Both the position numbers and the translations under genes were made by a program. Positions 1 through 64,000 of a stretch of 64,000 bases of DNA are shown here, one piece after another. The stretch is taken from positions 2,862,001-2,926,000 of the forward strand of contig CALZFC010000027.1 of assembly GCA_945643635.1 (NCBI GenBank), written 5' to 3'. The DNA comes from Allodiplogaster sudhausi. Its lineage: Eukaryota > Nematoda > Chromadorea > Rhabditida > Diplogasteridae. Under the pieces are notes generated by a model. The model had not been told where the DNA came from and made no database searches. It saw only the letters and a list, made by a program, of their open reading frames with translations. The number at the start of each line of letters is the position of its first letter. Position 1 is the first letter of the stretch.

Positions 1-356
1 CTCTGGATTATGCTAGCATACTTACCTCGTTGTTATTGCCCCTGTAAGAGGCCTGTTAGGTAAACTTGTCTGTATTAGGCCTGTTGTTGTGTGTCTAAAC
101 ACAGCTAGGTATAATTTCCGAGGAGCCGGGCCAGGCTATGTCATGTTTATTCATTTCTTCAAGTTCACTGGCAGGTACAAGGCCCTTGAGTGCAAAATAT
201 TTCCCTTTCTTGCCGCCCTGGCCGGCCCCCCTCGCGATAAATCTATCGAGCAAAACCAATTGAATAAAGCGTTTTCGTTTTGCACAAAAAAAGACAATGA
301 AAAAATTTAAAATAGAAAATGGCAGGATTAATTGATAAAACGAGCTCGCAATCGTG

Positions 357-527
357 ATGTGGTCCTGGATCGAGCAAGTCTTACCGGAAATTGACCTCTC
401 GAAGCGATACGTGCCATTCTTTGACACGAATGAATATGGTCCTTTCATCTCGATGTTTACCTTTTCACCTTTAAGACATTCCTGGGACCATGATAGAGCC
501 TTTTTTCTCCCTCCTCAACAACAATAA
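357..527 (+). CDS. possible terminal exon or small ORF, 56 codons
   Basis: Open frame beginning MWSWIEQVLPEIDLSKRY and ending in three glutamines before TAA. The residue mix (acidic and aromatic, few low-complexity residues) looks more protein-like than the other frames here. I recognise no family. The frame is also open upstream of the ATG, so it could be the last exon of a gene starting outside the window. On the opposite strand a GTAAGAC sequence could be a donor, so a minus-strand exon is an alternative. Confidence 0.2.
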   Translation: MWSWIEQVLPEIDLSKRYVPFFDTNEYGPFISMFTFSPLRHSWDHDRAFFLPPQQQ

Positions 528-980
528 CAACAACAAATCTTCTTAATTACAATAATGCTCTTTTTAATCTGAAAAATTCAAAATAAAGCAGCTGGCTACG
601 GTATGATACGTCTCGCTAGAGTACTGTTTTCTTTCAACTCTTCCTTATATCTCCTCATCTTCCCCCCCCCCACCCCCCAGAAACCTTCTAGTTCTTCAGA
701 CTGTACGTCCACGTTTCCGCTTGAGTGCTGTACTCGGTCACCAGTTTACCATTCGCGGGATCCTTCTTAAAACATTTTATTTTTCTATCTATCTCAATCA
801 CATATTAACTCTCTCTCTCTCTCTCTCTCTTCATCTTTTGCACTGAATGTATTAATTTATATATACATACTTCCGAAATGGATGAATCGAATCTCTCAAC
901 GACAGGCAGAAAATACTTTGCAGTAGTAATCGTTAAAATCTGTACAAATTGAAACAGAACAATTCTTCATCTTTTTGTAT

Positions 981-1093
981 CTAAATAAATCCTTCACAGA
1001 ATAAATTGAAAACCTGGATCAAGGTGAGGACGCCGCCTACGGTTAGGATCATGCCAATAATTAGGGCTGCAGCGATCGATGCCAGGACATCAT
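981..1093 (-). CDS. possible last exon encoding a transmembrane helix
   Basis: Behind a pyrimidine-rich acceptor (TTTGTTTAG) a 37-codon frame runs to TAG. It reads DVLASIAAALIIGMILTVGG and continues hydrophobic (VLTLIQVF), typical of a single membrane span with a short tail. Its position fits the last exon of a minus-strand type I membrane protein, the same layout as the genes at 3.7 and 8.8 kb, but the sequence is not similar to theirs. Upstream exons were not identified. Confidence 0.35.
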
Positions 1094-1263
1094 CTAAACA
1101 AAAAAAGAATAAAAAAATTAAACAACTTTAAAGTAAACACTTAATCATAAAACAAAACAGCTTAAATAAAGTACAATGAATTGTAATTATAAGGAGGATA
1201 AAGACAATACAAAAAAATACTTTAACCAAATGCAATAAGTACATGCGAATGTAAATGGGTAAC

Positions 1264-1326
1264 GAGGGAACGGTCGGAACCTTTAATTTAAAAAAAATTT
1301 ATATTAAAGGTTCCGACCGTTCCCTC
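1264..1326. repeat. 24-bp perfect inverted repeat (hairpin)
   Basis: The left arm (1264-1287, GAGGGAACGGTCGG...) is perfectly complementary to the right arm (1303-1326) around a 15-nt AT-rich loop. A further pair, GTAAAT at 1251 and ATTTAC at 1334, extends the foldback. It may be a small foldback transposon or a structured RNA element. Confidence 0.85.
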
Positions 1327-1744
1327 ATTAGAAATTTACATGCTTAAAAAAAACCTTGGGCGGCGCTGGTGAACTGCAAGCGCGACGAAGTAGACTCGAT
1401 CGAGTGTTCGTCTTCCGCCAGCCTATCAATTGGTTATCCAAACTTAATTCGAATTTTATTCTATTTCACTATTGTTTTGGTCACCCAAGTGCTGCGCATT
1501 TGTCATACCCCCGTGTAAACAGGAGGCTAAACTTCAGGTTAGCCTTCTTCACCTCAAGTCAGTAACCTCACCAGGAAATGGTCAGAAACCCTTCACTCGA
1601 AAAAATATAATTTATAGCTCATTCGAAAGGCCTTGAAATTTGATTTCTCGGAGTATACCATTCCCTGGTCAGGTTTAGCCTCAGAAAAGAGACACTTTAC
1701 TACGGCGGCAGAAGAATTAGAAATTCATCAGCATCTATTCATAT

Positions 1745-2030
1745 ACATGTGTTCCGAACATGTATCCAGCTTGCGATCACTTAATTGCTTGTGAGCACTT
1801 CCTGTTTCGAACTTCTGAAGTACTCACTTGGTCAGAACAAACAAGAACATGGAGAGACAACGCAAATGTGGAGAAGCAGGTTGTGACGAGCAAAAGCTGA
1901 TATGTTGCTGCTCTTGCTCCTCACCAACGAAATAGCACAGGGCAGAGAAAAAAAGAGTCGCACCTCTCGCTGTCTGCCTTTCCCCCCCCCCCCTCGAAAA
2001 AAGAAGTCGCCGGGCAAAGATTGTGAACAG
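1745..2030 (+). mobile_element. dispersed repeat B, copy 1
   Basis: This stretch (from GTTCCGAACATGTATCCAGC through the CAGAACAAACAAGAACATGG region and the GGGCAGAGAAAA region) recurs in reverse orientation at about 47,830-48,070 with scattered mismatches. Both copies sit close to a tRNA-like SINE. No coding capacity is seen. It ends in a C-homopolymer and is probably a non-autonomous element. Confidence 0.65.
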
Positions 2031-2053
2031 CAACAGCCAAGCCTTTATCAAGT

Positions 2054-2255
2054 GGCAGCATAGTATAGTAGGGAACGCGATTGCGCTAGTCTAGGGTTCG
2101 AATCCCAGGCCGAGAAAACATTTGTTTTTATTTTTTGAATGTGATGAGATCGAGATGTTGCCAGCTTGTTCCCTGCCTGTGACAACAACGAAAACGTTTC
2201 GTACAAGTGTTCCGAACATGTTTCGAACTTTAGAATGATTAAAAGCGCGGCAGAA
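2054..2255 (+). mobile_element. tRNA-derived SINE, copy 1
   Basis: The 5' part resembles a tRNA, with a perfect Pol III B box GGTTCGAATCC at about 2095-2105 and a degenerate A-box region (GTATAGTAGG). The body that follows (ATGTTGCCAGCTTGTT, then GTGACAACAACGAAAA, then CCGAACATGTTTC, then GCGCGGCAG) matches the minus-strand copy at 46,680-46,912 in the same order. Shared head plus unrelated body is the SINE hallmark. Confidence 0.7.
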
Positions 2256-2837
2256 AACTACGATTCTTTTTTTCCATTATGCGACAGAGATCAGTATGTG
2301 ATTAAAACTGCAACAAAATTACTTGACGGCGAAAGAGTGTATTGCGGTAGTCAGGTAATGAGATCAATGACAGCTTCTTCTGGGAGCCTTGGTCACCGTA
2401 TTTGGCGTGAAACACGAGAGACTGGCAACACAAGAGACTATAAATTCAAATATATGCATATGTGTAGGTTATTATAAAAGCAATTAACATCATCGCACTC
2501 TCCCATTGAAGCTATCTGAATATCACCATCAATCAGACAATAAAAGTCGATTTTTTGGCCATAACTTTTATTTAAGGAAGAACGAAAGTGTTTTAATTGT
2601 CTTTATCATCATACAGCGGCAGCAGAAAATGATGTTGTAAACGATGAATCACATTCCTTCTCTTCCATTTGGGTTCCTTTAATCAAAGGCTCGACGATAT
2701 ATTGACTTCTCTCGGCAAGCTACAGCAAAGAAACATGAAACCTAAGTGGGAATTAATAGAAATTTCTGCACTTTCATATGTTTCTCAATACTAGTTTACT
2801 TTTTTTATCTAATTTAAAGGGAAATGCAACTCAACTA

Positions 2838-3025
2838 CCGTATTTTCTCTGTTAGTGCCCCTCCCTCTATTAGAACCCCCCTCTAACTCTAATAGTGCCC
2901 CCCTTTCGCGAGGGTATTAAAAAATAGTACCCATCCCTCTAATAGAACCCCCCCTTCTAATAGTGTCCCCTCTCGTAAGGGGATTGAAAAATAGTGACCC
3001 CGGGGCACTAATTGAGAAAATGCGG
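2838..3025. mobile_element. TA-flanked MITE with C/G-run modules, copy 1
   Basis: Imperfect terminal inverted repeats of about 24 bp (CCGTATTTTCTCTGTTAGTG at the left, its near complement ending GAGAAAATGCGG at the right) are flanked by TA dinucleotides, as for mariner/Tc1-type MITEs. The interior repeats modules such as CCCTCTAATAGAACCCCC and AAAAATAGT. A relative lies at 22,284-22,714. Confidence 0.7.
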
Positions 3026-3174
3026 TATTTCTATATGAAATTTCCGGATTAAATTACAAGTACGATCCTCTCGCCATTGCGGCAGCCAAAAAGGTTTTCA
3101 GAAATGAGTTTTCCGTTCTTTCACAACATACATATATACTAATAGCGCTTTGACTGATTCAAAATCACATCCGC

Positions 3175-3265
3175 ATTGAACAACTCTGCACTCGAAAAAG
3201 CTCAGCGCCTTCCGTTGTGATGAATTTCCCCAGCGCCTGCCAGGTCGTGTAGTTCATATAGTCAA
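3175..3265 (-). pseudogene. remnant of membrane-protein family exon 2
   Basis: The minus strand reads CIIDYMNYTTWQA and resembles the second exon of the genes at 4.75-4.90 and 9.68-9.83 kb (NCTNWQAPWNV). Most cysteines are lost and the acceptor AG is mutated. The flank at 3,360-3,600 also matches upstream flanks of those genes (GAGACAACCACGCGACGG), so a third tandem unit once existed here. The signal-peptide exon is deleted. Confidence 0.55.
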
Positions 3266-3745
3266 TGATGCAACATGGCAAGCACAAAGGTCCGAAATAT
3301 CATAATGAATTTCATATCTTAACCAAACACCTTGGCAGTGGCTACATTACTTTTGCTGTACGTAGTGGAAGAGATCAGAGAGACAACCACGCGACGGTCA
3401 GATCAGTCAATGCCTCACAAATAAGGAGAGTAATTGGTGCGAAGTAAATTAGTTTAGATGATGAGCTATGAAATTAAAAATAAAACATTATGAAACGTCT
3501 AAATAATCTTGTGCTGATTATTTCTTCTATCGGTATTATACCGAGCTGTCTACGGAGTTTCATTCATTGTTGTTGCCATTCACAATATCTAACCAAATTT
3601 TCTTTTTTTTAATTTTTACTTTTGAAGCCTTATAGGACCGGCGGCTTTCTACAAGCCTATCAATTCTTTTGATTTCTTTTCTGTCTGTTGAAAAATGCTT
3701 GTATTTATCCATATGTAGTGAAATGGTTTATGAAAACTCAGTTTA

Positions 3746-5197
3746 CTACAATGGGCGTCGGATGGTTTTGATAATCGCGCAGACCAGAAAGACGAGCACA
3801 TAAATCGCAAAGAGGATGAAGATAGAACCAACGATCCAGAATCCCTGAAGGCGTGTTAAGATCATAAAATAAATCAACATTAATTACTTTAATCGGACGA
3901 TTAAACAAAAACAACAGTACTTAAAAATCTTTCACTATTGTTTGAGATAAATGCATACATAAGTAGTTGTAATTAATTCATTGACCTTCTCCCGTAAATT
4001 GGCAAAATATGGGATGCACAAAAGACTTCTATAGCAAAAGCTTAAACATAAACAAGAGGATGCTCGAACAGTCCGTGATTCACTTCTGTTAGAATCTGAT
4101 ATATCTCTAACCAGATAAGTCCAAGCGGTCAAATTGCCCGTCATCGTCGAAGAACTGCAAAAAACATTTGATTTCTAAATAGAATAAGGTGAAAATGATC
4201 ACTCTGTCGCTGATTCATAGGGGCGGATTCTGCAATGTACCCATTTCGTACTTCATTAGGCGTTATTTGTAAGTAATGCGTATGAACACACCGGATGAAT
4301 GTTGATAATTCGGTACTGCTTGAATTTGGCGTTACACTAAATCGGGAATTTGAGTGTTTCTGTTCAACATATTTCTCAGGATATATCTTCTCAAATTTTT
4401 CAAATAAGGAAAATTTCGCACTTCCCAGACGAGTCGGTGCGAAACGATTCTGCAGCGGTGGTCGACTGCGGAGACTCCAGAAGTGCTTTCATCTGCAAAA
4501 GCGCGACTTTTGTTTAGCAACATGGCCGTTTAATTGTCAACAAACCTCATCCAATTTAATTTCTTTAGGGCCGGTGCTATTCACGAGGATATCTTTCTTA
4601 ATCGATGAATTCAGCCTTGCCGCTACCTCGCTTGGTTCGCCAACTTGCTAGGTCATTGCATATGTACATAGATATGTATTTATATAGTTGCTGAAAACAT
4701 GAATAAAAAATTCTCCCCAGGGTTCTCGGAGGAAATAGGTAACTGACCAATCCAACATCCGAGCGAGGCCGCCTGTTCATGGTAGCAACCATGACTAGAA
4801 AAACCATCCGAATTGACCATGTGCCCACAAAAAAGTTTGTCACTCGTTGCGCACTCCGTTGTGTTGACGTTCCATGGCGCCTGCCAGCTCGTACAGTTCA
4901 CCTAGTCAATGATGCAAGGGTCAGAAACAAAAACATGGGGTTGTCTCAAGGGCGAACAAGCTGCCAAAGGACTGGAATATCAAAATTTATTTTATATCTT
5001 GACTATATCTTACTATCTAAATATATTTTATATCTAAACATTATATTTATTTTATATTAAAAATTAATTTTATATTTTATCACACTTTAACATTGTCCAC
5101 GTTCCTTTTGGAGAAACGCGGCGGCAGAAACATCGAGATGAAGATGGACAATGGCGAGTATGGCCAGAAAGGAGACGAGCTTTCGAAACGAAAGCAT
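3746..5197 (-). pseudogene. type I membrane protein family, damaged copy
   Basis: Paralogue of the gene at 8.8-10.06 kb. Exons (minus): 5197-5086 signal peptide (MLSFRKLVSFLAIL...); 4901-4748 cysteine-rich (NCTSWQAPWN, CATSDKLFCGH, LGCW); 4643-4546 (GEPSEVAARLNSS); 4492-4431 (MKALLESPQSTTAAESF); 4154-4112; 3844-3746 membrane helix (GFWIVGSIFILFAIYVLVFL) with basic tail KTIRRPL. Compared with the intact copy, the first exon lacks 8 bp, which brings an in-frame TAA before the donor, and the fourth exon is split by about 275 bp. Phases of the other exons remain consistent, so loss is recent or an alternative donor is used. Confidence 0.6.
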
Positions 5198-6596
5198 TAG
5201 TCGAGCGGAGAGGAGAGTGATGAGAGTGAGGAGAGAGCCAACCACTCGGCGGCCAGACAATACGAAGAAGTGAGAGGAGAGTGAGTGAATAGCCAATAGC
5301 TCGCAATGCTAATTGTAAGAAATAGAATAATTTATGCGACGTGAGATATAGTTTAGAGGATGATTAATTGGGATATTGATGAGCGATGCAGTTGATATAA
5401 CATAATGAGATATTTCTAAATAATCTTGTTATTCATTCTTTGTTGTTGCCATTGACAATATCTAACCACATTTTAATTTTTACTTATGAAGCCTTATTAC
5501 CATAAAACAATGCTTCAAACGAATTAGAGACATCATTTGACTAAAAGCTGATCAATTCTTACATATTTCATTTTTCTGCTTGTGGAAAATGTTTGTATTT
5601 TGCGGGCTGAACCATCTGACTCATTTCTTTCTGACCATTCTCGTCCACTTTCTATTGCACTCTGACAAAGTCTAAAGATGAGGAAATTTCTTCTTCGCTG
5701 CTTTTCGAACGTTTATTCAAGAAAACTTTCATCGTTTGGTGTTTTTTCTTTAACTGATCAATGCAAATTGTTTATGCTGAATTACTTTTTAAAAAAACTT
5801 TAAAACTTTATTCGCGCGTATCGGGCCAATGTGTTGATGGAATACACGGGGATCTATCACATGGAAGTGGGCGATCGATGGGCACCGGCAAGGTTCGTCG
5901 AAGGAAGATTAGGCAGATCTTATCCCGGCCAGCCAAGCGGTTTCTCCGGGAGCAGCGTCGATTGATAGGAATTGAGGATGATCGAGCGCGGGTCGGGGCG
6001 GAATTACAACAACAACAACAAAAAATTTGGCATAACATTACAATACATACAATAGGCGAATTATGACAATGTATAACCAAAACAAGAGAAGCAAGCTGAC
6101 TACACGAAACAAATAGAGGAGAGAGAGAGAATGAGCGATAGAAATATTATTTGTATTGCTGTTTTCTTTTTCAAACGTACACTTTTCCATTTCTCTTGTC
6201 GACTGCTCCATTTGGCTCTAGATGAAAACATAGGGAATAATAAGGGCGACTTCGAATATGCAATGAGTTATTTCTAGAACACCGCAAAAACATGACTCGT
6301 TACATGATTCGTTATTCTCCTCTTCTTCCCAGGCGCGGATCGCCGATTTCAAAAAGTTTTTAAGTCAATTTTGTTTCAAACTACAATAGTAAAAAAAAAC
6401 TTAAAATATCAGTTTTTTTCTTGTCCTTGTTGCAGCGTGCGAGCCCAAATATCATTCCATTTCAAAAGTATCGGACATTTTTAAACGGAGATTTTTTCCA
6501 GTTGACAAAATATCACAAGATGCATAATAAAATCGATATTCGAATACGACCAATATCGAGTAAAGCTTCGTAGCCAATTTTTTGTTAGTTCTTTCT

Positions 6597-6737
6597 TTAA
6601 TTTAAAAGCTGCTCCGCGTGCATGGCCGATTCCTCCTCCGCCAGTCGATGCTCCTCCTCCTCCTCCTCCCCCTCCGTGTCCCGTGTCTCTCTTGGCCTGT
6701 GCCGCTCTCTCTTCTCCTCCGCACCCTTCTCCGCCAT
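6597..6737 (-). CDS. small charged ORF, 46 aa, or exon
   Basis: MAEKGAEEKRERHRPRETRD followed by six consecutive glutamates and HRLAEEESAMHAEQLLN. A possible acceptor (CTAAAGCAG) lies just upstream of the ATG. The composition is low-complexity and may reflect the GA-rich strand. I do not recognise it. It could be a coiled-coil or acidic exon of an unmodelled gene. Confidence 0.2.
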   Translation of the reverse strand: MAEKGAEEKRERHRPRETRDTEGEEEEEEHRLAEEESAMHAEQLLN

Positions 6738-7383
6738 CTTCCTCTGCTTTAGAGTCGTTAGATTGATTTTTTTTTCCTAATTTCTTTCCTCTTTTTCTTG
6801 AGCTTTTTTTGGCGAAAAGTTATGTACATAAAGAAGTGGTCATGTTCTTTTTTCTGCCTCCAAAAACGGCTCGAATTGCGCTGCTTCGCTTTTTTTACAT
6901 AGGTGGGTGAGCGGAGCTTTCAGGTGAAGATATAGTAAGGATTGTTTAATTGTGAACTGCCCAAACTCTACTTCAGGCGTGCAGGCAATCAGCCGATTTA
7001 CGGACGTTTTTAAAATCCTTCCTTGGAAAAACATATTCGGAATTAGGACGAAATAGAAACTATCCAGCTCGCTGAGTTTCTTCTTACTTTATCTACTGCT
7101 CGCTGGAAAATTTCCCTCTTATCTTTACGAATTCCTAATTCCTGCACAGAATCGCCGACAAACAAAGAGATGTAAATATGTGCCTCCTCTCAGCAGGAAG
7201 TTCTTTCATTGGCTCGCTCTATCTACTTTCTAACCTGAGGTGGCTGTATCTGAATTCGACGCGACAATTTGCCGGACCTTTCGCTACTTTCTGGAATTGA
7301 AAAAAATGCTCCTTTTTCAAAATTGGAGCACATATCTTCAGCAACCTAAACAGGCAGAACTAATCAGCTGGTAATGAGAACAA

Positions 7384-7386
7384 CTC

Positions 7387-7421
<35 letters not shown>

Positions 7422-7433
7422 TTTTCTCTTTCC

Positions 7434-7485
<52 letters not shown>

Positions 7486-7541
7486 TTTTCTCTTTCCCTC
7501 TCTCTCTCTCTCTCTCTCTCAATCTCTCTCTCTCTTTTTCT
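7384..7541. repeat. (CT)n microsatellite
   Basis: Interrupted CT/TTTCT tract, two similar blocks of roughly 75 bp in tandem. Long open frames of Leu-Ser or Arg-Glu across it are artefacts of the repeat. Confidence 0.95.
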
Positions 7542-8792
7542 CTCGGGCTGAACCATCTGACTCATGTCTTAATGAGCAATCACGTCCATCTTTTATGCCC
7601 TTTCAAACGAGTAAGCCTCCTCTAGGCCGTTGAGCAAGCACGTACGCATTTGCTCTTTTTTCTTTTGCTTCACAAAGAGTTTTCTCTCTCAACAACGATC
7701 GTGAAGTGATCAGGCACATCATAACTGCATGCATGATGGATGAGTCACCAACGAAAAAGAGACCTAAAACCGAAACGTGTAGGCCGTAAAAGATGGCAAA
7801 GAAAATTCAAGGAAAAAAAATCAGTCAAGCATTTTTGTTGTTGTAATAATACATTTTAAAATTCGAGCTGGGCACACTTCTATAACTGAGTGGAAGAAAG
7901 TGCGCGTATGAGAGGTATACACGCGGTTTGCCCGGCTGGCAGCTGAAGGACGCAGCAGCGTTTATCTGATTGTGATCCTCTAGGCTCTGGACAGCACAAC
8001 AGTGGGAGGTAACATGTGCAGAATCACTACAGCACATACTTCTAGTGAAGTAGAGTTGTTTTTTTCTTATCGCTTTACAGGATTAAAGGAGCATGAACAC
8101 CCAAAACTCCTGCGCGGAAAAACCTGTAAGAAACTACTGCGATTCTGTAGCGCACTTTGTTTTTACTATTTTATTTGTACATAAAAACAGTGCACACGGA
8201 CTCTAAAAACTTATCGAAAAATTTTGAACGTGAAATTCTCACTTCGTATTTCGATATTTCGTCGGGAATCTTCGCAGAATGTCAAACGAACAGAGAAAAA
8301 AGGCTGGAAATGGCTGTTTTCATTTATTTACATTGCAAGAGAAGATGTTAAAAAAATATTTACCCGCCTACAGGCCGTTGGTGAATATCCTGGTTTACAT
8401 GAAGGAAATAGAAAGAGAAGTGTAGAAGCTTAATTCATGAAAAGAATGAGTTTCATGCTCCTTTAACAGTGAAAGGAGCGTGAGACATAATGAATGAGTG
8501 GCCGAAGTGACGGGGAAAAGCGAGAAAAGGCTACAGCGATAGCATAGAAAAATACAATTGCGGCAGTAGTTATTCGCACAGAGCTGATTTTAATTGTTTT
8601 TGACCAACTGATATGATGCAATGCTTATAAGTAGCTCGTTTTAAGGGTATTTACCACGGAAGGAGTTCAATGGATATACTAGTCCTTGCCACAAGTCGTA
8701 ATGGTCTTTTTTCTAGTGTGTAAGTTTTTTTTCTGCTTAGAATACTTGGTTTTATGCATATGTAATATCATAATTTCCGAAAGCTCATTTTA

Positions 8793-10056
8793 CTATGCAG
8801 GGCGTCTGATGGTTTTGATGATTTTGCAGACCAGAAAGACGAGCACAGAAAGCGAAAAGAGGGTGAAGATGGACCCAACGATCAAGATTCCCTGAAAGCA
8901 ATACAGTAAACCAAAATATATTACTTGAATCGGACGACTAAACAAAAAAAACCTAACTAATAACTCGTTTTCTATTGTTCGAGATATGTAAATGCTATTT
9001 AGTTGTAATTAGTTCATTGACCTACTTCCGTAAATTGACAAAATATCGCATGCACATGGATTAAAGGACTTCCATAGCGAAAACTTAAATATGAACAATA
9101 GGAGGCTCGAACAGTCGGTGATTCACTTCTGATTGAATCTGATACATGTACATATCTCTAACCAAGTTAGTCCAAGAGGTCAAATTGTGGAAAGATTCAG
9201 CGGTGATTGACTGCGGAGACTCCAGAAGTGCTTTCATCTGCAACAGTGCGTTGAGCTTTGTCTTGTAACATTTGCCTTTAATTTTCTACAAACCTCATCC
9301 AATTTAACTGCTTTCCGGTGGGTGCTGATATCTTTATGAAACGTCGAATTCAGCCTTTCCGCGACCTCGCTCGGTTCGCCAATGACGAGTCGGCAGTCAG
9401 ACGCTCCAGTGCCACAGAAGCAGAACGCACTCACGAATCGTCCACTCCTCCAATCTTAATTGTGAAGTTTTTTGTTGTTGTTTGCATATTTAAAATGAAC
9501 AAAACACCTAAATTTGAGGAAACTATTGTTATTCAATATTCACAAAGTTATATTTAAAAAAAAATGCTTTCCTTGGTCATACATAGCATACATATGTATG
9601 TAGTTGCTGAAAATATGAAATAAATAAAAATAGAAAAAAAACTCTGGGCTCTCGGAGGAAATACGGTAACTGACCTATCCAACATCCGAGTGAGTCCATC
9701 TGGTAATTGTAGCAACGATGGTCAGAAATGCCAGCCGAACTGACCACGTGTCCACAAAAAAGTTTGTCACTCTTAGCGCACTCCGTTGTGATGACGTTCC
9801 ATGGCGCCTGCCAGTTCGTGCAGTTCACCTGGTCAATGGTGCAAGATTCTGACACAAAACAATGGATAACAATGGAAGGTCAACAAGTTGCAAAGTTCTG
9901 AAATAGTGACATTTCTTTTAATTATTGACTAATCACCTTAACATTGTCCACGTTCCTTTTGTTGTGGGGGAGAAATTCGGTGGCAGACACTTTGAGATGG
10001 AGATGGACACACGCGAGGATGGCCAGAAAGGAGACGAGCTTACGAAAAGGAAGCAT
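8793..10056 (-). CDS. small type I membrane protein, cysteine-rich ectodomain (185 aa)
   Basis: Five exons with matching phases: 10056-9937 (signal peptide MLPFRKLVSFLAILACVHLH), 9828-9675 (NCTNWQAPWNVITTEC, LFCGH, HRC, LGCW), 9403-9294 (SDCRLVIGEPSEVAERL), 9237-9163 (MKALLESPQSITAESF) and 8891-8793 (GILIVGSIFTLFSLSVLVFL, then the KIIKTIRRPA tail, stop). Total 558 nt. Layout: signal peptide, about six ectodomain cysteines with the GCW motif, three N-glycosylation sites (NCT, NST, NLT), one membrane helix and a 10-residue basic tail. The cysteine spacing is loosely Ly6/uPAR-like, but I do not recognise the family. The start was chosen because MLPF gives a clean signal peptide; an in-frame ATG 54 nt upstream would spoil it. 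The exon 2 acceptor could also lie 17 nt upstream, but that breaks phase. Tandem damaged copies lie at 3.7 and 3.2 kb. Confidence 0.65.
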
Positions 10057-10525
10057 TTGTCGAGCCGAGAGGAGAGCGTGGAAAGAGCCAACCACACGGT
10101 GGCCAGGCAATAAGAGGAAGTTAGAGGAGAGCTAGGGAAGAGGCAAATCCTCGCAATGGCAAGAAGAGTATATAATTTATGCGTTAGTTTAGAGGATGAT
10201 TAATTTGGATTTTAATGAGCTATGCAGCTAGACATAATATAATGAGAAACTTCTAAATAATATTGTGCTAGTGATTTCTTCTAATATCATTTTTTTCTCG
10301 AGTTTCAATCTTGATTGTTGTATCTAACCACTTAAGTTAGATACAAAATAATGCCTCAAATATGGAAATAAGGTAGTCATTTGGCACCAGCTGATGAGTT
10401 TATACGTATTTTGTTATTGTGGAAAATGTTTGTATTTTTGCATTTGAAGTGCTTGGAAACAGCTGAAGTAAGTGAAATATTGAATGGAAAGCAGTGAAGG
10501 AGGCACACCTGTCAGTGAGAACATC

Positions 10526-10639
10526 TCTCTCTCTCTCTCTCTGTCTCTCTCTTTCTCTCTCTCTTTCTCGTCACTTACATTCACTCTCTCACTCTCTCCT
10601 TCACTCAATCTCTCTCGCATACACTCTCTCTCTCCTTCA

Positions 10640-10680
<41 letters not shown>
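10526..10680. repeat. (CT)n microsatellite
   Basis: Interrupted CT tract. The flank to its right (ATGAACCATCTGACTCATTC...) is the same as beside the tract at 7,384-7,541, so tract and flank were duplicated together. Confidence 0.95.
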
Positions 10681-10682
<2 letters not shown>

Positions 10683-11163
10683 GATGAACCATCTGACTCA
10701 TTCCTTTATGATCATGCACGTCCATTTTCTATTTCCCTTTCAAAAGAGTAAGCCTTCTCTTGGCCGTTGAGCACGTGCGCATTTGCTCTCTTTTCATTTG
10801 CTTCACAAAGAGGATTCTCTCTCAACAGCGGTCGTGAAATGATCAGGAACATGATGAATCAGCAGTAACATTGCATACAGTCGAACACATGTTGACCTCC
10901 GATGCCAGGCATGTTATCCGCATATAAACATACACACTATATCCAAATGTGATATATTCTTTGTCTTCATTTTTTCGTTCGAATTCTGTTGGCATTTGAA
11001 ACGTACTTTTGTAGCCTGCTGTGTGCGCAATGATTGTGAGAAATTGTTGGCTTTTTAACAATTATTACAGGCAGCATATGTTTGAAAGCAAATACATATA
11101 GGCAAACAAAATCTGCAATGTCAGTTGCGCCGAGGTACACATTCTTTCCAAAATAGGGATTGG

Positions 11164-12385
11164 CTACTCATTGTAGAACTGGTGACTGCCAATCTTGACG
11201 CCGAGGCGCAGATTTTTCGTCCACGATGGCTTGCAGAGCGATGGGTTAATGTAGTAGAGAGCGCCTCAAAGTGGAATGTAGATCGTTTGGCATGAGAGGT
11301 AGATCATTTTGTAGAATTCAAAATAGAAAAGATTAGGAATATAGGATTGTTGCGGCGCCTTTAAATGATCATGCAGTTTCAGAATTCCAGAATTTTTTGA
11401 ACCCTCCTAAACGTTGCTTTTCTCGTCTACAAATCGAATTCAAAAGTGCGGTTTTGGGCTCTTTTCTGCTCACACACCATTATTCGGGTCGGCGATGGAG
11501 TCACCGAGGACGCCCTTGAGCCATTCGTCGATCGAACGATAAGCGGAGTCTGACGGGTTGACGTTCGCGGGCTTCTTGTCGTTCCAGCATGAGAACTGAT
11601 TCGGATGCAGGCAGACGCCTGGAACGAATTGTTCTTTTATTTGATTAAAAAACAACGAAGCTCAAAAAGCTCAAAATACTGAACATTAGAGAAAAATTGT
11701 GTGTGATTTCGAATTGCCGTCGCCCTTTGCTTGATGTGCTTTTTATTAATTGGGATATTGATGAGCGATGCTATTAGATATAACATAATGAGATACGAAA
11801 TATAGCAAGCGAGAATGAGACTCTCATAGTAAACGCGCGGCAATTTGAACTTTCACTACGAATTTTTTGTGGTGATCGTCCTCCTCCTTAAAACTTCCAC
11901 TCGTCCATCAAAGAGCGAGAAATGCTTTTATGTACCTGAGAGGGTGCCGCTGCCAAAGTGGCCGCGATTGGCGTGCGCCCTGTTCTTGACGACCCATGCA
12001 ATGGCAATCTGAAATGACGTCATATCTGCTATGACGTCATAAAAAGTCTTTAATTCAAACTACCCCGTGTTTTCAAATTTTTGTGATATCTTATTGAGCT
12101 CATATAATACGTTGCCTGCTTGAAACGCGCATGTTTACGGTACATAAAATCGGTTGAAAACAAGTAGAGGACGCCCGAGAGACGAACTCAACGCAGGCGT
12201 ATCCTGTTTGAATTTTTTAGGCTTTGTTGTCGTGTCTTTCTAAATCATCGATCAGGCAAAAATGCGTGAATTCAAACATGAGTTTTGAGTCCTCCTCTAA
12301 CCTGTCCCTGACGAGGTTCGCCGCGCGCCTCGAGCCAGATCGTCTTCTTGAGCACCTCGTAATCGCTGCTCGAATATGACGTCAT
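11164..12385 (-). CDS. SleB-type cell wall hydrolase (Hydrolase_2 domain), 132 aa
   Basis: Four exons: 12385-12302 (MTSYSSSDYEVLKKTIWLEA then RGEPRQGQ), 12008-11936 (IAIAWVVKNRAHANRGHFG), 11618-11478 (VCLHPNQFSCWNDKKPANV, then ADPNNG) and 11264-11164 (ALYYINPSLC, then WTKNLRLGVKIGSHQFYNE stop). Phases join exactly and give 399 nt. The order EARGEP-x-GQ, A-WVV-NR, QFSCWN, DPxxGAxYYxNP, IGxHxFY is that of bacterial SleB/CwlJ spore-cortex hydrolases; the glutamate of the EARGE motif is the expected catalytic residue and is present. Such enzymes cleave peptidoglycan. A start at the ATG is favoured because a TTTGCAG acceptor lies 6 nt upstream, marking a 5'UTR intron or trans-splice site. No signal peptide is seen, so the protein is cytosolic or lacks an upstream exon. 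Introns argue against bacterial contamination and for old horizontal acquisition. Confidence 0.85.
11743..11800. repeat. flank fragment inside hydrolase intron 2
   Basis: TTAATTGGGATATTGATGAG followed by CGATGC and GATATAACATAATGAGATA matches 5,363-5,413 almost exactly. That sequence is upstream DNA of the membrane-protein family, so a piece of the tandem unit was copied into this intron. Confidence 0.7.
12015..12039. promoter_or_regulatory. pair of TGACGTCA (CRE/ATF-type) palindromes
   Basis: Two perfect TGACGTCA octamers (12015-12022 and 12032-12039), 17 bp apart start to start, lie in intron 1 of the hydrolase gene. A third covers the start codon (12377-12384). CREB/ATF bZIP factors bind this octamer. 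Regulatory function is inferred only. Confidence 0.4.
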
Positions 12386-12800
12386 TGCCACTCTGCAAAT
12401 GTAGGCATTTATATTGTCAAATTATATCGAGAGCAAAAAATTATTAAATTTTTTTTTACCACAATTCGCGCTATTTAACATGTTGTATAGGATGGAGACA
12501 ATATATTGCCAACATTGTTCTTGTGTAACTTTCAACCCTCCCCGCGGGCCAGGCAGTTAAATAATATTTTTTTCACGTTTATAAAAAAACAGAACGATTT
12601 CCTCATCACAGACTGGCATCAGGCGCAGGTTGGCTGGCAATAGGGAGGATCTCTTTGTTTTCAGAGCATGAGCCATGCGTTTACGAGGATGCGTCAGGCA
12701 GCGGAGAAGAATAAAAGGAGATGCAACAATCATGAGTCACTGCGGGCGCATTGTTGAAGACGTGCATTTGAAAGAGCATTTGAAAGAGCGAGCTACATTA

Positions 12801-12848
<48 letters not shown>

Positions 12849-13051
12849 CAGAAAGAGAAAGAGAGAACGATAGAGAAGGAGAGAGAAAGAGAGAGAAAGA
12901 AAAGAGATGAAGAGAGAGAAAGAGAGGGAGAGAGAGAGATGAAGAGAGAGAAAGAGAGGGAGAGAGAAAGAGAGATGAAGAGAGAGAAAGAGATTGAGAG
13001 AGAAAGAGTGAGAAAGAAGGTGAGATGAAGAGAGATGAAGAGAGGGAACGA
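12801..13051. repeat. (GA)n microsatellite
   Basis: Long interrupted GAGA/GAAAGA tract with internal GATGAAGAGAGAGAAAGA repeats. Open frames across it are spurious. Confidence 0.95.
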
Positions 13052-13084
13052 GAAGTAGTTAGTCACAATGCTCAGTCTCCCCCA

Positions 13085-13735
13085 GTTGGTAGAAAGCTCC
13101 TCATTTTAGATTATTTTCGATCTTATTAGCATAAAACCAAAATTTTTATGCTCACCGAAACGTGGGCCACTCCTGATTCAGTCTCAGACGCCATGCTCTC
13201 TCTAAACGCTGATTTCAGTGTATTTAGATCTGATAGCATCTGCGATAACTTTGGTGGTGGTGCTCTGCTGCAATCCAATCACGTACACTCTCTTACGTTT
13301 GGCAAATTTTGTCAGTTAGTCTCTGCCGTGATAGTTCTTGAGTCGACTACTCTAGTACTCCACTGTGTTTAAAGAAGTTGTTGCTGTCACAAAAATGAAT
13401 TTTCTGCATGTCTTGAAATCCTTCATGACACTATTATTGAACTTTCTGATCATAATCATGTCATTGCTGGCGACTCTAACTGTCCTGAAAGCAATTGGAT
13501 TGCATATAACCCTCTCTCTGTGTCTGTTGCATTCTCTAACCCCCCCCCCCCCCTCTGCCGCCTCCCTTCTGTTTATCTGCCAAACACACTCCCTCACTCA
13601 ACATGTTATCGAACTGACCCGCAACTCTGCACTTCTTGACCTAGTCTTGTCAACCGATGGCTTCTCCGTGTCCGCTTGCCAAGTTCTTCCCACTCTCCCT
13701 TCCCTGGAAGTCCCTCGGCCTCCTCCCCCTTGAAC
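13085..13735 (+). pseudogene. degenerate LINE: APE endonuclease region
   Basis: Pieces in shifting plus-strand frames match the order of a non-LTR retrotransposon endonuclease: MLTETWATPDSVSD at 13,148, FRSDSICDNFGGGALL, then DHNHVIAGDSNCPESNW at about 13,450 (the GDxN catalytic motif), then ELTRNSALLDLVLSTDGFSV. Jockey/CR1-type elements have this arrangement. At least two frameshifts and a C-homopolymer break it. No reverse transcriptase follows, so it is a 5' fragment. Confidence 0.7.
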
Positions 13736-14198
13736 ATCGTAGACATGTTAATGATCTGGTCACTACTTTTAAGCTATACGTAATCTTACGCCAATAGATC
13801 CTTCTCGATTCTTCCATTTTCCTTCTCAACACTTTGCCGGCCTTCGTGGCCATTCCCTCAAGCTTTCGCTTCCTCCCCCTGGATCTCTGCGCTCTAGACG
13901 TTCTTGCCTGTCCTTTCGGGTTGTTGGAAACTGGCACTCTCTACCACACCAAATTGTCTCAACCAACTCACTATCACCTTTCTAAGCCTATTGTGCCAAC
14001 ACCTAAGCATAATTTCTTCGTCTTGTTTTGTTTTTGTTTTCACATTTTTTTCTGTCTTTTTACCCTCAATTGCTTGACCCGTGGTTCGACTCATCTCATT
14101 TCAAATAATTAACGCCAAATTTACTCGTCATTCGAAGACATCTTTCATGCATTCACAAACGATAATCACATTTGTATTTCAGTCTTATTTTACACGCA

Positions 14199-17100
14199 AT
14201 GAAGAGCTTCAACCAAAGCGCTCACCGTGATTCCGTCAAGCCGGTTCAGGTTTATGTTTTTATTTATTATTTATTAATTTTCTGAAATGATCAAATCACG
14301 AGATCAAAACGTTGTCAATCTTTGCTATATAGATGCAAAATTCTAAAATCAAATGAGCATACAAAAATAGGACGCGATTTGCAGGTCTTTGAGCTTCGTC
14401 CGGGTCAGCTGATCCTGAACGAGAGCAGCCTGAGAAGCGTGCTGCAGCATCCGATTCTCAAGGAGCTCCCGGACTGCCCGGTGACCTTTCTTCTTTCCTT
14501 TTGAATGGAAGAAGGAGTGCCTGAGAGAAATGCGTTAAAAAGAACTCCATATGCATGCTCCAATAATCCGCGCATTTCATAGCTCGTTATCGTCGCGGTT
14601 GCGGGCGCGGCGCGGACCGGAAAAAGATTCCTACTCAATGTGCTATTAGAGATCCTCTACGCAGCGCAAGCGGGAGACGAGGTTTGCTGCTGTTTTCAGA
14701 GCAATCTTTGTGTATCATATTCAGTTCCTAAACTCCTGATTTTGGTATAAATGTACTAGAGTATATCGAAACGCAGTTGTTATACATGTTATTCTTGCTA
14801 TATTTTTCATTGCTAGCCAAAATTTTGAATTTGAAATGCATTTGGCGGGAAAGAATATTTGTTTTATCTCTCTTTTTCTCTCTCTTGTAAAGGGCACTTC
14901 GTCGCGTCCGTGGCACGCGGATGGCGCGCGTCTGCGCGGCTTCCACTTTAGCTACTCGGCCGCCGCCAACACGAATGGCATCTGGTTCTGGGGCGAGCCC
15001 ATTCTGCTGCGGCAGAGCGGGCAGCTGCACGCAGTCATCTTGGTGAATGCATACTTCACTCTTTTATATTACTCCTTATAACTGTGGTATATCAACGGAG
15101 AGGACGATCCATCGGCACAGAAAATTCGCTGCTCTTAAGTCTTGACTGACTTAGGAGTAAACATGGTGCAAGGAGCCTAGGAAGGGCGGTAAATATATTT
15201 CCAGGCCAACACACAAGGCCTCTTCCATGCGGCCGAGTCCGAGGAGAAGCTCTCGTTTGCGCTCTTTGCGCTCTCAACGCTCATCTCGTCCGTGCAAGTC
15301 TTCAATGTCATGCGAAATGTCGAGGTAAATCTCCAAGTATTTTGTCCTTTCGCAACTTATTCCTGCACGGCAAGCGTGCCTAGTTCATGGCGAAAGGTTC
15401 AATACTTCCTCTCTCTGCCTAGGGACCCAGCATGAGCTTCTATCGCTTGCTCGTCAAGTATGCCGGTGATGTTATGCGACTTTCTGGCGGCCAGCCAAAT
15501 TCTGCTAATATGGACAGCCACGCATTTCAGGTCTAACGGGCACCTAAAGCAAACTTATTCCGTTAGGATAGCGGTTGAAACCGGGGTTGAAGAATGCACC
15601 AAGTCAAATATTTAGAGCATGATTGTGTGCATCCGAGATTGGTCCTTCCACGACTACCACACAGGAATTGCGCCGGCCGACTTCCTCAGCAAGAACGGCA
15701 ACGTTCGCTGACATTTTGTCATTTTATTTTGTAACGCCTAAAGTATATCGATACACGAATGAAAGATGATAAACGGCTTTCCTGGGATCCTTCAAACGAC
15801 AGAAATGGAAAGTGCATGCAATACATGCCGACGAAATCTTTGCATTTGTTTATACATATGTAAATTACAGGATCTCAAGGAAACTGCCGCGCTGTTCATG
15901 TCTTCTAAATGCGCTCTGTTACCTACGCCCTTCCTGCACAACTCGTACGACTTCACAGGAGCGATCGAGGGTATTTAATTAAAGTGATTATTTAATTTTT
16001 GGCGGGAAAACTAATGTAACCTTTACTTTGAGAGGTCAGAGAAGACTTCATCAAAACTGTCGACGAAGCCTTTGCTCTTCCGCTGGTCTCCGGGGAATTC
16101 AGGCCAAAGTTCCTGAACGGAAGGCGAGCGAGTGCGCAAGAAATGATCGGATTTATTAAGGTATTCAATTTCCTTTTTAATCAGTACGGAAATGTGTGTA
16201 ATATGGCGACATTACTCTATTCGTGAGGTTTATTGTAGATTCTCGCCAATTTATATGCATAGTTGCGGAATTGATGTTCTCATTTAGACGCTCGCTGACG
16301 GAATTCGCAAGCTAAAGAGCTGTTGCCTGACGATGTCGTCACGGCGAACAGGAAGATGGTTCAGGAGGAAGCGCTTAGATGCGGAGAAGAAGAGTATCGC
16401 AAGAATATGGCAGAGGTACGCAAAAAGAAAATAGGATGTAGAAACGAATTACAAAAATATGACATTTGTATGAAAACAGCGCAGTCATAACAATCTTTTC
16501 AACAGTCTCAAATTATCGTCAATAAAAAAATGAGAATGCTGTTTAGAAACACATTGAATTAACCGTTGTAACGGAACCGGTTCTATTTCTAACGGAATTC
16601 TCTTCGTTTTGCAAGTTACGCATGCATGAATACATATCTAACTACATATGTACTTTTGTAGGTCCTTGACTACGCTGAAAAGCCGCCGCTGTCCAAACCG
16701 GAGCTTCTGCAGCTTCACGAAGCGTGCAAGATGAAGGCAATCGACGCTTTTTGGGGGTAATCATACATTGATTTTTTGGGTAATCATAATCGATTGATCA
16801 ATCAATAATTTTTGGAATAAATAAATAAATATTAGCTAAATCTTTTGTTGCTCTTGATTAGATCTGCTCGTGCTGAGCAGATGCTACGTGGCGAGAAGAG
16901 CGTCATGCACATCCTCAATAGCGTTTTATTGGTTCGTTCATGCGTAGTATGCGCATTTTCGCATGGATCGCTTTTTAATGAATATCTTTTTAATGAATAT
17001 TAATAACGCTTTTTAATGAATATCTACGTGCGAAAATCAAACATTTTCCCTCTTTTACAAATATCAGTCCATGTATTTACGATATGAGCTCAGCGCTTCA

Positions 17101-18177
17101 TGATTATGCATGATAGTTACGAAGTTCGTTGACTATTTTGTTTTAAGTGCTTTAATATCAGACGCACTACGAGTCCTTTTCTCGTCTGAATGATTTGCGC
17201 GCGGAGGCGGCGCGTCTGGCGAGTGAAGCGTCGCGGCTGGCGACGCAACGCGACGCGGCCGAACGAGCGGTCGCCGAGCAACAGACACGCATCGACGAGC
17301 AGCACGAGAATATTCAAAAGCTTGAGGTCCTTGAGTTTCATCATATTCATATGTATCTTAACATTTATCTCCAATATGTTTTGTTTTTATGTAATAGTAA
17401 TATATTTTTTAAATCGACTAGTCGCCTTCCATTTGGGTATATGTGATTGCTGATCTTTGATCTCTGATCATTGATCACTGACCTATAATCTCTGATCTCT
17501 GATCTCTGATTTCTGATATACTCACGCGTCCAGGTTGACATCACGCGTGTCGAGGCAGAGAAGACGCGTAGCGAAGAGGAAAAGAGTGAGATGCGCACGC
17601 GCTTCGAGGCGTCGCTCGCCGAGGAAAAGCGGAGCGCGGACGAGCGAGAGGTTGGCAACGTGCCAAAATTGGCGAGTGGTTTGGCAAACTTCCAAGAATG
17701 ACGTTAGAAGTAAACCACCTATTTGTCTGAAATAAAAATAAAAATAAATAAATAATAAACAAGTAATTGTTGAACTTTTTCGACATTAAACAGACCTTCT
17801 CCAGGCGATGCTGCGAGCTGAGATGGAGCGACAACGTGCAGCTGAGCAGCAGATGCAAGAGGAGCTGAGACGACAGCAGCAGTTCTTTCTTTCTTTTTAT
17901 TTTTCCAAATATATATATTTTTTTAATACAATAAGTAACGATTGAATGGTATTAGGGTACTGTATAAACCACAGATCAGAGATCAAAGATCAAAGTTCAG
18001 ATCGCTTCAAGATGACCTGAATCGCATGCGTGAAGAACATGAAAGTCAGAAAGCGCGCCTTGAAGAGGAGCAAGAAAGGGTGCGCGGATGGAGCGCGACC
18101 TTCAACAGGCGAGAAGAAAGCAGAACAACGCCGGCTCAGGACTCGGTGTCAACCTTAATATCACCGGCTCATTTTAA
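14199..18177 (+). CDS. atlastin/GBP-like large GTPase with coiled-coil tail (gene 1), disrupted
   Basis: Exons: 14199-14249, 14385-14480, 14583-14681, 14893-15042, 15205-15324, 15423-15530, 15616-15702, 15871-15970, 16033-16160, about 16288-16415, 16662-16756, 16862-16931, 17162-17326, 17534-17650, 17805 onward, and a last exon near 18,000-18,177. The GB1/RHD3 fold is visible: P-loop region VAVAGAARTGKRFLL, G3 region NTQGLF, FALSTLISSVQVFN, guanine-binding RDWSF, then the helical middle (LPDDVVTANRKM, LSKPELLQLHEAC). The tail is charged coiled coil (EAARLASEASRLATQRDAAE...) with no clear membrane hairpin, unlike membrane-anchored atlastins. Oddities: GKS/T is GKR and DxxG is NTQG, so GTP binding and hydrolysis are probably lost. 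The tenth exon needs +1 nt to keep the conserved frame, a second shift is needed near 18,080, and the join after 17,880 is unresolved. It is a pseudo-GTPase, a pseudogene, or carries sequence errors. Confidence 0.7.
17450..17517. repeat. GATCTCT short tandem repeat
   Basis: About nine degenerate copies of GATCTCT/GATCACT lie in the intron before the 17,534 exon of gene 1. Related AGATCAAAG repeats occur at 17,970-17,995 and CACAGATCA at 50,946-50,970. Confidence 0.7.
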
Positions 18178-18379
18178 GGCTTCTTCAATTTATCTTCTAT
18201 ATCTTCTGCTCTCCTTTTACAATATTTGCATTAAGTTTTACTGAATCCGTTTCAAATTCATAAACATAAATATTACTAGCGTCTTCTTGATGTTATTATG
18301 AAAATGAACATAAACTCTCGCAATCTTGTAAATACATGGCATAGTACATCGGCAAAGCGGGATTTGCGATGTTTGCTAT

Positions 18380-19100
18380 TTCTCATTTTTCCCTCTTTCA
18401 TTCGCGAGGATGCCATGCCCTTTCGCTCTTGACTCAGAGTTCAAAGTACGTATGTAAGTGGTAGAGAAATGCACCGTAGCCCTACAATTATAATGTAATT
18501 TTCTGAGGATAGAGGAGTTTTTGTGAATTCGGACCACGTACAATCGATGTTTCTAGCTCAGCTTGATGAAATACGGCGAAAAAAGAAACATTATTTATTC
18601 GCCGGAGACTTCCTTTAAACAAACACAAATTGTAGTACACAAACCTACACACCGTTTCCTTTCCTTCTCCTTCCAAACGCCAACGAGGGGTCCAACCGTG
18701 TACAGCCAAGTCCACCGGACGACTTCTTTATTACCAACCGACCAACCAACCGTTAACACATTATCCAATCCATCCGAACCGAACCGTAACTAATCGAATC
18801 TCTTAGACGATATATAAGAGGGGCGGAGCCAAAAGGTCGGATCCGAAGAGAGAGAGAGAGAAGGAGATATTGACATTGTCGATACACCTCCCTATTTAGG
18901 TCCTGGTCTTAAAAGTCAAGCAAAAGATACACAGAATGGTGTGATTGATAGCTGCTTGACCACGAATATAATTCATAAAAATATAACATTTTTATTCGGT
19001 AGAATGGTTGCCATAATATCAATAAACACGAATAAAACGGTTATTATGTATATGATTTTAAATAACATTATCTATTGGACATAATCCCAGCATTTAACGT
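18380..19100. other. gene-poor spacer
   Basis: No gene recognised. It contains a CCAACCAACC-rich stretch (about 18,665-18,790), a TATATAAGAGGGG sequence at 18,811 that could be a core promoter or LTR TATA box, and a short GA tract at 18,848. Confidence 0.5.
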
Positions 19101-19259
19101 CGTTCCTCCTCATCTCATCTGTGCAATTGCATCGTCAGCTTTGTCATGAATCGCTAACACCTCTTCTATCCAACAGTCAATTGCTTTTCCTATCTATCGC
19201 TCCTGCATCAAGTCCGGTGCATCTCTTCAAACCTACGCCTAAAACTATATGCGAATTTC

Positions 19260-19735
19260 TGGTAAGCGCTTGTCCAAATACGCAATCGCGGCAGCTACAT
19301 TTTGCTCCAACAAGTATAGGCTGTCTAGACTTTGCATCGAGGAGCGCGGTTCCATCAGATCGTAATAGGCCTCGATGCTGGACGCGGATGTCAGTTCGCG
19401 CTCACTGGGTGTCGTACCGTTCTATGGTTTCCATGGACGTTGGGGTGCAAAGTTGAGTGCCGTACGTAACTCTGTCAGGCCAATGCTCAGCACGCTTTCG
19501 CTGAGCAAAGTGGAGGCAAAGATCCGTGCTATGCCGTGCTTCACTACATTGCCTGTTAGCCGTTCGTAGTCTCTAGAGTTCAGGCAGGATGTGGATATCT
19601 TGGCCAACTCATTCTCGACGACAAAGTGGGAAGAGGACGGAGTCGCATTGACTTTCAAGGGAAGTAGTAGGTCGAGCGCAGCGTTTGTTGATGTTGAGAT
19701 CGCAGTTGCGCTGCTCGAGTGGGTGCCGATGTGCT
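19260..19735 (-). pseudogene. unrecognised degenerate ORF with one in-frame TAG
   Basis: Behind a TTTCAG acceptor (19,735) the minus strand stays in one frame for about 160 codons, except for a TAG at roughly 19,420. Before it: SSSHFVVENELAKISTSC, LLSESVLSIGLTEL. After it: SERELTSASSIEAYYDLM, SLYLLEQNVAAAIAYLDK. Stops accumulate further left. The composition is protein-like and I recognise no family. The Polinton-type protease relic about 0.6 kb to the right on the same strand makes a Polinton origin possible but unproven. Confidence 0.4.
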
Positions 19736-20326
19736 CTGAAAGTTATATGAATTTATGTACAGGCACTTATTTTAGCTAAAACTTGATATGTTTATAAGTC
19801 CAACCATCCCCTGCATGTAAATTGGTCGCATGGCAGAGACAGATGATGAGTGTAGCCAACATACTATATTCTCCTGTAATATGTAGCATATTTTAATGCA
19901 TAAGAGAGGTGAAAATGTAAATGGCGCAGCGAGATAAATACGAAACGCGAATGCGAAAGCTAAAGTCAAATATTTGAGTGGAAATATGAACAATAATTAA
20001 TGATCACCTAAAATATGAAAATACATTATGTGTGGTTATTATGAAACATCCACCAGATTCAAATGAAGGAAGGAAGAGAGAAGAGAAAGAAGGACGCTTC
20101 CTCGACCCCATTTCTCCCTCACAACAAAATCCACTTCTAGGCAAAAGTGAAAGTCTCCTTCTGCGCTGCTCTAAAGACGCTTGGATAGAGTCAGACGACG
20201 AAGGAGACTATTCCAAATGAGCATTACATTCTTTAAAAATCTCATTATGACTGATTCATTTGTTAATTCTAAACATAGTATTCACTTATGGAAATGGTGT
20301 GATTAAAACTGAAAGAATTATTCTTT

Positions 20327-20756
20327 TTAACTATCGGGGTAATTGAAGTAAATACAAAAACAGATTACAGATTTTTGAAAATGATGAGTTTCAATCATTT
20401 TTAAGATTAGAAGGAAGTAATAGCCAAATTCTTGTATTTGAAATGTTGCGCATAAAATTATATTATCTTCTACACCTTTATTTGAGATATGTATGTAACT
20501 TATAATTTTTGTAGGTGCAGCTAATCCTAAAGAATCGAAGTAATAACTTTTTTCTTGTTTCTTTTTATAGCAAACCCAATGAGCACCTGGATTATTACTG
20601 AAATCGAGACTCACAATTCCGACTTCGTGATTCTTCGGCTTTTCTGGAAAGCATAAGAACACCGCTAAAGTCTCTAATTTTCAACTCCTTTACGAGCTCT
20701 TCGAGGTCTAAATTAGTCAAAGGTGGAAGGCTTTTTCGAAGACTAATTGTACTCAT
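20327..20756 (-). pseudogene. Polinton/Maverick adenain-like protease relic
   Basis: MSTISLRKSLPPLTNLDLEE (from 20,756) continues to KIRDFSGVLM, then one frameshift at about 20,650, then GIVSLDFSNNPGAHWVCYKK, YYFDSLGLAAP and IQEFGYYFLLIL. This is the order of the adenovirus-type maturation protease carried by Polinton transposons. The histidine block (GAHWV) is kept. The segment where the family has its nucleophilic Cys (CGYYC-like) reads FGYYF, so the catalytic residue is lost. No other Polinton gene (pPolB, integrase, ATPase, capsid) was recognised. It is an inactive fragment. Confidence 0.65.
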
Positions 20757-21064
20757 TTAATAACCTCAAAATATTGAAAAAAATGTGCAATTGTGGGAAA
20801 TACCGTGGCGCAGTTTTTGCCAATTTAACCCAAACCTGTGCAAAGAGCTCAAAATTGAGGTATTCAAAAAACAAATGAATTTTTTAAATCAAACAGATGC
20901 CTGAAATCGCCTTGTCGCCAGTGCGTCCGCTATCATCATCCACTCTATCCGTCCCCGCTCTGTCTCTCGGTCTAGCCATTACACACTCTCTCTATCTCTC
21001 GCTCACGGGTTCATTCTCTCGACCGCCGGTGCATTCAATCACGATCGCCGCGACTAGAGCAATC

Positions 21065-21065
<1 letters not shown>

Positions 21066-21113
<48 letters not shown>

Positions 21114-21156
21114 TGAGAGAGAGAGAGAGTGAGAGAGTGAGAGTGAGAGAGAGAGG
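21066..21156. repeat. (GA)n microsatellite
   Basis: GAGA tract with GAGTGAGA interruptions, between the Polinton relic and the 3' end of gene 2. Confidence 0.95.
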
Positions 21157-21667
21157 GGGGATAGAGACTCATTCTTTTCTAATCAACAGTTTACAAAGAA
21201 ATCAAAATAATTGTTCAAGCTATCAACAGCGATCTTCTAATCAGCGGAGTCAATCTTCCGAATTGTGATTTAGCAGGTCTCTTAATTCAAATCATAGATA
21301 CTACACAAGAGCTAAATGAATTTTTGCATAGTCTCTTTTTGCAGACGTTGTTAGCTGCTGTTTGAGCAGAAAATTATTTATGCACAAGGAATTTTTCGAT
21401 TCACACAACAACATATAAATGTTGTCAGTTGCAACCGAGTCACAAAATTGAGCATCCCCCTGAAATGTAAAGAAAATTATTTTGCTTTCACCCTTTGTAT
21501 CATTCTAATGCACAATATCTGTCTCTCTCCCGCTATCTCTCTCTCGCTCTCGCTATTTTGCTCTTCCCTCCCTCTTTCTCTTTCTCTAGCTCCTTCTCAC
21601 TCTCCCTTTCTTTCTTTGTAACTCGCTGTTTCCCTCACAATATCTCTCTTTCTCTCTCTCTCCATCT

Positions 21668-24600
21668 TTAATATTCCTTTCTTTTCCACTGACCGCCACC
21701 ACCTCCGCCTCTTCTCATCCCGGCCAACTGCTGCTCGAGCTGACGGCGATGTTCGGCAGCTTGCGCCAGCATTGATTGCTATAGAAAAAGTAGTTCAGGG
21801 GTAGCTCGAAATAATCAATACCCGCCAATTATAACAATAGTCTACCCTGGAAAACAATTGAAGAGTAACTTAAGGGAGTATCACAAAAGCATGCAATGAC
21901 GTTGTATCCAAAAACATATGAATTTCAAGTTGAGAAAGGTTTTTTTTCTTCATTTCATCAGTCTCTTCTCATTAAAAATTGAAGAGACATACAAAATGAA
22001 GAAATACATATTTCTCTTATTCCGACACTTTCTGTATTTAGGTTAGTACAAATCAACGAGCGCGTTACCTGATGCTCGAGGATGGCCAGCTGCTCGCTCT
22101 GCCGTTTCACGAGCGAATTCTTATCCGCGTCTTCGGCCGCGCTTCGCTCGGCTGCCTCGGCCTTCTGCTGCGCCATCTCCTGCTCCAGACGCGCCATGTT
22201 CGCCTCAGTTTCGGACTTGGCGCCAGCCAGCTCGGATAGGTCCTTTGAGAGGAATGCCCTTCTCTTTTTCTTTATGACCAACACCGTATTTTCTCTATTA
22301 GTACACCCGGGTTTCTATTTTTCAATACCCTTGCAGGGGAGTGGCACTATTAGAGGGAGGGGTACTATTTTTCAATGTGAGCTACTAAAAGTTTGATAAC
22401 AAAATTTTTTGCTCAAAAAGGAAGAATCATAGCTCGAATTCTATGGAATCATCACTGTCATATCCAATTTACCACATATCTTGAATGGATTTGCCATCGT
22501 TTCATTGGAGAGAGCATCCCATACCTCCAAGATCCATTCAACGTATATCTCGAGTTGAGGTCTTAGACTGTTAGGGGGGGGGCACTATTGGAGGGGGGGG
22601 AGGTTCTACTAGAGGGATTGTTCTATTTTTCAATGGCACTTTCAGAGGGAGATACTATTAGAGGGGGGGGGGGGTTCTAATGAAGGGGGGGGGGAACTAA
22701 TTGAGAAAATATGGTAATTTGTTTAAGAGTTTATTTATGTCTTTTTATACTCAAACAATATTAAAATGAACATATTTATATTGAACAAAAAGCTCATATT
22801 TTAAGTAAATATTTGAAAAGTAAAATTAATTAAAATATGCACCCTCTGATACATCGCCCTCATCTCCTCGGTCGCCCCCTTCATTTCCTCCTCGAGCCGG
22901 CTCATCTGCTCCTCGAGTGCCTCTGCTCGCGCCCTCTGCGCCTCCATCTCAACCCGGCACTTCTCGGTTGCTGCCGCCATCTCGGCGATGCGCGCATCAT
23001 GCTCGGCCTGTCGCCGTCGCGACTCGGCGGCGCGTGCGACGGCGTCGTTGAGCGCGCCGAATGTCTTCCGACGCGAATAGTATTGTAAAATACCTTGTTT
23101 TATATGGTACTTGCACCAAATTTGGTGTTTGTTACACTTTACGGAAGCATAATATGTGATGTAGTCTACCAAATAATTATAGTGATCAATTTCTTTATTT
23201 ATTTGTTCAAAAGATAAGAGATACGTACAACTAGAAGGCAAACCTCAATGGCGCCAGTGAAATTTGCTTCGGCCTCGTCATCGAAGATAACTGCGGCATG
23301 GACACTGAAAAATATTGCTGTGAAATACAGCCAACAATTCTATATATCGATGGTAGACATACGCATCCCTGGCATTTGCACAGCATCTCTGGTGCAGATC
23401 ACTGAAGCCGTCGACTGAGAGACCATCTGATGCCACATCGAGGGCCTTCAACAGATGCATAAGGTATGTTTTTCATTAAATTCGCATTTGCAGGTGGAAA
23501 ATTACTGAAATGTTGAAATTACAACTGCAAAAAAAGAAAACAAATCGCTCCATGTGGTATTATATTTTTACCAAGTTGATACATAGTATCTGGTACAATA
23601 AAAAAATTTCATATACATATAAAAGTACCTTTCGCATTTCTTGCCCATAGAACCGCAACGCGTCACGAGACGCGACGCGTGCGGCCACCTTCTTGTTCGC
23701 GGTGACGACATCTTGAGCTAGCAGCGCACCATGCTCATTCTGCTGGACCGCTGCGCAAAGTGCCTGAGATTTTCTTCTTCTTTTCTCTTTTTTTTCTTCA
23801 AATACCTAAGTAAGATATATTTTGTAATAAAATTTTTTTACTTAGCTATTTGAAGAATCATTTACAACAACAAGAATGATATTCTCGATTACAATAATAA
23901 AATACGGTTCTCTTTGACCTTGATATATGCGATAATGTCGTCCACCTTGCAGGGCAGACCGTTGATCTTCTTGAAGATGCTCGATCGATCTTTGCCTTTC
24001 CGCTCGGCTCCCTCTCCTTCGGCAACTTCGCTTAAGCAGCTAAAGAAGACGCGTTGAGCAGCATCTCCGACGACCTCCAGGAAGTATTCGTCAATCTCTG
24101 TAAACTAATGATAATTTTCTGGCTTTTTTTTGACGACTCAACACTTAAAAAATATATCTATTATCTTTTATATTTCTCTTTGAAAATTATTTTGATTGCT
24201 TTCCCCAACTAATTAAAAAAATAAATGTATGTGCATGCAAAGATAAATGATTCGACACCTTCAACAGGCGTTCCATTCTCAATCGCCGTCTCGCCATCTT
24301 TCGTTCGATTGTAACGTGAGCCTTCCGAGATGGCAATGCCCGGATGAGGAAGGAGAATCGCACCGGCGGAAGCGTAGAACTTGGCAATGTTTCGAACGAT
24401 CTGTCAGGCGCAAACAAAATCACGAGTCAGTTGTAGTAAACTTTTCAAACAAAAAAGATGCATATAAAAATAACTTACCAATATACATATGAATGTGTCA
24501 TGGATATATAGGAAAATATAAAGATAAAGTTACTTCTAGAATGACACTTGTCCTTATCGAACCTCTCCTTGCTGCTCGATAAAATCGTCATTCTCTTGCA

Positions 24601-25138
24601 TTCCATATGGGAAGGAAACGGCCAGTCGCGTACGCAGAAATACAAAGACTAAATGTATAAATAAAACGTATTATGGCCTGCTGATATCACTTTCCCCAAA
24701 ATCGATCACAGCCCAACCTGAAAGACAGCTTCGGCATGTTCTCCACTATCGAGCGTCGCAGAAAGTTCGCTTGCATACTTTAGAATCATTTCGTAGTACT
24801 TGCAGAGATTTGACTGAAAAAGGCAAGGAAATCACACTGACACACAAAAGGGTCTCTTTGACAAGGTGGTGTTAAGAGTGTGTGCCCCATGGGTTAACAG
24901 ATAGTATTGCGGATAGAGAGCACTCTAAGTAGAGTTGTATCAGCATGGAGTTTTAAGTTCGGATAGCCCGTACTTAATGTATATCCTAGTAACGGATATT
25001 TTTTATGTTCACATCTGCTCGATGCATAATGTTGATGAGCTGGACAGAGGAGATGAGTGTCGAGAGGGCGAAGAGAGTGTACGTCAAGTTCTCATCTTCC
25101 TTCGACTCCATCGGGTCAAAGAGGCCTTGGATGTCGAC
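21668..25138 (-). pseudogene. atlastin/GBP-like large GTPase with coiled-coil tail (gene 2), 5' truncated
   Basis: Exons: 25138-25013 (VDIQGLFDP, FALSTLISSVQ), 24813-24718, 24648-24563 (FCVRDWPFP), 24400-24259 (ILLPHPGIAIS), 24097-23919 (EIDEYFLEVVGDA, IIAYIK), 23763-23629 (DVVTANKKVAARV), 23445-23363, 23304-23244, 23064-22843 (heptad-rich EEQMSRLEEEMKGATEE), 22242-22069, 21778-21668 (LEQQLAGMRRGGGGGGQW, stop). Splice phases agree throughout. It is the paralogue of the gene at 14.2-18.2 kb, in convergent orientation, and keeps the G3 aspartate (DIQG) and RDW. The 24,648-24,563 exon is 86 nt where 87 is required, so the frame slips by one base after RDWPFP. Exons carrying the P-loop are not found to the right; the inverted duplication and large palindrome begin there. 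It is a truncated gene, or its 5' end has been moved elsewhere. Confidence 0.75.
22284..22714. mobile_element. TA-flanked MITE with G-run modules, copy 2
   Basis: The same termini as the element at 2,838-3,025 (CCGTATTTTCTCTATTAGT at the left, AATTGAGAAAATATGG at the right, then TA). The interior has G-homopolymer modules and ACTATTTTTCAATG, plus about 160 bp of unrelated sequence (22,400-22,560). It lies in an intron of gene 2. Confidence 0.65.
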
Positions 25139-25169
25139 CTGAGAATGCCGTGAAAAGTGCGCTGCGTGA
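24911..25169. repeat. 259-bp inverted repeat, left arm
   Basis: Reverse-complementary to 25,457-25,715 with only a few mismatches. It carries the gene 2 exon at 25,013-25,138 and its flanks. The 287-bp spacer between arms contains a (CT)n tract. Confidence 0.9.
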
Positions 25170-25217
25170 CATCGTGCTTACTCTACAGGGAGCCACTGCA
25201 TTCGTGCTCGTCAGTGT

Positions 25218-25330
25218 ACTTCTCTCTCTCTCTCTCTGTCTCTGTCTCTCTCTCTCTCTCTGTCTCTCTCATTATCTCCTCCCTAGCGTTCTCTCTCTCC
25301 TTCTCTCTTCATATCCTTACTTTTTTCTGC
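25218..25330. repeat. (CT)n tract in inverted-repeat spacer
   Basis: CT/TCTG-rich stretch between the two 259-bp arms. Such tracts can form triplex DNA and may have promoted the rearrangement. Confidence 0.85.
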
Positions 25331-25456
25331 CATCATTTCTTTCGCGTTTGCTGAACTAAATACCGTTGGTTATTTCAAAGAGTAGTTGCTTTTTATGGTT
25401 TTCGGAGCAGCGTTTCAAAAAAGACAGAATAAAAAAAAGTGAGCGAGCCACTCTTA

Positions 25457-25715
25457 TCACGCAGCGCACTTTTCACGGCATTCTCAGGTCGACATCCAAG
25501 GCCTCTTTGACCCGATGGAGTCGAAGGAAGATGAGAACTTGACGTACACTCTCTTCGCCCTCTCGACACTCATCTCCTCTCTCCAGCTCATCAACATTAT
25601 GCATCGAGCAGAGGTGAACATAAAAAATATCCGTTACTAGGATATATATTAAGTACGGGCTATCCGAACTTAAAACTCCATGCTGATACAACTCTACTTA
25701 GAGTGCTCTCTATCC
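25457..25715. repeat. 259-bp inverted repeat, right arm, with orphan exon
   Basis: Plus-strand copy of the gene 2 exon at 25,488-25,613 (VDIQGLFDPMESKEDE, STLISSLQLINIM), with intact acceptor TCTCAG and donor GTGAAC. No other exons of the gene follow in this orientation. The arm ends at CTCTATCC, 4 bp before the large palindrome begins, so the exon is an orphan by-product of rearrangement. Confidence 0.9.
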
Positions 25716-25809
25716 TATTGAACTTGGGCTTTTCTAGTTTTTTTTCTTTTCCTTTACAAAGTAAACAGTTGGTAGATAAAACAGAGAAACTGTTGCATAA
25801 ACAACACAG

Positions 25810-27368
25810 GTGGACTACGTCTGCGTCGGAACGGGCACGAGCGGCTCGGCGACCGGCATTGCGATGACGATCAAGGAACGCTGCCCGACGGCCAAGGTTT
25901 GTGTTCTTGGCAGAGTGCCAATGCTTTTCAATTTATTATTTATTTCGATTGAAAAAATTAAAATTATTAATTTTTACTCTTTATTCGCATACATACATAC
26001 AAACATACTACATGATGATAGAATGACACTTATGCTTATATAAAGCTAAAAGAAATGACAGAAGAAAATGAGAGAGAATCATAAATATCCGAGATAATCC
26101 GTTACGATTAATTTCCTTTTTCATTCCAACTTCATATCTACATACAAACCATATTACAGATCATTGGCGTGGACCCGCACGGGTCCATCCTCGCGAATCC
26201 GGAAGAGACCGAGACGAGCTTTTATGAGGCAAGAAATCAAAAACGATTTTTTTTTCGATTCTGACTAATACTTTCTTTTTCTACGAATATGCTTGCTACT
26301 GATGTGCCTTTTAAGCATTTTTAAGTCTGCAACCTATTGAGAATGATCGATGATTAAATTAGTCCGTAAATACTACGTTATTTAAAAAAAACAAATATGG
26401 TTATTGTCTCTTTACAGGTCGAGGGAGTCGGCTACGACTTTGTGCCCGGCGTGCTCAAGCGGCCCGTCATCGACGTCTGGGCCAAGTCATACGACAAGGT
26501 ATGAAGTTGTTTTAAAGTTTTTTTTCAGTCTTTTTAAACCATCTATTTTTCTTTAATAAATAATTTCTCAATAAAATTGTGTGGCAGGCATACCAATCTA
26601 TCTCAAAAAAATTTCTATGTATGCTTAAAAAAAGCTTGTATATTTGTAAATCACTCTCTTGTTCTTCCAGTCGTCGTTCGAGACTGCGCGTGAGCTGCTG
26701 TCGAAGGAAGGCCTTCTGTGCGGCGGCAGCTCGGGCGCGAACGTCCACTCGGCCCTCGAGGTCGCCAAGGGCCTGCCGAAGGAGGCGTGCGTTGTCGCGC
26801 TCCTCCCCGACGGCGTGCCGCAACTACTTGTCAGCGAAACTCACTCTCTCCCTCTATCTCTCTCTCTCTATCTCTCTCTCTCTCCGTCTTTCTCTATTTC
26901 TCTTTCTTACTCTCTCTCTCTCTGTCTTTCTCTATTTCTCTTTCTCATTCTCTCTCTATTTCTCTATCTCACTCTCTGTCTTTCTCTCTATTTCTCTTTC
27001 TCTCTCTCCATCTTTCTCATTCTCTCTCTCTCTGTCTTTCTCTCTACTTATCTTTCTCTATCTCCTTCTTTCTCACCCTCTCTCTATTACAATCTCCCTC
27101 TCTTTCTCTCCCTTTCTCTCTCTCCCTCTTTCTCGCTCTCTTTCTCACTCTCTTTCTCACATTCTCTCTCTCTCTCTTCCTACTTACTTAAAGTAGCACA
27201 AAACTCACTCTTGAATTCGCATCCTTTTCCTGACACAAGTGTGATTTACAGTGTTGCAATTATACAAAGTGAATCGAAACTCTTCATTTATGTACATATG
27301 TATGTTCTTTCAGGACTAAATTCCTCTCGGACGACTGGATGTTTGCCCGCCATTACCATTTGATGTAG
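25810..27368 (+). pseudogene. cystathionine beta-synthase C-terminal half, left-arm copy
   Basis: Exons 25810-25896, 26160-26228, 26418-26498, 26671-26829, 27314-27368 mirror the right-arm copy. Two changes stand out: the glycine-rich loop reads GTGTSGSATG rather than [10 protein letters not shown], and the fourth exon has one extra C (159 instead of 158 nt), shifting the frame before the conserved [11 protein letters not shown] end. The exon for [19 protein letters not shown], present next to the right arm, is absent because the arm begins inside that intron. It is an inactive partial duplicate. Confidence 0.8.
26843..27180. repeat. (CT)n tract in CBS intron (left arm)
   Basis: About 340 bp of interrupted CTCT/TTTCT between the last two CBS exons. 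The right-arm counterpart is at 42,863-43,206. Confidence 0.95.
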
Positions 27369-28189
27369 GATGAAATTGTTTTTTTTTCACATTTCCAAAC
27401 TCTAAAACAACCGCTTCGTAATCAAATCAAACTATTCTTTAGAACAATTCAAACTAACAAATATATGTTTTTCCTTTTTCATTATTTACCAGCGAATTTA
27501 GACAACAACTCATTTCGTACGTGATATTGTGAAACATTCTTTTTTTGTCTAGTTCTTCGGTACTTTTTTTCTTTTGTTCGAATGCCTTTCATCGCTTGTG
27601 TGATTCCACAAAATTGCAGTCTTATTCTCGCTGTGCGCTAATTATAGAATGGCGAACGAATATGGAATTATCATGCATTACAAAAAAAATTGTTGATCTT
27701 ATTCAAAAATAAACAAGCAAGAGTTTAGTTGTTTTCTCTTATTTACATGTTTCCAAGTTAGAGATATGACAAGATGCATTACAAATTTGCCCGTACATCT
27801 TCTTATTTACGGTCTGTCTCTACTTTTTCAAGCAATCCAAAATGCTTCAATGAGTTCCACAGACGTTCTCCTCCAGATGCCGTTATTTCCTTTTGACGGA
27901 GTATTTCGACAACCGTCAAATTTGGTCTCTTTCTCGTAGTTTTTCCTCCTCCTCCTCTTCTTTCTTTCCTGGAGGTGCACTCCACCAATAGGTCTCGATC
28001 TGGAAAAAAAAATGTTTGAAAAATTTATGCACATTACGAAGTTTCCTCTTCCATTTAATTGGCGATGTCGATATTATTTCCGTCTTTAGAGATGGATCAC
28101 AATGGAAGATTAAATTATATCCATTAAAAATGCATGAATTTTTAGTTTCATTCTTCCATTATGATGGTATACAAAGCAGCAAAATAAAG

Positions 28190-28311
28190 GACACAGACGC
28201 GATCCTGACGGAAGAAGACGCTTGCAACCTCGTGCCGGATGGCGGGCCGGGCGAGAAGGCCTTCGACAGCGCCGTCCTCGGCATGGGCCCCGACGGCTGC
28301 CTCGTCTACAC
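28190..28311 (+). pseudogene. unrecognised exon interrupted by hAT insertion (left arm)
   Basis: The frame TEEDACNLVPDGGPGEKAFD then SAVLGMGPDGCLVYT runs into the hAT terminus at 28,312. In the right arm the sequence beyond the transposon (minus strand from 38,474) continues the frame as LTCTGTQATIEVGF. The short stretch AFDSAVLGMGPDG resembles the 6-phosphogluconolactonase motif LGMGPDGH, while the Cys-containing continuation does not, so the identity stays open. The right-arm copy at 41,743-41,860 has several substitutions. Confidence 0.35.
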
Positions 28312-28324
28312 CAGGGGTGTATCG

Positions 28325-28361
<37 letters not shown>

Positions 28362-29973
28362 CCTTTTTTCTCGTCCGAATTCCGATTTCCGAATTCCGTT
28401 TTAAAAGGAAGCCGTCCGAATTCCGAATTCCGTTATGAAGGCTATTTCTTCGGAATTTTTTTCGGAATTTAGTAGCTTAGATGCAGTCGAACGGACAGCC
28501 TTGTTCTGTCATTTTATATGACAGTGCAAAGTGAACTGTTAACATTGCGACATGCATTGTTCTTGATAGTTTGAGTGCAATGGTGAACCTTTTAGATTGA
28601 GATTGTTTCGTTAGGTCGCGTTTCGTCATTTTCATCTTAATTTTTTTTCTTCCAACATATTGTCTGTTATTATTTATTATTTGCAGGTCCCGAATGGGGA
28701 AGCATGGAAAAATGCTTACACCCGTTTGGGCTTATTTCGAGAAGATTGATGTGGACAAGAATGTGGTAAAGTGCAAAGCCTGCGACTACACCAAGAGCCT
28801 CGGTGACGATGCCTCCACGAATTGTATGACATCCCATCTAAGAAGCAAGCACAAGGACCTTTTCAAGGAAATGCAAATTGAGAAGGAAAGTAAAGAAAGG
28901 TATGCGGAATAATGGTTCAACATGTTGTCTCACAAATTATTTTAAATTCTGATGCGTACATAGTTATTTGTAAGTCACAATCGCTTTTCAAATATTTTTT
29001 TTGTTGTTTCAATTGCAGGCAGAAGATTAACGATGTCAAGAAAGCGGCCCTTTGCAAGCAGTTTTTTCATCCGAAGGGTCCAGCAGCGTCCTCTTCACAT
29101 GTTGCTTCGACTTCCTCGCAGAAGACGAGCAGTGATCTTCCTTCGAAGTCCTCCACTCAGACTCCACTAGCTGATTTCGTCAACCAGTGGACAGCTGAAG
29201 GCAAGAAGAGCGTTGCTGTTGATAGAGCCATCGCTGAGATGATGGCACCTGATCTGATGCCGTTCAATACTGATGAAAAGAGAGGGTTCGGCCGGCTTTT
29301 GAAGCTTCTCTGCCCTCACTACAAGCTAAAGTCAGCTTTATTTCTTTTCATTTTCCTCTGCTCGGTCTAGATTTGTTCCGCTGAAAGGGATACTTATCTT
29401 CATTTAGGAAACGGCAATTTCACGTCAACGAACTGGATGAGTGCAAGAGTCAACTGTCGACGCGCATCCTGGAAGATCTGAGACGGGTGCCTTTTCTTTC
29501 CTTCACGACGGATGTTTGGAGCTCGACTGACAGCACTCATTCTCTCCTCTCCCTGACTGCTCACTTCATTGACGACAACATGTTCCCGCAGTTCCTCGTC
29601 CTGGGCGCACTCCCAATGAAAGACAGACACTTCGCTATTAATATCAAGGTACATATTTTTTGATATTCGAATAGTTAAACGATTTGAATAATTTGGTTTC
29701 TTTATTGCATTGTTCTTTTTCATTTCAGACGCTGATCGAAAGGTGTCTTAGCGAGTACAGCATTGACACCTCAAAGGTGCACTTGTTCCTCCGAGACGCT
29801 GCCAGCTCGATGAAGGCGGCAACTGAGCTGCTCGACGAAGATTCCTTCGACTGCTTTGCTCATCGACTGAACCTGGTGGTGCAAGACGGGCTGAGAGCGG
29901 TATCCGGTTACGAAGAATTACTCGACAAAATCCAACGGCTCATTCGGAAGGTGCGGACGTCAGAGCGTCACAC
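28312..29973 (+). mobile_element. hAT transposon, left-arm copy, 3' truncated
   Basis: Begins with the terminus CAGGGGTGTATCGGAATTCC right after the 8-bp GTCTACAC. It carries subterminal GGAATTC repeats and transposase exons for the BED zinc finger (28,694 on), the linker and the RNase H-like region (FTTDVWSSTDS, RDAASSMKAA, CFAHRLNLVVQDGL). It stops inside the transposase after RTSERHT at 29,973, where the next palindrome block is joined. Same element as 38,483-41,734. Confidence 0.9.
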
Positions 29974-30659
29974 AGAGATGGATCACGATGGAAGAATAAA
30001 TTATATCCATTAAAATGTAAGAATTTTCAGTGGATATTTTATATTCTTCCATTATGATCTTAACGGATGGTATACAAAAAAACAGCAAAAAAAGGACACT
30101 GACACGATCCTGATTGAAGAAGACGCTTGCAATCAGGCGCATTTTTCGCAGTTGCTGCGGTGTAAATCGATTCTTCCTAAAACTTTTTCCATTTCTCATA
30201 AAGTATGAAAGTGCTATTAGAAAAAAATATAGAATCAATTCAAGGAAATCTGCCTGTGAATTAGTTAGTTTAAAAATGGAAAAACCTAAAGTAGAGCGTA
30301 GAAGCTAGGGGAATGACAAACCCTGCTTCCGTAATATTGTCCGAGCGATCGAACGACAAGAGAGGCAGTAGACCAGCGGGATCGAGGCTTGATAATAGGA
30401 AGAAAAAGAAGAAATAAAACTGTTTAAGCATCTCTCATGAATTAATTAATCTTAATACTTAAAAGTTTCAAATTTTCAAAGTTTATTCCAAAATCAGGGA
30501 TTGGGCCCGGTGGGTTTCGGGGGCTAAGGCAAGATGAAAGGCATAGGGTTTCACGACTGCGGTCCTCATCCATGTATGGGACTGGTTACTAATTAATGTC
30601 TCTCATTAATTAATGTTTAAATGAGCGTGGAAAACAATACTAACGGCTGAACGGTGCAC

Positions 30660-32708
30660 TTGAGCCTCACTGCTGGACTCCGTGGATTCACAATGAAAAT
30701 TCGATCGAGAATCACGTAGATTGCCGAATGAAGCTTGCCGTCGTCACAAAGCTAAACGAACAGAAAAAGAAGAAGAAGAGCACTGATCACTTTTTTCTAA
30801 TGTCATTGTTGACCAAGCAAAGGGGGAAACTAGCTGCTATGAACCAACTCTGTCCAGTAAATGCTGTAAATCTGCGGAAAAGAGAGGCCCTCGTCCCTCT
30901 TTAATGTCATCCTTAAATGAGTTACATTCTTAATGGCTTAATAAGAGCGGTGCTTGTTGGCAGGGACGGAATATAGAGAGAGAGGCGCAGAGGGAACAAG
31001 AAAAAGAGATTGAGAAGAGAGAGAGACGCAGAGGGAACAAGAAAAAGAGACAGAGAAGAGAGAGATACGCAGAGGGAACAAGAAAAAGAGATAGAGAAGA
31101 GAGAGAGACGCAGAGGGAACAAGAAAAAGAGACAGAGAAGAGAGAGAGAGACGCCGAGGGAACAAGAAAAAGAGATAGACACCTCGCTTGGCAAGTAGCC
31201 AATGATGTTGTGTGCTAAATCTCCATAACTCTGGTATTTTTCCATAATTAGCTGCGATTTGCCGTCGCGAACTTGCGCAATGAAGTCCAGAAACTTTCTA
31301 GAATAAGGCTCTTTCTCGCTCTCTAAAATGTATTCAATCAAATATCAAATAGTTTTAATCCATATTTATCAACTGGATATCGTAACTAAAAAACTGAGTT
31401 AAAGATAAGGATGTCCCGCTTTTTGTTCCAATGATTTTTGCTACAAGATTCCGATTTGATGAACTTAAAAAAAGCCAATGTAAAAGAATCAATTATCATA
31501 CGTTCTGGGCTCCTTTGGCGGCACAGAGATATTGCCGGTATAGTCCGCCGAGTAGAGTGAAGCGACTACGATACAGACAACAGTGTAAAATGCTTCGTGT
31601 ACGCGAATTCCTGCAAGATTAGAGAATTAAGAATGTACTTCTACTTTATTTACTGTCACAAACGTGGCAAGTGTACAGAATTAGCATGGTTAAAATACGA
31701 TCGGAAATATGAAGAAAAGTAATTAAAACTAAAATAAAAATGGTACAGGGAGTACAGGATTAGGAGATATATGTAGTGTATTCATAGCTTGAAAACAATA
31801 AGCTCAAAAAAACAACAACTTCTCTTGAACGGTTGGGATAGACGCTCGATTGCGTAGGTCACTGCAACAGCGGCAAGCAGCAAGCCAAAGGCGGGGTAAG
31901 AAAATACGAGAAAGTCAACCAGTCTACGGCTCGGTGAATAGCTCACTTTCTCGAAAAACGACATCTGAACATATTAATATGTATTTAAAAGCTATTTTCA
32001 AGAATGGAAGCGACATGCTTCCATGATTGAAAAATAAACAAATCAGGCACAAAAAAGAACTATACCTGACTGTACATCACTGGCTGGGAAACATGGCCAA
32101 AGTCTCGTAGTCTCTCGGGCCGAAGAAGCTGCAGAAAGGCAAGTTTAAATGAATCAGTAAAAATTTGCATAGTTTCCAGAGTTTCGACACGAAAGACGGC
32201 TTAAGGCGTGGGAAATTTGAAACGACTCTTTCTTATCTTCTTCTAGATCTTGAGCACGCAAAAAAGTGGGCAAGGACGAGAAGATAAATATGAACTGAAA
32301 TTAATTTCTAATGTTAAAATTGCACTCAAAAAAGAAGTTCTTCATACGTGATCGATGTAGGAGCCATCGATTTGGTTCGTCTGAATTAGTCCCAGGATTC
32401 CTGAGTGTCTTCCAGAAACGTCGGGACCAGCTTCATCTAAATGAGCAATCTTGGTCATTTTAGAATTCGGTTTATCATCCGCGAAGAAGGTATTTATAAA
32501 AAAAAAACATTTATAATCAGATTATGTCACACCATAGCTTGCCAAGTGGACGTCGACAATCGACTCGTTCATGGCTTCCGCCCACATGCGCCATATCTCG
32601 CGGTGGATGCCTCGCACCTGGTCGAGTACACGGGAATTGTAGAGATACGGAAAGATGTCGACGGCGCGGTTGGCGCCCGACGACAGGATGATGGTCATTG
32701 AGGATTGT
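30660..32708 (-). CDS. ionotropic glutamate receptor-like channel, front exons
   Basis: Exons: 32708-32533 (MTIILSSGANRAVDIFPYLY...), 32436-32348 (SGILGLIQTNQIDGSYIDH), 32128-32066 (ERLRDFGHVSQPVMYSQ), 31964 to about 31835 (FLVFSYPAFGLLLAAVAVTY, M1), 31610-31502 (FYTVVCIVVASLYSADYTGN, M3, matching the SYTANLAA region), 31322-31183 (KEPYSRKFLDFIAQVRDGKS), 30751-30660 (DDGKLHSAIYVILDRIF). A weaker exon at about 30,500-30,585 reads KPYAFHLALAPE. The order S1, M1, M3, S2 fits the iGluR/IR fold, with most splice phases matching; the M3-to-S2 join is off by one nucleotide. An M4 exon is missing at the expected place to the left, but one exists in the right arm (37,287-37,496). Ligand unknown. Confidence 0.65.
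30973..31178. repeat. 39-41 bp minisatellite, 5 copies
   Basis: Five near-identical units containing CGCAGAGGGAACAAGAAAAA followed by GAGA. They lie in an intron of the ionotropic-receptor gene, just after the donor at 31,183 on the minus strand. Confidence 0.9.
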
Positions 32709-32949
32709 CTGAAAGGCACGCACACAATTTTAAATCACACGGAACGTGTGCGCGTGTCCGCCCTTGTACATCTTGTGCCGATCAATAAAGGGCGTGAACT
32801 CGCTGACTCAGTTGTTATCCTTTCACAATGGCATGTAATCGAACACGTCGAAGAACAGGAATAGATTTATCACTTCAAGTGATCCTCGAGATCAGACCAA
32901 TGAATCGCAACTATACGTCAAAGTAACTAGAAATGTCTAGCTTCTAATT

Positions 32950-33500
32950 ATAGATCTAAAGCTGGAAAGAGGAGGAGGATATGTAGTAATAAAAGAAGAA
33001 ATAAAGAATAAGGAAAGAACAAGTTAAACCCTGAAAAGGAAGAAATCAAAGAAACAAACAAAGAAGAAGGGAATGAGAAGGTTTGTACCCGATGGCCTTG
33101 CGCCTAGAAGAGTGTGGTGGTGGTGGTGTGTGGAGAAAAAGAGAAGAGAAGAGAAGCGGTCACTGGAGAGAGAACCGTGCCACTCGGAGGCAAAACCCTG
33201 GAAATGCACGGTTGAAAGCCGGCCGAGGTTGCGGGTAGCCAATCGCGAGTGGTGACGAAATCGGGAAGGAAAGTATGATAAAAAGGAATCGGCGAGATTC
33301 GCTGATTAAAGACTGGAAGAGAAAAGGAGAGATAAGAGAGAGAGAAAGGAAATGGTGAGAAGCAAGGTTGAGAAATAAGCAAATGAAAAGCAAGTACATA
33401 TGACGAAATAGTAAATAACAACAATATGCTCAAGACTGGCTTACAAGCCAGCAACCGCATTTAAGCATAGCTAAAGGCCCGTATCAATACAAGTAATAAT
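32950..33500. other. unassigned part of left-arm-specific segment
   Basis: GA-rich sequence with a short GGTGGTGGTG run at 33,115. No exon is convincing. It could be the 5' region of the receptor gene or the outer part of the BEL/Pao element. Confidence 0.5.
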
Positions 33501-34270
33501 CGAGGAAGAGTTAAAGTAACTCTTCTATACATGTGGAATAACAAATATTAAAGCAAATATAACAGGTTGACCGGCAAAGTGAACATAAAATGGAGAAATG
33601 GAGTAGAGAAAAGTGGACGAATGATGCCAAACAAATCATTTAGCCGCATGAGAAACAAGAAGAAAAAGCCAGCATCTACGTGAATGGCAAGAATTTTAAA
33701 TTACAACACGGAGCGCAATTGCGCTTCAATAAATATCAGAGTCATTCGCACTCTTGCGAACACTGGGGCCGCAAGAGAAAAAAAGGGAAACAAACAGCAA
33801 GAAGGGAAGGGAGAGAGGGTAAGGGAATTCGCTTGCTTTTGCCCTTGCTACCGTTCTTGATACGGTGGCTCTCGAATCGGATGATGCTGCTCGAAATCGA
33901 TCACCAAATGAAATTGACATCGAAGATATAATAGTAGAGGTGCTAGATGAATGGAGTTGTTCTTTCTCAGATTTGGAGTCGTGGCTGGCGAGGGGAGAAG
34001 TCATTACTGGGCAGTAAGAGACATCGCCCTACTTCTCCAACTTAGAAGTGTTACGATTAGCTTCTTCAATAGGACTCCCCAAGGACTCGAAAGCAATCGT
34101 GTTGCAGAGTGGAGAGAGAGAACAGAATGAAATACTCCAAGAACATTAATTTGTTGATGATCGTCGAAGGGAGAGTAACTCGTAGAACATATAAGAGCAT
34201 GTAGAGTTGGAGAGAGTAGTTAAAGATCTGTACAGATTCATCTTGCTTCGCAGTCATCACAGGGCTCTGC

Positions 34271-35240
34271 CTAGTGACCCTGCGGAGCATCCATGGGACT
34301 GTTGAGTTGCTTCTTCTTCGCCCTTCGCTCCGGTTGTCTCCTGCGTCCAGTCGTCTTACTATGCGACTTCGGTGAAGAGGAGACCACATCCGGGGAAGAA
34401 GAGATTGTAGAAGATGGTGAATTTCTGTTGCCGCCATCGTCAGGCACACAACTGTATACTTCCAATGGAATGAGCAGATTGGGAGAACGAGTAATGACTC
34501 GACCGCTGGACACCCTCAGAGTCACTTCTCGCTGCGACCCAGTGACTCCGGGTCTGGTTGTCGTCCTTCAGCAAGACGATCTCATTGGCTCGAGGGGATG
34601 AAAGACGTCGCCCCTTGCTTCACATGACTCCTCGCAGCTGCATCAGAAAGGCGGATGAGAGACTCTTTTCGCCAAATCTTCCTGAGACGAGCAGCGTGAG
34701 AGAGAGAGAGTCTGTGTAAGTAAATTCGATGGCATATCTATTCGTCGACATCCCAACTGCCTGGAAGTCTGGATCACTATTCTTGTTCTCTGCTTCATCC
34801 ACTACCACGGAGGTCAAGTGGAGGGATGGCCAGAGGAAATCGATGGGACGGACTGTTACAATAGTGGTGGAGTAGGTATCCTTGAGTGCTGCGAGACTGC
34901 GAGTGTTCACTGCTGCTTCTGTTTCTTCCAACAGTATTGCGAGATCATCTCGTGAGACGATGATCCTTCGTCCGATCGTCTTCTGGATCGCAAATTTGAC
35001 TCTACCGATGAGCCTCTCGTAAGTCCCTCCCTTCCAAAGAGAGAATGCAGTGGTGAATGACCACTTAAAGTTCTTGTCAGCCATCTCCTCACTCACAGCA
35101 TCTGACATTAGATCTGTTGGTCAGAAGATTTTCAGCCAAGCGGAAGGTCGGAGTCTGGTCAGACAGTACAGTCTGTGGCACTCCTCTCCGGGCACAGAAG
35201 CGTCTGAAAGCGTTCAGAAAGGTCTTTGCAGAGAGGTCTG
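34271..35240 (-). mobile_element. BEL/Pao retrotransposon pol 3' end (integrase and C-terminal domain), left arm
   Basis: On the minus strand: TDLSAKTFLNAFRRFCARRG (integrase core, in the palindrome spacer), a stop/frameshift near 35,095, then SEEMADKNFKWSFTTAFSLW, KGGTYERLIGRVKFAIQKT, EAAVNTRSLAALKD and, after another shift near 34,600, VTLRVSSGRVITRSPNLLIP. This is the BEL/Pao integrase core followed by the DUF5641-like tail. No reverse transcriptase is present in the window. DNA beyond the stop (33,501-34,270) is probably LTR, but its ends cannot be defined. Confidence 0.75.
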
Positions 35241-35251
35241 TGATGAGCTCT
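35001..35251. other. palindrome centre, 251-bp asymmetric spacer
   Basis: Single-copy DNA between the two arms. It encodes, on the minus strand, the integrase segment just upstream of VKFAIQKT. Both arm tips begin at exactly that codon, so the inversion breakpoint lies inside the integrase gene. Confidence 0.85.
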
Positions 35252-35981
35252 GTCAAATTTGCGATCCAGAAGACGATCGGACGAAGGATCATCGTCTCAC
35301 GAGATGATCTCGCAATACTGTTGGAAGAAACAGAAGCAGCAGTGAACACTCGCAGTCTCGCAGCACTCAAGGATACCTACTCCACCACTATTGTAACAGT
35401 CCGTCCCATCGATTTCCTCTGGCCATCCCTCCACTTGACCTCCGTGGTAGTGGATGAAGCAGAGAACAAGAATAGCGATCCAGACTTCCAGGCAGTTGGG
35501 ATGTCGACGAATAGATATGCCATCGAATTTACTTACACAGACTCTCTCTCTCTCATGCAGCTCGTCTCAGGAAGATTTGGCGAAAAGAGTCTCTCATCCG
35601 CCTTTCTGATGCAGCTGCGAGGAGTCATGTGAAGCAAGGGGCGACGTCTTTCATCCCCTCGAGCCAATGAGATCGTCTTGCTGAAGGACGACAACCAGAC
35701 CCGGAGTCACTGGGTCGCAGCGAGAAGTGACTCTGAGGGTGTCCAGCGGTCGAGTCATTACTCGTTCTCCCAATCTGCTCATTCCATTGGAAGTATACAG
35801 TTGTGTGCCTGACGATGGCGGCAACAGAAATTCACCATCTTCTACAATCTCTTCTTCCCCGGATGTGGTCTCCTCTTCACCGAAGTCGCATAGTAAGACG
35901 ACTGGACGCAGGAGACAACCGGAGCGAAGGGCGAAGAAGAAGCAACTCAACAGTCCCATGGATGCTCCGCAGGGTCACTAG
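35252..35981 (+). mobile_element. BEL/Pao pol 3' end, right-arm copy
   Basis: Plus-strand duplicate of the integrase C-terminal part and DUF5641-like tail (VKFAIQKTIGRRIIVSRDD to IPLEVYSCVPDDGG), including the frameshift seen in the left arm. DNA to 36,691 probably includes LTR sequence. It lacks the integrase core, which exists only once, in the spacer. Confidence 0.75.
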
Positions 35982-37039
35982 GCAGAGCCCTGTGATGACT
36001 GCGAAGCAAGATGAATCTGTACAGATCTTTAACTACTCTCTCCAACTCTACATGCTCTTATATGTTCTACGAGTTACTCTCCCTTCGACGATCATCAACA
36101 AATTAATGTTCTTGGAGTATTTCATTCTGTTCTCTCTCTCCACTCTGCAACACGATTGCTTTCGAGTCCTTGGGGAGTCCTATTGAAGAAGCTAATCGTA
36201 ACACTTCTAAGTTGGAGAAATCTGAGAAAGAACAACTCCATTCATCTAGCACCTCTACTATTATATCTTCGATGTCAATTTCATTTGGTGATCGATTTCG
36301 AGCAGCATCATCCGATTCAAGAGCCACCGTATCAAGAACGGTAGCAAGGGCAAAAGCAAGCGAATTCCCTTACCCTCTCTCCCTTCCCTTCTTGCTGTTT
36401 GTTTCCCTTTTTTTCTCTTGCGGCCCCAGTGTTCGCAAGAGTGCGAATGACTCTGATATTTATTGAAGCGCAATTGCGCTCCGTGTTGTAATTTAAAATT
36501 CTTGCCATTCACGTAGATGCTGGCTTTTTCTTCTTGTTTCTCATGCGGCTAAATGATTTGTTTGTCATCATTCGTCCACTTTTCTCTACTCCATTTCTCC
36601 ATTTTATGTTCACTTTGCCGGTCAACCTGTTATATTTGCTTTAATATTTGTTATTCCACATGTATAGAAGAGTTACTTTAACTCTTCCTCGACTTTGAAA
36701 ATTTGAAACTTTTAAGTATTAAGATTAATTAATTCATGAGAGATGCTTAAACAGTTTTATTTCTTCTTTTTCTTCCTATTATCAAGCCTCGATCCCGCTG
36801 GTCTACCGCCTCTCTTGTCGTTCGATCGCTCGGACAATATTACGGAAGCAGGGTTTTTCATTCCCCTAGCTTCTACGCTCTACTTTAGGTTTTTCCATTT
36901 TTAAACTAACTAATTCACAGGCAGATTTCCTTGAATTGATTCTATATTTTTTTCTAATAGCACTTTCATACTTTATGAGAAATGGAAAAAGTTTTAGGAA
37001 GAATCGATTTACACCGCAGCAACTGCGAAAAATGCACCT

Positions 37040-37307
37040 GATTGCAAGCGTCTTCTTCAATCAGGATCGTGTCAGTGTCCTTTTTTTGCTTTTTTTTTGT
37101 ATACCATCGTTAAGATCATAATGGAAGAATATAAAATATCCACTGAAAATGCTTACATTTTAATGGATATAATTTATTCTTCCATCGTGATCCATCTCTA
37201 AAGACGGAAATAATATCGACATCGCCAATTAAATGGAAGAGGAAACTTCGTAATTTGCATAAATTTTTCAAACATTTTTTTTCCAGATCGAGACCTATTG
37301 GTGGCGT
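37040..37307. repeat. direct repeat, inner copy
   Basis: From TTGCAAGCGTCTTCTTCA through the TAATGGATATAATTTA region to CAGATCGAGACCTATTGG. The same block lies in the same orientation at 41,818-42,063, and as reverse complements at 27,984-28,230 and 29,974-30,133. It ends with the splice acceptor and first codons of the receptor M4 exon, so an exon edge was duplicated. Confidence 0.8.
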
Positions 37308-37496
37308 CGCTTCACCAATCGGCCCAAGATTGTGAATGGGTACCGGAGCCCCTATTCCTACTGGCCGCTCCACCTGATGGACATCTACCTGAATATCATC
37401 GTCTTTAGCTCACTCTACGCCCTTTCCGTCCTTGCCTTCTTCGCCGAATGCCTATGGCACAAATACGGTGGCGTACGCCGATTTTGGCGCCTTTGA
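37287..37496 (+). CDS. ionotropic receptor-like last exon (M4 segment)
   Basis: After a TTTTTTTTCCAG acceptor, a 70-codon frame reads IETYWWRRFTNRPKIVNGYR, then YWPLHLMDIYLNIIVF, SSLYALSVLAFFAECLWHKY, and ends WRL-TGA. The PL-LxDL...LSVLxFxxELLxHK pattern is the iGluR/IR post-S2 helix M4 with its short tail. No front exons lie to its left on the plus strand; the expected partners sit in the other palindrome arm on the minus strand (30,660-32,708). So the exon is separated from its gene. Confidence 0.65.
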   Translation: METYWWRRFTNRPKIVNGYRSPYSYWPLHLMDIYLNIIVFSSLYALSVLAFFAECLWHKYGGVRRFWRL

Positions 37497-38482
37497 CAGT
37501 CTAAATTCAACAAATTCAAGGCTATTAGTTTATGAATCTTTTTGTGCCGACTCTCGCTTGTGCAATGTGGCGTTTTTTAGTACTTTTTTTTTAAATTTTT
37601 TAGGTGAATTGATCTTTATCCACTAAATACGGTGATCATGACTTCTGCTGGTTGTGCATCCAATAGATATTTTTATACAAAATGTTATAAATAAGCGTAA
37701 CAAGCAGCAATACCACTTCGTTATGTAATAGACAATTTACTTCACCAGTGACTTCTATGAGATATTTTATTCTGGTAAGCGTTGAAGCCTCTAATGAAAA
37801 GCTATTGTGACTAATAAAAAGAATAAATTAATGTTTTAAAAGAAAATGAACCAACAAACTGCCTTAGTAAGAATGTTTTGGTCTTCAAGAGATTAGAGAA
37901 GAACCGTGTCGTTGGAAAAGTATGATTTTCTTTGAAAAAATAAATATAAAAATAAAAAAATAAATTGCTATTTGAATTTCCCGCTCTTTTTTGAATTCGC
38001 CTTTTGTATATAAGAAAACAGTACATTTTCCATTTCAGAACTTGTCCACTGATACAGGAAGTATAAAAAGAATAACAATGAAATAAGAAAAAGTCTATCA
38101 AAAAAGGAAGATGCAACGTTGCAGCTTGCAATGGAAATTATCGTTTGAAGAAAAAGAAATAAGAATAATTTGAGGCTTCAATCCCAACGCCTTTGCCAAT
38201 TACGCCATTAGATATTAAGCTATTAAGGCTTAAAGGAGGAAGACGGTGGGAGAAAAAATGGTTATTTTTGTTTTCAAGAAAATTTGTTAGAATTGTTCAT
38301 TATATCCCTCCCCCCTTTTCCAAAATGTAGCCTCTAAGCCACTATTATGTAGATATCAAGCTAATGAGAGGCTTAAAGTTGGATAACGTGGTTAATTTTA
38401 TTTAAGCAAAATTTTTATTGCTCATAATTGTAAATCCGACCTCGATGGTCGCTTGAGTGCCGGTGCACGTGAGTGTGTAGAC

Positions 38483-38577
38483 CAGGGATGTATCGGAATA
38501 AAAATTTTCATAACGGAATTCGGAATTCGGAAGGCCTCCTTTCATAACGGAAATCGGAATTCGGAAGAGAAAAAAGG

Positions 38578-38613
<36 letters not shown>

Positions 38614-41600
38614 TCTGGTGTCAACCAGGAAAATAGGATAACAATTTATTCAACAAGTGAATTTGAACAACAGTTAAAGGTAAGGTGTTTTTTAACTTCT
38701 GGGAGCAACATTTTAAATAAATAAGAATTGATCAATGTTAAAAAAAAACCAAACGATATTTAGTCAATGAACTGCTCCTTTAAGTGTATTTGTAGTCGTA
38801 GATGGCCAGGTTGTGGTGAGTAAAGAGGAGATTTTCAACATTTTCCACAAGAAGCCTTTTGCGCAATTCTGTAACGATGGCACCGGCCGTGGAGAAGAGG
38901 CGCTCGCTCTCCATAGAGCCTGCAGGTGCGCTATGGAATCGGCGTACAAGGTGACGGAGCTCCTTCCAGAGGATGCCCTTCTTTCGCCAGTACTCAAAGG
39001 GGTCGGCATCCAGTGCGATTCGCTTCTCACGCAGATACGCATCAACCTATGAATAAATAAACTAATTTTAGTAGTGTCGTATAGATAAAAACATATTTGA
39101 AATGCAGTCTACCTCCACTTCAGCACGATGTCTGGCTTCGATGCTTGATTTCGACTTCTTTCTCGGAGGCTCGTGATTGTACTTCTGCTCGTAAGCACTG
39201 AAGAGGCTATATACGGCAGAATCGTTTCGGCTGCTCTCAGATTCGCTTTCATCGGCTACAAATACCCACCCTACCGTTTCATGAATATTAACCAATATTT
39301 GTCTACGGAATGCTGCGCTTTATTAAATGAAATACCTGAGAGGGCGCTGCTATCGTCATCTAGCAGCTCTTCCACTTCCATCACTAGCGATATGCGAATT
39401 TTGTCTTGATCTCCAGAAGGGAGATGAGCGAAGTACGTCATCTTGTACCGTGGGTCGAGCAGAGTGGCCAGAACCAGATTGGCGTTGTCCATCCATTGAT
39501 TCATTCTTCGGTCGAGGCCTTCCAACATAGCTCTCTTCATTGGGAGAAGATCAACCTAAATGGCAACACCTTACTAACAATTAGTATTATTATTTAAATC
39601 GCAAACCTTTCCTTTCATAGCCGGCTTTTTCAAATGGTCCCGCATCACGACAACTGTCGGGATGACTACCGAAATGCTTGTGGTCCTGTCTTGCAAGGCC
39701 TTTGTGATGGCAGCCACCGGATATAGCACTTCATTGATTCCTTCCAGTTTCTGCCACTCAGTGTTCGAAAACTCTATCCGCGTTTTTTCCGCATTCTTCG
39801 GGCGGGGCAGTGTAGAGCAGAATAAGTCCACTGCCTCCCTGTTCTTCACCAGCCGTGCAATCATGTCGTACGACGAATTCCATCGCACGTTGCTTGACTG
39901 AAATGCTCCTATCACATGTTTCGTATTGGGCGAATATTACAGTAAAGTACAGTAAAGTCAAATCATAGAAGAATAATAAATGGAAGTTTTTTTAATTAAT
40001 TAAAGGGAAGAAATGTTGAACCTTAATTAGAACTTGTTCGTCAAGTTCAAGCTCCTTCTGAAGATTGGCAAAAGTGTGACGCTCTGACGTCCGCACCTTC
40101 CGAATGAGCCGTTGGATTTTGTCGAGTAATTCTTCGTAACCGGATACCGCTCTCAGCCCGTCTTGCACCACCAGGTTCAGTCGATGAGCAAAGCAGTCGA
40201 AGGAATCTTCGTCGAGCAGCTCAGTTGCCGCCTTCATCGAGCTGGCAGCGTCTCGGAGGAACAAGTGCACCTTTGAGGTGTCAATGCTGTACTCGCTAAG
40301 ACACCTTTCGATCAGCGTCTGAAATGAAAAAGAACAATGCAATAAAGAAACCAAATTATTCAAATCGTTTAACTATTCGAATATCAAAAAATATGTACCT
40401 TGATATTAATAGCGAAGTGTCTGTCTTTCATTGGGAGTGCGCCCAGGACGAGGAACTGCGGGAACATGTTGTCGTCAATGAAGTGAGCAGTCAGGGAGAG
40501 GAGAGAATGAGTGCTGTCAGTCGAGCTCCAAACATCCGTCGTGAAGGAAAGAAAAGGCACCCGTCTCAGATCTTCCAGGATGCGCGTCGACAGTTGACTC
40601 TTGCACTCATCCAGTTCGTTGACGTGAAATTGCCGTTTCCGAAATGAAGATAAGTATCCCTTTCAGCGGAACAAATCTAGACCGAGCAGAGGAAAATGAA
40701 AAGAAATAAAGCTGACTTTAGCTTGTAGTGAGGGCAGAGAAGCTTCAAAAGCCGGCCGAACCCTCTCTTTTCATCAGTATTGAACGGCATCAGATCAGGT
40801 GCCATCATCTCAGCGATGGCTCTATCAACAGCAACGCTCTTCTTGCCTTCAGCTGTCCACTGGTTGACGAAATCAGCTAGTGGAGTCTGAGTGGAGGACT
40901 TCGAAGGAAGATCACTGCTCGTCTTCTGCGAGGAAGTCGAAGCAACATGTGAAGAGGACGCTGCTGGACCCTTCGGATGAAAAAACTGCTTGCAAAGGGC
41001 CGCTTTCTTGACATCGTTAATCTTCTGCCTGCAATTGAAACAACAAAAAAAATATTTGAAAAGCGATTGTGACTTACAAATAACTATGTACGCATCAGAA
41101 TTTAAAATAATTTGTGAGACAACATGTTGAACCATTATTCCGCATACCTTTCTTTACTTTCCTTCTCAATTTGCATTTCCTTGAAAAGGTCCTTGTGCTT
41201 GCTTCTTAGATGGGATGTCATACAATTCGTGGAGGCATCGTCACCGAGGCTCTTGGTGTAGTCGCAGGCTTGGCACTTTACCACATTCTTGTCCACATCA
41301 ATCTTCTCGAAATAAGCCCAAACGGGTGTAAGCATTTTTCCATGCTTCCCCATTCGGGACCTGCAAATAATAAATAATAACAGACAATACGTTGGAAGAA
41401 AAAAATTAAGATGAAAATGACGAAACGCGACCTAACGAAATAATCTCAATCTAAAAGGTTCACCATTGCACTCAAACTATCAAGAACAATGCATGTCGCA
41501 ATGTTAACAGTTCACTTTGCACTGTCATATAAAATGACAGAACAAGGCTGTCCGTCCGACTGCATCTAAGCTACTAAATTCCGAAAAAAATTCCGAAGAA

Positions 41601-41734
41601 ATAGCCTTCATAACGGAATTCGGAATTCGGAAGGCTTCCTTTTAAAACGGAATTCGGAAATCGGAATTCGGAAGAGAAAAAAGGTCGGAATTCGGAATTC
41701 GAAATTCGGAATTCGGAATTCCGATACACCCCTG
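38483..41734 (-). mobile_element. complete hAT transposon, 3,252 bp
   Basis: Termini CAGGGATGTATCGG (38,483) and CCGATACACCCCTG (41,734) are inverted repeats with one mismatch. The 8-bp duplication GTGTAGAC flanks both ends (38,475-38,482 and 41,735-41,742), the exact hAT target-site length. Subterminal GGAATTC repeats lie at both ends. It carries a full transposase gene. Insertion split an exon (see 28,190 and 41,743). Confidence 0.95.
38780..41353 (-). CDS. hAT transposase (BED zinc finger, RNase H-like, hATC)
   Basis: Eight or so exons. In order: a BED finger (MLTPVWAYFEKI, CQACDYTKSL, HLRSKH), a serine-rich linker, TPLADFV and DEKRGFGRLLKL, then FTTDVWSSTDSTHSLLSLTA with the first catalytic Asp, RDAASSMKAA and CFAHRLNLVVQDGL, RWNSSYDMIARL, MDNANLVLATLLDPRYKM, an acidic linker ending PRKKSKSSIEARH, and the hATC dimerisation domain DPFEYWRKKGILW, MESERLFSTAG, LLFTHHNLAIYDY, stop at 38,780. 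Start at 41,353, 6 nt inside an exon that begins after TATTTGCAG. I see no frame break, so the protein may be active. It cuts and pastes hAT DNA in the nucleus. The left-arm copy differs at one BED residue (CKACDY). Confidence 0.85.
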
Positions 41735-41742
41735 GTGTAGAC

Positions 41743-41860
41743 GAGGCAGCCGTCGGGGTACATGCCGAGGACGGCGCTGTCGAAGGCCTTCTCGCACGGC
41801 CACGCCATCCGTAACGAGGTTGCAAGCGTCTTCTTCAGTCAGGATCGCGTCAGTGTCCTT
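41743..41860 (-). pseudogene. interrupted exon, right-arm copy
   Basis: Counterpart of 28,190-28,304, immediately outside the hAT target duplication. It reads EKAFDSAVLGMYPDGCLVYT with G-to-Y and other changes; the frame before EKAF differs from the left arm. It continues past the transposon at 38,474 on the minus strand as LTCTGTQATIEV. Confidence 0.35.
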
Positions 41861-42677
41861 TATTTTGCTGCTTTGTATACCATCATAATGGAAGAATGAA
41901 ACTAAAAATTCATGCATTTTTAATGGATATAATTTAATCTTCCATTGTGATCCATCTCTAAAGACGGAAATAATATCGACATCGCCAATTAAATGGAAGA
42001 GGAAACTTCGTAATGTGCATAAATTTTTCAAACATTTTTTTTCCAGATCGAGACCTATTGGTGGAGTGCACCTCCAGGAAAGAAAGAAGAGGAGGAGGAG
42101 GAAAAACTACGAGAAAGAGACCAAATTTGACGGTTGTCGAAATACTCCGTCAAAAGGAAATAACGGCTTCTGGAGGAGAACGTCTGTGGAACTCATTGAA
42201 GCATTTTGGATTGCTTGAAAAAGTAGAGACAGACCGTAAATAAGAAGATGTACGGGCAAATTTGTAATGCATCTTGTCATATCTCTAACTTGGAAACATG
42301 TAAATAAGAGAAAACAACTAAACTCTTGCTTGTTTATTTGGGAATAAGATCAACAATTTTTTTTGTAATGCATGATAATTCCATATTCGTTCGCCATTCT
42401 ATAATTAGCGCACAGCGAGAATAAGACTGCAATTTTGTGGAATCACACAAGCGATGAAAGGCATTCGAACAAAAGAAAAAAAGTACCGAAGAACTAGACA
42501 AAAAAAGAATGTTTCACAATATCACGTACGAAATGAGTTGTTGTCTAAATTCGCTGGTAAATAATGAAAAAGGAAAAACATATATTTGTTAGTTTGAATT
42601 GTTCTAAAGAATAATTTGATTTGATTACGAAGCGGTTGTTTTAGAGTTTGGAAATGTGAAAAAAAAACAATTTCATC

Positions 42678-43158
42678 CTACATCAAATGGTAATGGCGGG
42701 CAAACATCCAGTCGTCCGAGAGGAATTTAGTCCTGAAAGAACATACATATGTACATAAATGAAGAGTTTCGATTCACTTTGTATAATTGCAACACTGTAA
42801 ATTACACTTGTGTCAGGAAAAGGATGCGAATTCAAGAGCGAGTTTTGTGCTACTTTAAGTAAGTAGGAAGAGAGAGAGAGAGAATGTGAGAAAGAGAGTG
42901 AGAAAGAGAGCGAGAAAGAGGGAGAGAGAGAAAGGGAGAGAAAGAGAGGGAGATTGTAATAGAGAGAGGGTGAGAAAGAGGGAGATAGAGAAAGATAAGT
43001 AGAGAGAAAGACAGAGAGAGAGAATGAGAAAGATGGAGAGAGAGAAAGAGAAATAAAGAGAAAGACAGAGAGTGAGATAGAGAAATAGAGAGAGAATGAA
43101 AAAGAGAAATAGAGAAAGACAGAGAGAGAGAGAGTGAGAAAGAGAAATAGAGAAAGAC

Positions 43159-43191
<33 letters not shown>

Positions 43192-44522
43192 AATAGAGGG
43201 AGAGAGTGAGTTTCGCTGACAAGTAGTTGCGGACGCCGTCGGGGAGGAGCGCGACAACGCGCGCCTCCTTCGGCAGGCCCTTGGCGACCTCTAGGGCCGA
43301 GTGGACGTTCGCGCCCGAGCTGCCGCCGCACAGAAGGCCTTCCTTCGACAGCAGCTCACGCGCAGTCTCGAACGACGACTGGAAGAACAAGAGAGTGATT
43401 TACAAATATACAAGCTTTTTTTAAGCATACATAGAAATTTTTTTTTGAGATAGATTGGTATGCCTGCCACACAATTTTATTGAGAAATGATTTATTAAAG
43501 AAAAATAGAAGGTTTAAAAAGACTGAAAAAAAACTTTAAAACAACTTCATACCTTGTCGTATGACTTGGCCCAGACGTCGATGACGGGCCGCTTGAGCAC
43601 GCCGGGCACAAAGTCGTAGCCGACTCCCTCGACCTGTAAAGAGACAATAACCATATTTGTTTTTTAAATTAACGTAGTATTTACGGACTAATTTAATCAT
43701 CGATCATTCTCAATAGGTTGCAGACTTAAAAATGCTTAAAAGGCACATCAGTAGCAAGCATATTCGTAGAAAAAGAAAGTATTAGTCAGAATCGAAAAAA
43801 AAATCGTTTTTGATTTCTTGCCTCATAAAAGCTCGTCTCGGTCTCTTCCGGATTCGCGAGGATGGACCCGTGCGGGTCCACGCCAATGATCTGTAATATG
43901 GTTTGTATGTAGATATGAAGTTGGAATGAAAAAGGAAATTAATCGTAACGGATTATCTCGGATATTTATGATTCTCTCTCATTTTCTTCTGTCATTTCCT
44001 TTAGCTTTATATAAGCATAAGTGTCATTCTATCATCATGTAGTATGTTTGTATGTATGTATGCGAATAAAGAGTAAAAATTAATAATTTTAATTTTTTCA
44101 ATCGAAATAAATAATAAATTGAAAAGCATTGGCACTCTGCCAAGAACACAAACCTTGGCCGTCGGGCAGCGTTCCTTGATCTTCATCGCAATGCCGGTCG
44201 CCGAGCCGCCCGTGCCCGTTCCGACGCAGACGTAGTCCACCTGTGTTGTTTATGCAACAGTTTCTCTGTTTTATCTACCAACTGTTTACTTTGTAAAGGA
44301 AAAGAAAAAAAACTAGAAAAGCCCAAGTTCGATATATTTCAAAATAACATTGTTTTAACTTTAATTGCGATCTTTTCTTTGTGTATGGCACGCTCTAGGA
44401 TACTTGTGAGATTTTTTTTTAAGAAAAAAATTCTCACGAAATCTTACCTTGTTGTCGAGCGCGGCGAGAATCTCCTCGGCCGTCTGCTCGTAGTGCGCCA
44501 TCGGATTACCCATGTTGCGATA
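42678..44522 (-). CDS. cystathionine beta-synthase, C-terminal half of catalytic domain
   Basis: Exons: 44522-44448 ([19 protein letters not shown]), 44240-44154 ([18 protein letters not shown]), 43890-43822 ([16 protein letters not shown]), 43633-43553 ([16 protein letters not shown]), 43378-43221 ([33 protein letters not shown]), 42732-42678 ([17 protein letters not shown], stop). All phases join with an open frame. CBS condenses homocysteine and serine with pyridoxal phosphate; the glycine loop and LLCGGSSG region seen here bind the cofactor phosphate and the active site. The N-terminal exons, which hold the Schiff-base lysine, were not found to the right. The protein ends after the catalytic domain with no regulatory CBS pair. 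The third exon ends GAG then GCAAGA, a GC-AG intron. The first exon lies just outside the palindrome. Confidence 0.8.
42863..43206. repeat. (GA)n tract in CBS intron (right arm)
   Basis: Mirror of 26,843-27,180, slightly longer. It reads CT on the sense strand of the CBS gene. Confidence 0.95.
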
Positions 44523-45133
44523 CTGTAAAAGGAAAAATATGTACACAAGTTCAATTGTTATCACAACATTTGTTTTATAAGTTTTGCTATGACGAAAACG
44601 ACATATATACATATGAATGTATGTATATACAAATGTTAGCCGGAGTGCAACATTTTATGTCCTGAATTCATATACATATGTACATACTTACATATGTAGC
44701 AATCTGGAGTTTGAGAAACAACTTTATCGCAGAGATGCGAATACAGAAAAATATCTAATAAAAACTAATCGATTATCAAAGAAACAACCCATTTTGTTTA
44801 GTACGCCTAAATGTACACCCGGGTGATAATGATTTATTGATTTGTTTCTCGCCTTGTACTCGATCTATGAAATCAATATTCTGGAACTAATAATCTGACA
44901 GCATAAAGAAGCAACCCTGAAAAGCTCATCAACTTTCACTAACTTTGAAAGAAATTATGCACGAAAAACCAAAAGTTAATAGAATATCTTATTTGAACAT
45001 GTTGCTACTCACAAGAATCTTATAGGTATGCATGGCTTACTCTCTGGAACCGAACTGGACTCCACACGCAGGAAAGTCGCTCAAAGGTCATGGCGACGAG
45101 ACAAAGTGCGCTTAATATAAGTGAACTGTTGTC

Positions 45134-45179
45134 TGGGTCCGGTGGGTGAAGGCAAGCTTGCCTTCATCCACCGGACCCA
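45134..45179. repeat. 46-bp near-perfect palindrome with no spacer
   Basis: TGGGTCCGGTGG...CCACCGGACCCA centred on the HindIII-like AAGCTT (45,154-45,159). All 23 pairs match except one g/t pair (45,146 and 45,167). It could form a cruciform or a very stable RNA hairpin. No ORF depends on it. Confidence 0.9.
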
Positions 45180-45255
45180 ATCCTGAAAGTGGTATAAACT
45201 TTGAACTTTGAACTTAGATCTATGAGCTTTTGAGCCTGTTTTGATTCTCGCATAC

Positions 45256-45407
45256 CTGCTCGCAAAGAGAGACCTTCGAATATTGCGATTAAAGTAGGCG
45301 AAATATACGTTGGCAACCTCGGAATTCTTCCAGTTTACTATATCGGAAAATTGTAAGCAGAAAAGGAAGACAAAGAAGATTGGAATGATGTCAATAGCTA
45401 CCGATGC
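45256..45407 (-). CDS. orphan exon, GPCR-like last membrane helix (tentative)
   Basis: Bounded by ATATTTGCAG acceptor and GTATGC donor. It reads ASVAIDIIPIFFVFLFCLQF then NSEVANVYFAYFNRNIRRSL. Hydrophobic helix, then NS....Y..FNRN.R..L, loosely resembles helix 7 and helix 8 of rhodopsin-family receptors, though NPxxY is not intact. No partner exons were firmly found; a basic stretch at 46,110-46,460 (minus) could belong. Confidence 0.3.
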
Positions 45408-45409
45408 CT

Positions 45410-46670
45410 GCAAATATTGTCTAACATGATTTTCAAATTTAAACATATTTGTCAAGTTACACGTATTTTTTCGTTGCGATTATTGTTTTTTCCGCACATT
45501 TACAACATTGGAAATTGATGTTTCTTTGTACACACAGATCAAAATACAGTATTCACAAACCTTTAAAATATCAAGTTATTTCCCGTCATCTGTAGAAGGA
45601 CGCAAACGTTGATGGTCTGATTGATTAATCCTGTAGTCAATGAGATTAACTGTATTTATTTATTTTTTAACACCAGTATTTTCTATCCAATAATAAGAAT
45701 GGAGGGAGTGATAAAAACTCTGATGATCCGAAGAGATTCCTCATCCCAGGTGATAAACATCGTCTAACACAGATCGATTGTATAGAGTCAAATCAGCAAG
45801 ACAGCAGCAACTAAAAGGAGGTTTCAGAGATTTAGAGGAACACAAGCTATCGACGCTTTTCAGTGAACATATAATTATTATACAGTCGTATCAAATTCAG
45901 AGCTACATATGTAAATACATACACCTCTCTTTTCGTCTCTTCCTATTGATTTCTCTCCGCTTCCTCTTAAAAAAATTATTTCCGCCTATATTATCTCTGC
46001 CTCTCTCTCTCTCTTTCTTTCTTCTTCTCGCTCTCTTACCAAAATTCTGACTATGCCGTTTCGAAAGTGAGTTTTTTTTTATATTAATAATCAACTTACC
46101 AATTTCGAAAATTAGGACTGCCTGCACATAGCCCTGAAAAGCATTCTCTGAAAAAGAGCTCCAGAATTGAAAACGACAAGGATTTGAGGCGTTGAAGATA
46201 TGTACATATGTATAAGATTATATGCTGTTTGCCTAGACCGAAAATTCCAGGAATGAGGAACGGGTGGAGAATGTGGTTTAAAGACAGCGAGAAATTGCCG
46301 GGTTGTGCGTGGTGATAAATGATATCTAGAGGAGCCATTTCTGGCTCTTCGAATGCTACCTTTCCCGAATGTGCTTGATACAAGCTTATTCGTCCGATTT
46401 CTTCGCGTAATGGTCATATTTCCTGGAACCAGCACTTTTTCTCTATCGAACACATATAACAATTCTAAAATAAATGCATCACTTCTTTGCCACGAATCAT
46501 TTGGTGCATAAATTTCAAGGTGAGCTAGAATCTTCTATTTTTCGAAGTGCCCAATTTTTTTTACACACATTTTCATTTCAAAAAGTAGACTGCTGTACGA
46601 GTCAGCCTACCTGACAATCTTAAGAATATGCACTTAGTAAATATATTCAGTGCATTCGTGACCCCATAGA
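45410..46670. other. spacer, no firm gene
   Basis: Contains a short CT tract (about 45,995-46,040) and minus-strand open frames at 45,903-46,460 with basic composition and a GTAAGT donor-like site at about 46,100. No family recognised. Confidence 0.4.
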
Positions 46671-46679
46671 GTTGGGGGT

Positions 46680-46912
46680 TTCTGCAAAGTCTTCTGCTGC
46701 CGCGCATTCAATCTGTCCAAAGTTTGAAACATGTTCGGAATGCTTGTTCGCAACATTTTCGTTGTTGTCACAGGCTGAGAACAAGCTGGCAACATTCGGA
46801 GCTCATCACATTCTAACAAACCTCTGCAAATGTTTTGTTAGCACGGGGATTCGAACCCTAGACTTGCAAACTGTAACGCAGGCACATTACCCACTAGACC
46901 ACGCTGCTACTT
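46680..46912 (-). mobile_element. tRNA-derived SINE, copy 2
   Basis: Minus strand. The tRNA-like head has A-box-like TGGTCTAGTGGGTA (46,901-46,888) and a perfect B box GGTTCGAATCC (46,857-46,847). The T-stem has one mismatch and the acceptor stem does not close, so it is not a functional tRNA. The body matches 2,150-2,255. Confidence 0.75.
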
Positions 46913-47829
46913 GGAAATGCTATTGGTGGGACAGCACACAACCTTTGCCCTATCGGAAACCAATACATTTTCTCCTACGTGACAATGAGGCCGAAAACAC
47001 ATGAAAGAACATTAAATATATACACTTACAACACTCTTTTCCACTCTCTCTCTATTTCTCTCTCTTATTCTCGCGTGCATCTGTCTCTCTGCAAACATTT
47101 GCATAATTTTGTGACCATTGAACGCATATACAACACATTTAAAGTTTTTTGGCACAATGCCAACATTTGTGCGTTTAAGCGTCTCTTTCCATTTAAACAC
47201 ATACAAAGAGACCAAACGTTGATTCTCTCTCTATACCAGTGAATTGTATAAAGTATGAGCTTTATAATGAGCGTTCTAATGTGTATAAAAATGAGCAAAG
47301 TTGTACGTGTACGGTCAAATTTTGGAATACACAAAATATCACCAATTGGCATCCTTTTACCATTTATTATTCTCAAATCGAGCATGGCCGCAAAAATTGC
47401 AACTCCAAGCGTTCGCAAGGAACCGCAAAAGCTGCGGTTCCAACCGTGCGCAAGGAACCATAAAAAAAAGCGGCCAGGCTCAGAGGCGCAGCCATCGTTG
47501 AGGAAGTTGCCGATTGAACCGAAGTCTGGTATGCCCATATATCGGCGCAACCTATACTTTACGGGTTTTCGACCAAAATTTTTTTTCTCTGCGTAAAGCT
47601 ATTTCGCTGTGCGAGGCAGCATGGTGAAGGGTATGCGTTCTTGGAATGTTGTCAAAGTGCCAAAAAAAAGTATTTTTTGATAGTTTTAATGCTTTACAGG
47701 ATACATAAAATTACAAAAAAAACAGAGAGTAATTGGAGAGCGGGAGAAAAGTGAAAGAACTGTCTCTCTCTCATTTAATGAGTTGTAAGTGTATATATTT
47801 AATGTTCTTTCATGTGTTTGGCTGCATGT

Positions 47830-48070
47830 TTGGTCGAGACAGCGCGAACAGCGAGTGGCGACGTCTTTTTTCTCTGCCCTGTGCTATTTCGTTGGTGACG
47901 AGCAAAAGCACACCGGAGCAGCTTTTGCTCGTCACAACCTGCGTCTCCTTCTTTACACTGTCTCTCCATTTTCGTGCTTGTTCTGACCAAGTGACAACTT
48001 CAGAAGTTCGAAACAGGAAGTGCACACAAGCGATAAAGTAATCACAAGCTGGATACATGTTCGGAACCCA
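47830..48070 (-). mobile_element. dispersed repeat B, copy 2
   Basis: Reverse-complement relative of 1,745-2,030 (GAACTTCTGAAGT...TCACTTGGTCAGAAC; GACGAGCAAAAGC; CACCAACGAAATAGCACAGG). Directly beyond it, 48,090-48,190, is a SINE-body fragment (CGAACATGTTTCAAAC twice, then GGCGCGGC). Confidence 0.65.
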
Positions 48071-48199
48071 ATATGTATTAAGATAGGCTGGAACACTGCC
48101 AATTCTTTTGTTTCGAACATGTTTCAAACAAGATTGTTTTGAACATGTTTCAAACTTTAGACAGATTAAAGGCGCGGCTGGTGAATTGTAATGTCTGAT

Positions 48200-50016
48200 T
48201 AGATAATAACGCATCTCTTGAATCCATCCATGCTTTCTGATGCTCATGATGTGCGAGAAGAATTAACTTTTTCTACTTCAATTAATTCCTTAGTCTCTCC
48301 TCGCCCATTTTTCTTCTCTCATCAAACAACCGTATGCCATCTACATACTTTTTGCCGTCACTTTTGTAGTCATTTTAGCTCTTTATTTTAGGATCCACTT
48401 GACCATGAGCTGCTGCTTCTCACGCTAGAGAACTAAAGAAGAACGGCCATTGTCACGGGACGTTGGCCGCATTCATGTACATAATTGGAGTAGCCTCCGA
48501 GTTAATTGTTGCGTAAATGTCAGCAGCTACTCTGTGTGCGCATTTTGTTGATTGTATAGATTTAGCTAGATCAAAACGCAAACACATATTTACCGCATGT
48601 AGATCGTGAATTGTGGATTTGGAAGTTCATGCCAGAAAAAAAAGAATTATATCACCATACTGTCTTCATTGCAGAGGGCCTTCCATTCTATGCTTCTTTA
48701 TCTTCTACGTAGTTTGAGCGTGCAGAACAGCAAATAATATCTCGCGCTAGTTAGCATTTGAATTCCTAACAATGGCCATCTTCTATATATTTACATATTT
48801 ATAATGTATGTATAAAAGAATGATGTCTGTTATTCTTCACAATTTATTCATTCCTTACTGTAAGAACATATATGTGTTGTGGGGCCTCGTCCACCCCTCG
48901 GCAAATCGCTCACTCCGGTCACTCTCGGTCGAGCATTGGGAGGAGCAGAGGAACAGCCATCTACACCCCCTTCCCCCTATCCCATGATTTCATGGGCTTG
49001 CCTGCGAGGTTAATATTTTATATAACTTAATGTTCATTTTGTCACATCATTTAACTTATGTATGAATAAATAAATAAACATATTTGTATTGCTCCAAACT
49101 TCACATCATTTATTAAGCAGCAGAATGATGTGCTGAGATGCAGCCACAAAGGAAGAGATACATATCCTTTGGAAATCAAAGCATACCTTCGAAATTGTAA
49201 GGGAAAAACGTCTCTGACACTTCGCAAGCGCTTTGCGTTCAGCTCTGATCATTCACTACAATTTGTATGTATGCAGCACGCATGCTGAGACCAAGATTAT
49301 TAGCGAGAAAATTCATAAATTGCTGGTCATTTTACACTGTAATTCTCGTACATAGTATACGCACATACATACATACAACCATTACTAGTGGTCTAGAAAG
49401 CTAGAGCGACATTGGAAAAATTGTAGATCATGAATTGTAGATCGCTGTAGGCGCACAAGCTCGTTTGTCTAGGACAATGAAACACTGCTTTCGTTTTTTT
49501 TGTGGATCCAATGCGATCCTTAGAGTCTAGTCAGGCTAGGCAGAGTCACTTTTAAAGCTAAAAACTATTGACGGAAGCACAAGCAAAGCATTCATAATGC
49601 TGAACATCAAGTTTTAAAGCAGGCTAGGATTTTCGAGTAGTGAAAAACAAACAATGTTTTGGCAAGTTGGAGCCCTATAATATAGGTATGCGAGCATTAG
49701 AAGCACATCAAAGAGCAACAACAACGAAAAAACACTTGTTGGCAAGTTGGAAACTTGGTCATACAGGCAGACTTCGTAAATGTTGGTCACAAGTATGTTG
49801 TAATAAGTCACATTATTTTAAATACTATCTAGGAGATAGTAGTAGTGGGTGGGAATTAGCCAGTGTTGGGAAATGTCGATAACAACTTACTTGATTATTT
49901 CGTTATTACTGGATGGGATGAGGGATTGGTAGTAGGGTAGAAAGTAGTGTGTACTTTGGTAGGGCGCTAGGTGCCGGTGGCTAGGTTGGGTTTGGGAAAG
50001 GGGCCTGACAATGAGT
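48200..50016. other. gene-poor spacer
   Basis: No gene recognised. 48,877-49,015 is a GC-richer block starting TGTTGTGGGGCCTCGTCC, followed by AATAAATAAATAAA at 49,064; it may be an LTR or SINE remnant. No partner copy was seen in the window. Confidence 0.4.
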
Positions 50017-50082
50017 GGTATCGGTCAGGTACCGGTCGGGTACCGGTCTGGTACCAGTCAGATACCGGTCGGGTCCCACTCA
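50017..50082. repeat. 11-bp tandem repeat, six units, at the TGF-beta 3' end
   Basis: Units GGTATCGGTCA, GGTACCGGTCG, GGTACCGGTCT, GGTACCAGTCA, GATACCGGTCG, GGTCCCACTCA. The array ends 1 bp from the stop codon of the TGF-beta gene, so it forms the start of its 3'UTR. It contains three ACCGGT cores. Confidence 0.85.
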
Positions 50083-50083
50083 C

Positions 50084-53000
50084 TCAGGCGCAGGTGCACT
50101 CCTTCGCGACCAGGCCTTCGACGTTCGCGATGACGACTTCGCCCTCCGCAGTGACGTAGACGATCTCGAGGGGATCGTACCTGAAATGGCTCTCATTATG
50201 ATGTCATACTAATCTCTACCAAATAAAAATTCATTCTAGGCTGTCTTCCTTATTGCTCAATTGCATTCTTTGAATGCGCCTCATCTCTCATGCCTTGCTC
50301 TTGAGACAGGCAACAATCAGACGAATGGGCTTGAAGCACCCAATTGTGAAAGAGGATAAGAATAAAGAGGTGAAGGGGAAGTGGGAGAGAGAGGGGGCGC
50401 GAGAGAAAGAGAGCACGACAGAGAGAGAGAGAGGGGGTGAGGGAGAGAGAGAGAGAAAGAGAGAGAGCGAGAGAGAGGATTCTCGCTTACTGAGAAGCAT
50501 GGCAGCACGTGTTTCCAGCGATACTCTCGCGCGTCACACTGCCTGACGCGACCGCTTTGTTGTGGAGCTGCAATGGACAATGGAATTGTGAAAGTGCACT
50601 AAATAAGACACATTTTAAGAATAATGCCTGTCTGCAGAGAGAAAGAGAGAGATAGAGAGAGAGACAGAGAGAAAGGCAGCGACAGACAGACAGAGAGAGA
50701 GAGAAAAAGGCGCTTCAGACACTCTGAATATGATCATCCTATCTACATTCCTAGGAATTCCCTCAAGTAGTACGAGGTGTCTGATTGAGTGACCGGTGTC
50801 AGATTACTTGAGACTCTTTGTCTTTGCAATTGTTTGGGACCAATGTTTGAAGAAAGCAAGGTAGAAGTGTGGTGGTCAGAGAGAGAAATTGTACTTTACA
50901 AATGCATTTTTATGAAAATTTGTAATTTTAAAAGTTCAATGTTTACAGGTCACAGATCACAGATCACAGATGACACACCAGCTGCATGTCGCTCTTGACA
51001 CAGTCGCCCGTGCATGCGTACGCGTTGTAGCGCTGGGGCGCGACGATAAAGTTCCAGCCGAGAATCTTGAAAATTGTGGAGATTAATAATTGCGAACATT
51101 TCCAACTAATTATTTTCATAATGTAGACTAAACGTTAGCCTCTTATACCTTGAAGTCTACAAAGAGATCGTGGAGACAACAGCTGCTGTCGTCTTCGGCA
51201 TCCACGCACTTGCGCGCGGCCCTCGCGCGGCGCGAGGGCGCGTCGCGCAGCTTGACGCCAAGCACCATGCTCTGTAAGGCAGCACATTAATTCACAACAC
51301 ACATCAGAAAAATGTAGATGACACGCCTTTACAGACGTCGGCCCAGTCCCTGATTGTGGAATGAATCATTGAAACTTCATATCTAATGCTCAACAAAGGT
51401 GGAGCCTCTCCGAGTTCGGGCAAGAGAGAAACCCTCTGAAATAGTATCATAGCAGTTGCCGCCCGACCTTTGTTGCATGATGATCAGAGTCGCTCGGATG
51501 CACGGCGAGATTCTCGCCGTTGTAGAGCGCCGACACAAAGATGCCGTCGACGTCGCTCTCGTTGTGCCACCAGCTTCAATTAGACTTCTTTCCTGTCTTT
51601 TAAGGTTTTTGTTGGCTTTTTCTTTATTATTATTATCTTTATCTACCAATACATACATATATTAGTTATTAGACTTTGCTGATTCTTTCTTAAATGCTAT
51701 GACTAGAAGATGATGTATGTATGTATTATCTCCACTGATCTACCTGACAATGTCTTCCGGGTCGATTGAGATGAGCAGGGTGCGGCCGGCAGGGTCGCGA
51801 GGGACTTGGAAGCGATTCGAGGCGATGATGCGGCCGAGCTGAAAAAAAATACTATTCGTTACTATAAGTATACTATAAGTTGGTCAACAACAACAACAAC
51901 TGCATACATACAGTGCTGGTCAAAAGTCTATTTTTTTTCAATGTCGATGAAAGTTAATGAATTTTTCAGGGGTCCTTATTGATATTGGTAGACTTTCATT
52001 AGCAGATTATTCGTTTCATTGATTAATTTTTTTTTTAAGATAAAAGCTGGCTGAATTAGCCCTCAATGAACTTTGCCATCTCTCTCCAAATTAGTCACGC
52101 GACTTGCCCGTCCGTTCGTGGCTCGCTCGTATACGTGCACGGGCACTGTGGCGGCCGACGGCTCGACGACCGCCGCGGAAGATGGCGCACGCAGATGGAA
52201 GCTGAGGGCGCCGTGCATCACACGTTGCTGACGCGTCTCGCGAGAGAAGTCAAAGACGGCGGTTGGCAGGCCTGGAAGTGATAACGTCTCTTGGTTTCCG
52301 CCTTATTACTCCTCTTCCTAGCGTTCTACTATCTCTTCTTCTCTATGTATGCTGTCCTCAAGATTTGATATTTCTCGCTTGTAATCGATGAAATATTTGA
52401 TGTCATGAACATACGAAGATAACGGTAGTATAGAAGTAGACCACAAGATTTGACGAGAGAGAGAGAGCGAGAGAGAGAGAGAAAGAGCGATAGAAAGAGA
52501 GATAAATCACCATGCTTACGACCCGCGTGGGCGATGACTTCAATCGTCTTTGTCGACTTGTCGTGTGACCGAGTATTAGAGTGGGTGGAGAACAAGTGGG
52601 CGCGGAGCGCTTCCTGTTGTAGCTGAAAGAGAGAAGATATCGCTTTGGATTGCATCTAACAAACCTTACTCGTTAGGAGATTCTGATTATATTTTCCGTT
52701 ATCTACTCGACGAGAGCTTTCGAATGGTAGTATATGGCTCCTTTCATATCCTCGGGGAAGCCGAGACCATTCCCTTGTAAGGTTACATCCGACTCTTTGC
52801 ATTAATTTCGATCTTCTAGAAAGATTTATATACATTTTGTCTTCCCACTAAATTCTTCGCATAAGAACAACTTCTTTTTTTTCGCTTTTAAAGTTCTATA
52901 GATGCATATTCTCAATTAAAGATCACTAGCCTTATGCTTGCGAAACTGCTTTTAGTTTTTTTATGTGCTTTTTCTGAGAATATTTTTCCTGCAGCTATTT

Positions 53001-53560
53001 GTTACGATGCCTAACGATTAGTTTGAATATTTGAGAGACAAAAGAGCAGTTATTTTGAGGAAATTGTGCGCAGAATTGCACAGTGTTTTTTTTCATTTTC
53101 CTTCTCTCGGGTATCAGACATGCTTTAGGTACGTGAGAGAGAGAGAGAAAGAGAGAGAAAGTGTGATAAAGAGAGAGAGAGTGAGAGAGAGTGAGATAAA
53201 GAGAGAGAACGTGAGATAAAGATAGAGAGAGTGAGAGAGAGGGTGAGAGAGAGAGGCGGAGAAGGAAGTTACGTAGAAGTGCTTTCAAATTACATGAGAT
53301 ATGGTATGATGATTCCAGCCGAGAACCTTTGGAAGGGCCATAAACGAAGCAAACAAACAGAAGACTGTCGTATTGCCTTAGACCACTTATGAATTTTCTT
53401 GGTATATCATCTATTAGTTCTTTTAAGTTCTAGTAAAACGATTGCTAAAATATATCAGGATTGCCTCTCACACTTTCTTTTTGGTAGCACAATATGGAAT
53501 GTTATGGTTAGGTAAGCGAGATAGAGAGAGTGTATGTGTGTGTGTGTGTGTGTGTGAAAA

Positions 53561-53608
<48 letters not shown>

Positions 53609-54427
53609 CGAACGCGAAAGTTTTGGAGTGAACAGGCGAGAGCGACAGAGAGGTGCGATAAGAGATTAAAAAATATTTAAAACGGTTAGGGAGAGAGTGC
53701 GAGAAGAAAACTCTTGAGAGAAAAGTACCTTTTCGGGAACGACCATTGAAGATGGCGGGAAGCTTGAAATTCCAATCTGCGCGAGGAGCCTCTTGTGCAG
53801 GTCGTCGAAACGGGGAGAAGTCGCGTTGATGCAGTTGATGCATTCGGATGGGTCCTGTAAATCATTATTTCTTTATTTTTTTTCTTATACTTTTTGATAA
53901 AATTTCTTTTCTTTTCTACTCTTTTCAGATTATTTACTTGTATATTTTGCTATAATTAACGAAAACACGTTTTTTTGTTGGATTTCTGAAATTTTTGTCC
54001 TGCATAAAGTCTCTCTTTGCTCATGCGGAAACTTTCTCCTCTTTTTTTTCCTACCTCCGAAACTTTATGTCTGCAGCCTCTTAATGGATCACAAGAGGAG
54101 TTCTTGAGTATAAATACGTCAGGATTTCTTCTCTTTCTTATGCCCCATTATATACCACGTCTTGTTTACTATTTTCGGGTAGAAATATTAGAGTTGGTTA
54201 GAGATGCTCAAGACTTTTGAGCGTCTTTTTCGTTCTGTTCCACCGGAGGATGGAAAAGGAGTGAAAGGTCAGAGTGTGGCTTCTTATTTAGGGGAGTATG
54301 GAATGCGTGGTGGGGAATGGTGAGGCGCGGCTGGTCTACTGACAGAGTCTACGACGTATGCGGCTGCATGGTGTTGTAGAAGAATGAGAAGTGCCGTGAG
54401 CCAGAGCCAGGCGGCGATTGTGGCCAT
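50084..54427 (-). CDS. TGF-beta superfamily ligand (activin/myostatin-like 9-cysteine class), about 365 aa
   Basis: Ten exons with consistent phases: 54427-54344 (signal peptide MATIAAWLWLTALLILLQHH), 53854-53729 (CINCINA...HKRLLAQIGISS), 52622-52520 (TIEVIAHAG), 52271 to 52072 or 52099 (TAVFDFSRETR...GALSFHLRAP), 51838-51744, 51573-51468 (WWHNESDVDGIFVSALYNGE NLAVHPS), 51271-51149 (furin-type RRAR, then KC and CCLHDLFVDFK), 51065-50979 (ILGWNFIVAPQRYNAYACTG DC), 50567-50491 (GNTCC) and 50180-50084 (YDPLEIVYV...ECTC-Ala stop). Coding length 1,098 or 1,071 nt. The mature domain has nine cysteines with CC, CxGxC, CC and CxC in family order, so a secreted disulfide-linked dimer that binds Ser/Thr kinase receptors is expected. 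The mature part is about 110 residues, divergent from any subfamily I know, with short finger loops. The donor after exon 4 is ambiguous (GTTCAT or GTGACT). Confidence 0.88.
50386..50480. repeat. (GA)n tract in TGF-beta intron 9
   Basis: Lies just past the donor at 50,490 on the minus strand, so the transcript reads a CT-rich tract directly after the 5' splice site. Confidence 0.95.
50637..50705. repeat. (GA)n/(CAGA) tract in TGF-beta intron 8
   Basis: Pyrimidine-rich on the transcript, about 70 nt upstream of the acceptor of the 50,567 exon. Confidence 0.95.
52455..52502. repeat. (GA)n tract in TGF-beta intron 3
   Basis: Just downstream of the donor of the 52,622-52,520 exon; CT on the transcript. 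Confidence 0.95.
53131..53256. repeat. (GA)n tract in TGF-beta intron 2
   Basis: GAGA tract with GTGAGATAAA units. CT on the transcript. Confidence 0.95.
53521..53608. repeat. (GA)n and (GT)n tract in TGF-beta intron 2
   Basis: TGTGTGTG run at 53,530-53,557, then GAGA. Near the donor of the 53,854-53,729 exon. Confidence 0.95.
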
Positions 54428-54429
54428 AT

Positions 54430-55928
54430 TTGAGAGACAGCTAAACAAAGAGCTGCCGTGCGATTAATCTTGGAAGAAAACTACAACGAACTTTTGTTGA
54501 AACCTGAATCAACAAAAATCAGAACGTCAAGCATCTTTTGAGCGTTTTAGTATGGAAAATGAGAAAGATGAGTAAAGTTTCCTTCAGACTTTGTTCATGA
54601 TGCAAACTGTATCAACATTCAAAGTTCGTTAAAGTTTGGACATGCAAAACGAGATAGTGTGCAAAAGTGAGAGGGTAAAAGTGTGTAGAAGGCTGCTTAC
54701 TTTCTTTTACACTGTTTCCGTCTCTCACTTTAACACACTATTGCATGGCAGAGACAGAAAGATGGCGCAATTTTAAATGTGACTCAACTCTCAACCAAGA
54801 ACAAGTGGAATTTGAAACAAGCTCGGCCTAGGAAATTTTTTGAAGGCAAAAGCAACTGAACCTCGACAGCAAGTCGCTTTTAAACATAATATTTTGTTTA
54901 TCCGTGTTAATTTTATAAATTTTACTTGCTATTTCAGTATGTGTAGTGTTCCTCTGCAGAAAGATGCCTTAGCATCTCAGTGTTGAAGATTCGTAATTTG
55001 TGTTGTTTCTATCTCTGTCTTTCTTTGTTCATCCCTTTGTCTCTAGTCTCTGTCTGTCTCTCTCTCTCTCTCCATCAGATTCGCGAATTCTCAAGAAAAG
55101 CGTCTTGCATAAGCCCGGTTGGTTGGCGTGTTGGACCAGCTGGCGAGACTAGAGATTAAACGCTGTATTAGTGGTTCCCAAAAAGTTCAACTAACAGCAA
55201 ACGCATACAAAAACACTGTTCCTAAAACCCACTTGTTAAAAAAAAGAAAGAAAAGTTGTGTCATCTTTTACTCCGGAACATGAAGCAACTTTTTCTGAAA
55301 TGTTCATGAACTTTTTGTGAAACTGGCACCACTTTTGCCTAGATTTATAGCACGGCAGATCTGAAGAAAACGATATAATAAAACAAGAGGAAACAAAAAA
55401 AACAATTCATTTGCAAGCCGTTAAATAGTTATGAACTTTTGCATTCTCTTATGTCGCTTTTATGCTCTTTCTCTTTCTCTCTCTCTCTCTCTTTAAACTT
55501 CTGTGCCTCTATATTCTTTCATTCTTCTGCTTATTGTTTTATTCTTTTTCCTATATTCCCTCTCTCGATCACATGTATTCACGCCAATTTCATTAGTGCA
55601 GTTTTTCTCTTTGCAAACTGTGGAACACGCTTTAATGGCTACTTAATCATGCAGCGGGCAACACGCCAAAATGGCACCATGCAAAATGTCATCGGCAAAT
55701 CAGTGTCAACTGTTTGAAATACAGGGAAAGTGATAGAGGGATATAACGAGAGAAAGAGAGAGAGAGAGAGAATACGCGAAAAAGAGAGAGAAAGAGAGAA
55801 CAAGAAAGAAAATGTGAACTCTTCAGCTGTCGAAATAAAAAAAGGAAAATAGAGAATGTGAGGTCGAGGCAAATAGTTTGGCGCGAAAATAGTGGTTCAA
55901 AGTGTAAATATCGAAAATAAAGAGATAC
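54430..55928. other. upstream region of the TGF-beta gene
   Basis: No exon is convincing. CT tracts lie at 55,050-55,070 and 55,465-55,492, and a GA tract at 55,752-55,800. An inverted pair AAAGTGAGAGGGTAAAAGTG (54,664) and TTTACACTGTTTCCGTCTCT (54,706) could fold. Promoter elements cannot be assigned. Confidence 0.4.
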
Positions 55929-56018
55929 ATTCACTTCAATAGGTTCGGACAGTCCTATGGTGAGCAGCAGGGAGTTACTATTGAAAAGTTGTTCGTACGT
56001 AGGATGATCGGGAAGCGA
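55929..56018 (-). CDS. orphan exon, 30 codons
   Basis: Acceptor TTTTCACAG and donor GTATCT bound a phase-0 exon reading SLPDHPTYEQLFNSNSLLLT then IGLSEPIEVN. The composition and both splice sites look real. It lies 1.5 kb upstream of the TGF-beta signal-peptide exon on the same strand, so it may belong to a neighbouring gene or an alternative first part. I recognise no family. Confidence 0.35.
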
Positions 56019-56205
56019 CTGTGAAAAGAGAGTATAAGTTTGGAGGAGGCGGAGGATGAGAAAGGGGTTTCCACTCCTTTGTCTAATCAACTGCAGCTGG
56101 CGCTGCTAGAGACCACCAGAAGGGGTGCATGTGTTAGAGGGATTTCAAAGTAGCCTTTCCTTCATTTGCACATCTGGCCAAAGAGTGGATACTACAAAAC
56201 ATTAT

Positions 56206-56207
<2 letters not shown>

Positions 56208-56255
<48 letters not shown>

Positions 56256-56265
56256 GTATATATAT
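56208..56265. repeat. (TA)n microsatellite
   Basis: About 25 TA units followed by TATGTATATATATACATACG. Confidence 0.95.
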
Positions 56266-57100
56266 ACATACGTATATATCCTATATGTGCAAAAGATATA
56301 TCTGATTTACCATTAGTTACAAATGCAACTTAAGAATAGTATGTTTTGATAAGACAGTAAAGATTAGAGTATAATGGTAATTTAATTTTAATAATATTAC
56401 TATAGAATAGAGAAATCTTAAATAGCGCACAGTACAGTACTCCTTTATTTAGTGGATAATGGCTTTCCCACGTGAGCGCGTGGGACAAGGATCCAAAATT
56501 AGAGTGAGGAAGAACGGAAGTACATCTTTTTTATGTTCCTCATGTACATTTATACTTACATGTGTGTACTTGTATAGTATCGCAAGGTGACACTCTTGAG
56601 GTTGGTCTCATTAGTGCCATATTCGCGTGAGGACTGTCACATTGAGAAGTAGTGCTAATTGGCGAGTACTTTTTTTTCTTTTTTTAATAAAAGAAAGGCA
56701 TACTACACGAATATACACATACATATGCCTTTCATAAGAGTGGCAGGAGGAACCTGCTTAATTCTTGTTTAATGATATAAGATAAGATAGGAACGAGAAT
56801 AATGTCGTTATCAAGAAGAGCTCCACGTTATATACATACATATGTATCTCATACAGGCCAGGGGAACTAGAATAGAATAGATTAGTGAGATCGAAGAAGA
56901 GGGTTTGAATAAAGGCAAAGATCGTCTTGCTGGACATATGTACATACATACATATGCTTTCTAGTTAGACATTCTGCCTTATGCTCGAAAATTTTCCTGC
57001 TTTTGGAGTGACTACGATTTAACATACATAATGCATTCAGGGAATAAGCGCAACAAATCAATGAAATTGGGTTAATAGTAAGTTGAGCTTACAGTTTTAG

Positions 57101-57101
57101 G

Positions 57102-57134
<33 letters not shown>

Positions 57135-57142
57135 TCTCTCTC
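57101..57142. repeat. (CT)n microsatellite
   Basis: CT run just after TTTTAGG. A TATAAAT on the minus strand at about 57,222 could be a core promoter. Confidence 0.9.
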
Positions 57143-57670
57143 TGCTCATCCTAGCAGCCGTGCGGAAGCCTGGAGATGAAGCTGAATGGTATGGAATAAA
57201 AGGCACGCCTGGCTGATTTATAGTGGATTCCACTGGGTCCATTGTCTCCGCCCAACTCTTCTTTTGGTCAGACTTCCTTCCTTCCTTCCACTATCCTCTT
57301 CCGCCATCTAAATTCGTCGTCGACCACAGGCTCCGCCCTTTCCAAAAAAAACGTGTTTGTGTGTTCGAAACTCTACCTAAGAATAAGAATAAGTAGACAT
57401 TTGACTTAGATTGGATACCGTATCCATCTATCTGTCAAGCAATGTATTCTCTAAAGCCATACAGAGCCATCTCTAATATACCCAGCCCACGGTTCGGAAC
57501 AAATGTTGCCGGCATCCCAGATCAGAATATACAGCAATGTATTCCTCCCCGAAAAAATCTCAGCTCCGAATGCTAGCATCTCATGCATGCAGCTACTGGG
57601 TGCTTGCTTAAAGTAACACATCAGAATATGCCTATTTATCTCTTCCACTCCAAATCTTCCTACTTTCAGG

Positions 57671-57808
57671 AAGCCATGTCGCTAACATGAAAACTTTTAG
57701 ACCTTTATATGGCTTCGGACCAATAGAGGAATCAGAAGATGAGTTTAATGAAATGCCAAAGAGTCCATATATCCTTTCGGGAAGTGCAACGGATTATGCA
57801 TGTCTATA
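57671..57808 (+). CDS. orphan exon, 45 codons, acidic
   Basis: Strong acceptor TACTTTCAG and strong donor GTGAGT enclose a single open frame: SHVANMKTFRPLYGFGPIEE, SEDEFNEMPKSPYILSGSAT, DYACLY. An internal ATG at 57,688 could be a start. I recognise no family, and no flanking exons were matched. Confidence 0.35.
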
Positions 57809-57809
57809 T

Positions 57810-58190
57810 AAGTGAGTGAAATATGTATATATCTCATAATCAGCTTCTCCCAACTTTGGAGGAATGCAAATACATATATTCACATCATGTATTGTTATAT
57901 GTTTGCGTGTATACATATTTGCATGGCCATACTGTCGTCATACATAAGTACTTTTTCCAATTATTTGCCAGTCCACCTCCAAATTCTATCTCAATACGGT
58001 ATATGTATATGCTTCTACAAAGTACATATGTACATATATAAATCTAATTTTCATTATGTTATTCCCGATTCCTTGTTCCTCTATCTTCATTCTCTCTCTC
58101 TCTCTCTCTGTCTCTCTGTCCCTCTCTCTCTCTCTCTCTTTCTCTTTCTCTCTCTGTCCCTCTCTCTCTCTATCGGTCCATCTCTCTCGA

Positions 58191-58233
<43 letters not shown>

Positions 58234-61200
58234 CGCTCGCTCGTTCACTCCGTACTTCCAAACTCTCGTCTGCTGCACTCAAGTGTGATTGCCCGCGACG
58301 AATGGAATGTGTAGCCACCTCTTCTATCTCTCTCTTTTTTTGCCCTACCTTCAGCTCATCAGCAATTCAGCACCGCCAACGCGCAAGTGACAAACACACA
58401 CAAGTTGTACGCACTGGTGCTGCCCAACATTGGAGCGGAGTCGTTCTCGTTTTATTTCACTGCTCTGCATGAACTGCGCAGCCGTGCATGCAATGAGGGT
58501 ATCTATGTATGTATATACAATTGCAGCACATATGTATGTATGTACATACATACATACATGAATGCTCTGGTGACTGGTGCGAATGGCGAACAAACTCAAA
58601 TGCACAACGCATTCTGCTAGAGGTTTAAAAATGTCAGCATCCTGTTTCCTATCACATACATAGAAATGCACAGGCACAATGGTAATTTTCGGGAACTAAC
58701 CATAAGAGGGAAAACTACAGGGAGGGATAGAAGGTGGATAAATAGAGAGGGGGAGAGAGTGCTTCGATTAACCATTGTAGACTAAAATCCGTTATATATA
58801 GCCTCCTTTATTGTTAAATGTTCGCTCCTCTCTCTCTCTCTTTCTCGTTTTCTCTCTCTCTCTTCCTCATTTTGTCTCACTGCCTGTTGATCCACTCAAT
58901 GATCGTCCACTTACATATACATAGATTCCATATATTAAGAGGTAATTGTTCTTAACAGGTCGCTCCCAAAAGTTTAAAAGGACTGTTCATGTCGTTAATA
59001 AGACGATTGTGTAAAAAAAACTAACGTTTGAATTGCTGCCAGATCTTGCAATAAGGTTTGATGGGTCGCAAGTACAGTCAGTATCCACCACAGCAGATGA
59101 GACTTTTCTCTTTCTGTCAACCTCCCTTCCCTTCCATTCAATCTCATGCGTGGCTTGCTGCGTCGCGTCCCAACTCCCTTTCTGAAAGAATGACGGTATG
59201 CATGGGGACAAAATGGGCAAGTGGTGATGACGTCACTCCTTAAATTCTACGCTATCATATTGGGGGGGGGGGGGGAAATGTGGTTTTTCTCCTTCGGCCA
59301 TCTTCTGGGTTCTCTCTAATTTCTAATACCGATTTGTCTAGTTTTCCCGGATAGTGTTTAACAGCAGCAAAATTGTAGACTCCATGGATAAAAATCTGGA
59401 TATAATTATTATCTTGATACAGTTTTCGCTTATGAAGCATATGAATGCGAATAGATATAATATCGAAATTCGATTTTTCCTCTTCTAACTACAGTTCGAC
59501 TGGTTGAATGAGTGAGTGGTAATCATTCCTTTCAGTGGAAAAAAAGTCTTTCGCCATAGCCGCTATTGAAATTCTCAGAATTCCATCTGAGAACAACGAC
59601 ATGTCTTTATATCGAGAGGATGTCTAGACCTTTGAAGAACTTTTGCGTTCCTTTGATATATCCTAGTATTATATCTAGTGTTTAGAAAAATAAGAAATAT
59701 TGAACTAGTGATGGAATAAAATGAGTTGAACCCAATGGTTAATTTTGATCTCCACCTTCATATGCCTTCCACACAGGAGAATGACAACGTGTGAAATTCA
59801 CACAGAGATATACTACTTCAAATGTCAAGAAAATTATGGAATAAAAAAAAAATGCTGTCGGCTTTCTGGCAACTTCATGTTTCCGTATTCTCTTTTTTGT
59901 CAGTAATTTCCTGGTTCATATGGTTTTTACACTTGAATCCATCGAACGTAAATAGCTACTATAGTAGATCTTGATGATCTTGATCGCTCATTACAATCGC
60001 TCATTACTCTGAAGGAGTCTCAGTCAGGCAGCCGTCGTGAACTGTTCGGTTTCAACAGGCGGAAGGAAGACACGAGGCAACACGATTGACGTGTGGATCC
60101 CAAGAAAGCGACAAGAGTCGAGAGGCTGTGAGTGAAATTAACAGTGTGTGCGAGAAGAACAACGTTGGTAATTGGAAGGAAGCGTCCTCTCCCACTCTCT
60201 CTCCCTATCTCTCTCTTTCTCTCTCTCTCTCTCTCTCGCTCTAGCTCTCATTTTCTCTCTCTCTCTCCCTCTCCCTCTCTCTCTCTCTCTGTCTCTCTCT
60301 CTCTCTCTGACGTGACTGTTAGAAGGAAGCGTGGGAAGCAGTAGTACTCGAGAGCCGAAGAATCATTATGACATCGCTTCGTTACTTCATCACAACTCGT
60401 GCTCGCGTCTTCTCGAAATAAATAAAGGAGAAAAGGCGGGAAAAAGAGAGGTTTAAAAAGAGAGAGAGCTAACAATAAGTAAAAGTCACCACTTACTTGA
60501 CCACTTTACCACTTGTAGTTCATCCACGTATTTTCACATATGAGCACAATTTTTCTTTTTTTTGCTACATACAACCAATCTGTGCTTTACGAGTGAGGAG
60601 AGAAAAAAATAACATTTTAAACAGATAATTTAAAGGTCATCTATGGAAGAAGAGTGATTCTAGAAGGGAAGCCATTCTAATTGTTACTATGTATGCATAC
60701 AATGGTGATTATTTCACTAATTTCATTCATGCACATTTCGCAACATCCTCGTTTACTTTACTACATACATATGCACTTCAACATCCTGCTCAAACGGAAG
60801 TTCTTCACCATTAAATGTAATTACAAACGGGTAAAGGTCATATTGATTCTAATACGGTAGCTCAAGCAGGCATAATCCTTGAGCTTTTCAATATAAATGA
60901 AGAGCAAAAAAATTGCACTTCCAAAAATGTTCACCTTACGGTACTTCTAGAAGGTAATCCTTGAACTCATTGAATATTAACTAGGAAGGAAGCCTTTGTG
61001 AAGTTGGAAAAAAAGCAATGTAGCCAGACAGATTGAAACAAGATGTTCATACTTCCTCTTTTTTTGTTGACAAAAACATGAAAAGAGGCAGAGAAAAGAG
61101 AGAACCAAATGTATTGAAGAGTGCGTTGAGATCTTTCACTTCTTCTTTCCATCCGTATGTCAGATAATCTTTTGAATATTACAAGTGAATGCACTTATCA

Positions 61201-62190
61201 CAGTACATTTAGCGTCATATATTCTAATAATAATAATAAAGCGATGAACACTCAATTGCCGTGTAAATCTTCCTCGAATAAAGCGGAAATAAAGAGAAGT
61301 TGCCATTTTGTTGCCGATTTGTTAAGATACAAATGACTCTTGACAAAGCGTGGGCTGACAAAAGGCAGACAATAAAGCTTATTCGTTGGGAAGACGAGCT
61401 TTAAGCCGACCATTCTCGGAAAAAACTATGCGTGCAAACTGATAGTTTTAGAAGGAAGATATACTTTAAAATTGCATCTTAGAGGGATCCTTCTTCGAAA
61501 CATTCAGAAGCGAAAATTTGACCAGGACGGTCACATTGCATTCAATTTTAATTTTCAAAAAGGAGAGCCAAGAATGTTCCTGTGCAACCAAGTAGTCGCA
61601 TTGTATTATAATGTTGATTGCTCTTTCTAAAGCGGAAGCTATTTTGACGAACGTAATAAATGTTTATTAGTCTTCGAAAGGATCCGAAATGTGCATATAA
61701 TGTTTTAATGTTTCTAGGTATGGTCTATATTACGAAAAGGAGCACGAACTCGATGCACTCCCCATTGGTTAAGAGGGATCTGTTGAATTTTACAGGCGCA
61801 CAAGAATTTTAAAATTCCCCTTGGAATGGCGAATTAAGTGTACCATGAATTTAGTACTCTGCCATTCCTTGCCAATTTGTCAGTTCTTTTTCGCTGATTA
61901 AGGAATGCTCGCAAGTAGTGAAGATGTCAGCGTTTCTTTGCTTTGTTTCGTCTATCGCCAACAGCAATGGGTCTTTCTTCGTCTTCTTTTTCATTTGACA
62001 TTTCATTTTCGAAAAGGACGTTGTAATTGCATCGTGGACTCCGATGCACATGCAAGTGTATAAATACAAGTGTTCATCATTCGCAGAGTAAAGACTCATT
62101 TCGCTGTAATGCAATTTTATTTAATTTTTAATTAAATATTATCGATTACAAAGATTTATGTTCAAAATAGTAATAATAACAAAGTAATCA
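57810..62190. other. gene-poor region rich in CT tracts
   Basis: No gene recognised. It holds CT tracts at 58,090-58,231, 58,829-58,862 and 60,195-60,310, a 15-G run at 59,261-59,275, several ACATATGTA/TACATACA stretches (58,020-58,040, 58,505-58,560) and a TGACGTCA at 59,228. Open frames are short or repeat-derived. Confidence 0.5.
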
Positions 62191-62195
62191 GAAGT

Positions 62196-62859
62196 ATGCG
62201 CCCGTTGCTTCTTCTCCTCTGTTTTGTGTCGTCGGCAGCTGCCGGTTGCGCTGGCTATGCAGGCACAGACTCATCCTCGGGTTATTATCTTATATTTATT
62301 ATATTTATAATATTTACGTATATATGTATATATATATAATATATATATAACTCATAAATATAAATTTAAAAAAAACATTGTCTAAAGTCTTTTCGGTAGT
62401 CAAATCTAAGTACGATCTTCTTCAGCGCCATCCGTCTCCTCAATCATTAAAAATTGAATACGGTAGAACTTTCATGAGAGGAGTATCTTTCTCGTGGCAT
62501 GACTTTTTTTCTTTTGTCAAGCGAAATTCATTCAGTCATTATGGACAAGAATGCATATTGTTCTTTATTGCTTCAACTAATGTTCAGCAAGAAGGGGATT
62601 CCTTTGAGGGCGCTCCAAAGTTCGCTATCAAACATACACCACACTATACAAGACTTGTATTTCGTCGCCTATGTTTTTGGTCGATTTGAGATCAACTTTC
62701 CATTTCATATCACATTTTGAAACATCAATTCCACTTAATGTTTAGGCCAAATTCGCGACTACGAGGACGAATCGCCAGAGGAGAGCATTGAGGTGAGAGA
62801 GTGGAAGAGTGGTAGAGGAAGTGAACCAGAGCGAGATAGATAGAGATAAAGAGAGAGAC

Positions 62860-62906
<47 letters not shown>

Positions 62907-63810
62907 GTGCGAAATTACTTACATAGAAAAGTGTTGTCTTAGACTCTCTTGAGCCTACACACTTGCACTTCAGCTTATGAGAACTTACTGAAAATTAGAT
63001 AGACCATTTCGAGATGATTTCATCATCATCTCAAATTTCATGGAAGTGACAGATAGATTTGATTCCGAATTCAAGTGGTCACTATTATCAATGTTTTTTT
63101 TCTATCATCAAGCATGAAAAATGATCACGAGGCGAACAATAGGATCACCACTTGTTAGATTCGCTAGAAAATATGCACAAAAGATGGTGTTTCGGTAGAT
63201 CAGTAAGGTGACAATTATTGTAAACATAATATCCATTGCACTCGAGATAGATCAGAGAGCATAGTGAAAGCGCTAATGACACGGAACACAACACAAACTC
63301 TTGAAACATTTGTATCTCAAAAAATTGCTCAAATAATGTTAAATGATCAGGTATAGTTTTTTAATATGCCTTTGGGAAGTTTATCACACTTCATTGAGCT
63401 GAAAACATTAACCGATTTGAGTCCACAAATCCATGGATAAGCATGGCTGAATATAAATCTAAGGTCCAACAATAGTTGCCTTTGCACAGAGTTAGGAATA
63501 ATTTAGGCTTGCTGGTTAAAGGGCATTTGGTAAGTAAAAGGTGAGACGACGTCTGCTGTTGGTGGCATATAGTATATGTGGCAAAGTTCGAACTCTGGAA
63601 AAGCCAAATTCCTTTCATTTGAGCTCACGATGTCAAAAATAAAATTAATAACTAAATAAATAAAAAAATTGTTTATAGACGCCGGCCGGCATTCCGGTGC
63701 ACTCTTCGTCGTGCGAGCGTAGCTACGACAGCTCTGCGCCGTGTAGCTGCGGTGGGGGCGGCGGTGGCGGATGTGGTTGTGGCTGCGGCGGCTATCACGG
63801 CCATGGTTAA
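62196..63810 (+). CDS. small secreted Gly/Cys-rich peptide, 87 aa
   Basis: Three exons with exact phases: 62196-62280 (MRPLLLLLCFVSSAAAGCAG, YAGTDSSS), 62746-62792 (QIRDYEDESPEESIE, acidic), 63679-63810 (TPAGIPVHSSSCERSYDSSA, PCSCGGGGGGGCGCGCGGYH, GHG, stop). 264 nt in all. Layout: a 16-residue signal peptide, an acidic middle segment like a pro-region, and a C-terminal part with eight cysteines, seven in a row of CxC/CGC steps, followed by GYHGHG. Such peptides are candidates for secreted antimicrobial, metal-binding or cuticle roles, but I know no named family with this pattern. Donor one is a weak GTTATT. Intron 2 holds a (GA)n tract. It looks intact. Confidence 0.75.
62828..62902. repeat. 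(GA)n microsatellite in intron 2 of the Gly/Cys gene
   Basis: Lies 35 nt past the donor. Unlike the tracts in the TGF-beta and CBS introns, it is purine-rich on the sense strand. Confidence 0.95.
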
Positions 63811-64000
63811 CTCTCTCGGCTTCCTATCTACACTCTGTTCTATTAATTAATTAATTATTTATTTAATTAATTAATTTTTTTAAACATTACTTCCCTTGTC
63901 CATGGCGCATAACATGTGAAAAAAGAAAAGGACGAAACTCTAGTCAGTCACAAATTATTGACGACTGAAAAGAATTATTATAAGAGCTAAGATTAATAAT
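63811..64000. other. 3' flank of the Gly/Cys gene
   Basis: AT-rich with TTAATTAA repeats (63,840-63,880). No AATAAA signal was found; AATTATTATAAG near 63,970 is the closest. No further gene before the window ends. Confidence 0.4.

Follow-up and report, generated by a model that had tools for sequence, protein, structure and literature searches.

The palindrome described here lies in a 64-kb window of the Allodiplogaster sudhausi assembly (352 Mb in 382 contigs), which is the whole stretch analysed, C27:2,862,001-2,926,000, and contains no Ns. On balance it is probably part of one repair scar, a real chromosomal rearrangement in which replication-based copying from a diverged related locus was accompanied by template switches. 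That locus, on contig C325, and a further comparison locus on contig C46 belong to the same assembly. The structure seems to be the scar of a known kind of repair, one that can be read unusually well, and not a new kind of element.

The palindrome had been predicted at 25,720-44,330, and self-BLAST and base-by-base alignment place it at 25,716-44,334, with a BLAST E value of 0 over 4.3 kb, which puts it well outside what chance would give. Its arms, which are 7-10 kb long, do consist of collinear inverted blocks as predicted, the number being four (A-D) and not three. Block A pairs 25,716-29,973 with 40,074-44,334 (A', 35 substitutions in 4,252 aligned bases), block B pairs 29,974-30,482 with 36,693-37,199 (B', 5 in 507), block C pairs 33,500-33,974 with 36,219-36,692 (C', 2 in 474), and block D pairs 34,033-35,000 with 35,252-36,218 (D', 3 in 967), the left members all lying on the plus strand and the right members on the minus strand. 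Base-by-base alignment of the four blocks together gave 45 substitutions in 6,200 aligned bases. Self-BLAST and alignment also agreed with the claim that each arm has a piece of its own, X (30,483-33,499, plus strand) being confined to the left arm and Y (37,200-40,073, minus strand) to the right arm. With Y missing, B directly follows A in the left arm, and with X missing, B' is joined directly to C' in the right arm. Also confined to the left arm are 58 bp at 33,975-34,032 (plus strand) that separate C from D, and the centre spacer S (35,001-35,251, plus strand) is continuous with the left arm only.

Left block A carries CBS 3' exons, an exon-like repeat E and the 5' half of a hAT element. 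The CBS 3' exons are open in A' and have a frameshift and three replacements at CBS-conserved positions in A. One further CBS exon (44,525-44,445) lies beyond the palindrome in 44,335-44,619 (minus strand), the end of the CBS fragment, within which the similarity to C325 ends. What had been listed as CBS is a 5'-truncated fragment in the window, and C325 carries CBS exons upstream, and far further upstream, of those present in the window. The idea that the right arm is the working gene and the left arm a decaying copy was dropped because both window copies lack these upstream exons, and it is also countered by derived changes in both arms when C325 is taken as outgroup. The hAT pieces at 38,783-41,431 (minus strand), which are a BED finger, an RNase-H-like part and a C-terminal dimerisation region, form a full, ordered set in the right arm alone, Pfam PF02892 and PF05699 scoring above cut-off and PF14372 below it. 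No match was found for a single hAT piece in proteins or in viral and genome contigs, nor for a single integrase piece in proteins. Y holds the hAT 3' half and part of the exon-like repeat E'; an assignment of E as 6-phosphogluconolactonase-like from a motif was rejected as it had no Pfam or PDB support. X has homologues on C325 and C46 and contains dispersed LTR-like sequence at 32,747-33,154, and the receptor gene that it was thought to be found no support when nine of its frames were compared with Pfam (best E 0.18, sub-threshold) and one with PDB. Left block C partially matches the LTR element that X also resembles at 32,747-33,154. D contains the 3' part of this element's pol, in minus-strand coding orientation; motifs suggest BEL/Pao, as the element had been labelled before, and S is an integrase-like region of the same element (Pfam rve, E 0.023, below cut-off).

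The proposal that an ancestral arm held everything and that each arm lost a different part was borne out by the C325 outgroup, by the hAT frame and by the order of the LTR element. C325 runs unbroken across both the B-X boundary (window 29,975-31,179 corresponds to C325:756,441-757,593) and the Y-B boundary (window 36,698-37,581 corresponds to C325:756,937-756,046). In the right arm the hAT reading frame crosses the A/Y border, and the order X-C-D-S matches that of LTR-element copies elsewhere in the genome. X and Y are both ancestral because both are present at this related locus, and the comparison shows, to judge from presence and order, that the right arm lost X and the left arm lost Y.

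When the outer left edge was aligned in the same way, a second inverted pair was found at 24,911-25,169 and 25,457-25,715, with 3 differences in 259 bp, and it adjoins the left edge of the large palindrome to the base. The left member, P (minus strand), is the native arm and consists of an exon with its flanks of a guanylate-binding-protein (GBP/atlastin-like) gene (Pfam PF02263, above cut-off). T (287 bp) and P' (259 bp), at 25,170-25,715 on the minus strand, are contiguous at C325:851,964-852,507 (plus strand) and are an inverted copy of part of this gene, which makes a second, small palindrome at the outer edge. The inverted stretch thus begins at 25,170, further left than the original prediction had placed it, and the two palindromes mark either end of a single inverted middle segment, 25,170-35,251 (10.1 kb), composed of two pieces joined at 25,715/25,716, of which the 546 bp of T and P' are the left one. 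P, P' and C325 are three distinct sequences, P and C325 having 3, P' and C325 4, and P and P' 3 differences in 259 bp. A foldback transposon at 24,911-25,715 was considered and rejected, as P is an ordinary GBP-like exon and T and P' are contiguous on C325.

To the left of this edge, 9,167-25,169 (plus strand) is, wherever compared, about 99% identical to C325 at about 867-852 kb on the minus strand. The change point at 9,167 is abrupt, with 164 mismatches in 1,776 positions on its left (9.2%) and 14 in 1,341 on its right (1.0%), the same C325 alignment being only about 91% identical left of it. Identity was 98.7-98.9% in the aligned pieces 11,517-18,679, 19,063-20,121 and 20,717-25,169, the comparison covering the tract on either side of 10,515-11,516. 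Two pieces, 18,680-19,062 (383 bp) and 20,122-20,716 (595 bp), have no C325 counterpart, so that later insertions or deletions are needed to account for them. The tract stops exactly where the inverted copy begins (25,169/25,170). Beyond this exit point the GBP exons of C325 at 851,582-851,662 and 851,896-852,009 continue in order, as far as exon order tells, and upstream exons present on C325 are absent from the window's second GBP gene. Because its GBP gene keeps exons missing from the window copy, the C325 locus was probably the donor from which the tract was copied. For the stretch C325:847,500-850,500, which lies 1.5 kb past the exit point, C46 carries a 91% homologue, but among the best 39 of 323 candidates C27 offered nothing except repeat-like matches at 1.42 Mb, one of 69% over 1.3 kb and two short ones of 79-82%.

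Three joins are inverted or foreign, namely 25,169/25,170, 25,715/25,716 and 35,251/35,252, and the two inversions restore the net direction. There is no microhomology at 25,169/25,170, at 25,715/25,716 or at the Y gap, whereas the X gap has 1 bp and the 58-bp gap 2 bp; the count covers these five joins, and for the right fold, at 35,251/35,252, the native sequence was not found. The five judged joins are nearly blunt, below what is usual for microhomology-driven switching. The divergences of the new pieces are alike: 0.73% between the arms, 1.2% between P and P', 1.1-1.3% between the tract and C325 and 1.7% between the inverted piece and C325, older relatives differing by about 6-10% or more. 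The arm divergence of 0.7% upholds the suggestion of a young duplication. Divergence of about 1% could equal the heterozygosity of the sample. With C325 as outgroup 26 of the 45 arm substitutions were comparable, 15 being left-derived and 10 right-derived and one having no outgroup base (binomial p = 0.42), which indicates that each arm changed on its own. The arm substitutions are clustered, with 10 of the 45 falling within 230 bp (28,191-28,420), and only 3 of 5,000 shuffles were as extreme. The two copies used as outgroup conflict with each other at position 30,083.

A repair history that would produce this order begins with a broken C27 end that paired near 9,167 with the related sequence on C325, diverged by about 9%, from which about 16 kb was then copied. 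Within the GBP-like gene synthesis would have changed strand and run backwards over 546 bp (25,170-25,715), after which a further switch would have brought it to the segment with the CBS exons, the hAT and the LTR element, copied with the inversion retained (25,716-35,251). A second change of strand, within the LTR element, would have been followed by exit through the segment's other copy (35,252-44,334), and Y may have been passed over, or deleted afterwards, on one pass and X on the other. The two inverting switches cancel, so the sequence outside 25,170-35,251 keeps its normal direction. The order and orientation of the pieces, the step from 9% to 1% and the ancestral state of X and Y are plain from the comparisons. 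We infer that the three joins were template switches and not end joins, and likewise a single event, its direction of synthesis and whether the losses came during or after it. The fullest version, in which one germline repair copied 16 kb from a 9%-diverged donor and made two cancelling inverted switches, the 3-kb gaps being two polymerase skips, one in each pass of the same event, must be regarded as rather doubtful. We counted the near-blunt joins, the 383- and 595-bp pieces, the uneven substitutions, the outgroup conflict at 30,083 and a divergence that heterozygosity might equal against a repair scar.

The closest parallel may be long-tract gene conversion or break-induced replication (BIR) with an aberrant ending, for which Hartlerode et al. 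2016 (PMC5104497) describe in mouse cells a long tract from a homologous donor (1.2 kb in the described clone), template switching with an inverted piece in one clone, and then a join to another end. Here too a long tract was entered in shared homology, with the step from 9.2% to 1.0% and about 99% identity wherever compared, and the donor locus is unbroken beyond the exit point by GBP exon order. Unlike the cases described there, in which the tracts are shorter, the donor here is a diverged locus, the tract is about 16 kb, there are two inverted switches and the joins are near-blunt. The model of microhomology-mediated break-induced replication (MMBIR), as outlined by Hastings et al. 2009 (PMC2621351), shares the several switches that mix duplication, inversion and deletion, and it foresees that a second inverted switch can restore a viable chromosome; multiple probable switches with inverted pieces are seen here, whereas the judged joins have 0-2 bp of microhomology and not the 2-5 bp of the model. 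Human fold-back inverted duplications (Hermetz et al. 2014, PMC3907307) likewise have an inverted copy, a short single-copy spacer and an adjacent loss. In those patients the spacers given in Table 1 are at least 700 bp, 13 of 18 junctions have 2-8 bp of inverted microhomology, and the ends described are telomeric or translocated, whereas here the single-copy spacers are 287 and 251 bp, the left fold has no inverted microhomology and the structure is closed by a second inversion. Parthenogenetic animals have likewise been reported to carry head-to-head inverted copies on one contig (Jaron et al. 2020, PMC7953838; Folsomia candida, PMC5490193); these palindromes are described as collinear gene blocks among which, their authors say, there may be misassemblies, whereas here there are 7-10-kb arms, an outgroup and base-level junctions.

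The alternative that deserves most weight, while being unlikely, is an artefact, either a chimeric palindromic molecule from whole-genome amplification or a missed adapter, or a misassembly that joined different haplotypes or loci. Amplified DNA of microscopic animals is described as giving many palindromic, multi-inversion reads, and false inverted duplications are described in one assembly (PMC13265396, PMC6218980); moreover, the recent divergences are all near 1%, as heterozygosity might be. One chimeric molecule, however, predicts identical arms, and here there are 45 substitutions, derived states in both arms and different 3-kb gaps. The differences between P, P' and C325 exceed what a single diploid animal could carry as its two haplotypes at one locus, although a pooled sample could hold more. 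An artefact would also require three abrupt joins within about 10 kb and a homologous entry point 16 kb away, in a contig 5.0 Mb long, and when three stretches away from the junction region, 5,600-7,300, 44,335-45,400 and 48,300-50,300, were searched, the best 40 candidates for each included no second copy of at least 95%, bar pieces shorter than 50 bp. Two haplotypes joined head to head, as had been suggested, are disfavoured in particular, since P, P' and C325 all differ from one another and the outer flanks are not allelic: comparison of C27:2,855,001 to window 24,910 with window 44,335 to C27:2,936,000 gave 2 matches, the longest 246 bp and none at least 95% over 100 bp, and looser settings gave 16, the longest again 246 bp and none allelic.

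Fold-back priming or a breakage-fusion cycle, in which both break ends or both ends of the inverted piece folded back and were extended or joined, is less probable still. It would explain the short single-copy loop in each palindrome (287 and 251 bp), as in the fold-back inverted duplications of PMC3907307, and both loops lie inside the inverted middle, as expected if its two ends folded outward; the DNA adjoining the exit point was also not found on C27 among the best 39 of 323 candidates. Folding back of both chromosome ends was dropped, as it predicts a loop on the native side and C325 places T in the inverted copy. The left fold has no inverted microhomology, fold-back alone leaves the 16-kb tract shared with C325 unexplained, and the plain form of the breakage-fusion event that had been proposed does not predict two cancelling inversions or such a copied tract. 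An ordinary inverted duplication, whether hAT- or LTR-mediated or from unrelated events, with the C325-like tract as a separate gene conversion, is very improbable. It would fit the hAT and the LTR element in the arms and the centre within the latter, but no target-site duplication was seen at the joins, the fold centre lies within the LTR element and not at its end, and the tract ends exactly at the start of the inverted copy.

To our knowledge, few natural cases allow the donor, the point of entry and most of the exits to be read to the base. If confirmed, the repair scar would be a dated and mapped case of such repair outside human disease and cancer, and it would test whether divergent related loci act as repair donors in this genome. 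It is also a warning that an assembled palindrome may represent no more than the conspicuous end of a tract copied over a greater length.

The 18.6-kb palindrome with complementary 3-kb gaps claimed in the original prediction was found to be present at 25,716-44,334, together with both gaps, by self-comparison and base-by-base alignment. Each left-arm block matches its right-arm partner in inverted orientation, and the identity, counting substitutions only, was 99.2% for A and A', 99.0% for B and B', 99.6% for C and C', and 99.7% for D and D'. Segment X (30,483-33,499; 3,017 bp) and a 58-bp piece between C and D are confined to the left arm and segment Y (37,200-40,073; 2,874 bp) is confined to the right arm. 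The centre spacer S (35,001-35,251; 251 bp) is continuous with the left arm and belongs to the integrase-like region of an LTR element that is coded on the minus strand. Besides X, the arms contain 3' exons of cystathionine beta-synthase (CBS), the exon-like repeat E, a hAT element, and the LTR element's 3' part. The CBS 3' exons have matches in PDB, and their Pfam matches in single exons are below the cut-off. The top relatives of one CBS exon were two Pristionchus entomophagus proteins (73% and 71%, the best two of 119 listed), which points to a probable nematode source; the search excludes full-length CBS by its length and is therefore weak as a species call. The LTR element, named BEL/Pao in the original prediction and on the basis of its motifs, gave a sub-threshold Pfam integrase match and nothing further from Pfam. 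Within the CBS exons, three conserved positions are replaced in the left copy, which also carries a one-base frameshift, and in the right copy the sole change is silent. A 230-bp stretch (28,191-28,420 versus 41,626-41,856) holds 10 of the 45 arm differences, and in nine of these 10 the left arm has G or C and the right arm A or T; both of the differences that are comparable with C325, a contig of the same assembly whose related locus served as outgroup, are left-arm changes. This cluster could have arisen by a mutation shower or local conversion, or it could be a sequence error.

The related locus, C325:752-761 kb, contains CBS exons that match a Romanomermis CBS from residue 53 on, with the first match at 752,162, and those at 752,162-753,518 are upstream of the exons present in the window. 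After these exons, E, B, and X follow in left-arm order and the hAT element is absent. The substitution identity of the left arm to C325 was 94.4% for 25,716-27,785, 93.9% for E, and about 90% for B and X. Since B-X is uninterrupted on C325 (window 29,975-31,179) and the order X-C-D-S matches that of LTR-element copies elsewhere in the genome, X is ancestral and was lost by the right arm. In the LTR-element copy on contig C41, for instance, the LTRs are at 2,972,485-2,972,882 and 2,981,636-2,982,041; between them, 2,973,142-2,973,386 resembles C and 2,974,397-2,975,525 resembles D+S. Likewise, Y-B is uninterrupted at two places on C325 (756,046-756,937 and 766,475-767,364) and the hAT reading frame spans the A-Y border and thus Y is ancestral and was lost by the left arm. 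Microhomology was 1 bp at the X gap and 0 bp at the Y gap, and no target-site duplication was seen at either gap. The CBS part of the window ends at 44,619, past which the right flank has collinear pieces on C35:1,196,809-1,200,756 that are 78-87% identical. A dispersed repeat of about 270 bp at 44,718-44,985 occurs in at least 39 further places at 86-92%, some of which form inverted pairs about 1.3 kb apart.

At the outer edge lies a second palindrome made of the inverted copies P (24,911-25,169) and P' (25,457-25,715), and P' abuts block A at 25,715/25,716. P contains an exon of a minus-strand GBP/atlastin-like gene, and the upstream exons of this gene copy were not found within the window. 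In the GBP gene on C325 the P-loop exon lies at 851,582-851,662, and the second exon of the gene is at 851,896-852,009. The window sequence 25,170-25,715 corresponds to C325:851,964-852,507 as a single piece, and contig C46 keeps the same order of P and of T, the 287 bp between P and P', and therefore the inverted stretch is 25,170-35,251 (10.1 kb). It is a 546-bp piece of the GBP locus plus the left arm from A to S, and the small and large palindromes are its two ends. Two GBP-like genes with coiled-coil exons stand tail to tail at 14,583-18,241 (+) and 21,961-25,169 (-), the second without upstream exons in the window, and are 53-56% identical in the exon compared.

The putatively copied tract (9,167-25,169), whose right end is that of P, was compared with C325 up to 10,514 and from 11,517 on. 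The second part, 11,517-25,169, aligned in three pieces that were 98.7-98.9% identical to C325 (96.1 to 100% in 500-bp windows), and the end portion of 7,348-10,514 is also about 99% like C325. A change-point fit placed the step at 9,167, with 164 mismatches in 1,776 positions to the left and 14 in 1,341 to the right; further left the similarity is 86% (6,015-7,237) and about 92% (C27:2,855,001-2,857,923). Two stretches of the tract, 18,680-19,062 (383 bp) and 20,122-20,716 (595 bp), have no counterpart on C325. The open frame 20,330-20,680 (-), which may resemble adenain-like cysteine proteases of Polinton elements, had no match in a Pfam search. C325:847,500-850,500, 1.5 kb past the presumed exit point of the copying, has a 91% match on C46 and, among the matches listed, only repeat-like matches on C27 (1.42 Mb). 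Direct duplicates in the left flank, 3,694-5,429 and 8,741-10,266, are about 77% identical and each also matches C325.

Break-induced replication with template switching (PMC5104497, PMC2621351) would account for the structure: divergence drops from 9% to 1%, the tract stops exactly where the inverted copy is joined on, the two inversions cancel each other, and a different 3-kb piece is missing from each arm. The main point against microhomology-driven switching is the blunt joins. Synthesis may have run in either direction: T and S, the two loops, are situated within the inverted middle, and outward fold-back from both of its ends is therefore another possibility. That the structure originated as an artefact is rather unlikely, although palindromic reads arise from amplified DNA of small animals (PMC13265396, PMC6218980), and Jaron et al. 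(PMC7953838) caution that scaffolding can yield false palindromes. The window lies inside the 5.0-Mb contig C27 of an assembly of 382 contigs and 352 Mb. What speaks against an artefact is that each arm has separate derived changes: 26 of the 45 arm substitutions were comparable with C325, and of these the left arm carries the derived state at 15 and the right arm at 10, with one undecided. At position 30,083 the two outgroup copies disagree. Also, the outer flanks are not allelic, the matches listed for three stretches away from the junctions include no second copy of 95% or more, pieces below 50 bp aside, and the P sequence exists in three distinct versions, an argument that is weaker if the sample was pooled and held several haplotypes.

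The arms diverge by 0.73% (45 substitutions in 6,200), P and P' differ at 3 of 259 positions, and the divergence from C325 is 1.1-1.3% for the tract and 1.7% (9/543) for the inverted piece. These values are compatible with a single time of origin, and all are smaller than those of the older relatives, which differ by about 6-10%. The GBP, CBS, and X pieces of the window have relatives on C325 as well as on C46, and these two contigs are 91% identical over a 3-kb piece next to the GBP gene. C27, C325, and C46 are possibly duplicated chromosome segments of A. sudhausi.
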